A DNA stretch of 38,094 nt from a virus, in the IMG/VR virus record IMGVR_UViG_3300010885_029342, positions 1 through 38,094 of that record; one strand, 5' to 3'. The notes beneath the pieces were generated by a model, which had not been told where the DNA came from, did not search any database, and was given only the letters and a program-made list of their open reading frames with translations. The position numbers were made by a program, and so were the translations under genes. This document shows, piece by piece, positions 1 to 38,094 of the stretch (positions are counted from its first letter, which is position 1; every line of letters starts with the position of its first letter).

Positions 1-885
1 AATCATTTCACGGTCGATTTCTGCTTGGATTTCATATGCCATAGCATTTGTAATCTCAGCATCGATATCGATACCGTTCATGTTCTTTAAGTCCTGTTCT
101 AGCTCGATAGACCATTTTGCACCCAATCTACGAGTACCAGCTTCAACTGCTGTCTTTTCGAAGCTGACTTCAACAGTAGGAATGTTTGCATTAATTTCGA
201 AATTCGCTAGAATTTCGGCAACACCTCTATCTTGGTCAGAGAATTCGAAGTCTGAACCTGCGCCCAGACCAGACAATGCAGCAGCAGAAGTACCTGTGAA
301 ACGAGAATCAAGATATTGATAACCTAATTCGTTGTCGCCACCGGGTGACTTGTTATAAGGAGCAGCAGCAGAACCAGCGTAATTAACAGTAGTTTGATTG
401 TGGATTCCGGGAGCCGGTGCCCATTGACCATTCTTAGAAAAATCCTGATAATTACCACCAAGTGTATCTGCGCTATACTTATAGCGAAGTGCGAATGCTA
501 GACCAACAGGTCCAGACATAGGCTGAACACCAACGATTTCGTTAGTGATCAATTCGGGGAATGTACGACGAATCATGGGAATCAAAATCTTAGGAAGACG
601 ATTGTCACCAGTTGCGTAGAAGTCGGTGTTTGCACCAACTTGACCACCATAGTAACCATTGTTTGCAGTACCGAAAATGCCACCTGCTCCACCAGCTACA
701 TTTGCCTCACGGAGGCAATATGATTCTTGGTTTTCAAGCAACATTGCAGTATTTAAACGAGTATGTTCATCTTCGATAGGAGCGACACTCTTAGAGGTAT
801 AATTGAGCACTGGTGCCCATTTTTCCAAAAGAGTTTGTGCGCGATCTTGATCGATGTACGATTGTGCGGGTTTGATTTGTTTCAT
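1..885 (-). CDS. 23: Major capsid protein gp23 (3' end outside window)
   Basis: This is the main shell protein of T4-like heads, assembled on a gp22 core and normally trimmed at its N-terminus by gp21. The frame is open from the ATG at 885 to the window edge, giving 295 residues; T4 gp23 has 521, so the C-terminal part is missing here. Family hallmarks seen include the segments EIVGVQPMSGPVGLAFALRY and KWSIELEQDLKNMNGIDIDA followed by NAMAYEIQAEIDREM. It is the last visible gene of the gp21-core-gp22-gp23 order typical of T4-like phages. Unlike its neighbours it lacks a clean TAAATA box right before the ATG. A TATAAAAA box lies about 90 bases upstream, so it may have a real leader. The identification is secure. 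Confidence 0.96.
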   Translation of the reverse strand, partial: MKQIKPAQSYIDQDRAQTLLEKWAPVLNYTSKSVAPIEDEHTRLNTAMLLENQESYCLREANVAGGAGGIFGTANNGYYGGQVGANTDFYATGDNRLPKILIPMIRRTFPELITNEIVGVQPMSGPVGLAFALRYKYSADTLGGNYQDFSKNGQWAPAPGIHNQTTVNYAGSAAAPYNKSPGGDNELGYQYLDSRFTGTSAAALSGLGAGSDFEFSDQDRGVAEILANFEINANIPTVEVSFEKTAVEAGTRRLGAKWSIELEQDLKNMNGIDIDAEITNAMAYEIQAEIDREMI

Positions 886-924
886 AATTTTTATTATTTC
901 TTTCTTTTTGTTTTTCGACCTCAA

Positions 925-940
925 GCGTTATACAAAACGC
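925..940 (-). other. Small hairpin in gp23 leader
   Basis: A perfect 5-bp inverted repeat GCGTT/AACGC with a 6-base loop lies between genes 22 and 23, in the only long (about 100-base) untranslated gap of the head block. It is not followed by a T-run on the coding strand. It could be a leader structure, or chance. Confidence 0.3.
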
Positions 941-971
941 AGGAACTCAAGTAATATCTACTTCTACCAAA

Positions 972-979
972 TTTTTATA
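972..979 (-). promoter_or_regulatory. Candidate late promoter for gene 23 (TATAAAAA)
   Basis: The minus strand reads TATAAAAA, one mismatch from the T4 late consensus TATAAATA, just downstream of the gene 22 stop. Use of it would give an unusually long leader of about 80 bases for gp23. Confidence 0.45.
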
Positions 980-980
980 A

Positions 981-1000
981 GTAAATATATTAATATTTAC
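981..1000 (-). other. Inverted repeat at end of gene 22
   Basis: GTAAATAT and ATATTTAC form perfect 8-bp arms around a 4-base loop that contains the gene 22 stop codon. It may be an RNA-processing or weak termination hairpin between the scaffold and capsid genes. The arms are AT-rich, so chance is possible. Confidence 0.35.
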
Positions 1001-1877
1001 CTAATTCGTTCATATAATTTTGAACTTGTGGAAAATTATTTACAATTTGTTTAGGATCTTCTTGTGTATCTTCTTCCAATACAACACGATCATGTTTTAC
1101 TTTCCTTTGTTCAAAAGCTTCCGTTTTTAAAGTTTTTAATCTTTCTTCTTCTTTTTTATCAAAGAGAGAAAGAGTATAATCAATATTTTCAATTATAAAC
1201 TTTGGAGTTTTACCTTCAAATATTTTTTGAGCATATTGCTTTTTCTTTTCAGGAAGATTGGAAATTTTTTGTTCTAAAACCAAATCAGCTTTTGCTTTAG
1301 ATAATGATTCACGAAGTTGCACCAATTCTTGGTTTGCTTTGGAAGCAAGTTTTTTGCTTTCTTCGATTTGAGTTTTTCCGTCAATTAATGCATCTTTTAA
1401 AGATTCATTCATCAATGCAGAATTGATAGCCAAAGATTCGCGTAAATTACTGAGAATGATACTAGCCTTTTTGTTTCTGACAGCTTCGTTAATAGATTTG
1501 GTAGGAATTTTTGATTCGATAAACAAATCGATATAATGAGAAAGCCTTTCGACCAAATCTTCTTTAAATTGTGAAGCTTGTTCTTTTACAATATGTTGAT
1601 ACTTCTTAACAACCATTTGTAATTTAGCAGCATTATTTGCATCGAGTGCTTCTACAACTCTTTCCAATTTCTTGGTATGGTCTTGATCAATAGCTTGAAT
1701 CAATTGTTCAGCTTTTGATGTATACTCAGCATCTTGTTCGGTTAATGCTTTTTCTACATGAATTTTAACTCTTTCGTCAACAGCCGAATCAAATGCTTCT
1801 TGAATTTGAGACAAAGTTTCGTCAGTTAAAATACCTTGTGTTGCTTCCTTTAAAAGGTTTGAAATTTCTTTTCCCAT
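990..1877 (-). CDS. 22: Prohead core scaffold protein gp22
   Basis: This is the likely internal scaffold around which gp23 assembles before gp21 degrades it. The 295 residues are almost wholly charged and helical, with long Glu/Lys/Gln-rich heptad-like stretches from residue 10 to about 250 and no hydrophobic domain. T4 gp22 is of similar size (269). The short C-terminal tail (NNFPQVQNYMNELGKY) resembles the end of other gp22 proteins. The position between the protease/core genes and gp23 is diagnostic. The start at 1877 follows the preceding stop by four bases, and AATAACTA, a weak version of the late box, sits five bases before the ATG. The call rests more on position and composition than on motifs. 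Confidence 0.85.
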   Translation of the reverse strand: MGKEISNLLKEATQGILTDETLSQIQEAFDSAVDERVKIHVEKALTEQDAEYTSKAEQLIQAIDQDHTKKLERVVEALDANNAAKLQMVVKKYQHIVKEQASQFKEDLVERLSHYIDLFIESKIPTKSINEAVRNKKASIILSNLRESLAINSALMNESLKDALIDGKTQIEESKKLASKANQELVQLRESLSKAKADLVLEQKISNLPEKKKQYAQKIFEGKTPKFIIENIDYTLSLFDKKEEERLKTLKTEAFEQRKVKHDRVVLEEDTQEDPKQIVNNFPQVQNYMNELGKY

Positions 1878-1881
1878 AATA

Positions 1882-2226
1882 TTAGTTATTCTTTTTATTA
1901 TTTTTTACTGAAGTTTTTTTCTTCTTTTTAGCTTTTTTAGCGTTTTTTAAAAAATTTGGATTATTATCTTTAGCTTTTGGAAAAAGATCTTTCGCAGCAG
2001 CTTCTGCAATACGTTGTTTTAATTTGTTGTTTACGACAACTTCTAATACTTTATGAGCATTGCTGTAATTTTCTGCAATCATCATATCAACAAATTTTAA
2101 AAGATTTTCATCTAATTTCTTTTTCTTTCCCTTTTTAGTAAAAGGATTTACACCCTTTTTGGGTTTTTTTGATGTTTTCTTTTCGTCTTTCTTCTTTTTA
2201 AGAAATTCTGGTAATTTTTTTGCCAT
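1882..2226 (-). CDS. Lys-rich prohead core protein (gp67/gp68-like)
   Basis: A 114-residue, extremely basic protein. Residues 1-38 and 90-114 are almost continuous lysine. A central helical segment of about 30 residues runs from FVDMMIAENYSNA through LKQRIAEAAAK. It lies between gp21 and gp22, the neighbourhood in which T4 encodes the small core proteins gp67 and gp68 (there between 20 and 21). It probably joins the internal prohead core and is cleaved or packaged with DNA. The late box ACTAAATA overlaps the gp21 stop and ends five bases before this ATG. Homology to gp67/68 is inferred from place, size and charge. Confidence 0.6.
   Translation of the reverse strand: MAKKLPEFLKKKKDEKKTSKKPKKGVNPFTKKGKKKKLDENLLKFVDMMIAENYSNAHKVLEVVVNNKLKQRIAEAAAKDLFPKAKDNNPNFLKNAKKAKKKKKTSVKNNKKNN
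1883..1890 (-). promoter_or_regulatory. Weak late-promoter variant before gene 22
   Basis: AATAACTA stands exactly five bases before the gene 22 ATG, the same place as the TAAATA box of sixteen other genes here, but with two differences from TATAAATA. Confidence 0.3.
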
Positions 2227-2231
2227 ATTTT

Positions 2232-2239
2232 TATTTAGT
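2232..2239 (-). promoter_or_regulatory. Late promoter box ACTAAATA, core protein gene
   Basis: Its TAAATA core is five bases (AAAAT) before the ATG at 2226 and includes the upstream gp21 stop codon. Confidence 0.65.
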
Positions 2240-2906
2240 TAAATTTAATCTTATTTAAGAAGTCTAGAATAGATTCTTTTAAAAATGCTTCTACTTGTTT
2301 CTTAGGAAGTCTAGAAATCTTATTTTCAAAATCTGCATACACTTCTTCGAATTGTCCAGATTCACCCAATACCCATTGTTTAGATTCTAAAATACCATTT
2401 ACGAAAGCTTTAGGAAAAGAAGGATCTGCTACACAATCGATTGAAATTAATCTTAATTCTTTTACTATATTTTTACCGTCTCCTGATTCGACTAGTTGTC
2501 CTAATGCTCTTGAACTCATTCCAACTCTAACACCATCTTGAACTAAAGAACGAACTATATGACCAGAAGGTGTAGTTAAAACTTTACTTTTTCCGTGGAA
2601 GATGTTACCTTCTTGATATAAGTCAGTTACTAAATGACAAACACGATCCAAGCTAACTTCTGCTGTGCTTTCGTGATTAAGAGTTCCCATCGCTCTTCCT
2701 GTGCTAATCATTTCAGATTTATATCGATTTACTTCTTTAACCATTTCATCCAATTTATATAAACGGTTATTCCTATTATAATTTTCTGCCATCATGTATG
2801 GGCCTTTGATGTAGAGAGATGCAGGACTTTTTCTATCCTTCTCTTCAAAGATATACTCAAACTGTTCGTCTGGTGCTGGTTTTTCTACAATTAATCGTAG
2901 TGACAT
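2235..2906 (-). CDS. 21: Prohead maturation protease gp21
   Basis: Serine protease of the herpesvirus-assemblin type that digests the prohead core and trims gp23. In 223 residues it shows the family order: GPYMMAENYNRNNRLY (about residues 35-50), the catalytic-His segment GTLNHES (about 94-100), and the catalytic-Ser segment GVRVGMSSRALG (about 129-140). An ISIDCVADPSF strand follows. T4 gp21 is 212 residues, so the length is normal. The gene sits upstream of core protein, gp22 and gp23. A late box (TCTAAATA) lies five bases before the ATG, facing the divergent gene at 2981. His and Ser are visible; I cannot place the third catalytic residue with certainty. Confidence 0.93.
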   Translation of the reverse strand: MSLRLIVEKPAPDEQFEYIFEEKDRKSPASLYIKGPYMMAENYNRNNRLYKLDEMVKEVNRYKSEMISTGRAMGTLNHESTAEVSLDRVCHLVTDLYQEGNIFHGKSKVLTTPSGHIVRSLVQDGVRVGMSSRALGQLVESGDGKNIVKELRLISIDCVADPSFPKAFVNGILESKQWVLGESGQFEEVYADFENKISRLPKKQVEAFLKESILDFLNKIKFN

Positions 2907-2911
2907 AAAAC

Positions 2912-2919
2912 TATTTAGA
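2912..2919 (-). promoter_or_regulatory. Late promoter box TCTAAATA, gene 21
   Basis: Ends five bases (GTTTT) before the gp21 ATG. It forms a divergent pair with the identical octamer at 2968-2975. Confidence 0.7.
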
Positions 2920-2950
2920 TTATTTATTTAAAATTATATGAATATAATAT

Positions 2951-2968
2951 AAAAATGTTTACATTTTT
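2951..2968. other. 18-bp perfect dyad in divergent late promoter region
   Basis: AAAAATGT-TT-ACATTTTT is an almost gapless inverted repeat between two divergent late promoters and abuts the plus-strand box. It is a possible protein-binding site, or AT-rich chance. Confidence 0.4.
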
Positions 2969-2975
2969 CTAAATA
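2968..2975 (+). promoter_or_regulatory. Late promoter box TCTAAATA, 310-aa gene
   Basis: Exactly five bases (ATGTT) before the ATG at 2981, identical to the box serving gene 21 on the other strand. Confidence 0.7.
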
Positions 2976-2980
2976 ATGTT

Positions 2981-3913
2981 ATGTTTAATAAGCCACTTTC
3001 TAAGTTTGATGCATATATAAAATATTTAAACGAAGCGTATATGCCGTGGAAGAGTGGAAGAAAAGCTGCTGCTGGTTTAGGTAAAAAAACATTAGTTAGA
3101 CATGCTACACAAATACGCTTAAAAGATGAAGTTAGAAAACAACAAATAGAAATTGCGATAGAATTCGGAACGGTTTTTAATGTATTAGAAGGATTAGCAG
3201 ATAAATTTTATAAAGGTAATCAAAAAAAGGTGAAACAACTTATAGCTGATTATACTGGAGTAGGAAATCCAACAGTAAAAACCGTGTTTAGTCCTTTAGA
3301 ATATGGTCTTCCTCCTTATACTATTCCTTTATATGACATTCCAAATAGGATTTTATCCATAAAAGCAAGATATCCAAACATTCAAGGTGGACAGATACAA
3401 CAAAATATACAAAAAAATTTACTCGAAAATTTTTATTTGTTGATGTGTGACTTATATAGAGAACGTGGAGGCGATCCAGAAAACATAAATGAATTAGAAA
3501 TGGTTCTTTCATTCCCAACTAAAATTCATAGTGAATTTAAAAAGTGGGGTGATGAACACAGAGATGTATTACGTCCACAAATATTTGGTGGAGAATCAGA
3601 AGCAGATAAAAACAACGAATTTATTCACATCACAAATGTTAGAGAATTAGAAGGAAGAAATTGGAATCGTTTATCAAAAGAAGAAAAAATTGGTAATCTT
3701 CTTTTTTGGGGTGATCCTCGCTCCGCAGAATCTACAGATACTACATACAAACCACAATCTGCTAGAACACCCACCAATTTAGCTGGTAAAACACTAGCCG
3801 ATCCAGATAGAAAGAAGCTAGCTGAAAAGAAACCAAGAAAAAAACCAGCTAAAAAACCTGCTGCTCCTAAAACAGAATCACCAAAACCTAAAAAGACAAA
3901 ACCTAAAAAGTAA
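2981..3913 (+). CDS. Unknown late protein with basic tail, possible internal head protein
   Basis: I do not recognise this 310-residue protein. It is the only plus-strand gene inside the head block, between gp4 and gp21, and has a perfect late box. The N-terminus (FDAYIKYLNEAYMP, about residues 9-22) looks like a short amphipathic helix ending in a possible gp21-type cleavage site after LNE. The middle is a globular mixed alpha/beta region of about 220 residues. The last 60 residues are a Lys/Pro/Ala-rich tail with repeated KKPAKKPAAPK and PKPKK units that should bind DNA or polyanions. A packaged, DNA-associated head protein is a reasonable inference, but nothing shows an enzymatic role. It ends one base from the convergent gp4 gene. 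Confidence 0.75.
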   Translation: MFNKPLSKFDAYIKYLNEAYMPWKSGRKAAAGLGKKTLVRHATQIRLKDEVRKQQIEIAIEFGTVFNVLEGLADKFYKGNQKKVKQLIADYTGVGNPTVKTVFSPLEYGLPPYTIPLYDIPNRILSIKARYPNIQGGQIQQNIQKNLLENFYLLMCDLYRERGGDPENINELEMVLSFPTKIHSEFKKWGDEHRDVLRPQIFGGESEADKNNEFIHITNVRELEGRNWNRLSKEEKIGNLLFWGDPRSAESTDTTYKPQSARTPTNLAGKTLADPDRKKLAEKKPRKKPAKKPAAPKTESPKPKKTKPKK

Positions 3914-3914
3914 T

Positions 3915-4367
3915 TTAAAATAAATCTTTTTCTGTTATAATTATAAACTTTGCGCCTTTTGATTCAGCAAATTTTTTTGCTGCTTCCCATTTTGCGTTAT
4001 TAACTGCCCATTGCGTATTCTCGTAAAGAAGAGTTTCTTTCTTTTTCTTTTTTGAAGAAGTAGGTGGTTGTGTTTGTTTAAATGGTTTAATTTCTATTAA
4101 ATATTTTTTAACAACAGTTCCTTCTTTGATAACTATATAATTATCAACATAATAACGATGCATCCTATTATCTATAGGACTTTTATACGGTACTATAATA
4201 TTTTCTGATCCCCATTCTAGTACATTAGGATTACTATCTGCCCATAGAAAAAACTTTCTTTCGAAAGAGGATCTAAAAATAGCAAATTTACCTATAAATT
4301 TATCAGGATTTTTTGGTTGAAAAATACCTTGTTTGTATCTTTCATCTTTTTTAAAAATTGGTGGCAT
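3915..4367 (-). CDS. 4: Head completion protein gp4 (nuclease-like)
   Basis: T4 gp4 (gp50/4) completes filled heads before tail joining and has an endonuclease-like fold related to TnsA-type nucleases. This 150-residue protein matches its layout: FxPKNPDKFIGK near residue 16, FRSSFERKFFLWADSNPNVLEWGSE (32-56), IIVPYKSPIDNRMHRYYVDNYI (57-78), then KKYLIEIKPFKQT (87-99), and near the C-terminus WEAAKKFAESKGAKFIIITEKDL. The Asp in YYVDNY and Glu/Lys in IEIKP are the likely nuclease core. The start lies one base beyond the preceding stop (TAATATG), suggesting coupling. No late box of its own is visible. Confidence 0.88.
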   Translation of the reverse strand: MPPIFKKDERYKQGIFQPKNPDKFIGKFAIFRSSFERKFFLWADSNPNVLEWGSENIIVPYKSPIDNRMHRYYVDNYIVIKEGTVVKKYLIEIKPFKQTQPPTSSKKKKKETLLYENTQWAVNNAKWEAAKKFAESKGAKFIIITEKDLF

Positions 4368-4368
4368 A

Positions 4369-4926
4369 TTATCTTCTAAGTATAAATCCTATTATATTTC
4401 CCCCTATTCTTAAAAACCCACTAGGGAAAATAAAAATTAGTGTTCCTAATATTGATAAGATGGTTCCACCAATAGCAAACCATTTAATTGTTTTAGCTCT
4501 TTCGTGTTTTTTAATAGCTTCAGATTCTATATTAGAAGTTAATATTTTAGATATTTCTTCTTCATCCTTTTTTCTTAAATCTGCTATATTATTCTTTTCT
4601 TTTATATCTTTTTTAAAAATCTCTTCTGCTTTTTTATCTAGTTCCGTACCGTTTAAATTTTCTAAATTATTTCCATCATCAACATCAACATTTAATATAG
4701 ATTGAGATTTTAATAAAAGATCTTTTACTCTGTTAATATCAACCGTACCCGATTGTACTGTTAGCATCTTAGTAGCTTTTACGATGAAGCCTTTTGCATC
4801 TTCGTTTAAAATTTCCTTCTTCTGTTCTATTTTTTGTTGATAACTGGTGTGTCTTACTGTGGGAGATACACAACCAGCTACAACAAAAACGATAGTTAAA
4901 ATAATAAATAATAAACGTTTTTTCAT
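4369..4926 (-). CDS. Lipoprotein with C-terminal membrane segment; candidate unimolecular spanin
   Basis: The 185-residue protein opens with a lipoprotein signal (MKKRLLFIILTIVFVVAGC, lipobox VAGC with Cys19). Residue 20 is Val rather than Asp, favouring the outer membrane. Residues 24-148 are charged and helical. Trp149-Phe167 is a clear transmembrane segment, followed by a short semi-hydrophobic tail ending in Arg-Arg. An outer-membrane lipid anchor plus a C-terminal inner-membrane anchor is the architecture of unimolecular spanins such as T1 gp11, which fuse the membranes at lysis. The frame extends to 5070, but the ATG at 4926 is preferred: it follows AATAAATA by exactly five bases and starts the signal peptide. 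A superinfection-exclusion lipoprotein is the alternative. Confidence 0.85.
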   Translation of the reverse strand: MKKRLLFIILTIVFVVAGCVSPTVRHTSYQQKIEQKKEILNEDAKGFIVKATKMLTVQSGTVDINRVKDLLLKSQSILNVDVDDGNNLENLNGTELDKKAEEIFKKDIKEKNNIADLRKKDEEEISKILTSNIESEAIKKHERAKTIKWFAIGGTILSILGTLIFIFPSGFLRIGGNIIGFILRR

Positions 4927-4931
4927 AATAT

Positions 4932-4939
4932 TATTTATT
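4932..4939 (-). promoter_or_regulatory. Late promoter box AATAAATA, lipoprotein gene
   Basis: Five bases (ATATT) before the ATG at 4926. It decides the start against the longer frame. Confidence 0.65.
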
Positions 4940-4942
4940 ATT

Positions 4943-6115
4943 TTAACCCACAAAGAAAAATGCCGGATCTGAATCTCCCAATCCAGCAGCATTAGTGTAT
5001 AATTGTTCTTCGAGTTTGGATTTTTCTTCCATACCTTGTGACATAATCTCAGTCGTAAATACTTGACCACCGAAAAGATTTACTTGACTGAATTTACTTC
5101 TGGTATGTCCAACCATTATTTTTGTTAATGCTAATGCATATTGATAAACCCATACTTCTTTTATTAAATCTCTAATAGGTCTTTCAATGTAACAATTAAT
5201 GACTCCATAAAATCTTACAGAGCCTGTAGGTTCTGGATATATTCTAAGATATTGTGTTCTTTCATTAAATTCGTAAGATCGTTTGGTGGCTAATACTTTT
5301 TCTCTAGTTTCTAGCCAGTTTTTTACACAATACCAACTTATAAGATCGAAGCCATAATTTCCCATAGCATAACTAAAATATGTTTGTTGTGCTAAAGTTT
5401 GTTCGATTGTAAACAATGTATTAATACCAGTAGTAGATCCTTCTTCGAAGTCTGTAACTGCTATAACTTTTCGATAATCCATCAAATCGTAATCAAACAT
5501 ATTATTGTAAATTACGGTTTTTTGTGAATTATCCTTTTCTCCTCTCATCGTAATAGATTCAGAATACGATGGAATGAAGTATGATGATATTGGAATTACA
5601 TGAAGTACAGGATCTACAGAAAATGCAGATACCATTTCATTATACAAAGTACCATTCAATATAACATTTCTTTCCAATCCTTCTGTATATTTTGAAGATA
5701 AAACTGGATTAATAGCAAAGAATGCCTTATTTAAGGCAGATACAGATATGTAATACGTATCTGGACTAATTAAGTATGGAGCAGTATCTGGTGATACTGT
5801 TGAGTGTGTTATTACTTGTTTATCAGTTAGATCAGTTTTAGCTAACGTATACAAATAATCTAAACGTATTCCTCTACCCCTTTCATATAATCTTGAATCT
5901 ATTGTAAGATATTCTTTTGTATAGCCAGCATACTTAGAAAACATCTCACAAGCGATAGCAATAGATTCGAATATTTGATCCTGATGAATCTCAACAGAGA
6001 TCAAAGGAGCACCAATAGATCTAACAATACGATCAGCTAATCGTTGAAAGCTATCTATTTTATTATTAAGATTAGTGCTTTGGAATGCAGTTATTGGAGT
6101 AATAGCACATGACAT
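4943..6115 (-). CDS. 13: Neck protein gp13
   Basis: gp13 joins the portal vertex to the tail in T4-like phages. Two ends of this 390-residue protein fit the family. Residues about 27-60 read ADRIVRSIGAPLISVEIHQDQI followed by a helical stretch, like the RLGAPIINVELTPDQI segment of T4 gp13. The C-terminus has an EEKSKLEEQLYTNA helix before a final hydrophobic FFFVG, as T4 ends EELYLLDPPFGILVG. It is longer than T4 gp13 (309). It lies directly downstream of the portal gene with three bases between the gp20 stop and its late box. The structural role is safe; the gp13 assignment is from motif memory and context. Confidence 0.78.
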   Translation of the reverse strand: MSCAITPITAFQSTNLNNKIDSFQRLADRIVRSIGAPLISVEIHQDQIFESIAIACEMFSKYAGYTKEYLTIDSRLYERGRGIRLDYLYTLAKTDLTDKQVITHSTVSPDTAPYLISPDTYYISVSALNKAFFAINPVLSSKYTEGLERNVILNGTLYNEMVSAFSVDPVLHVIPISSYFIPSYSESITMRGEKDNSQKTVIYNNMFDYDLMDYRKVIAVTDFEEGSTTGINTLFTIEQTLAQQTYFSYAMGNYGFDLISWYCVKNWLETREKVLATKRSYEFNERTQYLRIYPEPTGSVRFYGVINCYIERPIRDLIKEVWVYQYALALTKIMVGHTRSKFSQVNLFGGQVFTTEIMSQGMEEKSKLEEQLYTNAAGLGDSDPAFFFVG

Positions 6116-6120
6116 GCTAT

Positions 6121-6128
6121 TATTTATC
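6121..6128 (-). promoter_or_regulatory. Late promoter box GATAAATA, gene 13
   Basis: Seven of eight bases match TATAAATA. It ends five bases (ATAGC) before the gp13 ATG. Confidence 0.7.
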
Positions 6129-6130
6129 TA

Positions 6131-7948
6131 TTATGCTGGTGTTTCTGGAGGTGTTGCTCCTCCTTCTGGTGGAGGAGTTTCTCCACCAGCTTCTCCACCT
6201 GCTTCTGGAGCTTCACCACCTGTTGCTGCTGGTCCTCCAGTAAATGAAGGAGGTATACCACCGCCTCCTCCACCTCCACCACCTCCTCCAGCTTCTGGTG
6301 GTGGTGCTCCACCAGCTTCTCCACCTGCACCTTCTGCTTGTGCAGCTAATGCTTCCTTCCATTTAGGACCGAGTGTTTCGATTTGCGTTAATTCCCAACG
6401 AAGTTCTTTATCTTTACGCAAGAATTCACGATTGGCTTTAATATCTATATCCGTCCAGTTCAAATATCTCTTTTGAGCAAAAGTAGGAGATACAGATTCG
6501 TTTGCCACCAAACTACCGAAATTATTAACCTTTAATTCTAATTTCTGACTTTCTCTTAGTTCATAGAAGTTTGTAGGTACATTAAATTCTATTTGTAATG
6601 ATTCTTCTGATAATTCAAATTCTTTCCAATAACCCTTCATTTGAAGGTGAGTGATAAAGGAATTTTTAATTCCATTAGAAAAAAGTTGTTGCTGACGAAT
6701 AATAAATCTAGCAAACTTTAATTCTTCACGCAACATCTCAGTACCATCTCTGAATGCATCTTGAGGATCTAATCTTGTTGTTGGAACTTTTAATGATTGA
6801 TACAATTTTTTAACAAAGTACATCAAATCTGTAAGTTCACCAAGATTTGATGCTCCTGCTAACTGATCAATAGTAGTTCCTTCTGAACCTGCACGTTTTG
6901 CAAACCAGAAATTATCTAAAATAGATTGAGGATTAAACTTCTGTACAATTCCTCCCTTATCTGGATCGTATGTTTTGGAGGACCAATATTGGCTTATGAG
7001 CTTTCTTAAATATGCTTCTGCTTTAGGAGCAGGCATATTACCAACATCAACATTAAAAACTAATCTTTCGGGTGCGCGAGCCAATCTGTAAATTACGATT
7101 GAATCTTCAATCATACTTAATTGACGATATGCTCTTCTACAATTTTCTAAGAAAGGTAGACGCATTGTTTTAGATTCATTCCAAACGTCAGAATGGATAT
7201 ATGTTATCTGATTTTTATCCATAGGAATGTAATCCACTCCTATTTGTTTTAATGGATTGTTTGGATCAAACTTTGGTTTTCTGAAAAGATAACCTTTAAC
7301 AAGTACGTTTTGTACATTAGAAAAAACAGGATCAATAAGCTCTGTAGGAACTTGAACTACTCCTAAAATACCTTCTTCGGGATAACTTTTATGAATAATA
7401 TGTTCCCAATATATCTCGCCTTCTACTAATAATTGTCTAAAATATGACCATCCTTTATGTTCAAAATCAAAATGTGATGTAAATTTTAAAAATTCTTTTT
7501 GAAGAGTTTCTGATTGAAAGTTTGAAAGTGATAAATTTTTAAACTTCAAATTCAAACAACTACTTGAATGTGAATCTATATTTATAACTTCGTCACAGAT
7601 TTCATCTAATGCATTTGCCACTTCAGAAAATGCTGCCATGATTCTATAATCACGGACTCTAGCCAATTTATCCTTCTGGATATTGGCATACATAACTTCG
7701 CTGTAACGTTTGTCAGAAGTTATGTTTCCAACGGATTGGTTATTATATTCAAAATTTTGAGAAATGGAATGTCTAGAAAGAACTTCTGCTCTTCTGCTTC
7801 CAAAATCTTCAAAGTATTTATATTTTGGATTTAATGTATCGGTAAGTTGTGAAGCATCGTAGCTACCATACGGTAGCTTTGACGAGATGTAAGACATCAA
7901 ATCTCTTCCAAATGTTCCACTTTTACCATCATCAAAATTAGTAGGCAT
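6131..7948 (-). CDS. 20: Portal vertex protein gp20
   Basis: The portal initiates head assembly, forms the DNA entry/exit ring and docks the terminase. The 605-residue protein carries well-known gp20 segments: EVANALDEICDEVIN (about residue 108), the VEGEIYWEHII region (about 170), ERLVFNVDVGNMP and KAEAYLRKL (about 295-315), then YDPDKGGI, LDNFWFAKRAGSEGT and LDPQDAFRDGTEMLREELKF. The last 70 residues are odd: a Gly/Pro/Glu/Ala tail with repeated EAGGE, PPPE and TPPE units and eleven consecutive glycines, making it longer than T4 gp20 (524). The start is supported by AATAAATA five bases upstream. Confidence 0.96.
   Translation of the reverse strand: MPTNFDDGKSGTFGRDLMSYISSKLPYGSYDASQLTDTLNPKYKYFEDFGSRRAEVLSRHSISQNFEYNNQSVGNITSDKRYSEVMYANIQKDKLARVRDYRIMAAFSEVANALDEICDEVINIDSHSSSCLNLKFKNLSLSNFQSETLQKEFLKFTSHFDFEHKGWSYFRQLLVEGEIYWEHIIHKSYPEEGILGVVQVPTELIDPVFSNVQNVLVKGYLFRKPKFDPNNPLKQIGVDYIPMDKNQITYIHSDVWNESKTMRLPFLENCRRAYRQLSMIEDSIVIYRLARAPERLVFNVDVGNMPAPKAEAYLRKLISQYWSSKTYDPDKGGIVQKFNPQSILDNFWFAKRAGSEGTTIDQLAGASNLGELTDLMYFVKKLYQSLKVPTTRLDPQDAFRDGTEMLREELKFARFIIRQQQLFSNGIKNSFITHLQMKGYWKEFELSEESLQIEFNVPTNFYELRESQKLELKVNNFGSLVANESVSPTFAQKRYLNWTDIDIKANREFLRKDKELRWELTQIETLGPKWKEALAAQAEGAGGEAGGAPPPEAGGGGGGGGGGGIPPSFTGGPAATGGEAPEAGGEAGGETPPPEGGATPPETPA
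6140..6330 (-). repeat. Low-complexity Gly/Pro/Glu coding repeat in portal C-terminus
   Basis: GGT/GGA/GCT/CCA/GAA codons are repeated in short units encoding GGEAGG, PPPEAGG and an 11-Gly run. The region stays open in more than one frame on both strands, which generates spurious reading frames. It is likely to vary in length by slippage. Confidence 0.8.
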
Positions 7949-7953
7949 GATGG

Positions 7954-7961
7954 TATTTATT
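7954..7961 (-). promoter_or_regulatory. Late promoter box AATAAATA, gene 20
   Basis: Five bases (CCATC) before the portal ATG. Confidence 0.7.
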
Positions 7962-7963
7962 CT

Positions 7964-9115
7964 TTAAACACTGTAAATAAAGAATAAATCTGTATTTATA
8001 GACTTAGTATCTTTCCAGCCTATTTTATTCAAAACAACTAAATTTATAGTTCCACTATTTGATAAATGAGGTAATGATACGTGAATAACATTCTTACTCA
8101 TTATAGTGTAATTAGTTTTTGGTAAAACGAATCCACTAACTGTAGGATAATATGTATAACCAAACGAAGTTAGATTAGTATATAAATTATGATTATCACT
8201 ACTTAGTAAAATATTATCAGTATATTGAAAGTTTTTTCCTAAAATTGAAAATGATACTGGATAATCAGCATGTTGAATAACAGCTTTTGTACCAGATAAT
8301 TCTATCAAATTTCCAGAGACATTTAAATATAAATTAGTTATATAAGGCGATCCCGAAATAGAAACTGTTTCGTTTTCATTTAATAAACCAGTAGTTTTAT
8401 CATAATAATAATTTTCGGAAGATAAATTATCAGTGAAAGAATCTATTTTTATGTTACTGGAAGTTCTAAAATTGGAATCTACGAAATAGATGTTGTTTAT
8501 ATAATCTTCATTAGCCTGTGGAAATAACCAGCCTTTTATGGTAAAGGATGTCGTTGCTACAAATCTTGGTTTATCGGAAGATGTAACATCTATAGGATAT
8601 TCGACATTTATCGTACCATCCCACAAAACTTCAGAACGAATTTCATTTTGAAATTGTAAACCAAAAGCATCTGGTATTTTCCAACTTATTATAATATAAG
8701 GATTAGAATAAGGCACAAAGTTAGATAATATCTGATCCATATCACTTTGATAATTAGTTAATATGTTTACAGATACTCCAACATTTATAGGAATGGGCAT
8801 TCTCAGATGACTAGTATTTTTACCCAAAACCTCATTTTTTACTGGCTGGTAAAAGCCATCAATTTTATTGAAAACTCTAGATTCGTCTCTTGCTATTGAA
8901 GTGGTATTAACAGAAATTACAGGCAGAGTAATATTTTGAGCCTTATTTGTAATATCATAAATTACTCTTTCTTTTGGGGCATGGATATAGCGTACTTTTA
9001 TTTTTTCTTTTTCTTCTCTATTTTTATTGTGTCTTGCTATTACAACATCATCCATTGCTGCCACAAATTGTGTCAGCAAATCCTGTAATTCAAAATAATA
9101 TCCATGATTATACAT
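7964..9115 (-). CDS. 15: Proximal tail sheath stabiliser gp15-like, with C-terminal extension
   Basis: gp15 caps the tail tube and sheath and binds the neck in T4. The first 215 residues follow the T4 gp15 plan: YYFELQDLLTQFVAAMDDVVI at the start, KVRYIHAPKERVIY (about 41-54), LPVISVNTTSI (65-75), PIPINVGVSVNILTNYQSDMDQILSNF then PYSNPYIIISWK (107-145), and TTSFTIKGWLFPQ (about 189-201). T4 has corresponding ITYASKEHF, ELSIFTRYEDDMFQIVEQILPYFQPHF and EVNGWMYPP. The remaining 165 residues are Asn/Ser/Thr-rich beta strands with an SILGKNFQYTDNILL segment suggestive of an added Ig/TIG-like domain. The ATG overlaps the helicase stop (TAATG). Confidence 0.72.
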   Translation of the reverse strand: MYNHGYYFELQDLLTQFVAAMDDVVIARHNKNREEKEKIKVRYIHAPKERVIYDITNKAQNITLPVISVNTTSIARDESRVFNKIDGFYQPVKNEVLGKNTSHLRMPIPINVGVSVNILTNYQSDMDQILSNFVPYSNPYIIISWKIPDAFGLQFQNEIRSEVLWDGTINVEYPIDVTSSDKPRFVATTSFTIKGWLFPQANEDYINNIYFVDSNFRTSSNIKIDSFTDNLSSENYYYDKTTGLLNENETVSISGSPYITNLYLNVSGNLIELSGTKAVIQHADYPVSFSILGKNFQYTDNILLSSDNHNLYTNLTSFGYTYYPTVSGFVLPKTNYTIMSKNVIHVSLPHLSNSGTINLVVLNKIGWKDTKSINTDLFFIYSV

Positions 9116-11538
9116 TAATATTTTAGTATGAATGAATTGTTATAAACAGTTTCACAGAATATATCAAAAGTTCCTTTTCTTGTAAAAGACTCTTTCTTTG
9201 CTGTTTTTGATTCTTCTAAGGAATCTAAAACAGTTTTAAGATCTGGATGACCTGCTAATTGTCTTCTATATTTATTGCAAAGCTTTCTTGCTATTACTGC
9301 TTGTTTATTTGATAAAGCATCTTGATGTGCTAAACTATGTCCCATCATACCGTCAATTTTATTGAAACCTACACCGTTTAATTCTTGGGCATAATCCATA
9401 TCCATCCCAGCAATAACTTTCAAAAGATTTAAGCAAGCTTTTCTAACTTTATCTGTTAAAGTAGGATCTTGTGATTCCTTTTTGATTTGTTCTGGTGTTA
9501 CATTTTTAGTCACATATTCACCACCAACATCAACAGGATGATCGACGAAAACAATATCTTCTCCAGAAGTTTCTTTTTTGTCTAGAATCTTATCGTTAAC
9601 CCCAGCTTTATTAATAAAGCTTCTTATCATAAGTTCATCAATAGAATCTTTTGCAGCCAAATAATGTATTTCTACGTTTTTATTTTGACCGATACGGTGT
9701 GCTCTATCTTCTGCTTGAATGATTGTTGTTGGTCGCCAATCAAATTCGCCAAATATAACTGTAGAAGCGGCAGTTAAAGTTAATCCTGTAGCACTCGCTA
9801 ATATAGAACCTATAAAAATTTTAATATTTGGATCATTTTGGAAATCATCCACTATGTCCGTTACTTCATCTGCTGCTGCTCCACCTATTAACATTACCGA
9901 TTTTTTCCCAAAATGTTGATGTAATCTCTGAACAACTTCTCTGTGATGTGCAAAGATAATAATCTTGTCTACAGTTTTTAATGTTTTTTCCGCATGTTCG
10001 ATTATGTGAGGTATCTTTTGTAGACCTAATGTTGCTCTTTGTTGGGAAATGGTTTCGAAAAATATTCTTTGCTTTTCCTGTAATTCGTTAGTATATTTAT
10101 TGAATTTGGAAAGATCATCGTTTGATTTTGCAATTTCGATGAAAGCGATCAATTCTTCCGTTTCTTTTCTCAATTCGTCACGAATTTGAAGTTCTTCTGC
10201 TCTCTCTTTAGTAGAGGATTCGAATGTTATAATACTTCTAGTTTTTGGTGGAATATCTTTCAGAACATCCTTTTTCAATCTACGAACCATTATAGTAGAT
10301 CTTAAAAGATCCTGCAAGGCTTCCATATCGGAATCTTTTGGTGTATCATATTCTATACCATATCTTCCTTGTCGGGCACCACAATATTTTGTAATGAAAG
10401 AATAATAGTTATTCCAACGCTTTGGTTCTAGATAATGTAATAAAGCAAATAAATCTTGAGGTTTATTATCAATTGGGGTTCCCGTTAAAAACAAAGCTTT
10501 TTTAGTTTGAACTGGCTTTTTAATATCTTCTGATGCCATCTTCCTTGCATCATAAGGATGAGTACCCAGAATTGCCATTGATCTTTTTGCAGTTTTGTTT
10601 TTCATGTAATGAGCCTCGTCAGCTATTACAAGATCAAATTCGCCCATATCATCGATTTTCTTTTTTAAATCATAAATTATATCATAGTTTATGATGATAA
10701 TACCATCTTTTCTGACGGGAAAATCTTTTTTAGTATCTACTACAGTAATTTTTCTTTTAGTTATTAACCATTTTTCTAATTCTTTTTTCCAATTATATTT
10801 TAATTTTTGAGGACAAACAATTAAAGTATTTTGGATTTCATTATCATAGACATTTATATATCCGATTGCTTGTATGGTTTTCCCTAATCCCATCTCGTCT
10901 GCAATTAGTACTTTATCTTTATTCATCGCAAATCTGATGCCAGCTTCTTGGAATGGTAAATATTTTAATCCTTCTGGAGACGGAATAGGAGAATCTGTAG
11001 GAGCATCTTCAGGTTTTTCCCTTTCTCCGTTTGATCTACTAATTTCTCTAGCATCAATATAAGGTTGAAGTTCCTTTTTTAATTCTACATCAGAATCTGG
11101 AATATATTCAAACAATCTAGATGCTGTAGCAGGATCTGATGTCCAAAAATACTTTCCGTTAGGTTCCCATCTATTATACCCCTTGGATTTAACCATCTGC
11201 CTTATGTTATCGTCGTAACCAAATTTTACAGTATATCTGTCGCCTATTTTACTTACAATTGGTCTTGAATCACTAGATGCCACAGTTGATGTAGCAGTAA
11301 CATTACTGTGTCCCGATTTATTGAGATATTCTTTATAACATTCTTCATGCATTGTTATCTTTGGGCTAGATTGCCAAAAGATCTTTTGACCAACATTAAT
11401 TCTTCCTCCGTATTTACATTCACCGTAACCACATCTTCCGGGAAATTTACTATTCATAAACCCCTCTTCAAGAACTGTCGAAACGGATTCGAGAACAGGA
11501 GCAATCTTTTTATTCTTTTTTAATTTCTGTCGATACAT
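9115..11538 (-). CDS. SNF2-family helicase with N-terminal zinc-binding and substrate modules
   Basis: An 807-residue DNA translocase of the SWI2/SNF2 group. Motifs seen: DEMGLGKT (I, 214-221), IADEAHYMKN (II), FLTGTPIDNKPQDLF (III), IIFAHHREVVQRLHQHF (IV), and IQAEDRAHRIGQ (VI). Ahead of the motor, residues 36-67 hold Cys36, Cys41, His64 and Cys67, a probable zinc site. Residues about 101-133 (RYTVKFGYDD to YFWTS) resemble the substrate-binding module of SMARCAL1-like fork-remodelling enzymes. It stands at the head of the gp15-gp20-gp13 block with its own late box, unusual for a recombination enzyme, and its N-terminus contains VLESVSTVLEEG, like a capsid-targeting/gp21 site. It is distinct from UvsW at 33714. 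Confidence 0.9.
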   Translation of the reverse strand: MYRQKLKKNKKIAPVLESVSTVLEEGFMNSKFPGRCGYGECKYGGRINVGQKIFWQSSPKITMHEECYKEYLNKSGHSNVTATSTVASSDSRPIVSKIGDRYTVKFGYDDNIRQMVKSKGYNRWEPNGKYFWTSDPATASRLFEYIPDSDVELKKELQPYIDAREISRSNGEREKPEDAPTDSPIPSPEGLKYLPFQEAGIRFAMNKDKVLIADEMGLGKTIQAIGYINVYDNEIQNTLIVCPQKLKYNWKKELEKWLITKRKITVVDTKKDFPVRKDGIIIINYDIIYDLKKKIDDMGEFDLVIADEAHYMKNKTAKRSMAILGTHPYDARKMASEDIKKPVQTKKALFLTGTPIDNKPQDLFALLHYLEPKRWNNYYSFITKYCGARQGRYGIEYDTPKDSDMEALQDLLRSTIMVRRLKKDVLKDIPPKTRSIITFESSTKERAEELQIRDELRKETEELIAFIEIAKSNDDLSKFNKYTNELQEKQRIFFETISQQRATLGLQKIPHIIEHAEKTLKTVDKIIIFAHHREVVQRLHQHFGKKSVMLIGGAAADEVTDIVDDFQNDPNIKIFIGSILASATGLTLTAASTVIFGEFDWRPTTIIQAEDRAHRIGQNKNVEIHYLAAKDSIDELMIRSFINKAGVNDKILDKKETSGEDIVFVDHPVDVGGEYVTKNVTPEQIKKESQDPTLTDKVRKACLNLLKVIAGMDMDYAQELNGVGFNKIDGMMGHSLAHQDALSNKQAVIARKLCNKYRRQLAGHPDLKTVLDSLEESKTAKKESFTRKGTFDIFCETVYNNSFILKY
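9121..9128 (-). promoter_or_regulatory. Late-promoter variant TACTAAAA before gp15-like gene
   Basis: It occupies the standard position, five bases before the ATG at 9115, but lies inside the upstream gene and differs at the last T of TAAATA. Confidence 0.3.
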
Positions 11539-11543
11539 AATTA

Positions 11544-11551
11544 TATTTACT
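11544..11551 (-). promoter_or_regulatory. Late promoter box AGTAAATA, SNF2 helicase gene
   Basis: Five bases (TAATT) before the ATG at 11538, in the gap after the XPD-like gene. Confidence 0.65.
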
Positions 11552-11553
11552 GC

Positions 11554-13182
11554 TTAATTAAATCTTTTTAAGAAATATTTTGGAAGTTTTTTAGCATTTC
11601 TAATCACACTATCAGTGATAGTCCCGTCTAATATATATGTTACACATTTATCGTTTTTTGTTCTAACTCCTCGACCACATGCTTGAATTAAATGATTGAG
11701 CATTTGATTCGCGTACCAGTCTGGGTCTTCTTTAAATAATTTTTTAATTCTTTCATCGCCAAGAGGCATAAACGATGCTTTTGCAATAATCTGAAATCTT
11801 GCCAAGTCTTCTTTTAAATCTACTCCGTATGTCATCGAAGGACTTACCAAAATCGTAGGTTCTTTTGATTCTATATGCCTTTGGATAATTTGTTCGTTGA
11901 CAGCACCATCTATCCTAAAAAGAAATCTAGGATCATCAATATTATCTTTCAAATACTGAGTTATTTCCATCGTATGCGTATGGATCACGCCTTTTACGTT
12001 TTTATGAAAATTACAGATTTTTAATATATTATCTTTTAATGTAGGTAATTTCTCTTTTAAATTTTTATGATTTAATTTAAAATCTTTTACAACATATATT
12101 GGTGCGTTTTTAGGATCAAAAGTAGAATCAACTTCAATGTATTTATATTTTTTTATACCTAAAATCTTTGCAAAATTAGCATGATCAATAATTGTTGCAG
12201 ACATTAATAATATCTTTTTACCAAATTTGAAAATGTGTTTCGATAGATTATTAACTCTCAAAGGTTTTAAGGTGATCGATTCTAAATTGCTTTCTATAAC
12301 ATATTCACAATCTTCCCAATTGTCTGTAGTCGTTTTAATCTGAGCCAAAAGATTTGTATATAACCTAAATCTTTGAACATCAGTATCAGCAGTGGATGCG
12401 TTTTTACGCTTTTTACTTAAAACCTTTTTTAAATCTTCTACTTCGTTTCCAATTTTAAAAATCAATTCTCCCAGCCAAACTCTAAACTTTGTGTAATTTT
12501 CAACTGGAATGTCTGATGGTCTGTATCCTAATCTTTTCAGAATTTTGTAATTTAAGTTTCTGCTGAAACGTTTTACTAATTCTGTTTCTAGTTCAGATGC
12601 TTCATCGCATATGATATATTCTCTCTTCTTAACATGCTCTGGCAGAGAAAGAAACATACTATAATTTAGTACGCCAAATTTATTTGTTAGAGTATCTCTT
12701 CTTGCACAATAATAATCACAAGTAGAATTTAAAATGCACGATTCTTTTAATTTATTATTAAAATGACAGGGTGCAAAATCTACATTATAATTAGGATCAA
12801 CTTTGCAGATATAATTATTTTTTCCTTTTAATGACGTTGCATCATTAAACAGATTTGTGTATTGATCCTGTAGACTTTTGGTGATCGTCAATGCAAACGC
12901 TCCGAAAGCAGGTTCGTTTTCGCATTCTTCTGCGCGTGAGTATGCTCCGAATTGATCAACTCGAAAAGCATTGTAAGATTCTATCAATCTTGTGAAATTC
13001 GACGATGCCTCTTTCGAGTGATTCGAAAGGGTCTTTGAGAGAAAAGATTTACCACTTCCAGTAGGAGCACAACAAATAACAAAATCGTAACCAGTATTAA
13101 ACGCATCATCGATTCTATCAATAAGCTCTTCTTGTTGTGGTTGAGCGGTGAATCCATTAGGGAAAAAATCTATTAAGGCCAT
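11554..13182 (-). CDS. XPD/DinG-type helicase with Fe-S cluster cysteines
   Basis: A superfamily 2, probably 5'-3', DNA helicase of 542 residues. Visible motifs are APTGSGKS (Walker A, 39-46), IICDEASE (motif II as DEAS, about 190-197), LLMSATI (III), SPSMTYGVDL (V) and IQACGRGVRTKND (VI). Between I and II lie Cys126, Cys139, Cys149, Cys155 and Cys159, the spacing region where XPD and DinG bind a 4Fe-4S cluster. One cysteine more than the four needed is present. It is shorter than XPD or DinG (about 715-760), so the arch domain is probably reduced. The start has no late box and follows the preceding TGA by 15 bases. It probably acts in replication or recombination. Confidence 0.88.
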   Translation of the reverse strand: MALIDFFPNGFTAQPQQEELIDRIDDAFNTGYDFVICCAPTGSGKSFLSKTLSNHSKEASSNFTRLIESYNAFRVDQFGAYSRAEECENEPAFGAFALTITKSLQDQYTNLFNDATSLKGKNNYICKVDPNYNVDFAPCHFNNKLKESCILNSTCDYYCARRDTLTNKFGVLNYSMFLSLPEHVKKREYIICDEASELETELVKRFSRNLNYKILKRLGYRPSDIPVENYTKFRVWLGELIFKIGNEVEDLKKVLSKKRKNASTADTDVQRFRLYTNLLAQIKTTTDNWEDCEYVIESNLESITLKPLRVNNLSKHIFKFGKKILLMSATIIDHANFAKILGIKKYKYIEVDSTFDPKNAPIYVVKDFKLNHKNLKEKLPTLKDNILKICNFHKNVKGVIHTHTMEITQYLKDNIDDPRFLFRIDGAVNEQIIQRHIESKEPTILVSPSMTYGVDLKEDLARFQIIAKASFMPLGDERIKKLFKEDPDWYANQMLNHLIQACGRGVRTKNDKCVTYILDGTITDSVIRNAKKLPKYFLKRFN

Positions 13183-13197
13183 TTCCGCATCATACTA

Positions 13198-13551
13198 TCA
13201 AACCAGACTTAAATCAAGCTTATTCTTCTCGAAAAACAAAATTTTGTTGTTGTAGAATTTAGAATTACATTTTTGACTCAATGACATAAGCTTCAAATTG
13301 AGTTCTCGATCATTTTTAGAAATGGATTGTAGCGTATAATCCAAAATTAAATAATTATTTTCTTTTATAATATTAAATGGATATGGTATTTCTATCTTCT
13401 TTTGTTGATTATTATTAGTTTTTAAAAAAAGATAAAAGTAATAATCCTTTCGACTATATAAAACTAATTTACCTTCTTTTAAAATCTTGCTATTTAATGA
13501 TAACACCACATCTCTCTGCAAGAAATATTTAAACTGAGATTCCATATCCAT
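13198..13551 (-). CDS. Unknown 117-aa late protein
   Basis: I do not recognise this protein. It is rich in Lys, Asn, Leu and Tyr and alternates strand-like stretches (KLVLYSRKDYYFYLF, KIEIPYPFNII, NYLILDYTL), suggesting a small beta-rich fold. The frame can be read from a TTG at 13584, but the ATG at 13551 is preferred because TTTAAATA stands exactly five bases before it. The longer version would overlap the previous gene's stop. It lies between the Fe-S helicase and the 138-aa gene. The late box suggests a virion-assembly or late-expression role, no more. Confidence 0.6.
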   Translation of the reverse strand: MDMESQFKYFLQRDVVLSLNSKILKEGKLVLYSRKDYYFYLFLKTNNNQQKKIEIPYPFNIIKENNYLILDYTLQSISKNDRELNLKLMSLSQKCNSKFYNNKILFFEKNKLDLSLV

Positions 13552-13556
13552 TTTTA

Positions 13557-13564
13557 TATTTAAA
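13557..13564 (-). promoter_or_regulatory. Late promoter box TTTAAATA, 117-aa gene
   Basis: Five bases (TAAAA) before the ATG at 13551. It argues for that start over the upstream TTG. Confidence 0.55.
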
Positions 13565-13580
13565 TGAATATGGAATTTAA

Positions 13581-13997
13581 TCAAGAATCCATAAAATATA
13601 ATTTTTCGCTTGGAGTCATTCTTAGATAGACTTTATTAAAAAGCTTCCAAAATTCTCTTTCTTGTGCCAAAGGATACGTTCTAACTAAATAACATTCGTT
13701 GTAATTTATACAACGAAAATCCATCATTAATATATCCCAAGTGATTACTAATTTCTTTTCTCTTGGGTTGAAAGGTGGCAAACCTTTTGGTCTTTTATAT
13801 CCTAAAACTCTTCTTCCGTTGTTAGAGTTTAAAAAAGCCATCGAATTACAACAAAGCATTCTTCTGAAGACTGGTCTATCTTTTAATGGTATGCGCCTTT
13901 TTATAAACAATTCGCATACATTATTTCTTAAAGCCATTTCGAGTTGGCTATAATTTGTTTGTAAAACTAATGGATTATCGTAATCTCTTTTAGGCAC
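13581..13997 (-). CDS. Unknown 138-aa late protein, GTG start
   Basis: Function not recognised. The basic N-terminal half has FIKRRIPLKDRPVFRRMLCC and GYKRPKGLPPFNPREKK. The C-terminal half has a conserved-looking core, LVITWDILMMDFRCINYNE, then REFWKLFNKVYLRMTPSEKLYFM. The start is GTG at 13997, supported by ACTAAATA exactly five bases upstream and by tight packing with the GroES-like gene. A functional gp55 late system normally needs the co-activator gp33 (about 112 residues in T4). A small late-region protein like this could be it, but no diagnostic motif is visible and this is only a suggestion. Confidence 0.75.
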   Translation of the reverse strand: MPKRDYDNPLVLQTNYSQLEMALRNNVCELFIKRRIPLKDRPVFRRMLCCNSMAFLNSNNGRRVLGYKRPKGLPPFNPREKKLVITWDILMMDFRCINYNECYLVRTYPLAQEREFWKLFNKVYLRMTPSEKLYFMDS

Positions 13998-14001
13998 CTA
14001 A

Positions 14002-14445
14002 TTATTTAGTGCCTTTTCTTTTTGTAACTGTCTTTTCTGCTTTCTTTGCAATACCAAACATCCTCTGTTCATTTAAGAACATACCCTTTTTAACTAATCC
14101 ATATCCTTCGACTTCTACGTTAGCAATAGTAACCCCTTTATCATTTGGGAAAATTACAATATCATCTTTCTTACAGAATTGAACGTTTGGTCCTACTAAA
14201 ACAACTTTAGCCTTTCTCCATGCCTTTGTGTTTACGTTTGTTGGTACATATAATCCTCCACGCATTACTACAGATCCTTGTGCATCTTCGATTTCGTCGA
14301 TGAATTCTACCAAAACAATATCATCAAAAATAAAAGAAAGCGAAAAATCGTCCAAGCCAAAACACCCTTCGGAATTTGCATCGAGGTCGATCATTCCTTT
14401 TTTGTGCTTGACGTTATCCATGTGAGAAGGTAGTTCTAGTGCCAT
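14002..14445 (-). CDS. GroES-like co-chaperonin (gp31-like)
   Basis: T4 gp31 replaces host GroES so that GroEL can fold gp23. This 147-residue protein has the GroES-fold pattern: DDIVLVEFIDEIEDAQGSVVMRGGLYVPTNVNTKAWR (about 40-77, with a mobile-loop-like GSVVMRGGLYVP), KAKVVLVGPNVQFCKKDDIVIFPNDKGV (79-106), and a terminal MFGIAKK strand. It is longer than GroES (97) because of an N-terminal 35-residue extension and a basic C-terminal tail. No late box precedes it. A weak sigma70-like arrangement (TTGACT, 18 bp, ATTAAT) ends five bases before the ATG, which would fit expression ahead of capsid protein. Confidence 0.82.
   Translation of the reverse strand: MALELPSHMDNVKHKKGMIDLDANSEGCFGLDDFSLSFIFDDIVLVEFIDEIEDAQGSVVMRGGLYVPTNVNTKAWRKAKVVLVGPNVQFCKKDDIVIFPNDKGVTIANVEVEGYGLVKKGMFLNEQRMFGIAKKAEKTVTKRKGTK
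14003..14010 (-). promoter_or_regulatory. Late promoter box ACTAAATA, 138-aa gene
   Basis: Five bases (ATTAG) before the GTG at 13997. It overlaps the stop codon of the GroES-like gene. Confidence 0.6.
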
Positions 14446-14450
14446 ATAGA

Positions 14451-14480
14451 ATTAATTACTTAAATTATTTAAAAAGTCAA
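14451..14480 (-). promoter_or_regulatory. Weak sigma70-like promoter, GroES-like gene
   Basis: TTGACT (14475-14480, overlapping the upstream TGA stop), an 18-bp spacer and ATTAAT (14451-14456), then five bases to the ATG. The -10 is only 4 of 6. Confidence 0.35.
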
Positions 14481-14962
14481 TCAATTAAAGAATCTAATTT
14501 TTTAATTTCTAAATTATAACAATCTGCTTTAAATTTCCATTTGTTATTTGAACTTGCATCAAATTCATCTTTTTTATTAAATGTAGCTTGTTCATAAAAA
14601 TCTTTAGCTTTCTTCTTTCCTAAAATCCATGCTCTAGAATAATCTTCTAGAATTCTGACAAAAACATAATAATCACATTTTTGTGTTGTGTTATAATTTG
14701 CTATGCTGCAATTATAAGATTCTTTTGGTTCGCTAGTACATCGTTTAGTTTTAATTTCATAACGTACACCATCCTTTAATACATCATATCCAAAAGAATC
14801 CACGTCGCATCCTTTTAAATATAAAGCTACTAACATTTGCCCTATATAACCAGCTACGTTACCATTTCCCTCGGTAATGCTATTTTTTAAAACTCCTAAT
14901 TTATTCGACCTTTTTATTGCAGCCTCAACTAATAATTGAGGAACTTTTTTAATTTCTTTCAT
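14477..14962 (-). CDS. PD-(D/E)XK nuclease-like protein
   Basis: The 161-residue protein has a possible restriction-endonuclease-like core: NVAGYIGQMLVALYLKG (about 34-50, an alpha helix with Gln rather than the usual Glu), then SFGYDVLKDGVRYEIKTKRCT (about 56-76). There Asp in GYD and Glu-Ile-Lys in YEIKTK form the D-(X)n-EXK signature. A CDYYVFVRI strand and a WILGKKKAKDF segment follow, as in many PD-(D/E)XK enzymes. No partner methylase is present. It overlaps the gp62-like gene by 14 bases, so it belongs to the same operon. It might process DNA ends or attack host DNA; the substrate cannot be read from the sequence. Confidence 0.6.
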   Translation of the reverse strand: MKEIKKVPQLLVEAAIKRSNKLGVLKNSITEGNGNVAGYIGQMLVALYLKGCDVDSFGYDVLKDGVRYEIKTKRCTSEPKESYNCSIANYNTTQKCDYYVFVRILEDYSRAWILGKKKAKDFYEQATFNKKDEFDASSNNKWKFKADCYNLEIKKLDSLID

Positions 14963-15326
14963 TTTCTAAAATTGAAATATATTCTTTAACTTCTCTTTGA
15001 GAAAGTTCTGAAAACTTTGCAATATATGGAATGTCTAAGTTATCTGTTTTTTGTTCCTCTTTATTTTTCTTAATATAATTTATCTTTTTCTTTTTTGTTC
15101 TAGGTAAAAGATTTAATAAGAATTCATACTGTTCCTGTTTCGTAGTGAACGATCTTCCGTATACGTTTGTCGTTTGATTAATAATCGCAGCAATGTCGGG
15201 AGAATACATACTACACCAACGATTAAGCATGTACAAATTGAATTGAGTTTCTCCTTCATTTATCGTATTTAGTCTTTTCTTATTAAAGAGAACCGAATCT
15301 ATGTAATTAAATATTGTTTCTTCCAT
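14949..15326 (-). CDS. 62: Clamp-loader small subunit gp62-like
   Basis: gp62 works with gp44 to load the gp45 sliding clamp, which also activates late transcription. The 125-residue protein fits the short gp62 proteins of T4-like phages: FNYIDSVLFNKKRL (5-18), then YMLNRWCSMYSPDIAAIINQTTN (32-54, matching the usual 'PF.VNRALSYF.DT...AN.MN' block), KQEQYEFLLNLLPRTKKKK (about 63-81, matching 'Q..FLLN.IRKRKRF'), and a C-terminal LSQREVKEYISIL helix like 'GYS..KA...L..L'. It is shorter than T4 gp62 (187). Genes 44 and 45 are not in the window. It lies between a nuclease-like gene and the sugar island. Confidence 0.6.
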   Translation of the reverse strand: MEETIFNYIDSVLFNKKRLNTINEGETQFNLYMLNRWCSMYSPDIAAIINQTTNVYGRSFTTKQEQYEFLLNLLPRTKKKKINYIKKNKEEQKTDNLDIPYIAKFSELSQREVKEYISILENERN

Positions 15327-15330
15327 TATT

Positions 15331-16113
15331 TTATATTTTTATCCAATCTTTACAAAAAATATCTTGATAGTCTCCAGAAAAATCAGATCCAAACCATTTA
15401 TTAGGACATATTACTTTTTTATATGGATTGTTGTTTAACCATGCACCCCACCAACCAAACGTTGAGTTACATATGATATTGTGTGTACATTTTGAAATCA
15501 AATAAAGGTCTTGATAATCTTTATTTTCTTCTACAAAAATAACATTATCGAGAAAATTGAAATTATCTTTGCACCAATTTATATCATCAGAAACTATAAA
15601 ATACTTTAAACCTTTTTCTAGTTTAGAAATTGCATTATTATAATAATCCATTGTTTGAGTAGGATGATAATTTTGTAATTTTAAATAATCTCCTCTTCTA
15701 ACATTTAAAGAGCAACTTTTTTTAAAGTCTCCATATTTTTCAATCAGATAAATTTCATCCTCCTCTCTCATTTTATAAAGAGATTTTATTTCTTTTTCAA
15801 AATCCTTAAAATACTTTTCACTTTGAAAGTATCCCATCAAAATCATATCAGTATTAAAATTTGGTATTTCTTTATAATTAAAACCACTTTCGTTATAACC
15901 ATAGTTTGTGATGGGTTTATCTATAAAATTTACATTTCTTAAAATATTATCATAATAGGTAGATATATGATTATGACCAGTTTGTATTCCGTATAAAGAA
16001 CCTACATATTTTTTATTATGCCTCAATGCGGCTGCATATCCAGCGGTTATTTGAAATAAATAATTACCCAATCCTCCCTGTAATATATTACTCAATTTTA
16101 ACATAGTCTTCAA
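15331..16113 (-). CDS. GT11 fucosyltransferase-like enzyme (copy 1)
   Basis: GT11 enzymes move fucose from GDP-fucose to an acceptor sugar. In 260 residues: QGGLGNYLFQITAGYAAALR at the N-terminus (the GLGNxxFQ signature), SLNVRRGDYLKL (about 137-148, the HxRRGDY donor-binding motif with Asn-Val instead of His), FIVSDDINWCKDNF, and NSTFGWWGAWLNNN near residue 217. This is the most canonical of three GT11 genes in the island. It overlaps the end of the epimerase gene by 26 bases; a second in-frame ATG at 16104 is an alternative start. It probably decorates a phage or host-surface glycan. Confidence 0.87.
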   Translation of the reverse strand: MKTMLKLSNILQGGLGNYLFQITAGYAAALRHNKKYVGSLYGIQTGHNHISTYYDNILRNVNFIDKPITNYGYNESGFNYKEIPNFNTDMILMGYFQSEKYFKDFEKEIKSLYKMREEDEIYLIEKYGDFKKSCSLNVRRGDYLKLQNYHPTQTMDYYNNAISKLEKGLKYFIVSDDINWCKDNFNFLDNVIFVEENKDYQDLYLISKCTHNIICNSTFGWWGAWLNNNPYKKVICPNKWFGSDFSGDYQDIFCKDWIKI

Positions 16114-16993
16114 TCCAGTCTATCACATTCTTGGTAGGTTGCCAAGAAAAATCTTGTTTTATTTTACTGTTGTCGCATAAACTAATTCTATTTTCTATGC
16201 GATTTCCTATAAATGTAGTTTTAGAATTAAACGCATTTGCTATTTGATTAACGGAGAAATTTTTGCCGTAACCAACATTATAAACGTCAAATCTATTTTT
16301 AATATTGTTCATTCCTACTAAAATGTTTGCATCAACTACATCACCAACGTAAATAAAATCTCTGCGTTGTTCTCCGTCATTTGTAATTGTAAGTGGTAAT
16401 CCCTTTTCTTTTTGTTCTTTAAAAATTGATAATACAGATTTATATGCTCCTGTATTAGTCATTCTCTCCCCAAATACATTAAAATATCTTAAACATATAG
16501 CTTTGATATCATAAAGATCTGTGTACATTTTAATATATTGTTCGCTCAATAATTTTTGTAATGCATACGGAGTTAACGGATCTGTTTTGCAGTTTTCGTT
16601 TGTTGGGATAATTTCGCAATTACCATATATTGCAGAAGTACTAGAAAAAATTATTTTTTTAACTTTTGTATTTTTGCATGCTTCCAGCAAAAGTACCGTA
16701 CTTGTTAATGTATGTCTATGTGTCAGATTGGTTTGTTTTAATGATTGTTCGACACTAGGTAATGCAGCTAAATGATAAACTAATTCTATTTCGTGAGAAG
16801 TGATTAATGAAGATAATTTTAATAAATTGTTATCATTAGATATATCTAAGATACAAGATTTATGATTGTATAAATGTTTTTCTTTTCCTGTTGAAAGATT
16901 ATCCACAATCAAAACGTTATGACCTTGTTCATTTAAAAAATCTGCTAAATTTGATCCAATAAATCCAGCACCACCAGTAATTAAAATGTTCAT
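16088..16993 (-). CDS. UDP-glucose 4-epimerase-like SDR
   Basis: An extended short-chain dehydrogenase that interconverts NDP-sugars. The 301 residues begin with MNILITGGAGFIGSNLADFL (NAD-binding GxxGxxG), then VDNLSTG, HLAALPSV, FSSTSAIYG (catalytic Ser) and YALQKLLSEQY (YxxxK). REDF-like RRDFIYVGDVVDA (about 209-221) completes the GalE/WbpP-type pattern. It is slightly shorter than GalE (338). It is the first gene of a minus-strand operon running into GT11, gp62 and the nuclease-like gene, and diverges from the plus-strand GT2 gene. The exact substrate is unknown. Confidence 0.9.
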   Translation of the reverse strand: MNILITGGAGFIGSNLADFLNEQGHNVLIVDNLSTGKEKHLYNHKSCILDISNDNNLLKLSSLITSHEIELVYHLAALPSVEQSLKQTNLTHRHTLTSTVLLLEACKNTKVKKIIFSSTSAIYGNCEIIPTNENCKTDPLTPYALQKLLSEQYIKMYTDLYDIKAICLRYFNVFGERMTNTGAYKSVLSIFKEQKEKGLPLTITNDGEQRRDFIYVGDVVDANILVGMNNIKNRFDVYNVGYGKNFSVNQIANAFNSKTTFIGNRIENRISLCDNSKIKQDFSWQPTKNVIDWIEDYVKIE

Positions 16994-16996
16994 ATA

Positions 16997-17024
16997 TTGA
17001 CATTAAAATTTATCATGATAAAAT
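16997..17024 (+). promoter_or_regulatory. Sigma70-type promoter, plus-strand sugar operon
   Basis: TTGACA (16997-17002), 16 bp, extended -10 TGATAAAAT (17016-17024). The predicted start lies about 12 bases before the ATG at 17043. Confidence 0.55.
17009..17022. other. 14-bp perfect palindrome between divergent sugar operons
   Basis: TTTATCATGATAAA overlaps the -10 region of the plus-strand promoter, midway between genes starting at 16993 (minus) and 17043 (plus). It is operator-like. Confidence 0.4.
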
Positions 17025-17042
17025 ATTATATCAAGATACAGT

Positions 17043-17753
17043 ATGATTTCAGATAATATACCATATTTTTCGGTGGCTATTCCAACATATGAAATGAAAG
17101 GATATGGTGTGGAGTTTTTAGAATTTAATTTTAAAATTTTAAACAAACAATCTTTTAAAGATTTTGAAATAGTAATATCAGATCACAGTCTAAACGATGA
17201 TATTAAAAATTTATGTTTTGAATGGGAAAATAAACTAAATTTAAAATATATTAAATGTGATTATGGTAGAGGAGGTTTATCACCAAACACCAACAATGCT
17301 ATAAAAAATTGTTCTGGATTATGGATAAAAATTTTATACCAAGACGATTTTCTTTTTAATTATACAGCATTAGAAACTACAAAAAAATATATAGATAAAT
17401 CTAATAAAATATGGTTTGCTTCGGCATGTCAACATTCTAATGATGGCAAAATAGCTTATAGACCATTTTATCCAAAATGGAACGATAATATTCAATATGG
17501 TATTAATACTATAAGTTGTCCTAGTGTTATTACAATAAAAAACACAAAAGATAAATTATTTTTTGATGATAGTTTAATTTGGTTAATGGATGTAGAATAT
17601 TACAAAAGAATGTATGATTTATACGGAGAGCCAGAATACATTAACGAAATTACAGTAGTTAACAGAACATGGAACGAAAGTACTAGTAGTACCATAAACA
17701 ATGAAATAAAAATAAAAGAAGAAAAAATATTAAGAGAAAGATATTTATGTTAG
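17043..17753 (+). CDS. GT2 family glycosyltransferase (copy 1)
   Basis: A GT-A fold inverting transferase of 236 residues. The N-terminus FSVAIPTYEMKGYGVEFLEF, then KDFEIVISDHSLNDD (about 40-54) and NAIKNCSGLWIKILYQDDFLF (about 83-103) give the nucleotide-sugar site, with Tyr-Gln-Asp-Asp as the metal-binding DXD. A W-DVEYY stretch near residue 183 (WLMDVEYYKRMY) is the usual acceptor-side ED-like motif. It opens a tightly packed plus-strand operon and overlaps the next gene by seven bases (ATGTTAG). Donor and acceptor unknown. Confidence 0.85.
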   Translation: MISDNIPYFSVAIPTYEMKGYGVEFLEFNFKILNKQSFKDFEIVISDHSLNDDIKNLCFEWENKLNLKYIKCDYGRGGLSPNTNNAIKNCSGLWIKILYQDDFLFNYTALETTKKYIDKSNKIWFASACQHSNDGKIAYRPFYPKWNDNIQYGINTISCPSVITIKNTKDKLFFDDSLIWLMDVEYYKRMYDLYGEPEYINEITVVNRTWNESTSSTINNEIKIKEEKILRERYLC

Positions 17754-18409
17754 ATTTAAAAGATGTTACATTAATTGCATATACTTCAGTAAAATTAGAA
17801 AAAACTGTTGCTGCTTTAGAGTATAGTTCTAAAGATATAAATTTTGGTTGTATTAAATTAGTTTCGGATGTAAAACCTAACAATTTACCATCAAAAATAA
17901 CTCATTCGTATACAAAAAAAATATCAAATATAGATGAATGGAATTATGCTATGGTGTATGATTTAGGAAATCATGTTGATACAAAATACGCTATATTGAT
18001 TCACGATAATGGATTTATTGTTAATGCCTCTACTTGGAAAGAGGAATTTTTAAATTACGATTATATCGGAGCACCTTGGCCTTTACCAACTGACAATTTC
18101 TCATATAGAGATATTAATGGAAATATAATTAGAGTTGGAAATAGCGTTTCACTTAGAAGCAAAAGATTGATGGATTTACCGTCAAAAATTTCTATGAAAT
18201 GGAGATCGTTTCATGGATATTATAACGAAGATGGATATATAGCAGTAAATAATAGACATATTTTTATAGAACACGGAATGAAATTTGCTGATATAGATAT
18301 TGCGAAATATTTTTCGCATGAAGCACAAATACCAGAAATAAAAAACATAACACCATTTGCATTTCATAATTACATCGGAGAAAATGCAAAATATTTAAAT
18401 TTAATATAA
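17747..18409 (+). CDS. DUF5672-type putative glycosyltransferase
   Basis: The 220-residue protein shows the DUF5672 arrangement: an N-terminal VTLIAYTSVKLEKTVAALEYS strand-helix, then VDTKYAILIHDNGFIVNASTWKEEF (about 77-101) and YDYIGAPWPLP (about 104-114). A later GNSVSLRSKRLM (acceptor-side) segment and HGYYNEDGYIAVNNR precede a C-terminal AFHNY motif. Members are thought to be glycosyltransferases from their presence in polysaccharide clusters; the chemistry is not proven. It sits second in the plus-strand sugar operon, one base before the next gene. Confidence 0.8.
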   Translation: MLDLKDVTLIAYTSVKLEKTVAALEYSSKDINFGCIKLVSDVKPNNLPSKITHSYTKKISNIDEWNYAMVYDLGNHVDTKYAILIHDNGFIVNASTWKEEFLNYDYIGAPWPLPTDNFSYRDINGNIIRVGNSVSLRSKRLMDLPSKISMKWRSFHGYYNEDGYIAVNNRHIFIEHGMKFADIDIAKYFSHEAQIPEIKNITPFAFHNYIGENAKYLNLI

Positions 18410-18410
18410 A

Positions 18411-19328
18411 ATGATTACCACAAATCTTACTGGAAATTTAGGAAATCATATGTGGCAATTAGCTTCATCTAAAGCTATTGCCAAAAAATTAGGTTATGAA
18501 TGGGGTATTAATCCAAATCCATCATATGATTATTTTAATGGTAAAAGTCAAATGTATTTTATGGATGTTGATTATGGATTTCCAGTAACTAATATAATAA
18601 ATGAATATCACGAAAAAGGATTGAACATCTTCCATAAAGATGGGGTTAACATAACAGTTTTAGATAAAAATATTTTTAATATAAAAGATAATACAATTAT
18701 ATTAGGAGATAAAGGTTCTGCGGGTGCTATTTTACAAGATACTTTATATTTTAATGAAATAGAACAAGAGGTTGAAACATGGTTTAAAATTAAAGAAGAA
18801 TATAAATTAGAATATGAAATTAAATTAAAAAAATTAAATATTTTATTAGATGATAATTTGTGTGTAATTAATTTTAGAGGTGGAGAATATAGAAGTATAC
18901 CAAATGTATTATTAAGAAAAGAATATTGGAGAGATTCTATAAATCATATGTTATTTATTAATAAAAATATGAAATTTTTGTTGATAACAGATGATATTGA
19001 TTGTGCAAACCAATTCATGCCATTTGCTATACCTGCAATACATGCAGATGTAGGTTTTGATTTTTATGTAGTAAATCAAGCAAAATGGTTGATAATATCA
19101 AATTCTACATTTGGGTGGTGGGCTGCATGGTTGAACAAAAAAGCAAATAAAATAATAGCCCCAAAATATTGGGCTAGACATAATGTATCTAATGGTTATT
19201 GGGCAGTAGGCAGATCTTATACAAAAGGATTTTATTATATGGATAGAGAAAATAATTTATTTGATTATGAAACTTGTAAACAACAAGCAGAAGATTTTTA
19301 TTTAAAAAATAATATTAATATTTTTTAA
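18411..19328 (+). CDS. GT11-like fucosyltransferase (copy 2, divergent motif)
   Basis: The 305-residue protein begins with MITTNLTGNLGNHMWQLASS, the GT11 GxLGNxxxQ signature, and near residue 220 has NSTFGWWAAWLNKKANKII, nearly identical in core to copies 1 and 3. The donor motif is changed: FRGGEYRSI (about 150-158) replaces HxRRGDY, so the second Arg and the Asp are lost. This may mean a different donor or acceptor, or weak activity. A TDDIDCANQF segment follows as in the family. It is third in the plus-strand operon, one base after the DUF5672 gene. Longer than copies 1 and 3 (254-260) because of insertions between residues 35 and 130. Confidence 0.82.
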   Translation: MITTNLTGNLGNHMWQLASSKAIAKKLGYEWGINPNPSYDYFNGKSQMYFMDVDYGFPVTNIINEYHEKGLNIFHKDGVNITVLDKNIFNIKDNTIILGDKGSAGAILQDTLYFNEIEQEVETWFKIKEEYKLEYEIKLKKLNILLDDNLCVINFRGGEYRSIPNVLLRKEYWRDSINHMLFINKNMKFLLITDDIDCANQFMPFAIPAIHADVGFDFYVVNQAKWLIISNSTFGWWAAWLNKKANKIIAPKYWARHNVSNGYWAVGRSYTKGFYYMDRENNLFDYETCKQQAEDFYLKNNINIF

Positions 19329-19349
19329 ATAATATTGATATTATTTTTT

Positions 19350-20006
19350 ATGATTAAAGAAATCGTAGTAGCAGCTTATGACAAAAATTTGGATTGGTTA
19401 AATATACTAAATCCAAATATTAAAAAAACTATATATAGAAAAGGAAATAAAACAGAAAATTTAAACGAAATATATATACAAAATAATAAAGGAAGATGTG
19501 TTCATACATTTTTTAATCATATATTATTAAATTATAATAATCTTTCAGACATTACATATTTTGTGCAAGATTATCCGTTCGATCATTGGGAAAACGTAAT
19601 CGAAATAATAAATGATGACAATACAATACAAAAGGAACAATTAAAAATTGGAGGTTATTACGGATATCATTGGAATAGTATAGGTAGTATGTGGAAATTA
19701 TATCCATCTTCGCATCATGATACAGGAAACGTATTAATATGCAATAGATATGGACACCCACAAGATACAAATCCTTTAATAGATGTAAATAGATATTGGG
19801 AAATTTTATTTGAAGGACCACCACCACATTCGTATGAATTTATTCCCGGCGGACATTTCGGTATAACTAAATTACACACAAAAATTAGAAGTAAAGAATT
19901 TTATAATAAAATTGTTGATTTACTTTTAATAGAAGAGGTTGGTCCTTGGCTAATAGAAAGATTAGAATGTTATATTTTTAATCCTAAATACATAACAAAA
20001 TTATAA
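19350..20006 (+). CDS. DUF3431-type putative glycosyltransferase
   Basis: A 218-residue protein starting MIKEIVVAAYDKNLDWLNIL, with KTIYRKGN, GRCVHTFFNHILLNYNNLSDITYFVQDYPFDHW (about 48-82) and a WEILFEGPPPHSYEFIPGGHFGI segment (about 150-172). This order (VVAxYxExLxWL, YxKG, FFxHIxxNYxxL, FxQ..PxxH) is typical of DUF3431 proteins of bacterial and viral glycan clusters, whose activity is unproven. The frame is open from a TTG at 19335, but the ATG at 19350 matches the family start. It ends the plus-strand operon and is followed by a weak terminator-like hairpin. Confidence 0.78.
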   Translation: MIKEIVVAAYDKNLDWLNILNPNIKKTIYRKGNKTENLNEIYIQNNKGRCVHTFFNHILLNYNNLSDITYFVQDYPFDHWENVIEIINDDNTIQKEQLKIGGYYGYHWNSIGSMWKLYPSSHHDTGNVLICNRYGHPQDTNPLIDVNRYWEILFEGPPPHSYEFIPGGHFGITKLHTKIRSKEFYNKIVDLLLIEEVGPWLIERLECYIFNPKYITKL

Positions 20007-20034
20007 TTTAATATAAAGCTTTAATAAATTATTT

Positions 20035-20054
20035 AGAATCTTTGTAGATTTTTT
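20035..20054 (+). terminator. Possible weak intrinsic terminator
   Basis: AATCT (20037-20041), loop TTGT, AGATT (20046-20050), then TTTT. The stem extends by a G-T and an A-T pair. AT-rich and weak. It lies between the first plus-strand sugar operon and the 20080 promoter. Confidence 0.35.
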
Positions 20055-20063
20055 AAAAAGTAA

Positions 20064-20072
20064 TGGTATAAT
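20064..20072 (+). promoter_or_regulatory. Extended -10 promoter TGGTATAAT, 3-dehydrase gene
   Basis: A consensus extended -10, with no convincing -35. It ends seven bases before the ATG at 20080, so the mRNA should start at or next to the start codon. Confidence 0.6.
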
Positions 20073-20079
20073 AATAGCT

Positions 20080-21372
20080 ATGATCTTAAAAGATGATATT
20101 AAAACTTTAGTCAGTAATCATGTTTCCCCTTATATATACAATTCTAAAGATTTTGTAGCAGGTAAAACTCCTATATATTATTCTGGTCCTTATTGGGATA
20201 ATCGAGAATCAGAAGCTGCTATTGATTCGTTTTTAAACGGAAAATGGATTACAGCAGGAGAAAACGTACATAGATTCGAAAGTCAATTTAGCAAAAGATT
20301 TAATACCAAATATTCACATATGGTGAATTCTGGTAGCTCTGCTAATTTAATACTTATTGCTGCTCTTAAAAGGAGATTTTTATGGGATGATAACGATGAA
20401 GTGATAGTTTCACCTGTTGGATTTGCCACAACAATTTCAGTTCTTTATCAAAATAGATTAAAACCAGTATTCGTAGATATTGAATGGGACACTTTAAATT
20501 TCGATTTAAATAAAATTGAAGAAAAAATAACAAGTAAATCTAAAGCTATATTTGTTTCTCCAGTATTAGGAAATCCACCAGATATGGATAAATTGATGGA
20601 TTTATGCGAAAAATATAATTTAAAATTGATTGGAGACAATTGTGATAGTTTAGGAAGTAAATGGGATGGAAAATATTTAAACGAATATTATGTAGCATAT
20701 TCAAATTCGTTTTATCCTGCTCATCATATTTCTACAGGAGAAGGCGGCATGGTTTGTACAAATGATTTAGAATTGAAGAAATTGTTTGTTAGTTTAAGTT
20801 GGTGGGGGAGAGATTGTTATTGCGTTGGATCTGCAAATTTACTAGCATGTGGTACTTGCGGTAATAGGTTCGATAAATGGTTGGAAAATTTTGACGGAGT
20901 TATAGATCATAAATACGTTTTTTCTGAAATGGGTTATAACGTAAAACCTTTAGATTTACAAGGAGCAATTGGATGCGTTCAATTAGAAAAATTATATGAA
21001 ATTGAATTAAGAAGAAAAAATTCAAAAGAAACTATATCTAAAATATTTACAAATAATATTCCAAATATTAGAATTCCAAAAGTTCTATCGAAAGCAGAAC
21101 CATGTTGGTTTGGTACTCCTTTTATTTGTGAATCTGATGGATTAAAAGCCAAATTAGTTCAATATTTAGAAGATAATAAAATTCAAACTAGAAATTATTT
21201 TGCTGGAAATATTTTACTTCACCCCGGTTACAGATTTTTAGATGATTATAAAAACTATCCAGAAGCGAATAAAGTACTAAACAAAGTATTTTTTGTTGGT
21301 GCTGCTCCTCACTATAACGAAAATGTATTTTCTTATATTGAAGAAGTTATTAAAAAATTTAAATATGAATAA
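20080..21372 (+). CDS. E1-type 3-dehydrase (CDP-4-keto-6-deoxyglucose-3-dehydrase-like)
   Basis: A DegT/DnrJ-fold enzyme of 430 residues. SFYPAHHISTGEGG (210-223) has His215 where PLP aminotransferases have Lys. That swap defines E1 (RfbH/DdhC/AscC) and ColD, PMP-dependent enzymes that remove the C3 hydroxyl to make 3,6-dideoxyhexoses. The cysteines favour E1, which carries a [2Fe-2S] cluster: Cys188-X57-Cys246-X1-Cys248, then Cys260 in TCGNRF, with about four residues inserted before the last Cys relative to the usual X7. GSSANL (85-90) and GDNCDSLGS (185-193) are the cofactor loops. It is followed by an SDR overlapping by eight bases, which could be the 4-keto reductase. The upstream cytidylyltransferase, 4,6-dehydratase and the E3 reductase are not in the window. 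Confidence 0.85.
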   Translation: MILKDDIKTLVSNHVSPYIYNSKDFVAGKTPIYYSGPYWDNRESEAAIDSFLNGKWITAGENVHRFESQFSKRFNTKYSHMVNSGSSANLILIAALKRRFLWDDNDEVIVSPVGFATTISVLYQNRLKPVFVDIEWDTLNFDLNKIEEKITSKSKAIFVSPVLGNPPDMDKLMDLCEKYNLKLIGDNCDSLGSKWDGKYLNEYYVAYSNSFYPAHHISTGEGGMVCTNDLELKKLFVSLSWWGRDCYCVGSANLLACGTCGNRFDKWLENFDGVIDHKYVFSEMGYNVKPLDLQGAIGCVQLEKLYEIELRRKNSKETISKIFTNNIPNIRIPKVLSKAEPCWFGTPFICESDGLKAKLVQYLEDNKIQTRNYFAGNILLHPGYRFLDDYKNYPEANKVLNKVFFVGAAPHYNENVFSYIEEVIKKFKYE

Positions 21373-22186
21373 TAAAATATCAGTTTTTGGTGGAACGGGA
21401 TTTGTTGGTTCCGAGTTTTGTAAAAAATATTCAGAAGATGTAATTATTATAGATAGAAACAATGTAGTACCTAAAAGTGAACAAGTGTTATATTTAATTA
21501 GTACTGTAGATAATTATAATGTATTAACAAATCCAACTCTAGATATAGAAACAAATTTAATTCATTTGATGAATGTTTTACAAAACTGTAAAGACAAAGA
21601 CATTACATTCAATTTTGTAAGCTCTTGGTTTGTATATGGCGACACAGATTTACCAGCAAAAGAAACATCAGTATGTAAACCAAAAGGTTTTTATTCTATA
21701 ACTAAACATGCAGCAGAAATGTTAATAGAATCATTTTGTAAGACATTTAAAGTAAAATACAAAATTATACGATTAGGTAATGTTATTGGAAACTCTGATG
21801 GTAAAGTTTCTAAAAAGAAAAATGCCCTCCAATATCTTTTAAATGAATTAAAATTAAATAATTCAATAAATCTTTATAACGATGGAAATTTTTATAGAGA
21901 CTTTATCAGTGTATCAGATGTGGTTGATGGATTAAAGTTTATAATTAATCAAGGGAAAAATCAAGAAATATATAATCTGTCAAACGGAACTCCAGTTTTA
22001 TTTTCTGACATTATTTCATACGCACATAAAAAGTTAAACTCTACAAGTACTATTGGTCGTATGGAAGCTTCAGATTTCCATAAAATAGTTCAAGTAGAAT
22101 CTATGTATATAGATACTACTAAATTAAAAAATTTAGGATTTTCACCAAAAGATAATATCTATAATATAATAGATAGAATCATTTAA
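21365..22186 (+). CDS. NDP-sugar SDR, possibly 4-keto reductase (abequose/paratose synthase-like)
   Basis: An extended SDR of 273 residues. ISVFGGTGFVGSEF (4-17) is the NAD(P) loop, FVSSWFVYGD (about 85-94) gives the catalytic Ser, FYSITKHAAEMLIE (about 107-120) the YxxxK, and FYRDFISVSDVVDGL (about 173-187) the usual sugar-side motif. Upstream in-frame codons back to 21293 lie inside the preceding gene; the ATG at 21365 overlaps its stop and begins at the glycine loop. Coupling to an E1-type dehydrase suggests the final C4 reduction to a 3,6-dideoxyhexose, as RfbJ/RfbS do, but an epimerase role is possible. It converges with the next gene and shares TTAA between the two stop codons. Confidence 0.83.
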   Translation: MNNKISVFGGTGFVGSEFCKKYSEDVIIIDRNNVVPKSEQVLYLISTVDNYNVLTNPTLDIETNLIHLMNVLQNCKDKDITFNFVSSWFVYGDTDLPAKETSVCKPKGFYSITKHAAEMLIESFCKTFKVKYKIIRLGNVIGNSDGKVSKKKNALQYLLNELKLNNSINLYNDGNFYRDFISVSDVVDGLKFIINQGKNQEIYNLSNGTPVLFSDIISYAHKKLNSTSTIGRMEASDFHKIVQVESMYIDTTKLKNLGFSPKDNIYNIIDRII

Positions 22187-22947
22187 ATGTAGGTAAATTT
22201 ATCAACTTTTATATCAGCAGGATAAAAACCTTTTTCGGGCATTTGATAATTTAGCCAATTATCAGGAGCTACTGTTATTGTTTTGTTGTCGCTTAACCAA
22301 GCAGCCCACCAAGAAAAAGAAGAATTAGGAATTATACAATATTTTGAATAGTACAATAATTTAAAATCGTCCATCATATCATTAGATATGACATCGTGAT
22401 CCACAAAATATTCTTTAGCTCCCTCTACATCATCGGTTATAACTACAAATTTTATATCATTTTTTATAGTTTTGATTAATTTTATAGCATTTTTAAAATA
22501 TGTTATAGGTAAAAATCTTTTCCCATCGTCCCAAACTTTATAATCGGTTCCCCTAAAATGAATAAAGCAATATTTATCAATAGGATATTTGCTTAATAAA
22601 GCATCAACCTTATCATTGGAGATTATTTTAAACCAATTTTTAATTTTATTGTTATCGTTGAAATATTTTTCAGTTTGAAAAAAACCACTTAATATCGTAT
22701 TATTTGGAATGTTTAACAAATTTGGATCAAAATTTTGCTTTAATGTGTCTTCGCTATAATAATTATAAAAATTAGATCCATCATAAGATCCCATTTCTAC
22801 ATCAAAATAATTTGATATATTCTGGTTATCTCCATTATTTTGTCTAGATACAAAAAAATTATAATTGTTTCTCTCTGCAATCGTTCTACAGACTGCATAT
22901 TGAAACATCTGATTTCCTAGTCTTCCTTTTAATTCTACAGTTAGCAT
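22183..22947 (-). CDS. GT11 fucosyltransferase-like enzyme (copy 3)
   Basis: The 254 residues open with MLTVELKGRLGNQMFQYAVC, a textbook GT11 start, then SGFFQTEKYF (about 90-99), CFIHFRGTDYKVW (about 129-141; HFRGTDY variant of HxRRGDY, keeping His and Asp), VITDDVEGAKEYF, and PNSSFSWWAAWLSDN near residue 210. The family is alpha-1,2- or related fucosyl transfer from GDP-fucose. It is last in the five-gene minus-strand sugar operon starting at 26850 and overlaps its upstream neighbour by seven bases. Identity with copies 1 and 2 is low outside the motifs, so these are not recent duplicates. Confidence 0.87.
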   Translation of the reverse strand: MLTVELKGRLGNQMFQYAVCRTIAERNNYNFFVSRQNNGDNQNISNYFDVEMGSYDGSNFYNYYSEDTLKQNFDPNLLNIPNNTILSGFFQTEKYFNDNNKIKNWFKIISNDKVDALLSKYPIDKYCFIHFRGTDYKVWDDGKRFLPITYFKNAIKLIKTIKNDIKFVVITDDVEGAKEYFVDHDVISNDMMDDFKLLYYSKYCIIPNSSFSWWAAWLSDNKTITVAPDNWLNYQMPEKGFYPADIKVDKFTYI

Positions 22948-23876
22948 ATATGTGATTTTACTATATTCGTAAATTTTTTTTCTAAATTTAATTTATCTAA
23001 ATTTAAATTTAATGCAAGATTAAAAACATTTTCATTATCCAATAATAAATCTTCTGTAACATCAGAAAATTTCTCAACAAATAATACAGGAAAGTCTTTA
23101 AATAAGAGTTCTAAATAATTGTTTTTTAACATTATTGGAACACGCTTTAAATATAACACTTCCCAATTTCTGTGGCAATCTATGGCATTTCCTACAGGAC
23201 ATATCATAAATTTATGATTTAATATATTATTAATAAAATTTTCATATTCTAAGTTAGAACTAATTGGAGTAGCCCAAGGCTTATCTTTAAATAAATCATA
23301 AATATAATGTCTTTCTTTATAATTTGTATTAATATTATGATTTATATATAATAACTTTTTAGGAATAATTGAATTATTAATTTTATTTTTTAAAATATCA
23401 TACCTTTGATCTGAAAAATTCATTTTTCTCTGAATTCCGTAAGGGAATGGATGAACTTTATCATTATTAAAAACTGCATTAGCTGCATATATTCCTAACA
23501 CATTTGAAGGTATTTTCCCTTCAATAAAATTATCTATTGGAGAATCTTCCAAATTACAAAATATTATAAAATTCATTTCCGAAAAATGAGAACATAGATT
23601 TAATAAATCATTATCATTCATTAAATTGTCAATCCAGATTTTATCGTTTAAATTTTTTATATTTAAATCTCTTTTATAAAGACGTATATTGTCTATAAAA
23701 AGAGTCATATATTTTCTTTGTTTTTTTATTTCTTGTAATTTAGAAATAAATTCGGTATTACATAAATTAGCTTTTTTCATATAGCCTCCATCAATATTAC
23801 ATATTATTGATGCTTGATCTCCAAAAGAATAATCACACAATTTAGATAAACTTACACCATCTATAAAATTAATCAT
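22941..23876 (-). CDS. Exostosin/RXYLT1-like putative glycosyltransferase
   Basis: A 311-residue protein. The C-terminal half has the pattern of GT47-like enzymes: LNHKFMICPVGNAIDCHRNWEVLYLKRVPIM (about 215-245), then LFKDFPVLFVEKFSDVTEDLL (about 254-274), comparable to the 'F.l.P.GNG.D.HR.WE.l..G..PIv' block. The N-terminal half (an IICNLEDSPID-like strand region and HPFPYGIQRKM at about 157-167) is typical of phage and marine 'glycosyltransferase' proteins of this sort. No signal peptide or membrane segment. Donor unknown. It overlaps the GT17 gene by four bases. Confidence 0.72.
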   Translation of the reverse strand: MINFIDGVSLSKLCDYSFGDQASIICNIDGGYMKKANLCNTEFISKLQEIKKQRKYMTLFIDNIRLYKRDLNIKNLNDKIWIDNLMNDNDLLNLCSHFSEMNFIIFCNLEDSPIDNFIEGKIPSNVLGIYAANAVFNNDKVHPFPYGIQRKMNFSDQRYDILKNKINNSIIPKKLLYINHNINTNYKERHYIYDLFKDKPWATPISSNLEYENFINNILNHKFMICPVGNAIDCHRNWEVLYLKRVPIMLKNNYLELLFKDFPVLFVEKFSDVTEDLLLDNENVFNLALNLNLDKLNLEKKFTNIVKSHIC

Positions 23877-24730
23877 TTTATCAAATAAGGATATTTTTCT
23901 TTAATTAAATTAATAATGTTAACTGGATAATAATCGTATAAATTAATAGTTTCTAATTTTACTTGACGATTAAGTATATCTTTATTTTTATCCAAATTTA
24001 TATTTATATTTTGTAAAACAAAATTATTATTAAATTCTTGATGACTATAACTTTTTAATTTTTTAACTATTCTTTCAATCCCTCCCATGAATGACATATG
24101 CCATCCTGCATCAGTTATTAGTTTATAATTCATCCGTTTTTTTCTTAAAAATCCTAATGAATTATTTTTTATATTTTCAAATTTAGTTATGAATGTTCCA
24201 TACCATTTATCTGTAAGATTTTCATTATTAATATAATACATCATATTTTTTTGATTTAAAATATATGATTCTCCGTCAAAGACAAGTTTATTAGGATTTG
24301 GTATTTCATCCAAATCGCTAAAAATTATAATATCATCATCATTGCATATATCCATTCCGATTTTTACAAAATCTCTATGTAAAAAATCTCTACACCAATG
24401 TGATGCACCAAAATCAGTTTCTGCTGTATTTTTTATACTATTGTAGTATCCCACAATTTGATCATATATTTCTTTTTTTCTTCCTGTGTGTTGATTTACT
24501 AAATTATCAATTTCTCCAGAATTATAATGTTTTACATTTATTATTTTGTCTAAATATTTAGAAAATTTATTTTTATTTTCTTCAAAATAAAATGGTTTTG
24601 GTATTCCACTAAATGTTGTATCACATTCACTTATAATAAAATAATCAACATAATCATACATTAATTCTAATCTTATTTCTAATAAATCCAATTCATTAAA
24701 AAATAAAAAAGCATCGTATATTTTAAACAT
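23873..24730 (-). CDS. GT17 family glycosyltransferase
   Basis: GT17 includes beta-1,4-N-acetylglucosaminyltransferases. The protein (285 residues from the ATG at 24730) begins MFKIYDAFLFFNELDLLEIRL, followed by VDYFIISECDTTFSG and PFYFEENKNKF. The metal-binding segment is IIFSDLDEIPNP (about 133-144). GWHMSFMGG and the SYSHQEFN loop (about 205-230) are also typical of the family. The frame extends nine codons upstream to 24757, but the later ATG agrees with the family start and follows the FkbM stop by four bases. It belongs to the minus-strand sugar operon. Confidence 0.87.
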   Translation of the reverse strand: MFKIYDAFLFFNELDLLEIRLELMYDYVDYFIISECDTTFSGIPKPFYFEENKNKFSKYLDKIINVKHYNSGEIDNLVNQHTGRKKEIYDQIVGYYNSIKNTAETDFGASHWCRDFLHRDFVKIGMDICNDDDIIIFSDLDEIPNPNKLVFDGESYILNQKNMMYYINNENLTDKWYGTFITKFENIKNNSLGFLRKKRMNYKLITDAGWHMSFMGGIERIVKKLKSYSHQEFNNNFVLQNININLDKNKDILNRQVKLETINLYDYYPVNIINLIKEKYPYLIK

Positions 24731-24734
24731 ATTT

Positions 24735-25358
24735 TTATCTTTTGACATAAAATGCATCTCCCCATTCTGCTCCAGTTATTACGGTTTCGGCTCTTTCAAA
24801 ATTAAATTGTTTTAAAAATGAATCAATATCTTCAATTAATGCACAGTTTTCGTATAAAAAATTTGTATTAATTTCTGTATAAATATACTTTATATTATTC
24901 AATAAATCCCCAAATCCTTTTAAAGCTAATAATTCAGCACCTTGTATATCTAAATTTATAAAATCATACGAATTTATATTTAAATTTTCTTCTTTAAATA
25001 AACAGTCAACTCTTTTTGAGAATATTTTTAATGTTTCAGTTACATAAATATCAGGATAATATTTTGAATGTTCTTTTAGTTCTAAAATAGAAGAAGATTG
25101 TGTATTATTAGTCAATTTAAAATCATATTCTTTATCGTTTATATCAGATATAATATAATTATAAAACAATTCAGTATCTAATAATTTTATGTTTTTATTT
25201 ATTTCTGATAAAAGATATGGATTAGCATCCATCCAAATGATATTTTTAATGTTGCTTTTTAAATAATCTTCTCTCTCTTCCATTAAATGGGCACCAATGT
25301 GTATAATTCCTTTTGGTAAACCATATTTTTCTATTAAATTATTATAGGGTATTAACAT
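24735..25358 (-). CDS. FkbM-family methyltransferase
   Basis: An SAM-dependent O-methyltransferase of 207 residues. GIIHIGAHLMEEREDYLK (about 18-35) is the SAM-binding glycine strand. IIWMDANPYLLSEI (40-53), TQSSSILELKEH (about 87-98), RVDCLF and YDFINLDIQGAELLALKGF (about 131-149) are the standard FkbM order, the last holding the acidic D-Q-G-A-E motif. ITGAEWGDAFYVKR closes the protein. It probably caps or modifies a sugar made by the surrounding transferases. It lies three bases after the upstream GT2 gene. Confidence 0.9.
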   Translation of the reverse strand: MLIPYNNLIEKYGLPKGIIHIGAHLMEEREDYLKSNIKNIIWMDANPYLLSEINKNIKLLDTELFYNYIISDINDKEYDFKLTNNTQSSSILELKEHSKYYPDIYVTETLKIFSKRVDCLFKEENLNINSYDFINLDIQGAELLALKGFGDLLNNIKYIYTEINTNFLYENCALIEDIDSFLKQFNFERAETVITGAEWGDAFYVKR

Positions 25359-25360
25359 AA

Positions 25361-26086
25361 TTAAATTAATCTCTTTTTATATATCTGCATTGAATCATTC
25401 CATTCTGATGTATTTGCGTCTACGATAGATGTATTAGTTCCATGTAAATTGTAGTTTAATAAACAATCTTTCATGTTTCTAATTTTAATCCCTTGAGCTA
25501 AACATCTAGTCCATAATTCAAAATCTTCTGGAAAGTTTTTTGGTGTTTCGGCATATAAACCTACAATATCAAACAATTCTTTTCTGAACATAACAGTGGG
25601 ATGGTTCATAAACCAACCAACATTATATTTTATAATTGTATCTTTAGATACAATTTCTGGGTGAGAAGTGATATTGTTTTGTTGAATGATTTTCATTTGA
25701 GATCCAACAATATGAACGTCTTTATTATTTTCTAGATAATCTATTTGTTTTTCTAGACGATCAGGATGCATCCAATCGTCGGAATCCATTCTCGCAATAT
25801 AATTACCTTTAGATTTTTTAATTCCCTCGTTCAAAGAGGTTGACACTCCTCTTTTATGCTCTTGCTTTGGACTATAAAGCATTTTAATTTTATCTATATT
25901 TTTAAATCTAGATAAACACTTTAAAGTTTTTTCATTTGTAGATTGATTATCTATAATAAGTAATTCAAAATTTTGATGTGTTTGATTTAAACATGACAAA
26001 ATAGATTGTTCTAACCATTCTGGTATAGTATTATAAACAGGCATCACAATAGATACCAGATTTAAACTTCTAGTAGAGATTTCCAT
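25361..26086 (-). CDS. GT2 family glycosyltransferase (copy 2)
   Basis: A canonical GT2 enzyme of 241 residues: VSIVMPVYNTIPEWLEQSI (11-29), QTHQNFELLIIDNQSTN (about 34-50), GNYIARMDSDDWMHPDRLEKQ (about 93-113, with the D-S-D-D metal site), VGSQMK, and the acceptor-side FPEDFELWTRCL (about 189-200, E-D-F-E-L-W). It is closer to the classical pattern than copy 1 at 17043. It overlaps the upstream GT-B-like gene by 25 bases, showing cotranscription. Sugar donor unknown. Confidence 0.92.
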   Translation of the reverse strand: MEISTRSLNLVSIVMPVYNTIPEWLEQSILSCLNQTHQNFELLIIDNQSTNEKTLKCLSRFKNIDKIKMLYSPKQEHKRGVSTSLNEGIKKSKGNYIARMDSDDWMHPDRLEKQIDYLENNKDVHIVGSQMKIIQQNNITSHPEIVSKDTIIKYNVGWFMNHPTVMFRKELFDIVGLYAETPKNFPEDFELWTRCLAQGIKIRNMKDCLLNYNLHGTNTSIVDANTSEWNDSMQIYKKRLI

Positions 26087-26850
26087 AATTCTAAAATTTC
26101 TGTATTAGTTAAAGTTGAAACTTCTGGGCTTGTAGCTTCATTTCCAAAGAATTTTGTATTAGTTTGATAACATTCATCTTTTACTAGACATGCACACTCA
26201 CTAATCGAAGAATGATAGACTCTTCCTACAGAATCATACATACCCTGTTTATCTTCGTTGAATTGTATATGAATAACTTTAGGATTTGATAATAAAGATT
26301 TTACATATTTATTATAATACGGAGCATCATTTATAGGTCCATATACAAATATCTTTTCGCAATTATCATCCAAAGCTCTTTTGATAGAGATGTGTGTTTG
26401 TTTATTTTCATCAATACTGCCAATAACGCCAGCAATATTATCCAATGATTCCTTAGATCTGGATATCAAACCATTGTCTTTAAGATTAGGGATTATCCTA
26501 TAATCCCCTTTATAATTAGAATGATAATTTTTATGTTTTTCATTTAGAAAAACTGCCGTATCCCAAAATTGTTTGACATTTCCTACTTCGTATAGGTTTT
26601 TTTCGTGACATGATAAAATGACTTTTTTTGCAGTAGGTCTTCTTTTGATTGGTAAAAAATGAGCTATTACTACATCGTCTGGAAAGATTGAAGCCGTTTG
26701 TATTTTTCCTGATTTACATTTATTTAAATGCCAATTATGAGGACCATAAAAAATAGCATCAATTCCTATTTCATTCAAATGATTTGTTAGTCTAATAAAC
26801 GAAATCGTAGATCCACCTTTTTCTGAATAACCCGTTAAAATTTTTACCAT
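26062..26850 (-). CDS. GT-B-like glycosyltransferase
   Basis: A 262-residue protein beginning VKILTGYSEKGGSTISFIRLTNHL, the glycine-rich first strand of GT4-like enzymes. AIFYGPHNWHLNKC, HFLPIKR, VILSCHEKNLYEVG (about 91-104) and AVFLNEKHKNYH (about 112-123) follow. The C-terminal half, IAGVIGSIDENKQT and KIFVYGPINDAPYY, is the nucleotide-binding Rossmann part. A final NEATSPEVSTLTNTEILELW contains an E-(x)-E-like element. It is short for GT4 (usually 350 or more). First gene of the minus-strand sugar operon, with a strong sigma70-type promoter ending eight bases before the ATG. Confidence 0.75.
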   Translation of the reverse strand: MVKILTGYSEKGGSTISFIRLTNHLNEIGIDAIFYGPHNWHLNKCKSGKIQTASIFPDDVVIAHFLPIKRRPTAKKVILSCHEKNLYEVGNVKQFWDTAVFLNEKHKNYHSNYKGDYRIIPNLKDNGLISRSKESLDNIAGVIGSIDENKQTHISIKRALDDNCEKIFVYGPINDAPYYNKYVKSLLSNPKVIHIQFNEDKQGMYDSVGRVYHSSISECACLVKDECYQTNTKFFGNEATSPEVSTLTNTEILELWKSLLEV

Positions 26851-26858
26851 ATTATGGT

Positions 26859-26886
26859 ATTATAACATATATTAAATAAAAATCAA
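26859..26886 (-). promoter_or_regulatory. Sigma70-type promoter, minus-strand sugar operon
   Basis: TTGATT (26881-26886), 16 bp, TATAAT (26859-26864) with an extended TGT. Eight bases to the ATG at 26850. It lies back-to-back with the late box at 26888. Confidence 0.75.
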
Positions 26887-26887
26887 G

Positions 26888-26895
26888 TATAAATA
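26888..26895 (+). promoter_or_regulatory. Perfect late promoter TATAAATA, structural gene
   Basis: Exact T4 late consensus, five bases (CTCAA) before the ATG at 26901. By T4 spacing, +1 would be the A of ATG. Confidence 0.8.
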
Positions 26896-26900
26896 CTCAA

Positions 26901-27614
26901 ATGGCTACAGACGTTTTTATCAACATTAAAGATTTACCAGAAATAACTGATATAAAAACTGGTGATTATCTTATTGTTGAAACTTCAACAGGAACTAATA
27001 TAATTAATTTTAGTAATTTAATTATACCCACAGCAAATACAGTCGTATCTACAACTGTAGATCAAAATACAACAGGATTATCTCAGCTATCATCCGATAC
27101 TACATCACAATTTGCTACAGTAAACACAACATTAACAAATTTAGATTCTAAAATTTCTACGGTTTCTGGAACAATTGATGGTTTGGCTGTACTTAAAACT
27201 AACATTTCAAAAACTCAAATTATTATTCCTGCTGGAAATCGTCAAAATACTGGTACACTAAATAGTGGTGTGACATGGTCTGTTAGCGATTTAATTATAT
27301 CGCCAGCAAACGAATACGCAGCTAAATTCCCAGCTTTTCCTGTATCAGTTACAGCAGATGGAACAGTAACAATAAAAGGAACATTCCAAAGACAAGACAT
27401 CATAACATACGCTTCTGCACCATTAACTATAAGCACAACCGTAGCATCTACCTGTGCTTTGAGCACTCAAAGAACTGGGGATTTTGTACAAAGTCTAACA
27501 GTTACACCTAATGATGTCAATACTTATACATCAAACTTAGCTATAAGTACCTATGATGTGGCAGCAGAACAAGATGCCGCATATAATGTATATGCTATTA
27601 ATTTTTCTTCTTAG
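26901..27614 (+). CDS. Virion structural protein, probably tail-fibre or baseplate associated
   Basis: The 237-residue protein starts VFINIKDLPEITDIKTGDYLIVETSTGTNIINFSN (5-39), a segment common at the N-terminus of fibre and baseplate-attached proteins of marine T4-like phages. A Ser/Thr/Asn-rich stretch of about 60 residues with trimer-like heptads (LDSKISTVSGTIDGL, about 81-95) follows. A C-terminal beta-rich domain has VSVTADGTVTIKGTFQRQ and many Thr/Ala strands. The perfect late promoter supports a structural role. It is short for a receptor-binding fibre, so it may be an adaptor or accessory fibre. It overlaps the convergent kinase gene by 17 bases. Confidence 0.7.
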   Translation: MATDVFINIKDLPEITDIKTGDYLIVETSTGTNIINFSNLIIPTANTVVSTTVDQNTTGLSQLSSDTTSQFATVNTTLTNLDSKISTVSGTIDGLAVLKTNISKTQIIIPAGNRQNTGTLNSGVTWSVSDLIISPANEYAAKFPAFPVSVTADGTVTIKGTFQRQDIITYASAPLTISTTVASTCALSTQRTGDFVQSLTVTPNDVNTYTSNLAISTYDVAAEQDAAYNVYAINFSS

Positions 27615-28362
27615 TCTTTTTATTGTGTTCTTCTATTAATCTCTGCTGTTCTTTGACAGCTTGTTCACGATATAAAGTCTCTTCTTGCGACTTTAGAAGT
27701 TCTTCCATTTCTGTAAGGTTTTTTGGATTTAGGATTGTATCGAATTCTTCTCCATATACGCCACCTTCTTCATTCAAGTATTGCTGAAGCAATAGGATTC
27801 TTTCTTTTGGATTACCAAAAATCTCAATAATAGCAGGACAATCTTCTGCGGGCAAGAACACAGATCTTCCTAGATTGTGTTGGTATTGATGAAAAATACC
27901 TTTAAACAAATTGTCAATCTCTTCTCTATAGATCGGATCGATGTCTCGCAAACCGTCCTCGATTATCTTAACAGGTGAAGTTTTTGTAATAGGTAACAAA
28001 AAAATAACATCCAAATACTTTAAAGATTCCTTAACTAAAGGAATAATTTTATCAATAAACTCCTTATCAATATCTGATGATTGTTTTTCGTAAGCCCACA
28101 AAGAATATACTAGACAATCAATAGGATTTCTATCAAAAATGATATCGTCTTTGATGGTATATTTTTGCATTTCATCAATCATATGATTGAGAATCGCCCA
28201 TTGTCCCTCTTGGTTACAAGATTTATTGATAGGGTATTTTTTCTCCTTAATAAAATCTCTATAAGAAGAGTCTGGTGTCTTGTATGTAGGCCAAGTTTCT
28301 AATATATCATTTAATAATGTAGTCTTGCCTATGTTTTGTGTTCCTGAAATAGAAATTCTCAT
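27598..28362 (-). CDS. P-loop nucleotide/nucleoside kinase-like ATPase
   Basis: MRISISGTQNIGKTTLLNDIL gives Walker A at 7-15 (GTQNIGKTT). IIFDRNPIDCLVYSLWAYE (about 74-92) matches the DRxxxD lid/substrate element of deoxynucleoside- and NadR-like kinases (AAA_28 group). VIFLLPI is the next strand, and RDIDPIYREEIDNLF (about 138-152) contains the Arg-rich lid. The C-terminal 60 residues are a charged helix (EELLKSQEETLYREQ to KKTKKKN) not needed for kinase activity. 254 residues. Likely in nucleotide or cofactor metabolism with the adjacent Nudix hydrolase, eight bases upstream. The substrate is unclear. Confidence 0.72.
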   Translation of the reverse strand: MRISISGTQNIGKTTLLNDILETWPTYKTPDSSYRDFIKEKKYPINKSCNQEGQWAILNHMIDEMQKYTIKDDIIFDRNPIDCLVYSLWAYEKQSSDIDKEFIDKIIPLVKESLKYLDVIFLLPITKTSPVKIIEDGLRDIDPIYREEIDNLFKGIFHQYQHNLGRSVFLPAEDCPAIIEIFGNPKERILLLQQYLNEEGGVYGEEFDTILNPKNLTEMEELLKSQEETLYREQAVKEQQRLIEEHNKKTKKKN

Positions 28363-28370
28363 ACTATATA

Positions 28371-28790
28371 TTAATCTTCAAATTCTTCTTTTTCAACCTT
28401 TTTCTTTTTATTTTTCATAAGCTTCCATTCATACTGGAGTCTTAATAAGCCGTTCAGTGTGTATCTACAAACATTATATGCTCGATGAGCATCTTCAATT
28501 TTTGCCCAAACATAATCGTTATGTTCGTTGCTTAACTTGACATTCCCTGCGTACACCCAGCCTTTAAAAAGGCAGAAATTTGGTTTTTTAACCACAATTT
28601 TACAAGAAGAAATGTTCAAGCCCGTTTCTTCTTTTACTTCACGAAATAAACCAGTAGTGAACGTTTCGTTGCTTTTTATGTGACCTCCGGGGAAATGGAA
28701 CTTGTTTAATGTTTTTGATCTTAAAAGCAAGACTCGTCCAGCTTTCAGAATCATTATTTTAGAAACCTTATTTGTATCGTCTTTATCCAT
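28371..28790 (-). CDS. Nudix hydrolase
   Basis: The complete Nudix box is visible at residues 36-58: GHIKSNE, then seven residues, REVKEETGL, matching G-x5-E-x7-R-E-U-x-E-E-x-G-U. Flanking strands KIMILKAGRVLLLRSK and NKFHFPGG are typical. Total 139 residues, normal for the family, with a Lys/Glu tail. Such enzymes cleave nucleoside diphosphates linked to another moiety; T4 has NudE, but the substrate here is not deducible. Transcription starts from a good sigma70-type promoter whose -10 ends six bases before the ATG, divergent from phoH. Probably cotranscribed with the P-loop kinase. Confidence 0.93.
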   Translation of the reverse strand: MDKDDTNKVSKIMILKAGRVLLLRSKTLNKFHFPGGHIKSNETFTTGLFREVKEETGLNISSCKIVVKKPNFCLFKGWVYAGNVKLSNEHNDYVWAKIEDAHRAYNVCRYTLNGLLRLQYEWKLMKNKKKKVEKEEFED

Positions 28791-28796
28791 GTTTTA

Positions 28797-28825
28797 ATCA
28801 TAGCATATAAAATAAAAAAAGGCAA
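28797..28825 (-). promoter_or_regulatory. Sigma70-type promoter, Nudix gene
   Basis: TTGCCT (28820-28825), 17 bp, TATGAT (28797-28802), then six bases to the ATG at 28790. Confidence 0.7.
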
Positions 28826-28843
28826 TACTTTTTTAAAAATGCG

Positions 28844-28851
28844 TATAAATA
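28844..28851 (+). promoter_or_regulatory. Perfect late promoter TATAAATA, phoH gene
   Basis: Exact consensus, but three bases before the ATG at 28855 (six before a second in-frame ATG at 28858). If functional, the mRNA starts at the tandem ATGATG. Confidence 0.65.
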
Positions 28852-28854
28852 TAT

Positions 28855-29625
28855 ATGATGGCTAAAAAACCAAGAAAAAAAGAAATTGCGGACAATACAA
28901 ATATTGATGAATATGTTATCCTTAATAACATTGAAAGCAGTACAAAAAAAGAATGGTTTTTGAATTACAAAATTCACAATCAATTCAAATTAAATGATAT
29001 TCATAATTCTTTCGTAGAATTAATGCTATACAAAGATACCAAGATGATCTTTGTGGACGGTCCAGCAGGCTCTGGGAAGTCTTATTTGGCAGTTTACGGA
29101 GCATTACAACTACTGTTAAAGAAGCAAATAAACCAAATTGTTTATATACGTTCTATTGTTGAGAGTGCATCCAAGAGTATGGGTAGTTTGCCCGGAGAAC
29201 TACAAGACAAATTTCAACCTTGGTCACTTCCTTTGATTGAAAAATTGGACGAATTAGTAGGCCCAAAAATTGGTGGCGAGCTTATTCGTAATAATTATAT
29301 CAAATGTATGCCAGTAAATTTCGTTAGAGGTCTTACATTCAGAGATAGCGTAGTTATTGTAGACGAATCACAAAATTTAACTAATGCTGAATTAACAACA
29401 ATTTTGACACGTTTTGGTGAAAATTCAAAATATGTTGTTATAGGGGATAGTTTTCAATCTGATATCGGATCTAAAAATGGTTTTTCCAAAATTCGTTCAG
29501 CTTTCGATGATAAAGAAAGCGAAGAAAAAGGAATCCATAATTTTGTCTTCGGTGAAAACGAAGTTGTCAGATCACAGATCTTGAAGTTTATCGTTAAGAA
29601 GTTAGAAAATAGTCCAACTCATTAA
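28855..29625 (+). CDS. phoH: PhoH-like P-loop ATPase
   Basis: The 256-residue protein is of the phage PhoH group: MIFVDGPAGSGKSYLAVYGALQLL (about 64-87, Walker A GPAGSGKS), IVYIRSIVESASKSMGSLPGELQDKFQPW (about 95-123), the LTFRDSVVIVDESQNL region (about 159-175, Walker B), and VVIGDSFQSDI (about 194-204). PhoH proteins are common in T4-like marine phages and resemble the helicase domain of RNA-processing enzymes; their role in infection is unsettled. Tandem ATGs at 28855 and 28858 sit right after a TATAAATA box. It ends directly against the convergent gene at 29626. Confidence 0.92.
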   Translation: MMAKKPRKKEIADNTNIDEYVILNNIESSTKKEWFLNYKIHNQFKLNDIHNSFVELMLYKDTKMIFVDGPAGSGKSYLAVYGALQLLLKKQINQIVYIRSIVESASKSMGSLPGELQDKFQPWSLPLIEKLDELVGPKIGGELIRNNYIKCMPVNFVRGLTFRDSVVIVDESQNLTNAELTTILTRFGENSKYVVIGDSFQSDIGSKNGFSKIRSAFDDKESEEKGIHNFVFGENEVVRSQILKFIVKKLENSPTH

Positions 29626-30357
29626 TTAACGTTTAATTTCAAGACCATTTTTACCACCAAAATAAATTAAAATGTAAAGCCAATCTTGTTTTTCAGAGTT
29701 GGTTTTTCCGACTCCTAATGGTTTAAAATAGATTTGTATGTCTTGTTTTATACCTTCGAAAACTTTGTCTACATCAGCTAGACGTTTTTTATAATCTTCG
29801 CCTTCGTTAGTTTTTAAATTTTTTTCAGTTTCAGCAGAAATTAGTTTTATTTTTTCTTTTAATTTATTTTGAACGTTAGAATCAAATAAATTATATTTAT
29901 TTAAATCTGTTTCTGAAATTAATTTTTTAATACCTTCTATTTGATCAATATCTATTGATCTAGCTGTTCTTCTATATCTATCAATTGTGCTCGCAGTTTC
30001 AATTTCTCCGTAAGATAATGTAGTTCTGTCTATTTTCCGTCCTGTAGATAAATGAGGTACGTATGTAGAATCTGTAAATGTAATTTTTGTATTTGTAAAA
30101 TTTGGATCATTTTTTAAATCAGTTTTAACCTTTTCCAAAATTTCTTTATTTTTACTTCTTACTTCTGATCTCTCTGTGGCTTGTTGTTGCCTTACTTGAC
30201 TTGCTGCTTGTACAAAAGGGTTATCCGCATATGCATTTTTAACAACATTTTTTAAAGCAGTTCCAATAGTCCTAGGAACCGCAGCAGCGACAGATCCTAA
30301 CAATCCTTCTGCTACAAATTCTTTCATATATTCATTGTATGTCTTATTAAATTTCAT
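29626..30357 (-). CDS. Unknown late protein with capsid-targeting-like N-terminus
   Basis: Function not recognised, 243 residues. The first 18 residues (MKFNKTYNEYMKEFVAEG) closely resemble the T4 capsid-targeting sequence of internal proteins (MKTYQEFIAE in IPIII), with a gp21-like cleavage site after VAE. Then come LLGSVAAAVPRTIGTALKNVVKNA, a weakly hydrophobic stretch, and a mostly helical, Lys-rich body up to a compact end (DWLYILIYFGGKNG). If cleaved and packaged it would be ejected with the DNA. The start overlaps the upstream gene's stop; no late box of its own. It belongs to the late minus-strand set 32083-29626. Confidence 0.72.
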   Translation of the reverse strand: MKFNKTYNEYMKEFVAEGLLGSVAAAVPRTIGTALKNVVKNAYADNPFVQAASQVRQQQATERSEVRSKNKEILEKVKTDLKNDPNFTNTKITFTDSTYVPHLSTGRKIDRTTLSYGEIETASTIDRYRRTARSIDIDQIEGIKKLISETDLNKYNLFDSNVQNKLKEKIKLISAETEKNLKTNEGEDYKKRLADVDKVFEGIKQDIQIYFKPLGVGKTNSEKQDWLYILIYFGGKNGLEIKR

Positions 30358-30782
30358 TACATATACTCCGTTCTATATATATCTAACAGATCTGCATCTG
30401 TGCATCCATTATCTTTTAAGAATGTTTCCAACATCTCAACATTAGAACTATTCATTACCATTTGAACTATTGGACTATCGACTGTAATAGATTTATTTTC
30501 TTTTAAATAAACCAAAACATTTAATTTTAATTTTTCAAATTTAGACAATCCACTTTCAACATCAATCATATTACAGGGAATATTTACAATTACCCCTCCA
30601 TCTACTTCTTCGAAATACATTTTTGCGTCAATACCATCTTCTGCTAGAATATACCCTTCATAGCCTTGAAATTTGGATATTTCTCCCCTTTCGCAAAAAG
30701 CAGGATCTACTTTCAATCTAACTTTTCTTAGATTTGAAATTTTTATAGTATTTTCTAAAAATTTATCGAAACGACTACTCAT
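30357..30782 (-). CDS. Unknown 141-aa late protein
   Basis: Not recognised. It starts SSRFDKFLENTIKIS, again a short aromatic/charged helix like its neighbours. An SH3-like beta region follows (RKVRLKVDPAFCERGEI, KFQGYEGYILAEDGIDAKMYFEE, GGVIVNIPCNMIDV, about 19-75), then helices with VQMVMNSSNVEMLETFLKDNG and TDADLLDIY near the end. It could be a small DNA- or protein-binding head component. The box GTTAAATA lies five bases before the ATG and overlaps the upstream stop codon. Confidence 0.72.
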   Translation of the reverse strand: MSSRFDKFLENTIKISNLRKVRLKVDPAFCERGEISKFQGYEGYILAEDGIDAKMYFEEVDGGVIVNIPCNMIDVESGLSKFEKLKLNVLVYLKENKSITVDSPIVQMVMNSSNVEMLETFLKDNGCTDADLLDIYRTEYM

Positions 30783-30786
30783 ATAA

Positions 30787-31191
30787 CTATTTAACTTTAA
30801 CTACAGCATTTATTGGTTTTAAAAATTCCAAACCTAATAAAACTTTTTCGTCGTTATCTTTTCTGTCACAGATGCTAAAATTTACATTTTTATAAATTTT
30901 ACCTTTTAATTTAAAATCAAATTTTACTATAGGACGATCTTCTATGTTAGAAGCACCAATATTTATTTTTATTTTATCTACTAATGGTCTGGTAATCTCT
31001 TTACCTTTATCCGTTTTGAATGTTACAACATCATTTTTAATTTTTATATCTTCCCCATGAACTGCACAATAAGCATCATTACCAGTATCAACCTTTGCGG
31101 TGTACTTTCCTAAGCCTTTTATTATAACATCTTCTTTTGGTAATAAGACAACAGTCTTTTCTTGTTTATAAAATTCCTCAAATAAGATCAT
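30787..31191 (-). CDS. Retropepsin-like aspartic protease domain protein (PF05618-like)
   Basis: The 134-residue protein resembles the RimB/'ATP-dependent zinc protease' group, which adopts a retropepsin-like fold: KYTAKVDTGNDAYCAVHG (about 29-46, with the Asp-Thr-Gly of aspartic proteases), TFKTDKGKEITRPLVDKIKI (about 58-77), NIEDRPIVKFDFKLKGK (about 83-99), then FSICDRKDNDEKVLLGLEFL (about 106-125), where DR and LLG correspond to the family's second conserved half. A short N-terminus MILFEEFYKQEKT resembles its neighbours' leaders. The perfect late promoter puts it among virion or assembly genes. Catalysis is unproven; it could bind peptides only. Confidence 0.72.
   Translation of the reverse strand: MILFEEFYKQEKTVVLLPKEDVIIKGLGKYTAKVDTGNDAYCAVHGEDIKIKNDVVTFKTDKGKEITRPLVDKIKINIGASNIEDRPIVKFDFKLKGKIYKNVNFSICDRKDNDEKVLLGLEFLKPINAVVKVK
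30788..30795 (-). promoter_or_regulatory. Late promoter box GTTAAATA, 141-aa gene
   Basis: Five bases (GTTAT) before the ATG at 30782. It includes the stop of the retropepsin-like gene. Confidence 0.6.
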
Positions 31192-31196
31192 TAAAC

Positions 31197-31204
31197 TATT
31201 TATA
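31197..31204 (-). promoter_or_regulatory. Perfect late promoter TATAAATA, retropepsin-like gene
   Basis: Exact consensus. Five bases (GTTTA) to the ATG at 31191. Confidence 0.8.
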
Positions 31205-31206
31205 CC

Positions 31207-31608
31207 TTACAAAGTAGATGTAAGACCGGGTTTTTTATTTTTATCTTTTAATCCTCCTACAGCAGCAATAGCTTTAGCTTCTGGAGAATTTGGATTTGCT
31301 GCCTTCTTCAAGGCATTAATTTCATCTTGTTTTTCTTTAACTGCTTTTTGTTCTTCTTCTGGAGAAAGTGCCTCATCATCTTCGTCTTTAATCTTTTTTT
31401 CGAAAATGTATTTTTTTAAATATTGATTAATTTTACTGTCAAAAGATTCATCAGCCTTTTTATAGACTATAGCTTCTGCTTGCTTTTGAGCAGCTTCTTT
31501 TGATTTTGGTTTAGAGTTTCCAATTTTTCCTGTTTTTTTATAAGAAGACATCAATTCACCAATATTTGCACTCCTTGTTTTTTCAGATTTTCCAGATTTT
31601 AAAGGCAT
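31207..31608 (-). CDS. Small Lys-rich late protein, DUF6496-like N-terminus
   Basis: 133 residues, very polar. The first half, PLKSGKSEKTRSANIGELMSS then KSKEAAQKQAEAIVYKKA (about 36-53), matches the short motif 'SGKSxKTxSxNIxELxxxG.....KQAxAIA' of a small phage/bacterial protein group (DUF6496-like), here stretched by an insertion of about 14 residues. The rest is charged and helical, ending in a disordered tail. No enzyme motif. Its late box, GGTAAATA, is five bases before the ATG. Such proteins are usually annotated as hypothetical; an internal head or scaffold-like role would fit the context. Confidence 0.7.
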   Translation of the reverse strand: MPLKSGKSEKTRSANIGELMSSYKKTGKIGNSKPKSKEAAQKQAEAIVYKKADESFDSKINQYLKKYIFEKKIKDEDDEALSPEEEQKAVKEKQDEINALKKAANPNSPEAKAIAAVGGLKDKNKKPGLTSTL

Positions 31609-31612
31609 AAAG

Positions 31613-32083
31613 TTATTTACCTTTCTTTATATATTTTTTATAATAAAAACCTTCTGCCATAGGTTCATCGGTTTTTTTATTATAAAAATCATCTACTTCA
31701 GATACAGCGTCTTCAATTTGACCTAAACCATCAGCAGACGATTGAGTCAAGGAAGCTTTTTTAATCGTTGTTAAAAGGTTTGCAATTTTTGGTGGATACT
31801 TAGCATTACCAATTCTTTCTTCATTTCTAAGAAAGTCTACAATTTTACCCAAAAGAGAAACCATTTCATCCATAGCGGTTTCCACTTGATCTGTCATTTT
31901 ATTACCAGCTTTTTCTACATCTTTTGCTGCCTCTTGTTTATCATCTGGTGCAGCACCTCCTGCATCTTGCGGAGGTGGCATTGCGGCATCTCCACCTCCT
32001 ACCCCTTTATCTGGGGCTGGTGCTTCTGGTGGACCTTCTTCCAACAAATTGTACGTTTTTTTAACTAATCTAGAAAACCTCAT
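31613..32083 (-). CDS. Unknown late protein with capsid-targeting-like N-terminus and Pro/Gly linker
   Basis: Not recognised, 156 residues. Residues 1-16 (MRFSRLVKKTYNLLEE) form a basic amphipathic helix ending in a gp21-like LEE site. Residues 17-45 are a Pro/Ala/Gly/Asp linker with PPEAPAPDKG and MPPPQDAGG units, similar in style to the portal tail. Residues 46-140 are helical, with MTDQVETAMDEMVSLLGKIVDFLRNEERIG and a probable coiled coil. The tail FYYKKYIKKGK is basic. The late box AATAAATA stands five bases before the ATG. Layout fits a processed internal or scaffold-associated head protein. Confidence 0.72.
   Translation of the reverse strand: MRFSRLVKKTYNLLEEGPPEAPAPDKGVGGGDAAMPPPQDAGGAAPDDKQEAAKDVEKAGNKMTDQVETAMDEMVSLLGKIVDFLRNEERIGNAKYPPKIANLLTTIKKASLTQSSADGLGQIEDAVSEVDDFYNKKTDEPMAEGFYYKKYIKKGK
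31614..31621 (-). promoter_or_regulatory. Late promoter box GGTAAATA, DUF6496-like gene
   Basis: Five bases (ACTTT) before the ATG at 31608. It includes part of the upstream TAA stop. Confidence 0.6.
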
Positions 32084-32087
32084 AAGT

Positions 32088-32600
32088 TTATTTATTTAAT
32101 AAACGTTTTGTTTCTAAGCAATTTTTAAGCTTTAAATTCAAATGAGATAAATTATTTTTCTTAGTGTAGTCTACCATTTTTTTGTAATTTAATTTATTCT
32201 TGTTTTGAATGCAAGATTTTAATTTATAAATTAACTGCAAGTCGTCAATTTTCTCGTATTGAGATTCAAAAAAATTAAAATTAAAGATTTTTATTGACTT
32301 TTTTAAAATATCATTTATAATTGCTTTACAAGCTTCTTCCTCAAATGTAATATTTAAATATTTTAAATTATAATTAAAATTAATTAATAAAATATTATCA
32401 TAATTTATTTTAATTTGTTTAATTATATTATCTAATATAAAATGTTTAAAAATATTTTTTAAATCTCTTGAATTTAATTTAAGATTTAAATTATTTTCGT
32501 ATAAAAAATTTGATATATTTAATTCTATTTGTTCTGATAATAAAGAATTTAGGAAAATTAAATTTAAATTGTATTCCTTGAATTCATGAAAAAAAATCAT
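32088..32600 (-). CDS. Unknown 170-aa protein under a consensus early promoter
   Basis: Not recognised. The protein is dominated by Asn, Leu, Ile, Lys and Phe (about 15 residues of LNLIFLNSLLSEQIEL type near the start) and is probably all-helical and soluble, with no signal peptide or clear membrane span. Coding is even more AT-rich than its neighbours. It is driven by the best promoter in the window, a perfect TTGACA-17-TATAAT with five bases to the ATG, so it should be expressed very early and strongly. It could be a host-takeover factor; nothing in the sequence says which. Late genes follow it with their own boxes. Confidence 0.7.
   Translation of the reverse strand: MIFFHEFKEYNLNLIFLNSLLSEQIELNISNFLYENNLNLKLNSRDLKNIFKHFILDNIIKQIKINYDNILLINFNYNLKYLNITFEEEACKAIINDILKKSIKIFNFNFFESQYEKIDDLQLIYKLKSCIQNKNKLNYKKMVDYTKKNNLSHLNLKLKNCLETKRLLNK
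32089..32096 (-). promoter_or_regulatory. Late promoter box AATAAATA, 156-aa gene
   Basis: Five bases (AACTT) before the ATG at 32083. Overlaps the stop of the 170-aa early gene. Confidence 0.65.
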
Positions 32601-32605
32601 GATCT

Positions 32606-32634
32606 ATTATAACATAAAGAAAATATCTTGTCAA
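32606..32634 (-). promoter_or_regulatory. Perfect-consensus sigma70 promoter, 170-aa gene
   Basis: TTGACA (32629-32634), 17 bp, TATAAT (32606-32611) with TGT extension. Five bases (AGATC) to the ATG at 32600. Predicted +1 falls within the start codon. Confidence 0.85.
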
Positions 32635-33030
32635 CTAAAATTTTACTTTTCCTAAACGGAGGTTGATGATACCGTTATAGTAATCTTCTTTTATTAAGAC
32701 TTCTCTGTCGAATTGTTCTTTCGCTTCAAAATATGCCATTTGACTTTTATTGGCACAAAATCTTATTATTTGAAATTTAAAATTAGAAATTCCGTATTTT
32801 TCGATATCTTGGTTCAATTCTTTCGAAGAACTAGTATAAGTTCTCCATTTAGATTCTACGACACAACGTCTAGGTCTATTTTTACCTTTTAGTGGTTTTC
32901 TTTTAATATTGGATATCATTTGTTTTTTTCCAATATATTTTTTATCTGTAATAAGATTTGTTATTAGATATATAAATCCATAAGGATTTTCTGGAATTTC
33001 TTGATCTGTTGTCCAATGCCCTAGATTCAT
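32635..33030 (-). CDS. GIY-YIG endonuclease-like protein (Seg-type)
   Basis: The 131-residue protein has the GIY-YIG core: YGFIYLITN and KKYIGKKQM (about 16-38, GFIY...YIG), a Lys/Arg-rich loop, then WRTYTSSSKELNQDIEKYG (about 64-82), FKFQIIRFC, and EAKEQFDREV with the metal-binding Glu near residue 103. A terminal YYNGIINLRLG is typical of T4 Seg-like enzymes. No separate DNA-binding domain is evident. The frame opens at 33036, but the ATG at 33030 lies exactly five bases after ATTAAATA and is preferred. It may be a free-standing homing endonuclease or a late DNA-processing nuclease. Confidence 0.82.
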   Translation of the reverse strand: MNLGHWTTDQEIPENPYGFIYLITNLITDKKYIGKKQMISNIKRKPLKGKNRPRRCVVESKWRTYTSSSKELNQDIEKYGISNFKFQIIRFCANKSQMAYFEAKEQFDREVLIKEDYYNGIINLRLGKVKF

Positions 33031-33035
33031 GGACA

Positions 33036-33043
33036 TATTTAAT
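33036..33043 (-). promoter_or_regulatory. Late promoter box ATTAAATA, GIY-YIG gene
   Basis: Five bases (TGTCC) before the ATG at 33030. This decides against the ATG at 33036, which overlaps the box. Confidence 0.55.
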
Positions 33044-33283
33044 TTATTTTTTAGATTTTCTAGATCTAGTAGTTTTTTTGTTATTTTTTAAATTTCTTGC
33101 TTCATAAGTACCAAAAATTGATTTACCAATTACATTTGATCCAGAATTCCAAAAATCAACACTTCCAACTACATTACCATAACTTCCAACAGGACCAGAT
33201 TGTGGCGATCCTAATGTGCTAGCTGGCCCACCAGCAACCATTTGCTCCATCAATTGATTATATAATATATCAAATTTATTCAT
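33044..33283 (-). CDS. Small late protein with capsid-targeting-like N-terminus
   Basis: 79 residues. MNKFDILYNQLMEQMVAGG repeats the pattern of the late proteins at 29626 and 31613: an amphipathic aromatic helix followed by small residues. A Gly/Ser/Pro-rich middle (GPASTLGSPQSGPVGSYG, about 18-35) and a basic tail (KNNKKTTRSRKSKK) complete it. No fold is recognisable; it may be a small packaged or DNA-binding head peptide. Its start codon overlaps the -35 element of the divergent uvsY promoter, and its late box lies inside that promoter's spacer. Confidence 0.7.
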   Translation of the reverse strand: MNKFDILYNQLMEQMVAGGPASTLGSPQSGPVGSYGNVVGSVDFWNSGSNVIGKSIFGTYEARNLKNNKKTTRSRKSKK

Positions 33284-33311
33284 TGAAATATTTAACAGAA
33301 TATGATATAAT
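33283..33311 (+). promoter_or_regulatory. Sigma70-type promoter, uvsY-uvsW
   Basis: TTGAAA (33283-33288), 17 bp, TATAAT (33306-33311), then seven bases (ATGTCGT) to the ATG at 33319. A longer frame from the TTG at 33283 would use the -35 as its start and is rejected. Confidence 0.8.
33289..33296 (-). promoter_or_regulatory. Late promoter box GTTAAATA, 79-aa gene
   Basis: Five bases (TTTCA) before the ATG at 33283. It lies inside the sigma70-type promoter of the opposite strand. Confidence 0.65.
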
Positions 33312-33318
33312 ATGTCGT

Positions 33319-33714
33319 ATGGATCTTTATAATCGTTACAAAAAAGAAATAACTGATGATTTGAAATTTGATGCGTTTAATTTAAAAGAAACTGCAATGT
33401 TAGTTCCTTCTAAAAAGCATTTTTGGATAGCAAGATTGAATGATCACAGAATCTTAGCTGCTGAGTTAAAAACAAAAAAAGTAAAAATAATAAAATCCTT
33501 ATTAGAAAAGGCTGAAGCATCATCTCCTGTAAAATTATCTAAAGCAAATTTAGAAAAAATGCTTGAAGAAATGCCAGAAATGTTAGATCTTGATGCAAAA
33601 ATTGCTGAACAAGAACACTTGATTAAATATTTAGAAGATTCGAAATGGGTTTTTGCTTCATTTACGGATGATGTGAAAAACGCAATCGAAACTACAAAAT
33701 TAGAACAATTGTAA
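33319..33714 (+). CDS. uvsY: Recombination mediator UvsY-like
   Basis: UvsY helps load the UvsX recombinase onto gp32-covered single-stranded DNA. The 131-residue protein (T4 UvsY, 137) follows the family plan: a short N-terminal helix, DDLKFDAFNLKETAMLVPSKKHFWIARL (about 13-40, the 'L.ID...L..EA...P....KWL' block), a long basic helix, MLDLDAKIAEQEHLIKYLEDSKWVFASF (about 91-118, like 'D...D..LQ....L..C'), and a C-terminal VKNAIE helix. Its stop overlaps the UvsW start (TAATG), and uvsY-uvsW linkage is classical in T4-like phages. Sequence alone is moderately convincing; context raises it. Confidence 0.75.
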   Translation: MDLYNRYKKEITDDLKFDAFNLKETAMLVPSKKHFWIARLNDHRILAAELKTKKVKIIKSLLEKAEASSPVKLSKANLEKMLEEMPEMLDLDAKIAEQEHLIKYLEDSKWVFASFTDDVKNAIETTKLEQL

Positions 33715-35147
33715 TGATTAAGTTTGATTATGACCAAAATAAACAAAAAGCAATAATTTCTGGCGATAGATTCTCAGAAATCAGAGAACACTTTTCTGTA
33801 GAAAATTTAGCAGCAAAATTTAATAGATCTTTTTTTATTCCAAAAAGACTATATGCAATCAATCCTAGTGGACTATTTGATATTGGATTGTTTAATGAAA
33901 TTAAAAAATTTTTAAAAGATAAACAATATAACGTAGAATACAATTTATCCGATTCTTTTTTAAGAAATATTAATCCTAAATTGGATAAACCTTTAATTAA
34001 AAGATTGTCATTGCCTTTAAGGGATTACCAAGAAGCTACTGTTAGTAGGTGCATGGAAGAAGGTAGAGGCATAGCCTTGCTGGGTACAGGTGCGGGGAAA
34101 ACACTAACCATAGCAACTTTAATAGAAAATTTTTATTTACATTCTAAAAATGTAAAAAATTTTAAGTGTCTTATTATAGTACCAGATTTGAGTCTTGTCA
34201 ATCAAACATATAAAGATTTTTTGGAGTATAATGTAAGTTATACACACACAAGATGGACTGGTTCACTCACTCCAGAACTAGAATCTAATGTAATCATTGC
34301 AAATATTGATATCATCAGAAGTAAATTAGATGAAAACAAATGGATACAAGATGTGGATTTGTTAATTGTTGACGAGGCCCATAAGATGGGGAAAGGGAAT
34401 AAATCTTCTAAAATTTTAGATAAAATAAAAACACCAAATAAATTTGGGTTTACAGGAACTCTTCCAGAAAATAATATAGAGAGATGGAATATTTTAGGAA
34501 AATTGGGTGACGTTTTAATTTCTAAAAATTCTTTTGAATTAAGAGAAGAAAAATATCTTGCATCGGTTCATGTAAAGATGTTGAACCTTTTGTATAGAGA
34601 TGTTCCAAAACCTATAATTAATACAGGTCACACAACAGATGATTACCATAATGAATTAATTTTTATTTCAAACAATTCATTCAGAAATAAGGTAATACAA
34701 ACAACTTGTAATAATTTTAATAACAATATATTAATATTAATTAATAATATAAATCACGGTCAAACTCTTTTTGATTTATTTACAAAAAATTTACCAAATA
34801 AAAAAATATATTTCATAAGAGGAGAAGTAGAAGTAGAAGAACGCGACAAAGTAAAAGCAATAATGGAAACATCTAATGATGTAGTATGTATTGCAGTTAG
34901 TGCTATATTTTCTACAGGCGTTAACATCAAAAATATTCACATGATAATTTTTGCTGCTGGTGGTAAAAGCTTTATTAGAACTGTCCAAAGTATAGGTAGA
35001 GGTCTTCGTCTTAATGAAAATAAAGAAGGTTTAACTATTATTGATATATGTGATATGTTAAATTATGGATCAGAGCATGCTGATAAACGCAAAGAAATCT
35101 ATAATAAAGAAAAAATTACATTTAGTCAACATTTAATTAAAGAATAA
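33714..35147 (+). CDS. uvsW: Recombination helicase UvsW
   Basis: A superfamily 2 helicase that remodels forks and branches and controls origin R-loops in T4. The 477 residues match T4 UvsW in length and order: an N-terminal module (1-95), LRDYQEATVSRCMEEGRGIALLGTGAGKT (about 101-129, Q-motif and Walker A), CLIIVPDLSLVNQTYKDFLEY, LLIVDEAHKMGKG (about 218-230), FGFTGTLPEN, a spacer, GQTLFDLFTKNLPNKKIYFIRGEVE, CIAVSAIFSTGVNIKNIHMIIFA and TVQSIGRGLRLNE (about 425-437). All motifs needed for activity are present. Cotranscribed with uvsY. Confidence 0.95.
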   Translation: MIKFDYDQNKQKAIISGDRFSEIREHFSVENLAAKFNRSFFIPKRLYAINPSGLFDIGLFNEIKKFLKDKQYNVEYNLSDSFLRNINPKLDKPLIKRLSLPLRDYQEATVSRCMEEGRGIALLGTGAGKTLTIATLIENFYLHSKNVKNFKCLIIVPDLSLVNQTYKDFLEYNVSYTHTRWTGSLTPELESNVIIANIDIIRSKLDENKWIQDVDLLIVDEAHKMGKGNKSSKILDKIKTPNKFGFTGTLPENNIERWNILGKLGDVLISKNSFELREEKYLASVHVKMLNLLYRDVPKPIINTGHTTDDYHNELIFISNNSFRNKVIQTTCNNFNNNILILINNINHGQTLFDLFTKNLPNKKIYFIRGEVEVEERDKVKAIMETSNDVVCIAVSAIFSTGVNIKNIHMIIFAAGGKSFIRTVQSIGRGLRLNENKEGLTIIDICDMLNYGSEHADKRKEIYNKEKITFSQHLIKE

Positions 35148-35150
35148 TAG

Positions 35151-35178
35151 TTGATATTCATATATTATGTATTATAAT
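35151..35178 (+). promoter_or_regulatory. Sigma70-type promoter, gene 55
   Basis: TTGATA (35151-35156), 16 bp, TATAAT (35173-35178), nine bases to the ATG at 35188. Confidence 0.7.
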
Positions 35179-35186
35179 ATATGAAT
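35156..35186. promoter_or_regulatory. 31-bp operator-like dyad over gene 55 promoter
   Basis: Perfect 13-bp arms (ATTCATATATTAT and ATAATATATGAAT) around a 5-base centre. The dyad runs from the -35 through the -10 to one base before the gp55 start codon. It is a candidate repressor site or 5' hairpin. Confidence 0.55.
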
Positions 35187-35187
35187 T

Positions 35188-35643
35188 ATGATTGAAATAA
35201 AAGAAAAAACAACTAAAACAAAAGATGAATTTTATGTAGACCCTGATGTATTTAAAGAACAAATTAAAAAGTATTACGAAACAAACGTATGTACAGATTT
35301 TTTAGGTGATTGTTTGAATAAAATTGCAGAAGGTTTAGGTTATAATTCAAAATTTATAAATTATTCTTACAAAGAAGACATGATAGGAGATGCACTAATT
35401 AAAATGTTTAGTGCATTAAAGAGAAAAAAGTTTAATGTAGATAGCGAAACTTCTCCGTTTGGATATTTTACAACAATAGCTTTTCATGCTTTTATTAATA
35501 GAATTAAGAAGGAGAAAAAGCATCACGATACAATTACGGAATACAAACAAAGAAAGTACGAAGAGGAGTTGTCTTCCTCTGAGGGTCACATCTACGTGAA
35601 GCCAATTCTGGACTCTACAGAAGAAGTCGAAGAAATGGATTGA
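35188..35643 (+). CDS. 55: Late-transcription sigma factor gp55
   Basis: gp55 directs host RNA polymerase to TATAAATA late promoters together with gp45 and gp33. The 151-residue protein (T4 gp55, 185) has the recognisable core: CLNKIAEGLGYNSKFINYSYKEDMIGDALIKMFSAL (about 42-77, sigma region 2 like), then SPFGYFTTIAFHAFINRIKKEKK (about 89-111, matching [20 protein letters not shown] in T4). The acidic C-terminus ends EEVEEMD and lacks much of the T4 tail; T4 gp55 uses its C-terminus to touch the clamp. Its presence fits the many late boxes here. The promoter is covered by a long dyad. Confidence 0.92.
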   Translation: MIEIKEKTTKTKDEFYVDPDVFKEQIKKYYETNVCTDFLGDCLNKIAEGLGYNSKFINYSYKEDMIGDALIKMFSALKRKKFNVDSETSPFGYFTTIAFHAFINRIKKEKKHHDTITEYKQRKYEEELSSSEGHIYVKPILDSTEEVEEMD

Positions 35644-35668
35644 CTTCTAGGCTAAAGTAGAGTATCAT
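35640..35668 (+). promoter_or_regulatory. Sigma70-type promoter, genes 47-46
   Basis: TTGACT (35640-35645, overlapping the gp55 stop), 17 bp, TATCAT (35663-35668), six bases (GCTACG) to the ATG at 35675. Confidence 0.7.
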
Positions 35669-35674
35669 GCTACG

Positions 35675-36727
35675 ATGTCTTACTTCAAAAAATCCGAGAT
35701 AGCAATCTTTTCGGACATTCATATAGGTCTTCAGAGAAATTCCAAGTTCTGGCATGATGTTGCTTGGGAATGGGCTAACTGGTTCATTCAGGATATTAAA
35801 AGCAAGAAGATTAAAGATGTAGTTTTCTGTGGGGACTTCTTCCATACCAGAGATGAAGTTTCTGTAGACACTTTGCATTTTGGCACTAAACTTCTGTCGC
35901 TCTTCAAAGATTTCAACGTCACTATGATCGTGGGAAATCACGATTGCTTTTTGAAAGATAGTTCGGAAGTAAATTCTATTTCTCCTTATTCGGAGTGGCC
36001 TAACGTAAAGATTGTTGACAAACTTGTCACGATTGAGGCTTTCGATAAGGTTATAAACTTTGTGCCTTGGGGCATTCATTATCAAGATATACCTAAATCT
36101 GATATTACATTCGGTCATTTTGAAATTAATTATTACAAAATGAATACGTATGCTATTTGTGATAACGGCATCGAAGATGAAGATTTCGTTGAAAAGAGTC
36201 CAATAGTTGTATCAGGCCACTTCCATCTTAGAGATGAAAGAAACTATTCTAATGGTGGTAGAATCGTATATGTCGGAAATCCTTTTCAAATGGATTTTAA
36301 TGATGCAGAAACATCAAAAGGATATTATACGATGGATTTAAAGACTGGTGAGATGATTTTTACGGAAAATAAAATCTCTCCTAAACATTATAATATTTTA
36401 TTATCTGATTTAATTTCTGAAAAAACAATAACCGAAAAAATTAAAAACATTTTTTCGAACAATTTAATTAAATTAAAGGTTGACAGAAAAACTACACACG
36501 AAGATATAGAGTTTATCTTGGATGTTTTGCGAGGATTAAATCCTTCGGTATTCAATATTGAGTACGAATCTAATATTTCAGAATACGATTTAGAAGAGCA
36601 ACGGAAAGATTTTTCTGGGATAAACATCCAGCAGGCTATTATAGAATTTATAGATCTGATGGATGCAAACAATAAAAAAGATTTAATAGATTATACTATA
36701 GAACTTTATAATAAAACTATCAAGTAA
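35675..36727 (+). CDS. 47: Recombination endonuclease subunit gp47 (Mre11-like)
   Basis: The nuclease partner of gp46 in DNA end resection and host DNA breakdown. The 350 residues (T4, 339) contain the metallophosphoesterase motifs: IAIFSDIHIGLQ (about 9-20), DVVFCGDFFHTRDEV (about 49-63), MIVGNHDCF (about 86-94), ITFGHFEIN, and VVSGHFHLRDE (about 170-180). A C-terminal helical cap follows. All metal-binding Asp/His/Asn positions expected are present. Its stop is immediately followed by the gp46 ATG (TAAATG). The promoter ends six bases before the start. Confidence 0.95.
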   Translation: MSYFKKSEIAIFSDIHIGLQRNSKFWHDVAWEWANWFIQDIKSKKIKDVVFCGDFFHTRDEVSVDTLHFGTKLLSLFKDFNVTMIVGNHDCFLKDSSEVNSISPYSEWPNVKIVDKLVTIEAFDKVINFVPWGIHYQDIPKSDITFGHFEINYYKMNTYAICDNGIEDEDFVEKSPIVVSGHFHLRDERNYSNGGRIVYVGNPFQMDFNDAETSKGYYTMDLKTGEMIFTENKISPKHYNILLSDLISEKTITEKIKNIFSNNLIKLKVDRKTTHEDIEFILDVLRGLNPSVFNIEYESNISEYDLEEQRKDFSGINIQQAIIEFIDLMDANNKKDLIDYTIELYNKTIK

Positions 36728-38094
36728 ATGAAAAAAATAAATTTTAAAAAAATTAGTATTAAAAATTTTCTTTCTTTCGGAGAAAATCCTGTAGTGTTAG
36801 ATTTTAAGCCGGGTCTTCATGTTATAACAGGTATTAATAGAGATAAGTCTGATCGTCAGAATGGCTTGGGTAAATCTGCGATGATGGAGTCTTTGTATTT
36901 TGCTATATTTGGTACTACTATACGAGAACTAAAAAAAGATTTAATACCAAACACTTTTACAAGCGGTACGTGTGAAGTTATATTAGATTTTGATATAGTT
37001 AGATCTAATACCGATAACTATAAAATAATTAGAACATTAAATCCTTCTAAATTATTTCTTTATAAAAATGGTGTAGATATAACAAGAGACTCCATTAAAA
37101 ATACAGAAGCTCATCTGCATGAGTTACTTCATGCAACTCCGAGTATTTTTGAAAATTGTGTTATTATGACACTTAACAACACAATTCCTTTTATGGCTAA
37201 AACAAATGCCGATAAGAAGAAATTCATCGAGAATATTTTTGATTTGGATGTCTTCAGTAAGATGATAGCAAAATTAAAGGAGCATAATACCGAAAAGAAG
37301 AGAGAGTATGAAATTGAGTTAACTAAGATGGAAGATTGCGATAGATCTTTGAAGAACTTAATTTCTCAAAAGGATGCTATCCTTTCAAACAGAAATAGTA
37401 AATTACAAAAATACGAACAAAGGAAAGTCGATAACATAAAAGAAAAAGAAACTTTATCGAAAGAAGTTGTAAAATCTTTTACATCAGAAATCGATGAGTT
37501 TAAAGATAAACTTAAAAAATGTAAAAAAGAAAAGGAAAATAAAGAAGCGGAGATTTTAAAATTAAATGAAGAGAAATTTAAATTAGCTTCTGAAATTTCT
37601 CACGATGAAACCAAATTAAGAAAAATTGGAACATCGGAAGATACTTGTCCTGTTTGTTTGAGGTCTATCTTAGACCATGATAAGAAGACAATCCAAAACG
37701 AAACTTCACTTTTAAAAGGTGAAATTAATAAAAAGAAAACTTCTTTGAAGGAAATAGTTGATAAGCTTGAAAAGGAAACATCAAATAAAAAAGCTTATGA
37801 GCAATTGATTGATAAGATTTCCAAAAAGATTAATTCTTTATTAATAAGTGAGCAAACAAATAAAAATACTAAAGATAGGATTAAGCAGTTGGATGCTTGG
37901 TTAAGTGAGTTGGATGATGATATTGCTGAACTTAAATCTCCAATTACAGAATCAGATCCTTATATTGTAACACAAACTTTAGAATTAGAAGACTTGAGAA
38001 AGAATCTAGAAAATTCTAGATATGTTTTAAATTTATTGGATACAGTTAAATTTATAATTTCTCTGGTGCAGAGAGAAAAAATATTGATTTTGCT
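36728..38094 (+). CDS. 46: Recombination endonuclease subunit gp46 (Rad50-like; 3' end outside window)
   Basis: The SMC-type ATPase of the gp46/gp47 complex. From the ATG at 36728 the frame is open to the edge, 455 residues. The N-terminus KKISIKNFLSFGENPVVLDF is the usual Rad50/gp46 opening, and the Walker A lies at about 35-50 (GINRDK to QNGLGKS). LNNTIPFMAKTNADKKKFIENIF (about 155-177) contains the family's Q-loop-distal region. A long coiled coil is broken by the zinc hook CPVC at residues 307-310. The second coil runs to the edge; Walker B and the signature motif lie beyond. Directly adjacent to gp47. Confidence 0.95.
   Translation, partial: MKKINFKKISIKNFLSFGENPVVLDFKPGLHVITGINRDKSDRQNGLGKSAMMESLYFAIFGTTIRELKKDLIPNTFTSGTCEVILDFDIVRSNTDNYKIIRTLNPSKLFLYKNGVDITRDSIKNTEAHLHELLHATPSIFENCVIMTLNNTIPFMAKTNADKKKFIENIFDLDVFSKMIAKLKEHNTEKKREYEIELTKMEDCDRSLKNLISQKDAILSNRNSKLQKYEQRKVDNIKEKETLSKEVVKSFTSEIDEFKDKLKKCKKEKENKEAEILKLNEEKFKLASEISHDETKLRKIGTSEDTCPVCLRSILDHDKKTIQNETSLLKGEINKKKTSLKEIVDKLEKETSNKKAYEQLIDKISKKINSLLISEQTNKNTKDRIKQLDAWLSELDDDIAELKSPITESDPYIVTQTLELEDLRKNLENSRYVLNLLDTVKFIISLVQREKILIL

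Follow-up and report, generated by a model that had tools for sequence, protein, structure and literature searches.

Putative capsid-targeting leaders with gp21-type sites on unrelated late proteins of a lake-type T4-like virus

Results

Head genes and the processing enzyme

The window, the whole stretch of DNA analysed here, covers positions 1 to 38,094 of IMG/VR record IMGVR_UViG_3300010885_029342 (38,094 nucleotides) and is a fragment of a T4-type myovirus, a lake-type T4-like virus. A gp23-like major capsid protein (1..885, minus strand) is cut by the window end; its start was placed from the homologue in G001, which together with G004 is the window's closest relative, and it carries a predicted propeptide site, YCLRE↓A (the arrow marks the putative cut). 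The scaffold/core protein (990..1877, minus strand) was assigned by its position between the protease and the capsid protein, and has a site near its N-terminus, NLLKE↓A, that is present in 49 of the 64 cluster members. The presumed processing enzyme is a gp21-type prohead protease (2235..2906, minus strand; phrog_207, head maturation protease, E=6e-53), which is also encoded in the relatives' contigs, C48C1, HTVC008M and P-SSM4. Searches of the window proteins against PHROGs and Pfam mostly gave no match.

An invariant Glu-Ala pair in the protein next to gp21

The gene adjoining gp21 (2981..3913, plus strand) has a late-promoter motif 5 nt upstream and begins with the leader MFNKPLSKFDAYIKYLNE (2981..3034, plus strand), with a predicted cut before Ala19. 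A basic tail rich in Lys and Pro closes the body of the encoded protein, which is likely an internal DNA-binding cargo. Across 19 homologues, 14-68% identical to this protein, the only invariant columns are Met1 and the predicted cleavage pair, Glu18 and Ala19, while the other 22 Glu residues are kept in 5-74% of homologues. The preliminary description had ranked this leader among the less clear ones; with E18-A19 invariant in 19 sequences it is in fact the strongest case. In G004 and most other homologues the leader is of the LIFExY class. The predicted structure (mean pLDDT 55) is a low-confidence model with a helical core, a disordered basic tail and a helix at residues 6-19, itself of low confidence, and gave no fold match among PDB and viral models.

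Further leaders in the window

All six N-termini named in the preliminary description were found at the start positions it gave. The window leaders, which include FDAYIKYLNE and KTYNEYMKEFVAE, span 11-18 residues and contain Phe or Tyr in 6/6. The proteins bearing them mostly have no known fold.

The leader most like T4 MKTYQEFIAE in look, MKFNKTYNEYMKEFVAE (30307..30357, minus strand), belongs to a 243-residue protein (29626..30357, minus strand) with no family match, and a cut is predicted before Gly18. The preliminary description had placed a Glu site here, and E↓G is kept in 5/5 homologues, with V, L or Q at P3. In G001 and L005 a relative of this protein is fused behind the homologue of the neighbouring 30357-30782 protein, for which homologue N-termini support a leader-like start, MSSRFDKFLEN (30750..30782, minus strand), that is kept, and a cleavage site that is not consistent. 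Homologue N-termini also mark the leader MILFEEFYKQE (31159..31191, minus strand) of the 30787-31191 protein, a retropepsin/Zn_protease-like product (PF05618, E=9e-6, just below Pfam's cut-off). Its relatives begin MKSFKKFFEA, MKTFKQFFEA or MQTFKQFFFE and keep the [FY]xx[FY][FY]-type leader with varying Glu spacing, and the late-promoter motif TATAAATA (31197..31204, minus strand) lies 5 nt ahead of its start codon.

The 31613-32083 gene also has this motif at 5 nt, and its leader, MRFSRLVKKTYNLLEE (32036..32083, minus strand), is predicted to be cut at either LLE↓E or LEE↓G; [LI]xE is kept in 8/8 homologues. A second propeptide may lie at the C-terminus of this protein, MAE↓GFYYKKYIKKGK, judging from a motif found in the window and G004. 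Such a C-terminal code was convincing only here and in the 2981 family, and was not seen genome-wide. The 33044-33283 protein, which resembles T4 61.1, starts with MNKFDILYNQLME (33245..33283, minus strand), with a predicted cut before QMVAGG. The preliminary description had given this leader without a site, but a conserved Glu is there (LME↓QMVAGG), kept in 9/9 relatives with L, I or F at P3. Mass spectrometry (MS) places two proteins similar to this one, S-CREM2 gp160 and S-SCSM1 gp97, in virions. A single-sequence search of viral_contigs confirmed no close relatives of the 29626 and 33044 proteins.

Taken by family, L/I-x-E closes the leader in the 2981, 31613 and 33044 families, not strictly in 29626 and not in 30782, and in 30787 the Glu shifts; P1' is often other than A, G or S in the 33044 and 31613 families. 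A further candidate leader (11464..11538, minus strand) ends ...SVSTVLEE↓GFMNSKFPGRCGY on an SNF2-type helicase (9115-11538; SNF2 domain, E=2e-35), whose G004 homologue is unlike it before LEE↓G and matches it after.

The gp21 site is enriched at N-termini

The leader and site pattern exceeds chance. Using the T4 gp21 consensus from the literature, [LI]xE[AGS], cut at [LI]xE↓[AGS] and starting at residues 8-31, we counted nine sites in seven window proteins versus 2.6 expected (P=0.0014), 16 versus 4.9 in G004 and 33 versus 17 in G001 (P=3.5e-4 alone). The pooled count was 58 versus 24.4 expected (P=5e-9, somewhat optimistic as the window and G004 share homologues). In the same three genomes decoys with D, K, Q or N at P1, with V, M or F at P3, or with the motif reversed were not enriched; a decoy shifted by one residue was weakly so (1.6-fold, P=0.007). 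At N-termini L.E was enriched (ratio 1.42, P=5e-8); the phiKZ-type forms A.E and S.E were not (0.87 and 1.01). Five phages without gp21 showed no N-terminal site enrichment, and in T4 itself the genome-wide enrichment was weak (P=0.08).

As a positive control, the pattern search recovers T4 IPII and IPIII. In G001 the leader pattern occurred at 13 N-termini versus 1.3 expected, and an LIWExY pattern at 14 versus 0.2; both were written after inspecting G001, and their P values are descriptive. Leader genes favour the late-promoter motif (35 versus 11.2 expected, P~1e-15), which supports the preliminary description's placing of the leaders on late genes.

These results bear on whether the leaders reflect chance resemblance or misannotated starts in AT-rich genomes. 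The motifs are short, gene calling was simple and the patterns were partly picked after inspection. However, the main motif came from the literature and was tested with controls, the late-promoter motif 5 nt upstream supports the starts of several leader genes, and the MS data below are independent. We regard this explanation as extremely unlikely and rejected it on the decoy, no-gp21 and MS controls.

Leaders are exchanged over homologous cargo

Homologous cargo was found under differing leaders, either T4-like (MKTFEEFFTE), of the 'FDxLVxxILE' form or of the 'NDEELIWEAY' class, and the swapped leaders end at [LI]xE immediately before the body. Such variation was seen in the 2981, CTKVT/RARHKC, KTGGPCGR (including MKTFEEFFTE), 33044 and 31613 families. 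In five phages without gp21 the CTKVT/RARHKC relatives have no leader and start with the body, whereas those in two gp21-bearing Kyanoviridae carry an N-terminal extension whose border with the body falls at a [LI]xE↓A or LxE↓A-like site. The query families of leader-bearing window proteins did not cross-match, in keeping with unrelated mature proteins. The 'NDEELIWEAY'/'NDxxLIWExY' class is new, and we found no openly accessible paper containing LIWEAY-type strings; its exact form is narrow, because the DNA pattern for MNDxxLIWExY matched only G001 and one other contig, with looser forms wider.

The leaders might instead be amphipathic helices for oligomerisation or for docking to membrane, tail or baseplate, with the Glu site incidental. 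The 30782 protein and some others do retain the helix without a site, and the tentative helix in the 2981 model fits this idea. Yet no feature of the 2981 family as a whole is better conserved than Glu18-Ala19, decoy sites gave no enrichment and homologues from phages without gp21 lack leaders, making this reading very unlikely.

Cargo of the relatives and virion proteomes

About 36 genes match a leader pattern in G001 and they are scattered over the genome. By Pfam, their leaders front GNAT, PcfJ-like, ParB-like, Zn-peptidase and RyR domain proteins. One further cargo ('LYHAT') is ART-like in appearance only, Pfam giving no match, and no further relatives of it were found.

S-CREM2 virions hold enzymes by MS (PMC10665884). 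Five of the six S-CREM2 proteins with a strictly T4-like leader are in the published virion list, versus 52/219 overall (Fisher P=0.003), among them a SAM hydrolase and Cas9-like, APH-like kinase and cytidylyltransferase proteins; the bare [LI]xE[AGS] site was not enriched among S-CREM2 virion proteins. In S-SCSM1 two of 276 proteins match the leader pattern and one was detected (P=0.3, the proteome being too small for significance); its virion NMNAT starts MKSFLQFLKE↓A. This MS evidence comes from cyanophage relatives and T4-like leaders, not from the 'NDxxLIWExY' class.

The leaders could also be gp21-removable prodomains that common structural proteins of the head or neck need for assembly, with no cargo code and no ejection. 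In favour, a number of the window's genes sit within or close to the head genes and are conserved across the clade, and proteins of the 33044 and 2981 types may be structural or core components made in large amounts. Against this, the leaders of relatives front enzymes and regulatory domains, the S-CREM2 leader proteins in virions include enzymes of the kinds just named, and the leader genes are dispersed over G001. We consider this explanation unlikely.

Discussion

We think it highly probable that these N-termini are capsid-targeting propeptides cleaved by gp21, judging from sequence. The preliminary description had proposed T4-type targeting propeptides on unrelated late proteins, and site enrichment, leader variation, E18-A19 conservation and the S-CREM2 MS data support it. 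Each leader would form an amphipathic aromatic helix of 10-18 residues by which a protein made late attaches to the prohead core, and after assembly gp21 would cut behind the hydrophobic-x-Glu site at the helix end. The mature protein would stay in the DNA-filled head and could pass from there into the next cell. Across this T4-like clade one code would front many unrelated proteins, in two or more sequence classes (a T4-like 'FxxFLxE / FDxLVxxILE' and 'NDxxLIWExY...LxE').

In T4, the internal proteins IPI and Alt act against the host. A host-takeover role is plausible for the relatives' cargo (GNAT, ParB-like, PcfJ-like, peptidase); the suggestion comes only from these G001 domains and the S-CREM2 virion enzymes (PMC10665884). 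Relatives use such tags on dozens of other proteins, and therefore the cargo possibly carried into cells may be predictable from sequence. That T4-like viruses load tens of effectors per virion through a general, swappable head-packaging code with several dialects, 'NDxxLIWExY' included, has in our judgement about an even chance of being right.

To our knowledge, a short cleaved leader for capsid targeting is known in detail for T4 only. If the code is general, genomes and metagenomes could show which proteins T4-like viruses bring into cells, and the code would cover many small proteins annotated without function as well as the unexplained virion enzymes of cyanophages. The leaders would also offer ready-made tags with which to load the heads of other phages with proteins, and a direct means of testing cargo recognition by the core.

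The precedent is the capsid-targeting sequence (CTS) found on the T4 internal proteins IPI, IPII, IPIII and Alt (Mullaney and Black; reviews PMC9026906, PMC3012670). This propeptide occupies roughly the first 10-19 residues, and in IPIII its key aromatics are at positions 4 and 7. Changing the Glu to Asp in IPIII prevents processing yet leaves targeting intact. The leaders described here share the short aromatic propeptide, the L/I-x-E site, the unrelated mature proteins and the presence of gp21, and those of relatives (MKTFEEFFTE, MKSFLQFLKE) are nearly identical in form to T4 MKTYQEFIAE. The exact 4/7 spacing occurs only in relatives (for example MKTFKQFFEA and MKTFEEFFTE). Unlike T4, the clade is mostly freshwater metagenomic and known from sequence alone, and has FDxLVxxILE and NDxxLIWExY leaders, 13-18 residues long and more widely spaced, and many more candidate cargoes per genome.

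The head proteins of the giant phages phiKZ and SPN3US carry propeptides, several of more than 100 residues, and the motif in phiKZ is S/A-x-E (PMC5694885). Shared features are a Glu-directed prohead protease site, predicted here and present there on ejected head proteins, and N-terminal conservation across diverged cargo, there gp53/gp54. In contrast, our leaders are short and T4-like, and the S/A-x-E motif is not enriched at N-termini.

Virions of T4-like cyanophages contain non-structural proteins including nucleotidyltransferase, kinase, SAM hydrolase and Cas9-like proteins (S-CREM2, PMC10665884; S-SCSM1, PMC9602691), which we find to have T4-CTS-like N-termini. We found no targeting, leader or cleavage wording in the S-CREM2 paper, nor a statement of CTS leaders in cyanophages in the openly accessible literature. 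Finally, phage polyvalent proteins are thought to be delivered with DNA and overlap in domain types, namely GNAT, ParB-like, SWI2/SNF2 and peptidases (PMC5512222). Whereas polyvalent proteins are large and multidomain, the proteins considered here are mostly single-domain, each with its own leader.

A prohead protease site is enriched at viral N-termini

The 38 kb virus fragment includes a head module of T4 type, encoded on the minus strand, with MCP, scaffold, gp21 protease (2235-2906), portal, neck and tail-stabiliser genes, together with UvsY-, UvsW-, gp55-, gp47- and PhoH-like genes, UvsW and gp47 being judged by appearance. The portal shows about 30% identity at best to isolated phages, and a protease search of IMG/VR returned hundreds of relatives; five long ones were read (G001, 236 kb, and G002, G003, G004 and G005). 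Between the head genes and the PhoH/UvsW region lies a large low-GC island with strand switches (15331-26850), which by sequence contains nucleotide-sugar genes and others resembling glycosyltransferases, fucosyltransferases and aminotransferases; a comparable island is present in G001.

A preliminary description had named six N-termini as resembling the leaders of T4 internal proteins, and all six were found in place. T4 gp21 cleaves after L/I-x-E; targeting of IPIII is directed by its residues 4 and 7, and its processing by residues 8 and 10 (PMC9026906). Using this published consensus, as [LI]xE[AGS] within residues 8-31, we observed 9 sites in the window against 2.6 expected, 16 against 4.9 in G004 and 33 against 17 in G001 (pooled, 58 against 24.4, P=5e-9). 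At the N-termini of these three genomes, decoys with D, K, Q or N for Glu, with V, M or F at P3, or with the motif reversed gave no excess, and one shifted by a single residue gave a weak excess. Five small phages lacking gp21 showed no excess of the site (21 against 17.4, P=0.22). The site was in excess in C48C1 and P-SSM4; Bellamy and S-CREM2 showed no excess, and that in T4 was not significant.

The predicted cleavage site is conserved as bodies and leaders change

Relatives of the 2981 protein, which has a basic, histone-like tail, adjoin gp21 in many contigs. Across 19 of them (14-68% identity to the window protein) M1, E18 and A19 are the sole invariant columns of 542; the next-best lie mostly in the leader (F, E, Y) and C-terminal tail, the body is divergent, and the remaining 22 Glu are conserved in 5-74% of rows. 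The leader reads FDAYIKYLNE in the window and LIFERYMESIDE in G004, with a common body (69% identity) straight after E/A, the slash marking the predicted cut. The Glu is present in 9/9 members of the 33044 family (LME, LLE, ILE, LAE, FYE, IKE; window start 33283), and [LI]xE in 8/8 of the 31613 family (start 32083). In 29626, E/G is retained in 5/5.

The small basic CTKVT...RARHKC cargo family, annotated HVA1 family in one phage, has leaders in most T4-like relatives that end at or near [LIVM]xE, directly before the body. Its protein is N-terminally extended in two phages with gp21, C48C1 and HTVC008M (LTE/AEYQGKKVTLNKP and LEE/AEFQGKKVTLNDP, respectively), and begins at the body, e.g. MAKYQGRTVKLNKP, in five phages that lack it, CRP-738, CRP-901, Kolga, HTVC106P and elemoA.

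Homologues in the 2981 family have a conserved C-terminal xxE/SYxxFIKxIPF after a Lys/Pro-rich linker, which the window copy lacks, and window 31613 ends in MAE/GFYYKKYIKKGK. By analogy with T4 Alt, these tails may be a second propeptide removed by gp21.

G001 has two leader families, 'MxFDxLVxxILEE' and 'MNDEELIWEAY', each fronting unrelated proteins; the latter pattern occurs 14 times at its N-termini against 0.2 expected, although both patterns were drawn up after inspection of G001 and the counts are more descriptive than tests. KTGGPCGR-family proteins carry MKFDDLVDKYLTE, MNKFQELVEFLLE or MKTFEEFFTE, the last resembling T4's MKTYQEFIAE, and thus leader classes interchange.

The N-terminus of the window's 31207-31608 product, MPLKSGKSEKTRSANIGELM, matches phrog_2423 (E=4e-5); behind it comes a leader-like FDSKINQYLKKYIFE, which is the N-terminus of the L008 homologue. 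There is a 1-base overlap between the window genes 30357-30782 and 29626-30357, and their homologues are apparently fused in G001 (98414-99157) and L005 (724-1602), with the second leader retained internally. A homing-endonuclease-like protein (32635-33036; phrog_7363, E=5e-23; top match phrog_447, named NAD synthetase, E=5e-33) is inserted in the leader-gene cassette and its gene sits in the same place in most relatives.

Probable cargo, and virion proteins of relatives

One protein behind the G001 leaders is a GNAT acetyltransferase (E=2e-8); others are PcfJ-like (4e-7) or Zn-peptidase-like (2e-4), or carry an RyR (1e-7) or ParB-like (0.002) domain. Polyvalent proteins, proposed to be delivered with DNA, have similar domain types (PMC5512222). 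Window protein 30787 is retropepsin/Zn_protease-like (9e-6), and a candidate leader that ends at LEE/G fronts the window's SNF2 helicase (9115-11538); for the window's other leader-bearing proteins, internal cargo is the sole role we propose, and host takeover is not among the roles we assign to any protein of the window.

A strict T4-derived pattern, [YF]xxF[ILVMF]xE within residues 2-35, matches 6/219 proteins of S-CREM2, whose virion proteome is published (PMC10665884, Table 3). Five of the six are virion proteins (Fisher P=0.003; P=2e-4 against non-virion proteins with named structural proteins excluded): a SAM hydrolase, a Cas9-like protein, an APH-like kinase, a cytidylyltransferase and gp136. 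S-SCSM1 (PMC9602691) has two matches, one in the virion, which is not significant (P=0.3): the virion NMNAT (MKSFLQFLKE/A) and a 106-residue protein absent from the detected set, its gene flanked by two virion genes. A slightly wider pattern recovers IPII, IPIII, 61.1 and one unlikely match in T4. The 33044-like S-CREM2 gp160 and S-SCSM1 gp97, a likeness (MxAGxxG...GPxxGY) judged by eye, are present in virions. T4 gene 61.1 (L162:18966, minus strand) has a capsid-targeting-like N-terminus, MKTFKEFIKEDMVAGDSGG, after which the body start resembles the window 33044 protein.

Late expression and comparison with T4

Late promoters like TATAAATA lie 5 nt upstream of start codons in the window's clade, and the motif is enriched on leader genes (35 against 11.2 expected, stratified test, P~1e-15), including 2981, 30787 and 31613 in the window. 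In upstream regions of the window and G001-G005, this T4-type motif (<=1 mismatch) peaks sharply at that spacing, before 26 genes in G001 and eight in the window (those three, 2235-2906, 4943-6115, 6131-7948, 26901 and 28855). In T4, P-SSM4, C48C1 and Bellamy, by contrast, it is scattered, mostly ~19-30 nt upstream. If initiation spacing is that of T4, late mRNAs of the window's clade would be leaderless; Shine-Dalgarno-like motifs are nearly missing (2/48 in the window and 17/343 in G001 versus 133/270 in T4).

We consider it highly probable, if short of certain, that the window leaders are capsid-targeting-like propeptides, with targeting and cleavage both predicted for this clade. In anatomy they match T4 capsid targeting: a leader with a gp21 site stands before mature proteins that are unrelated, the genes are late and, in a relative, the products include virion proteins.
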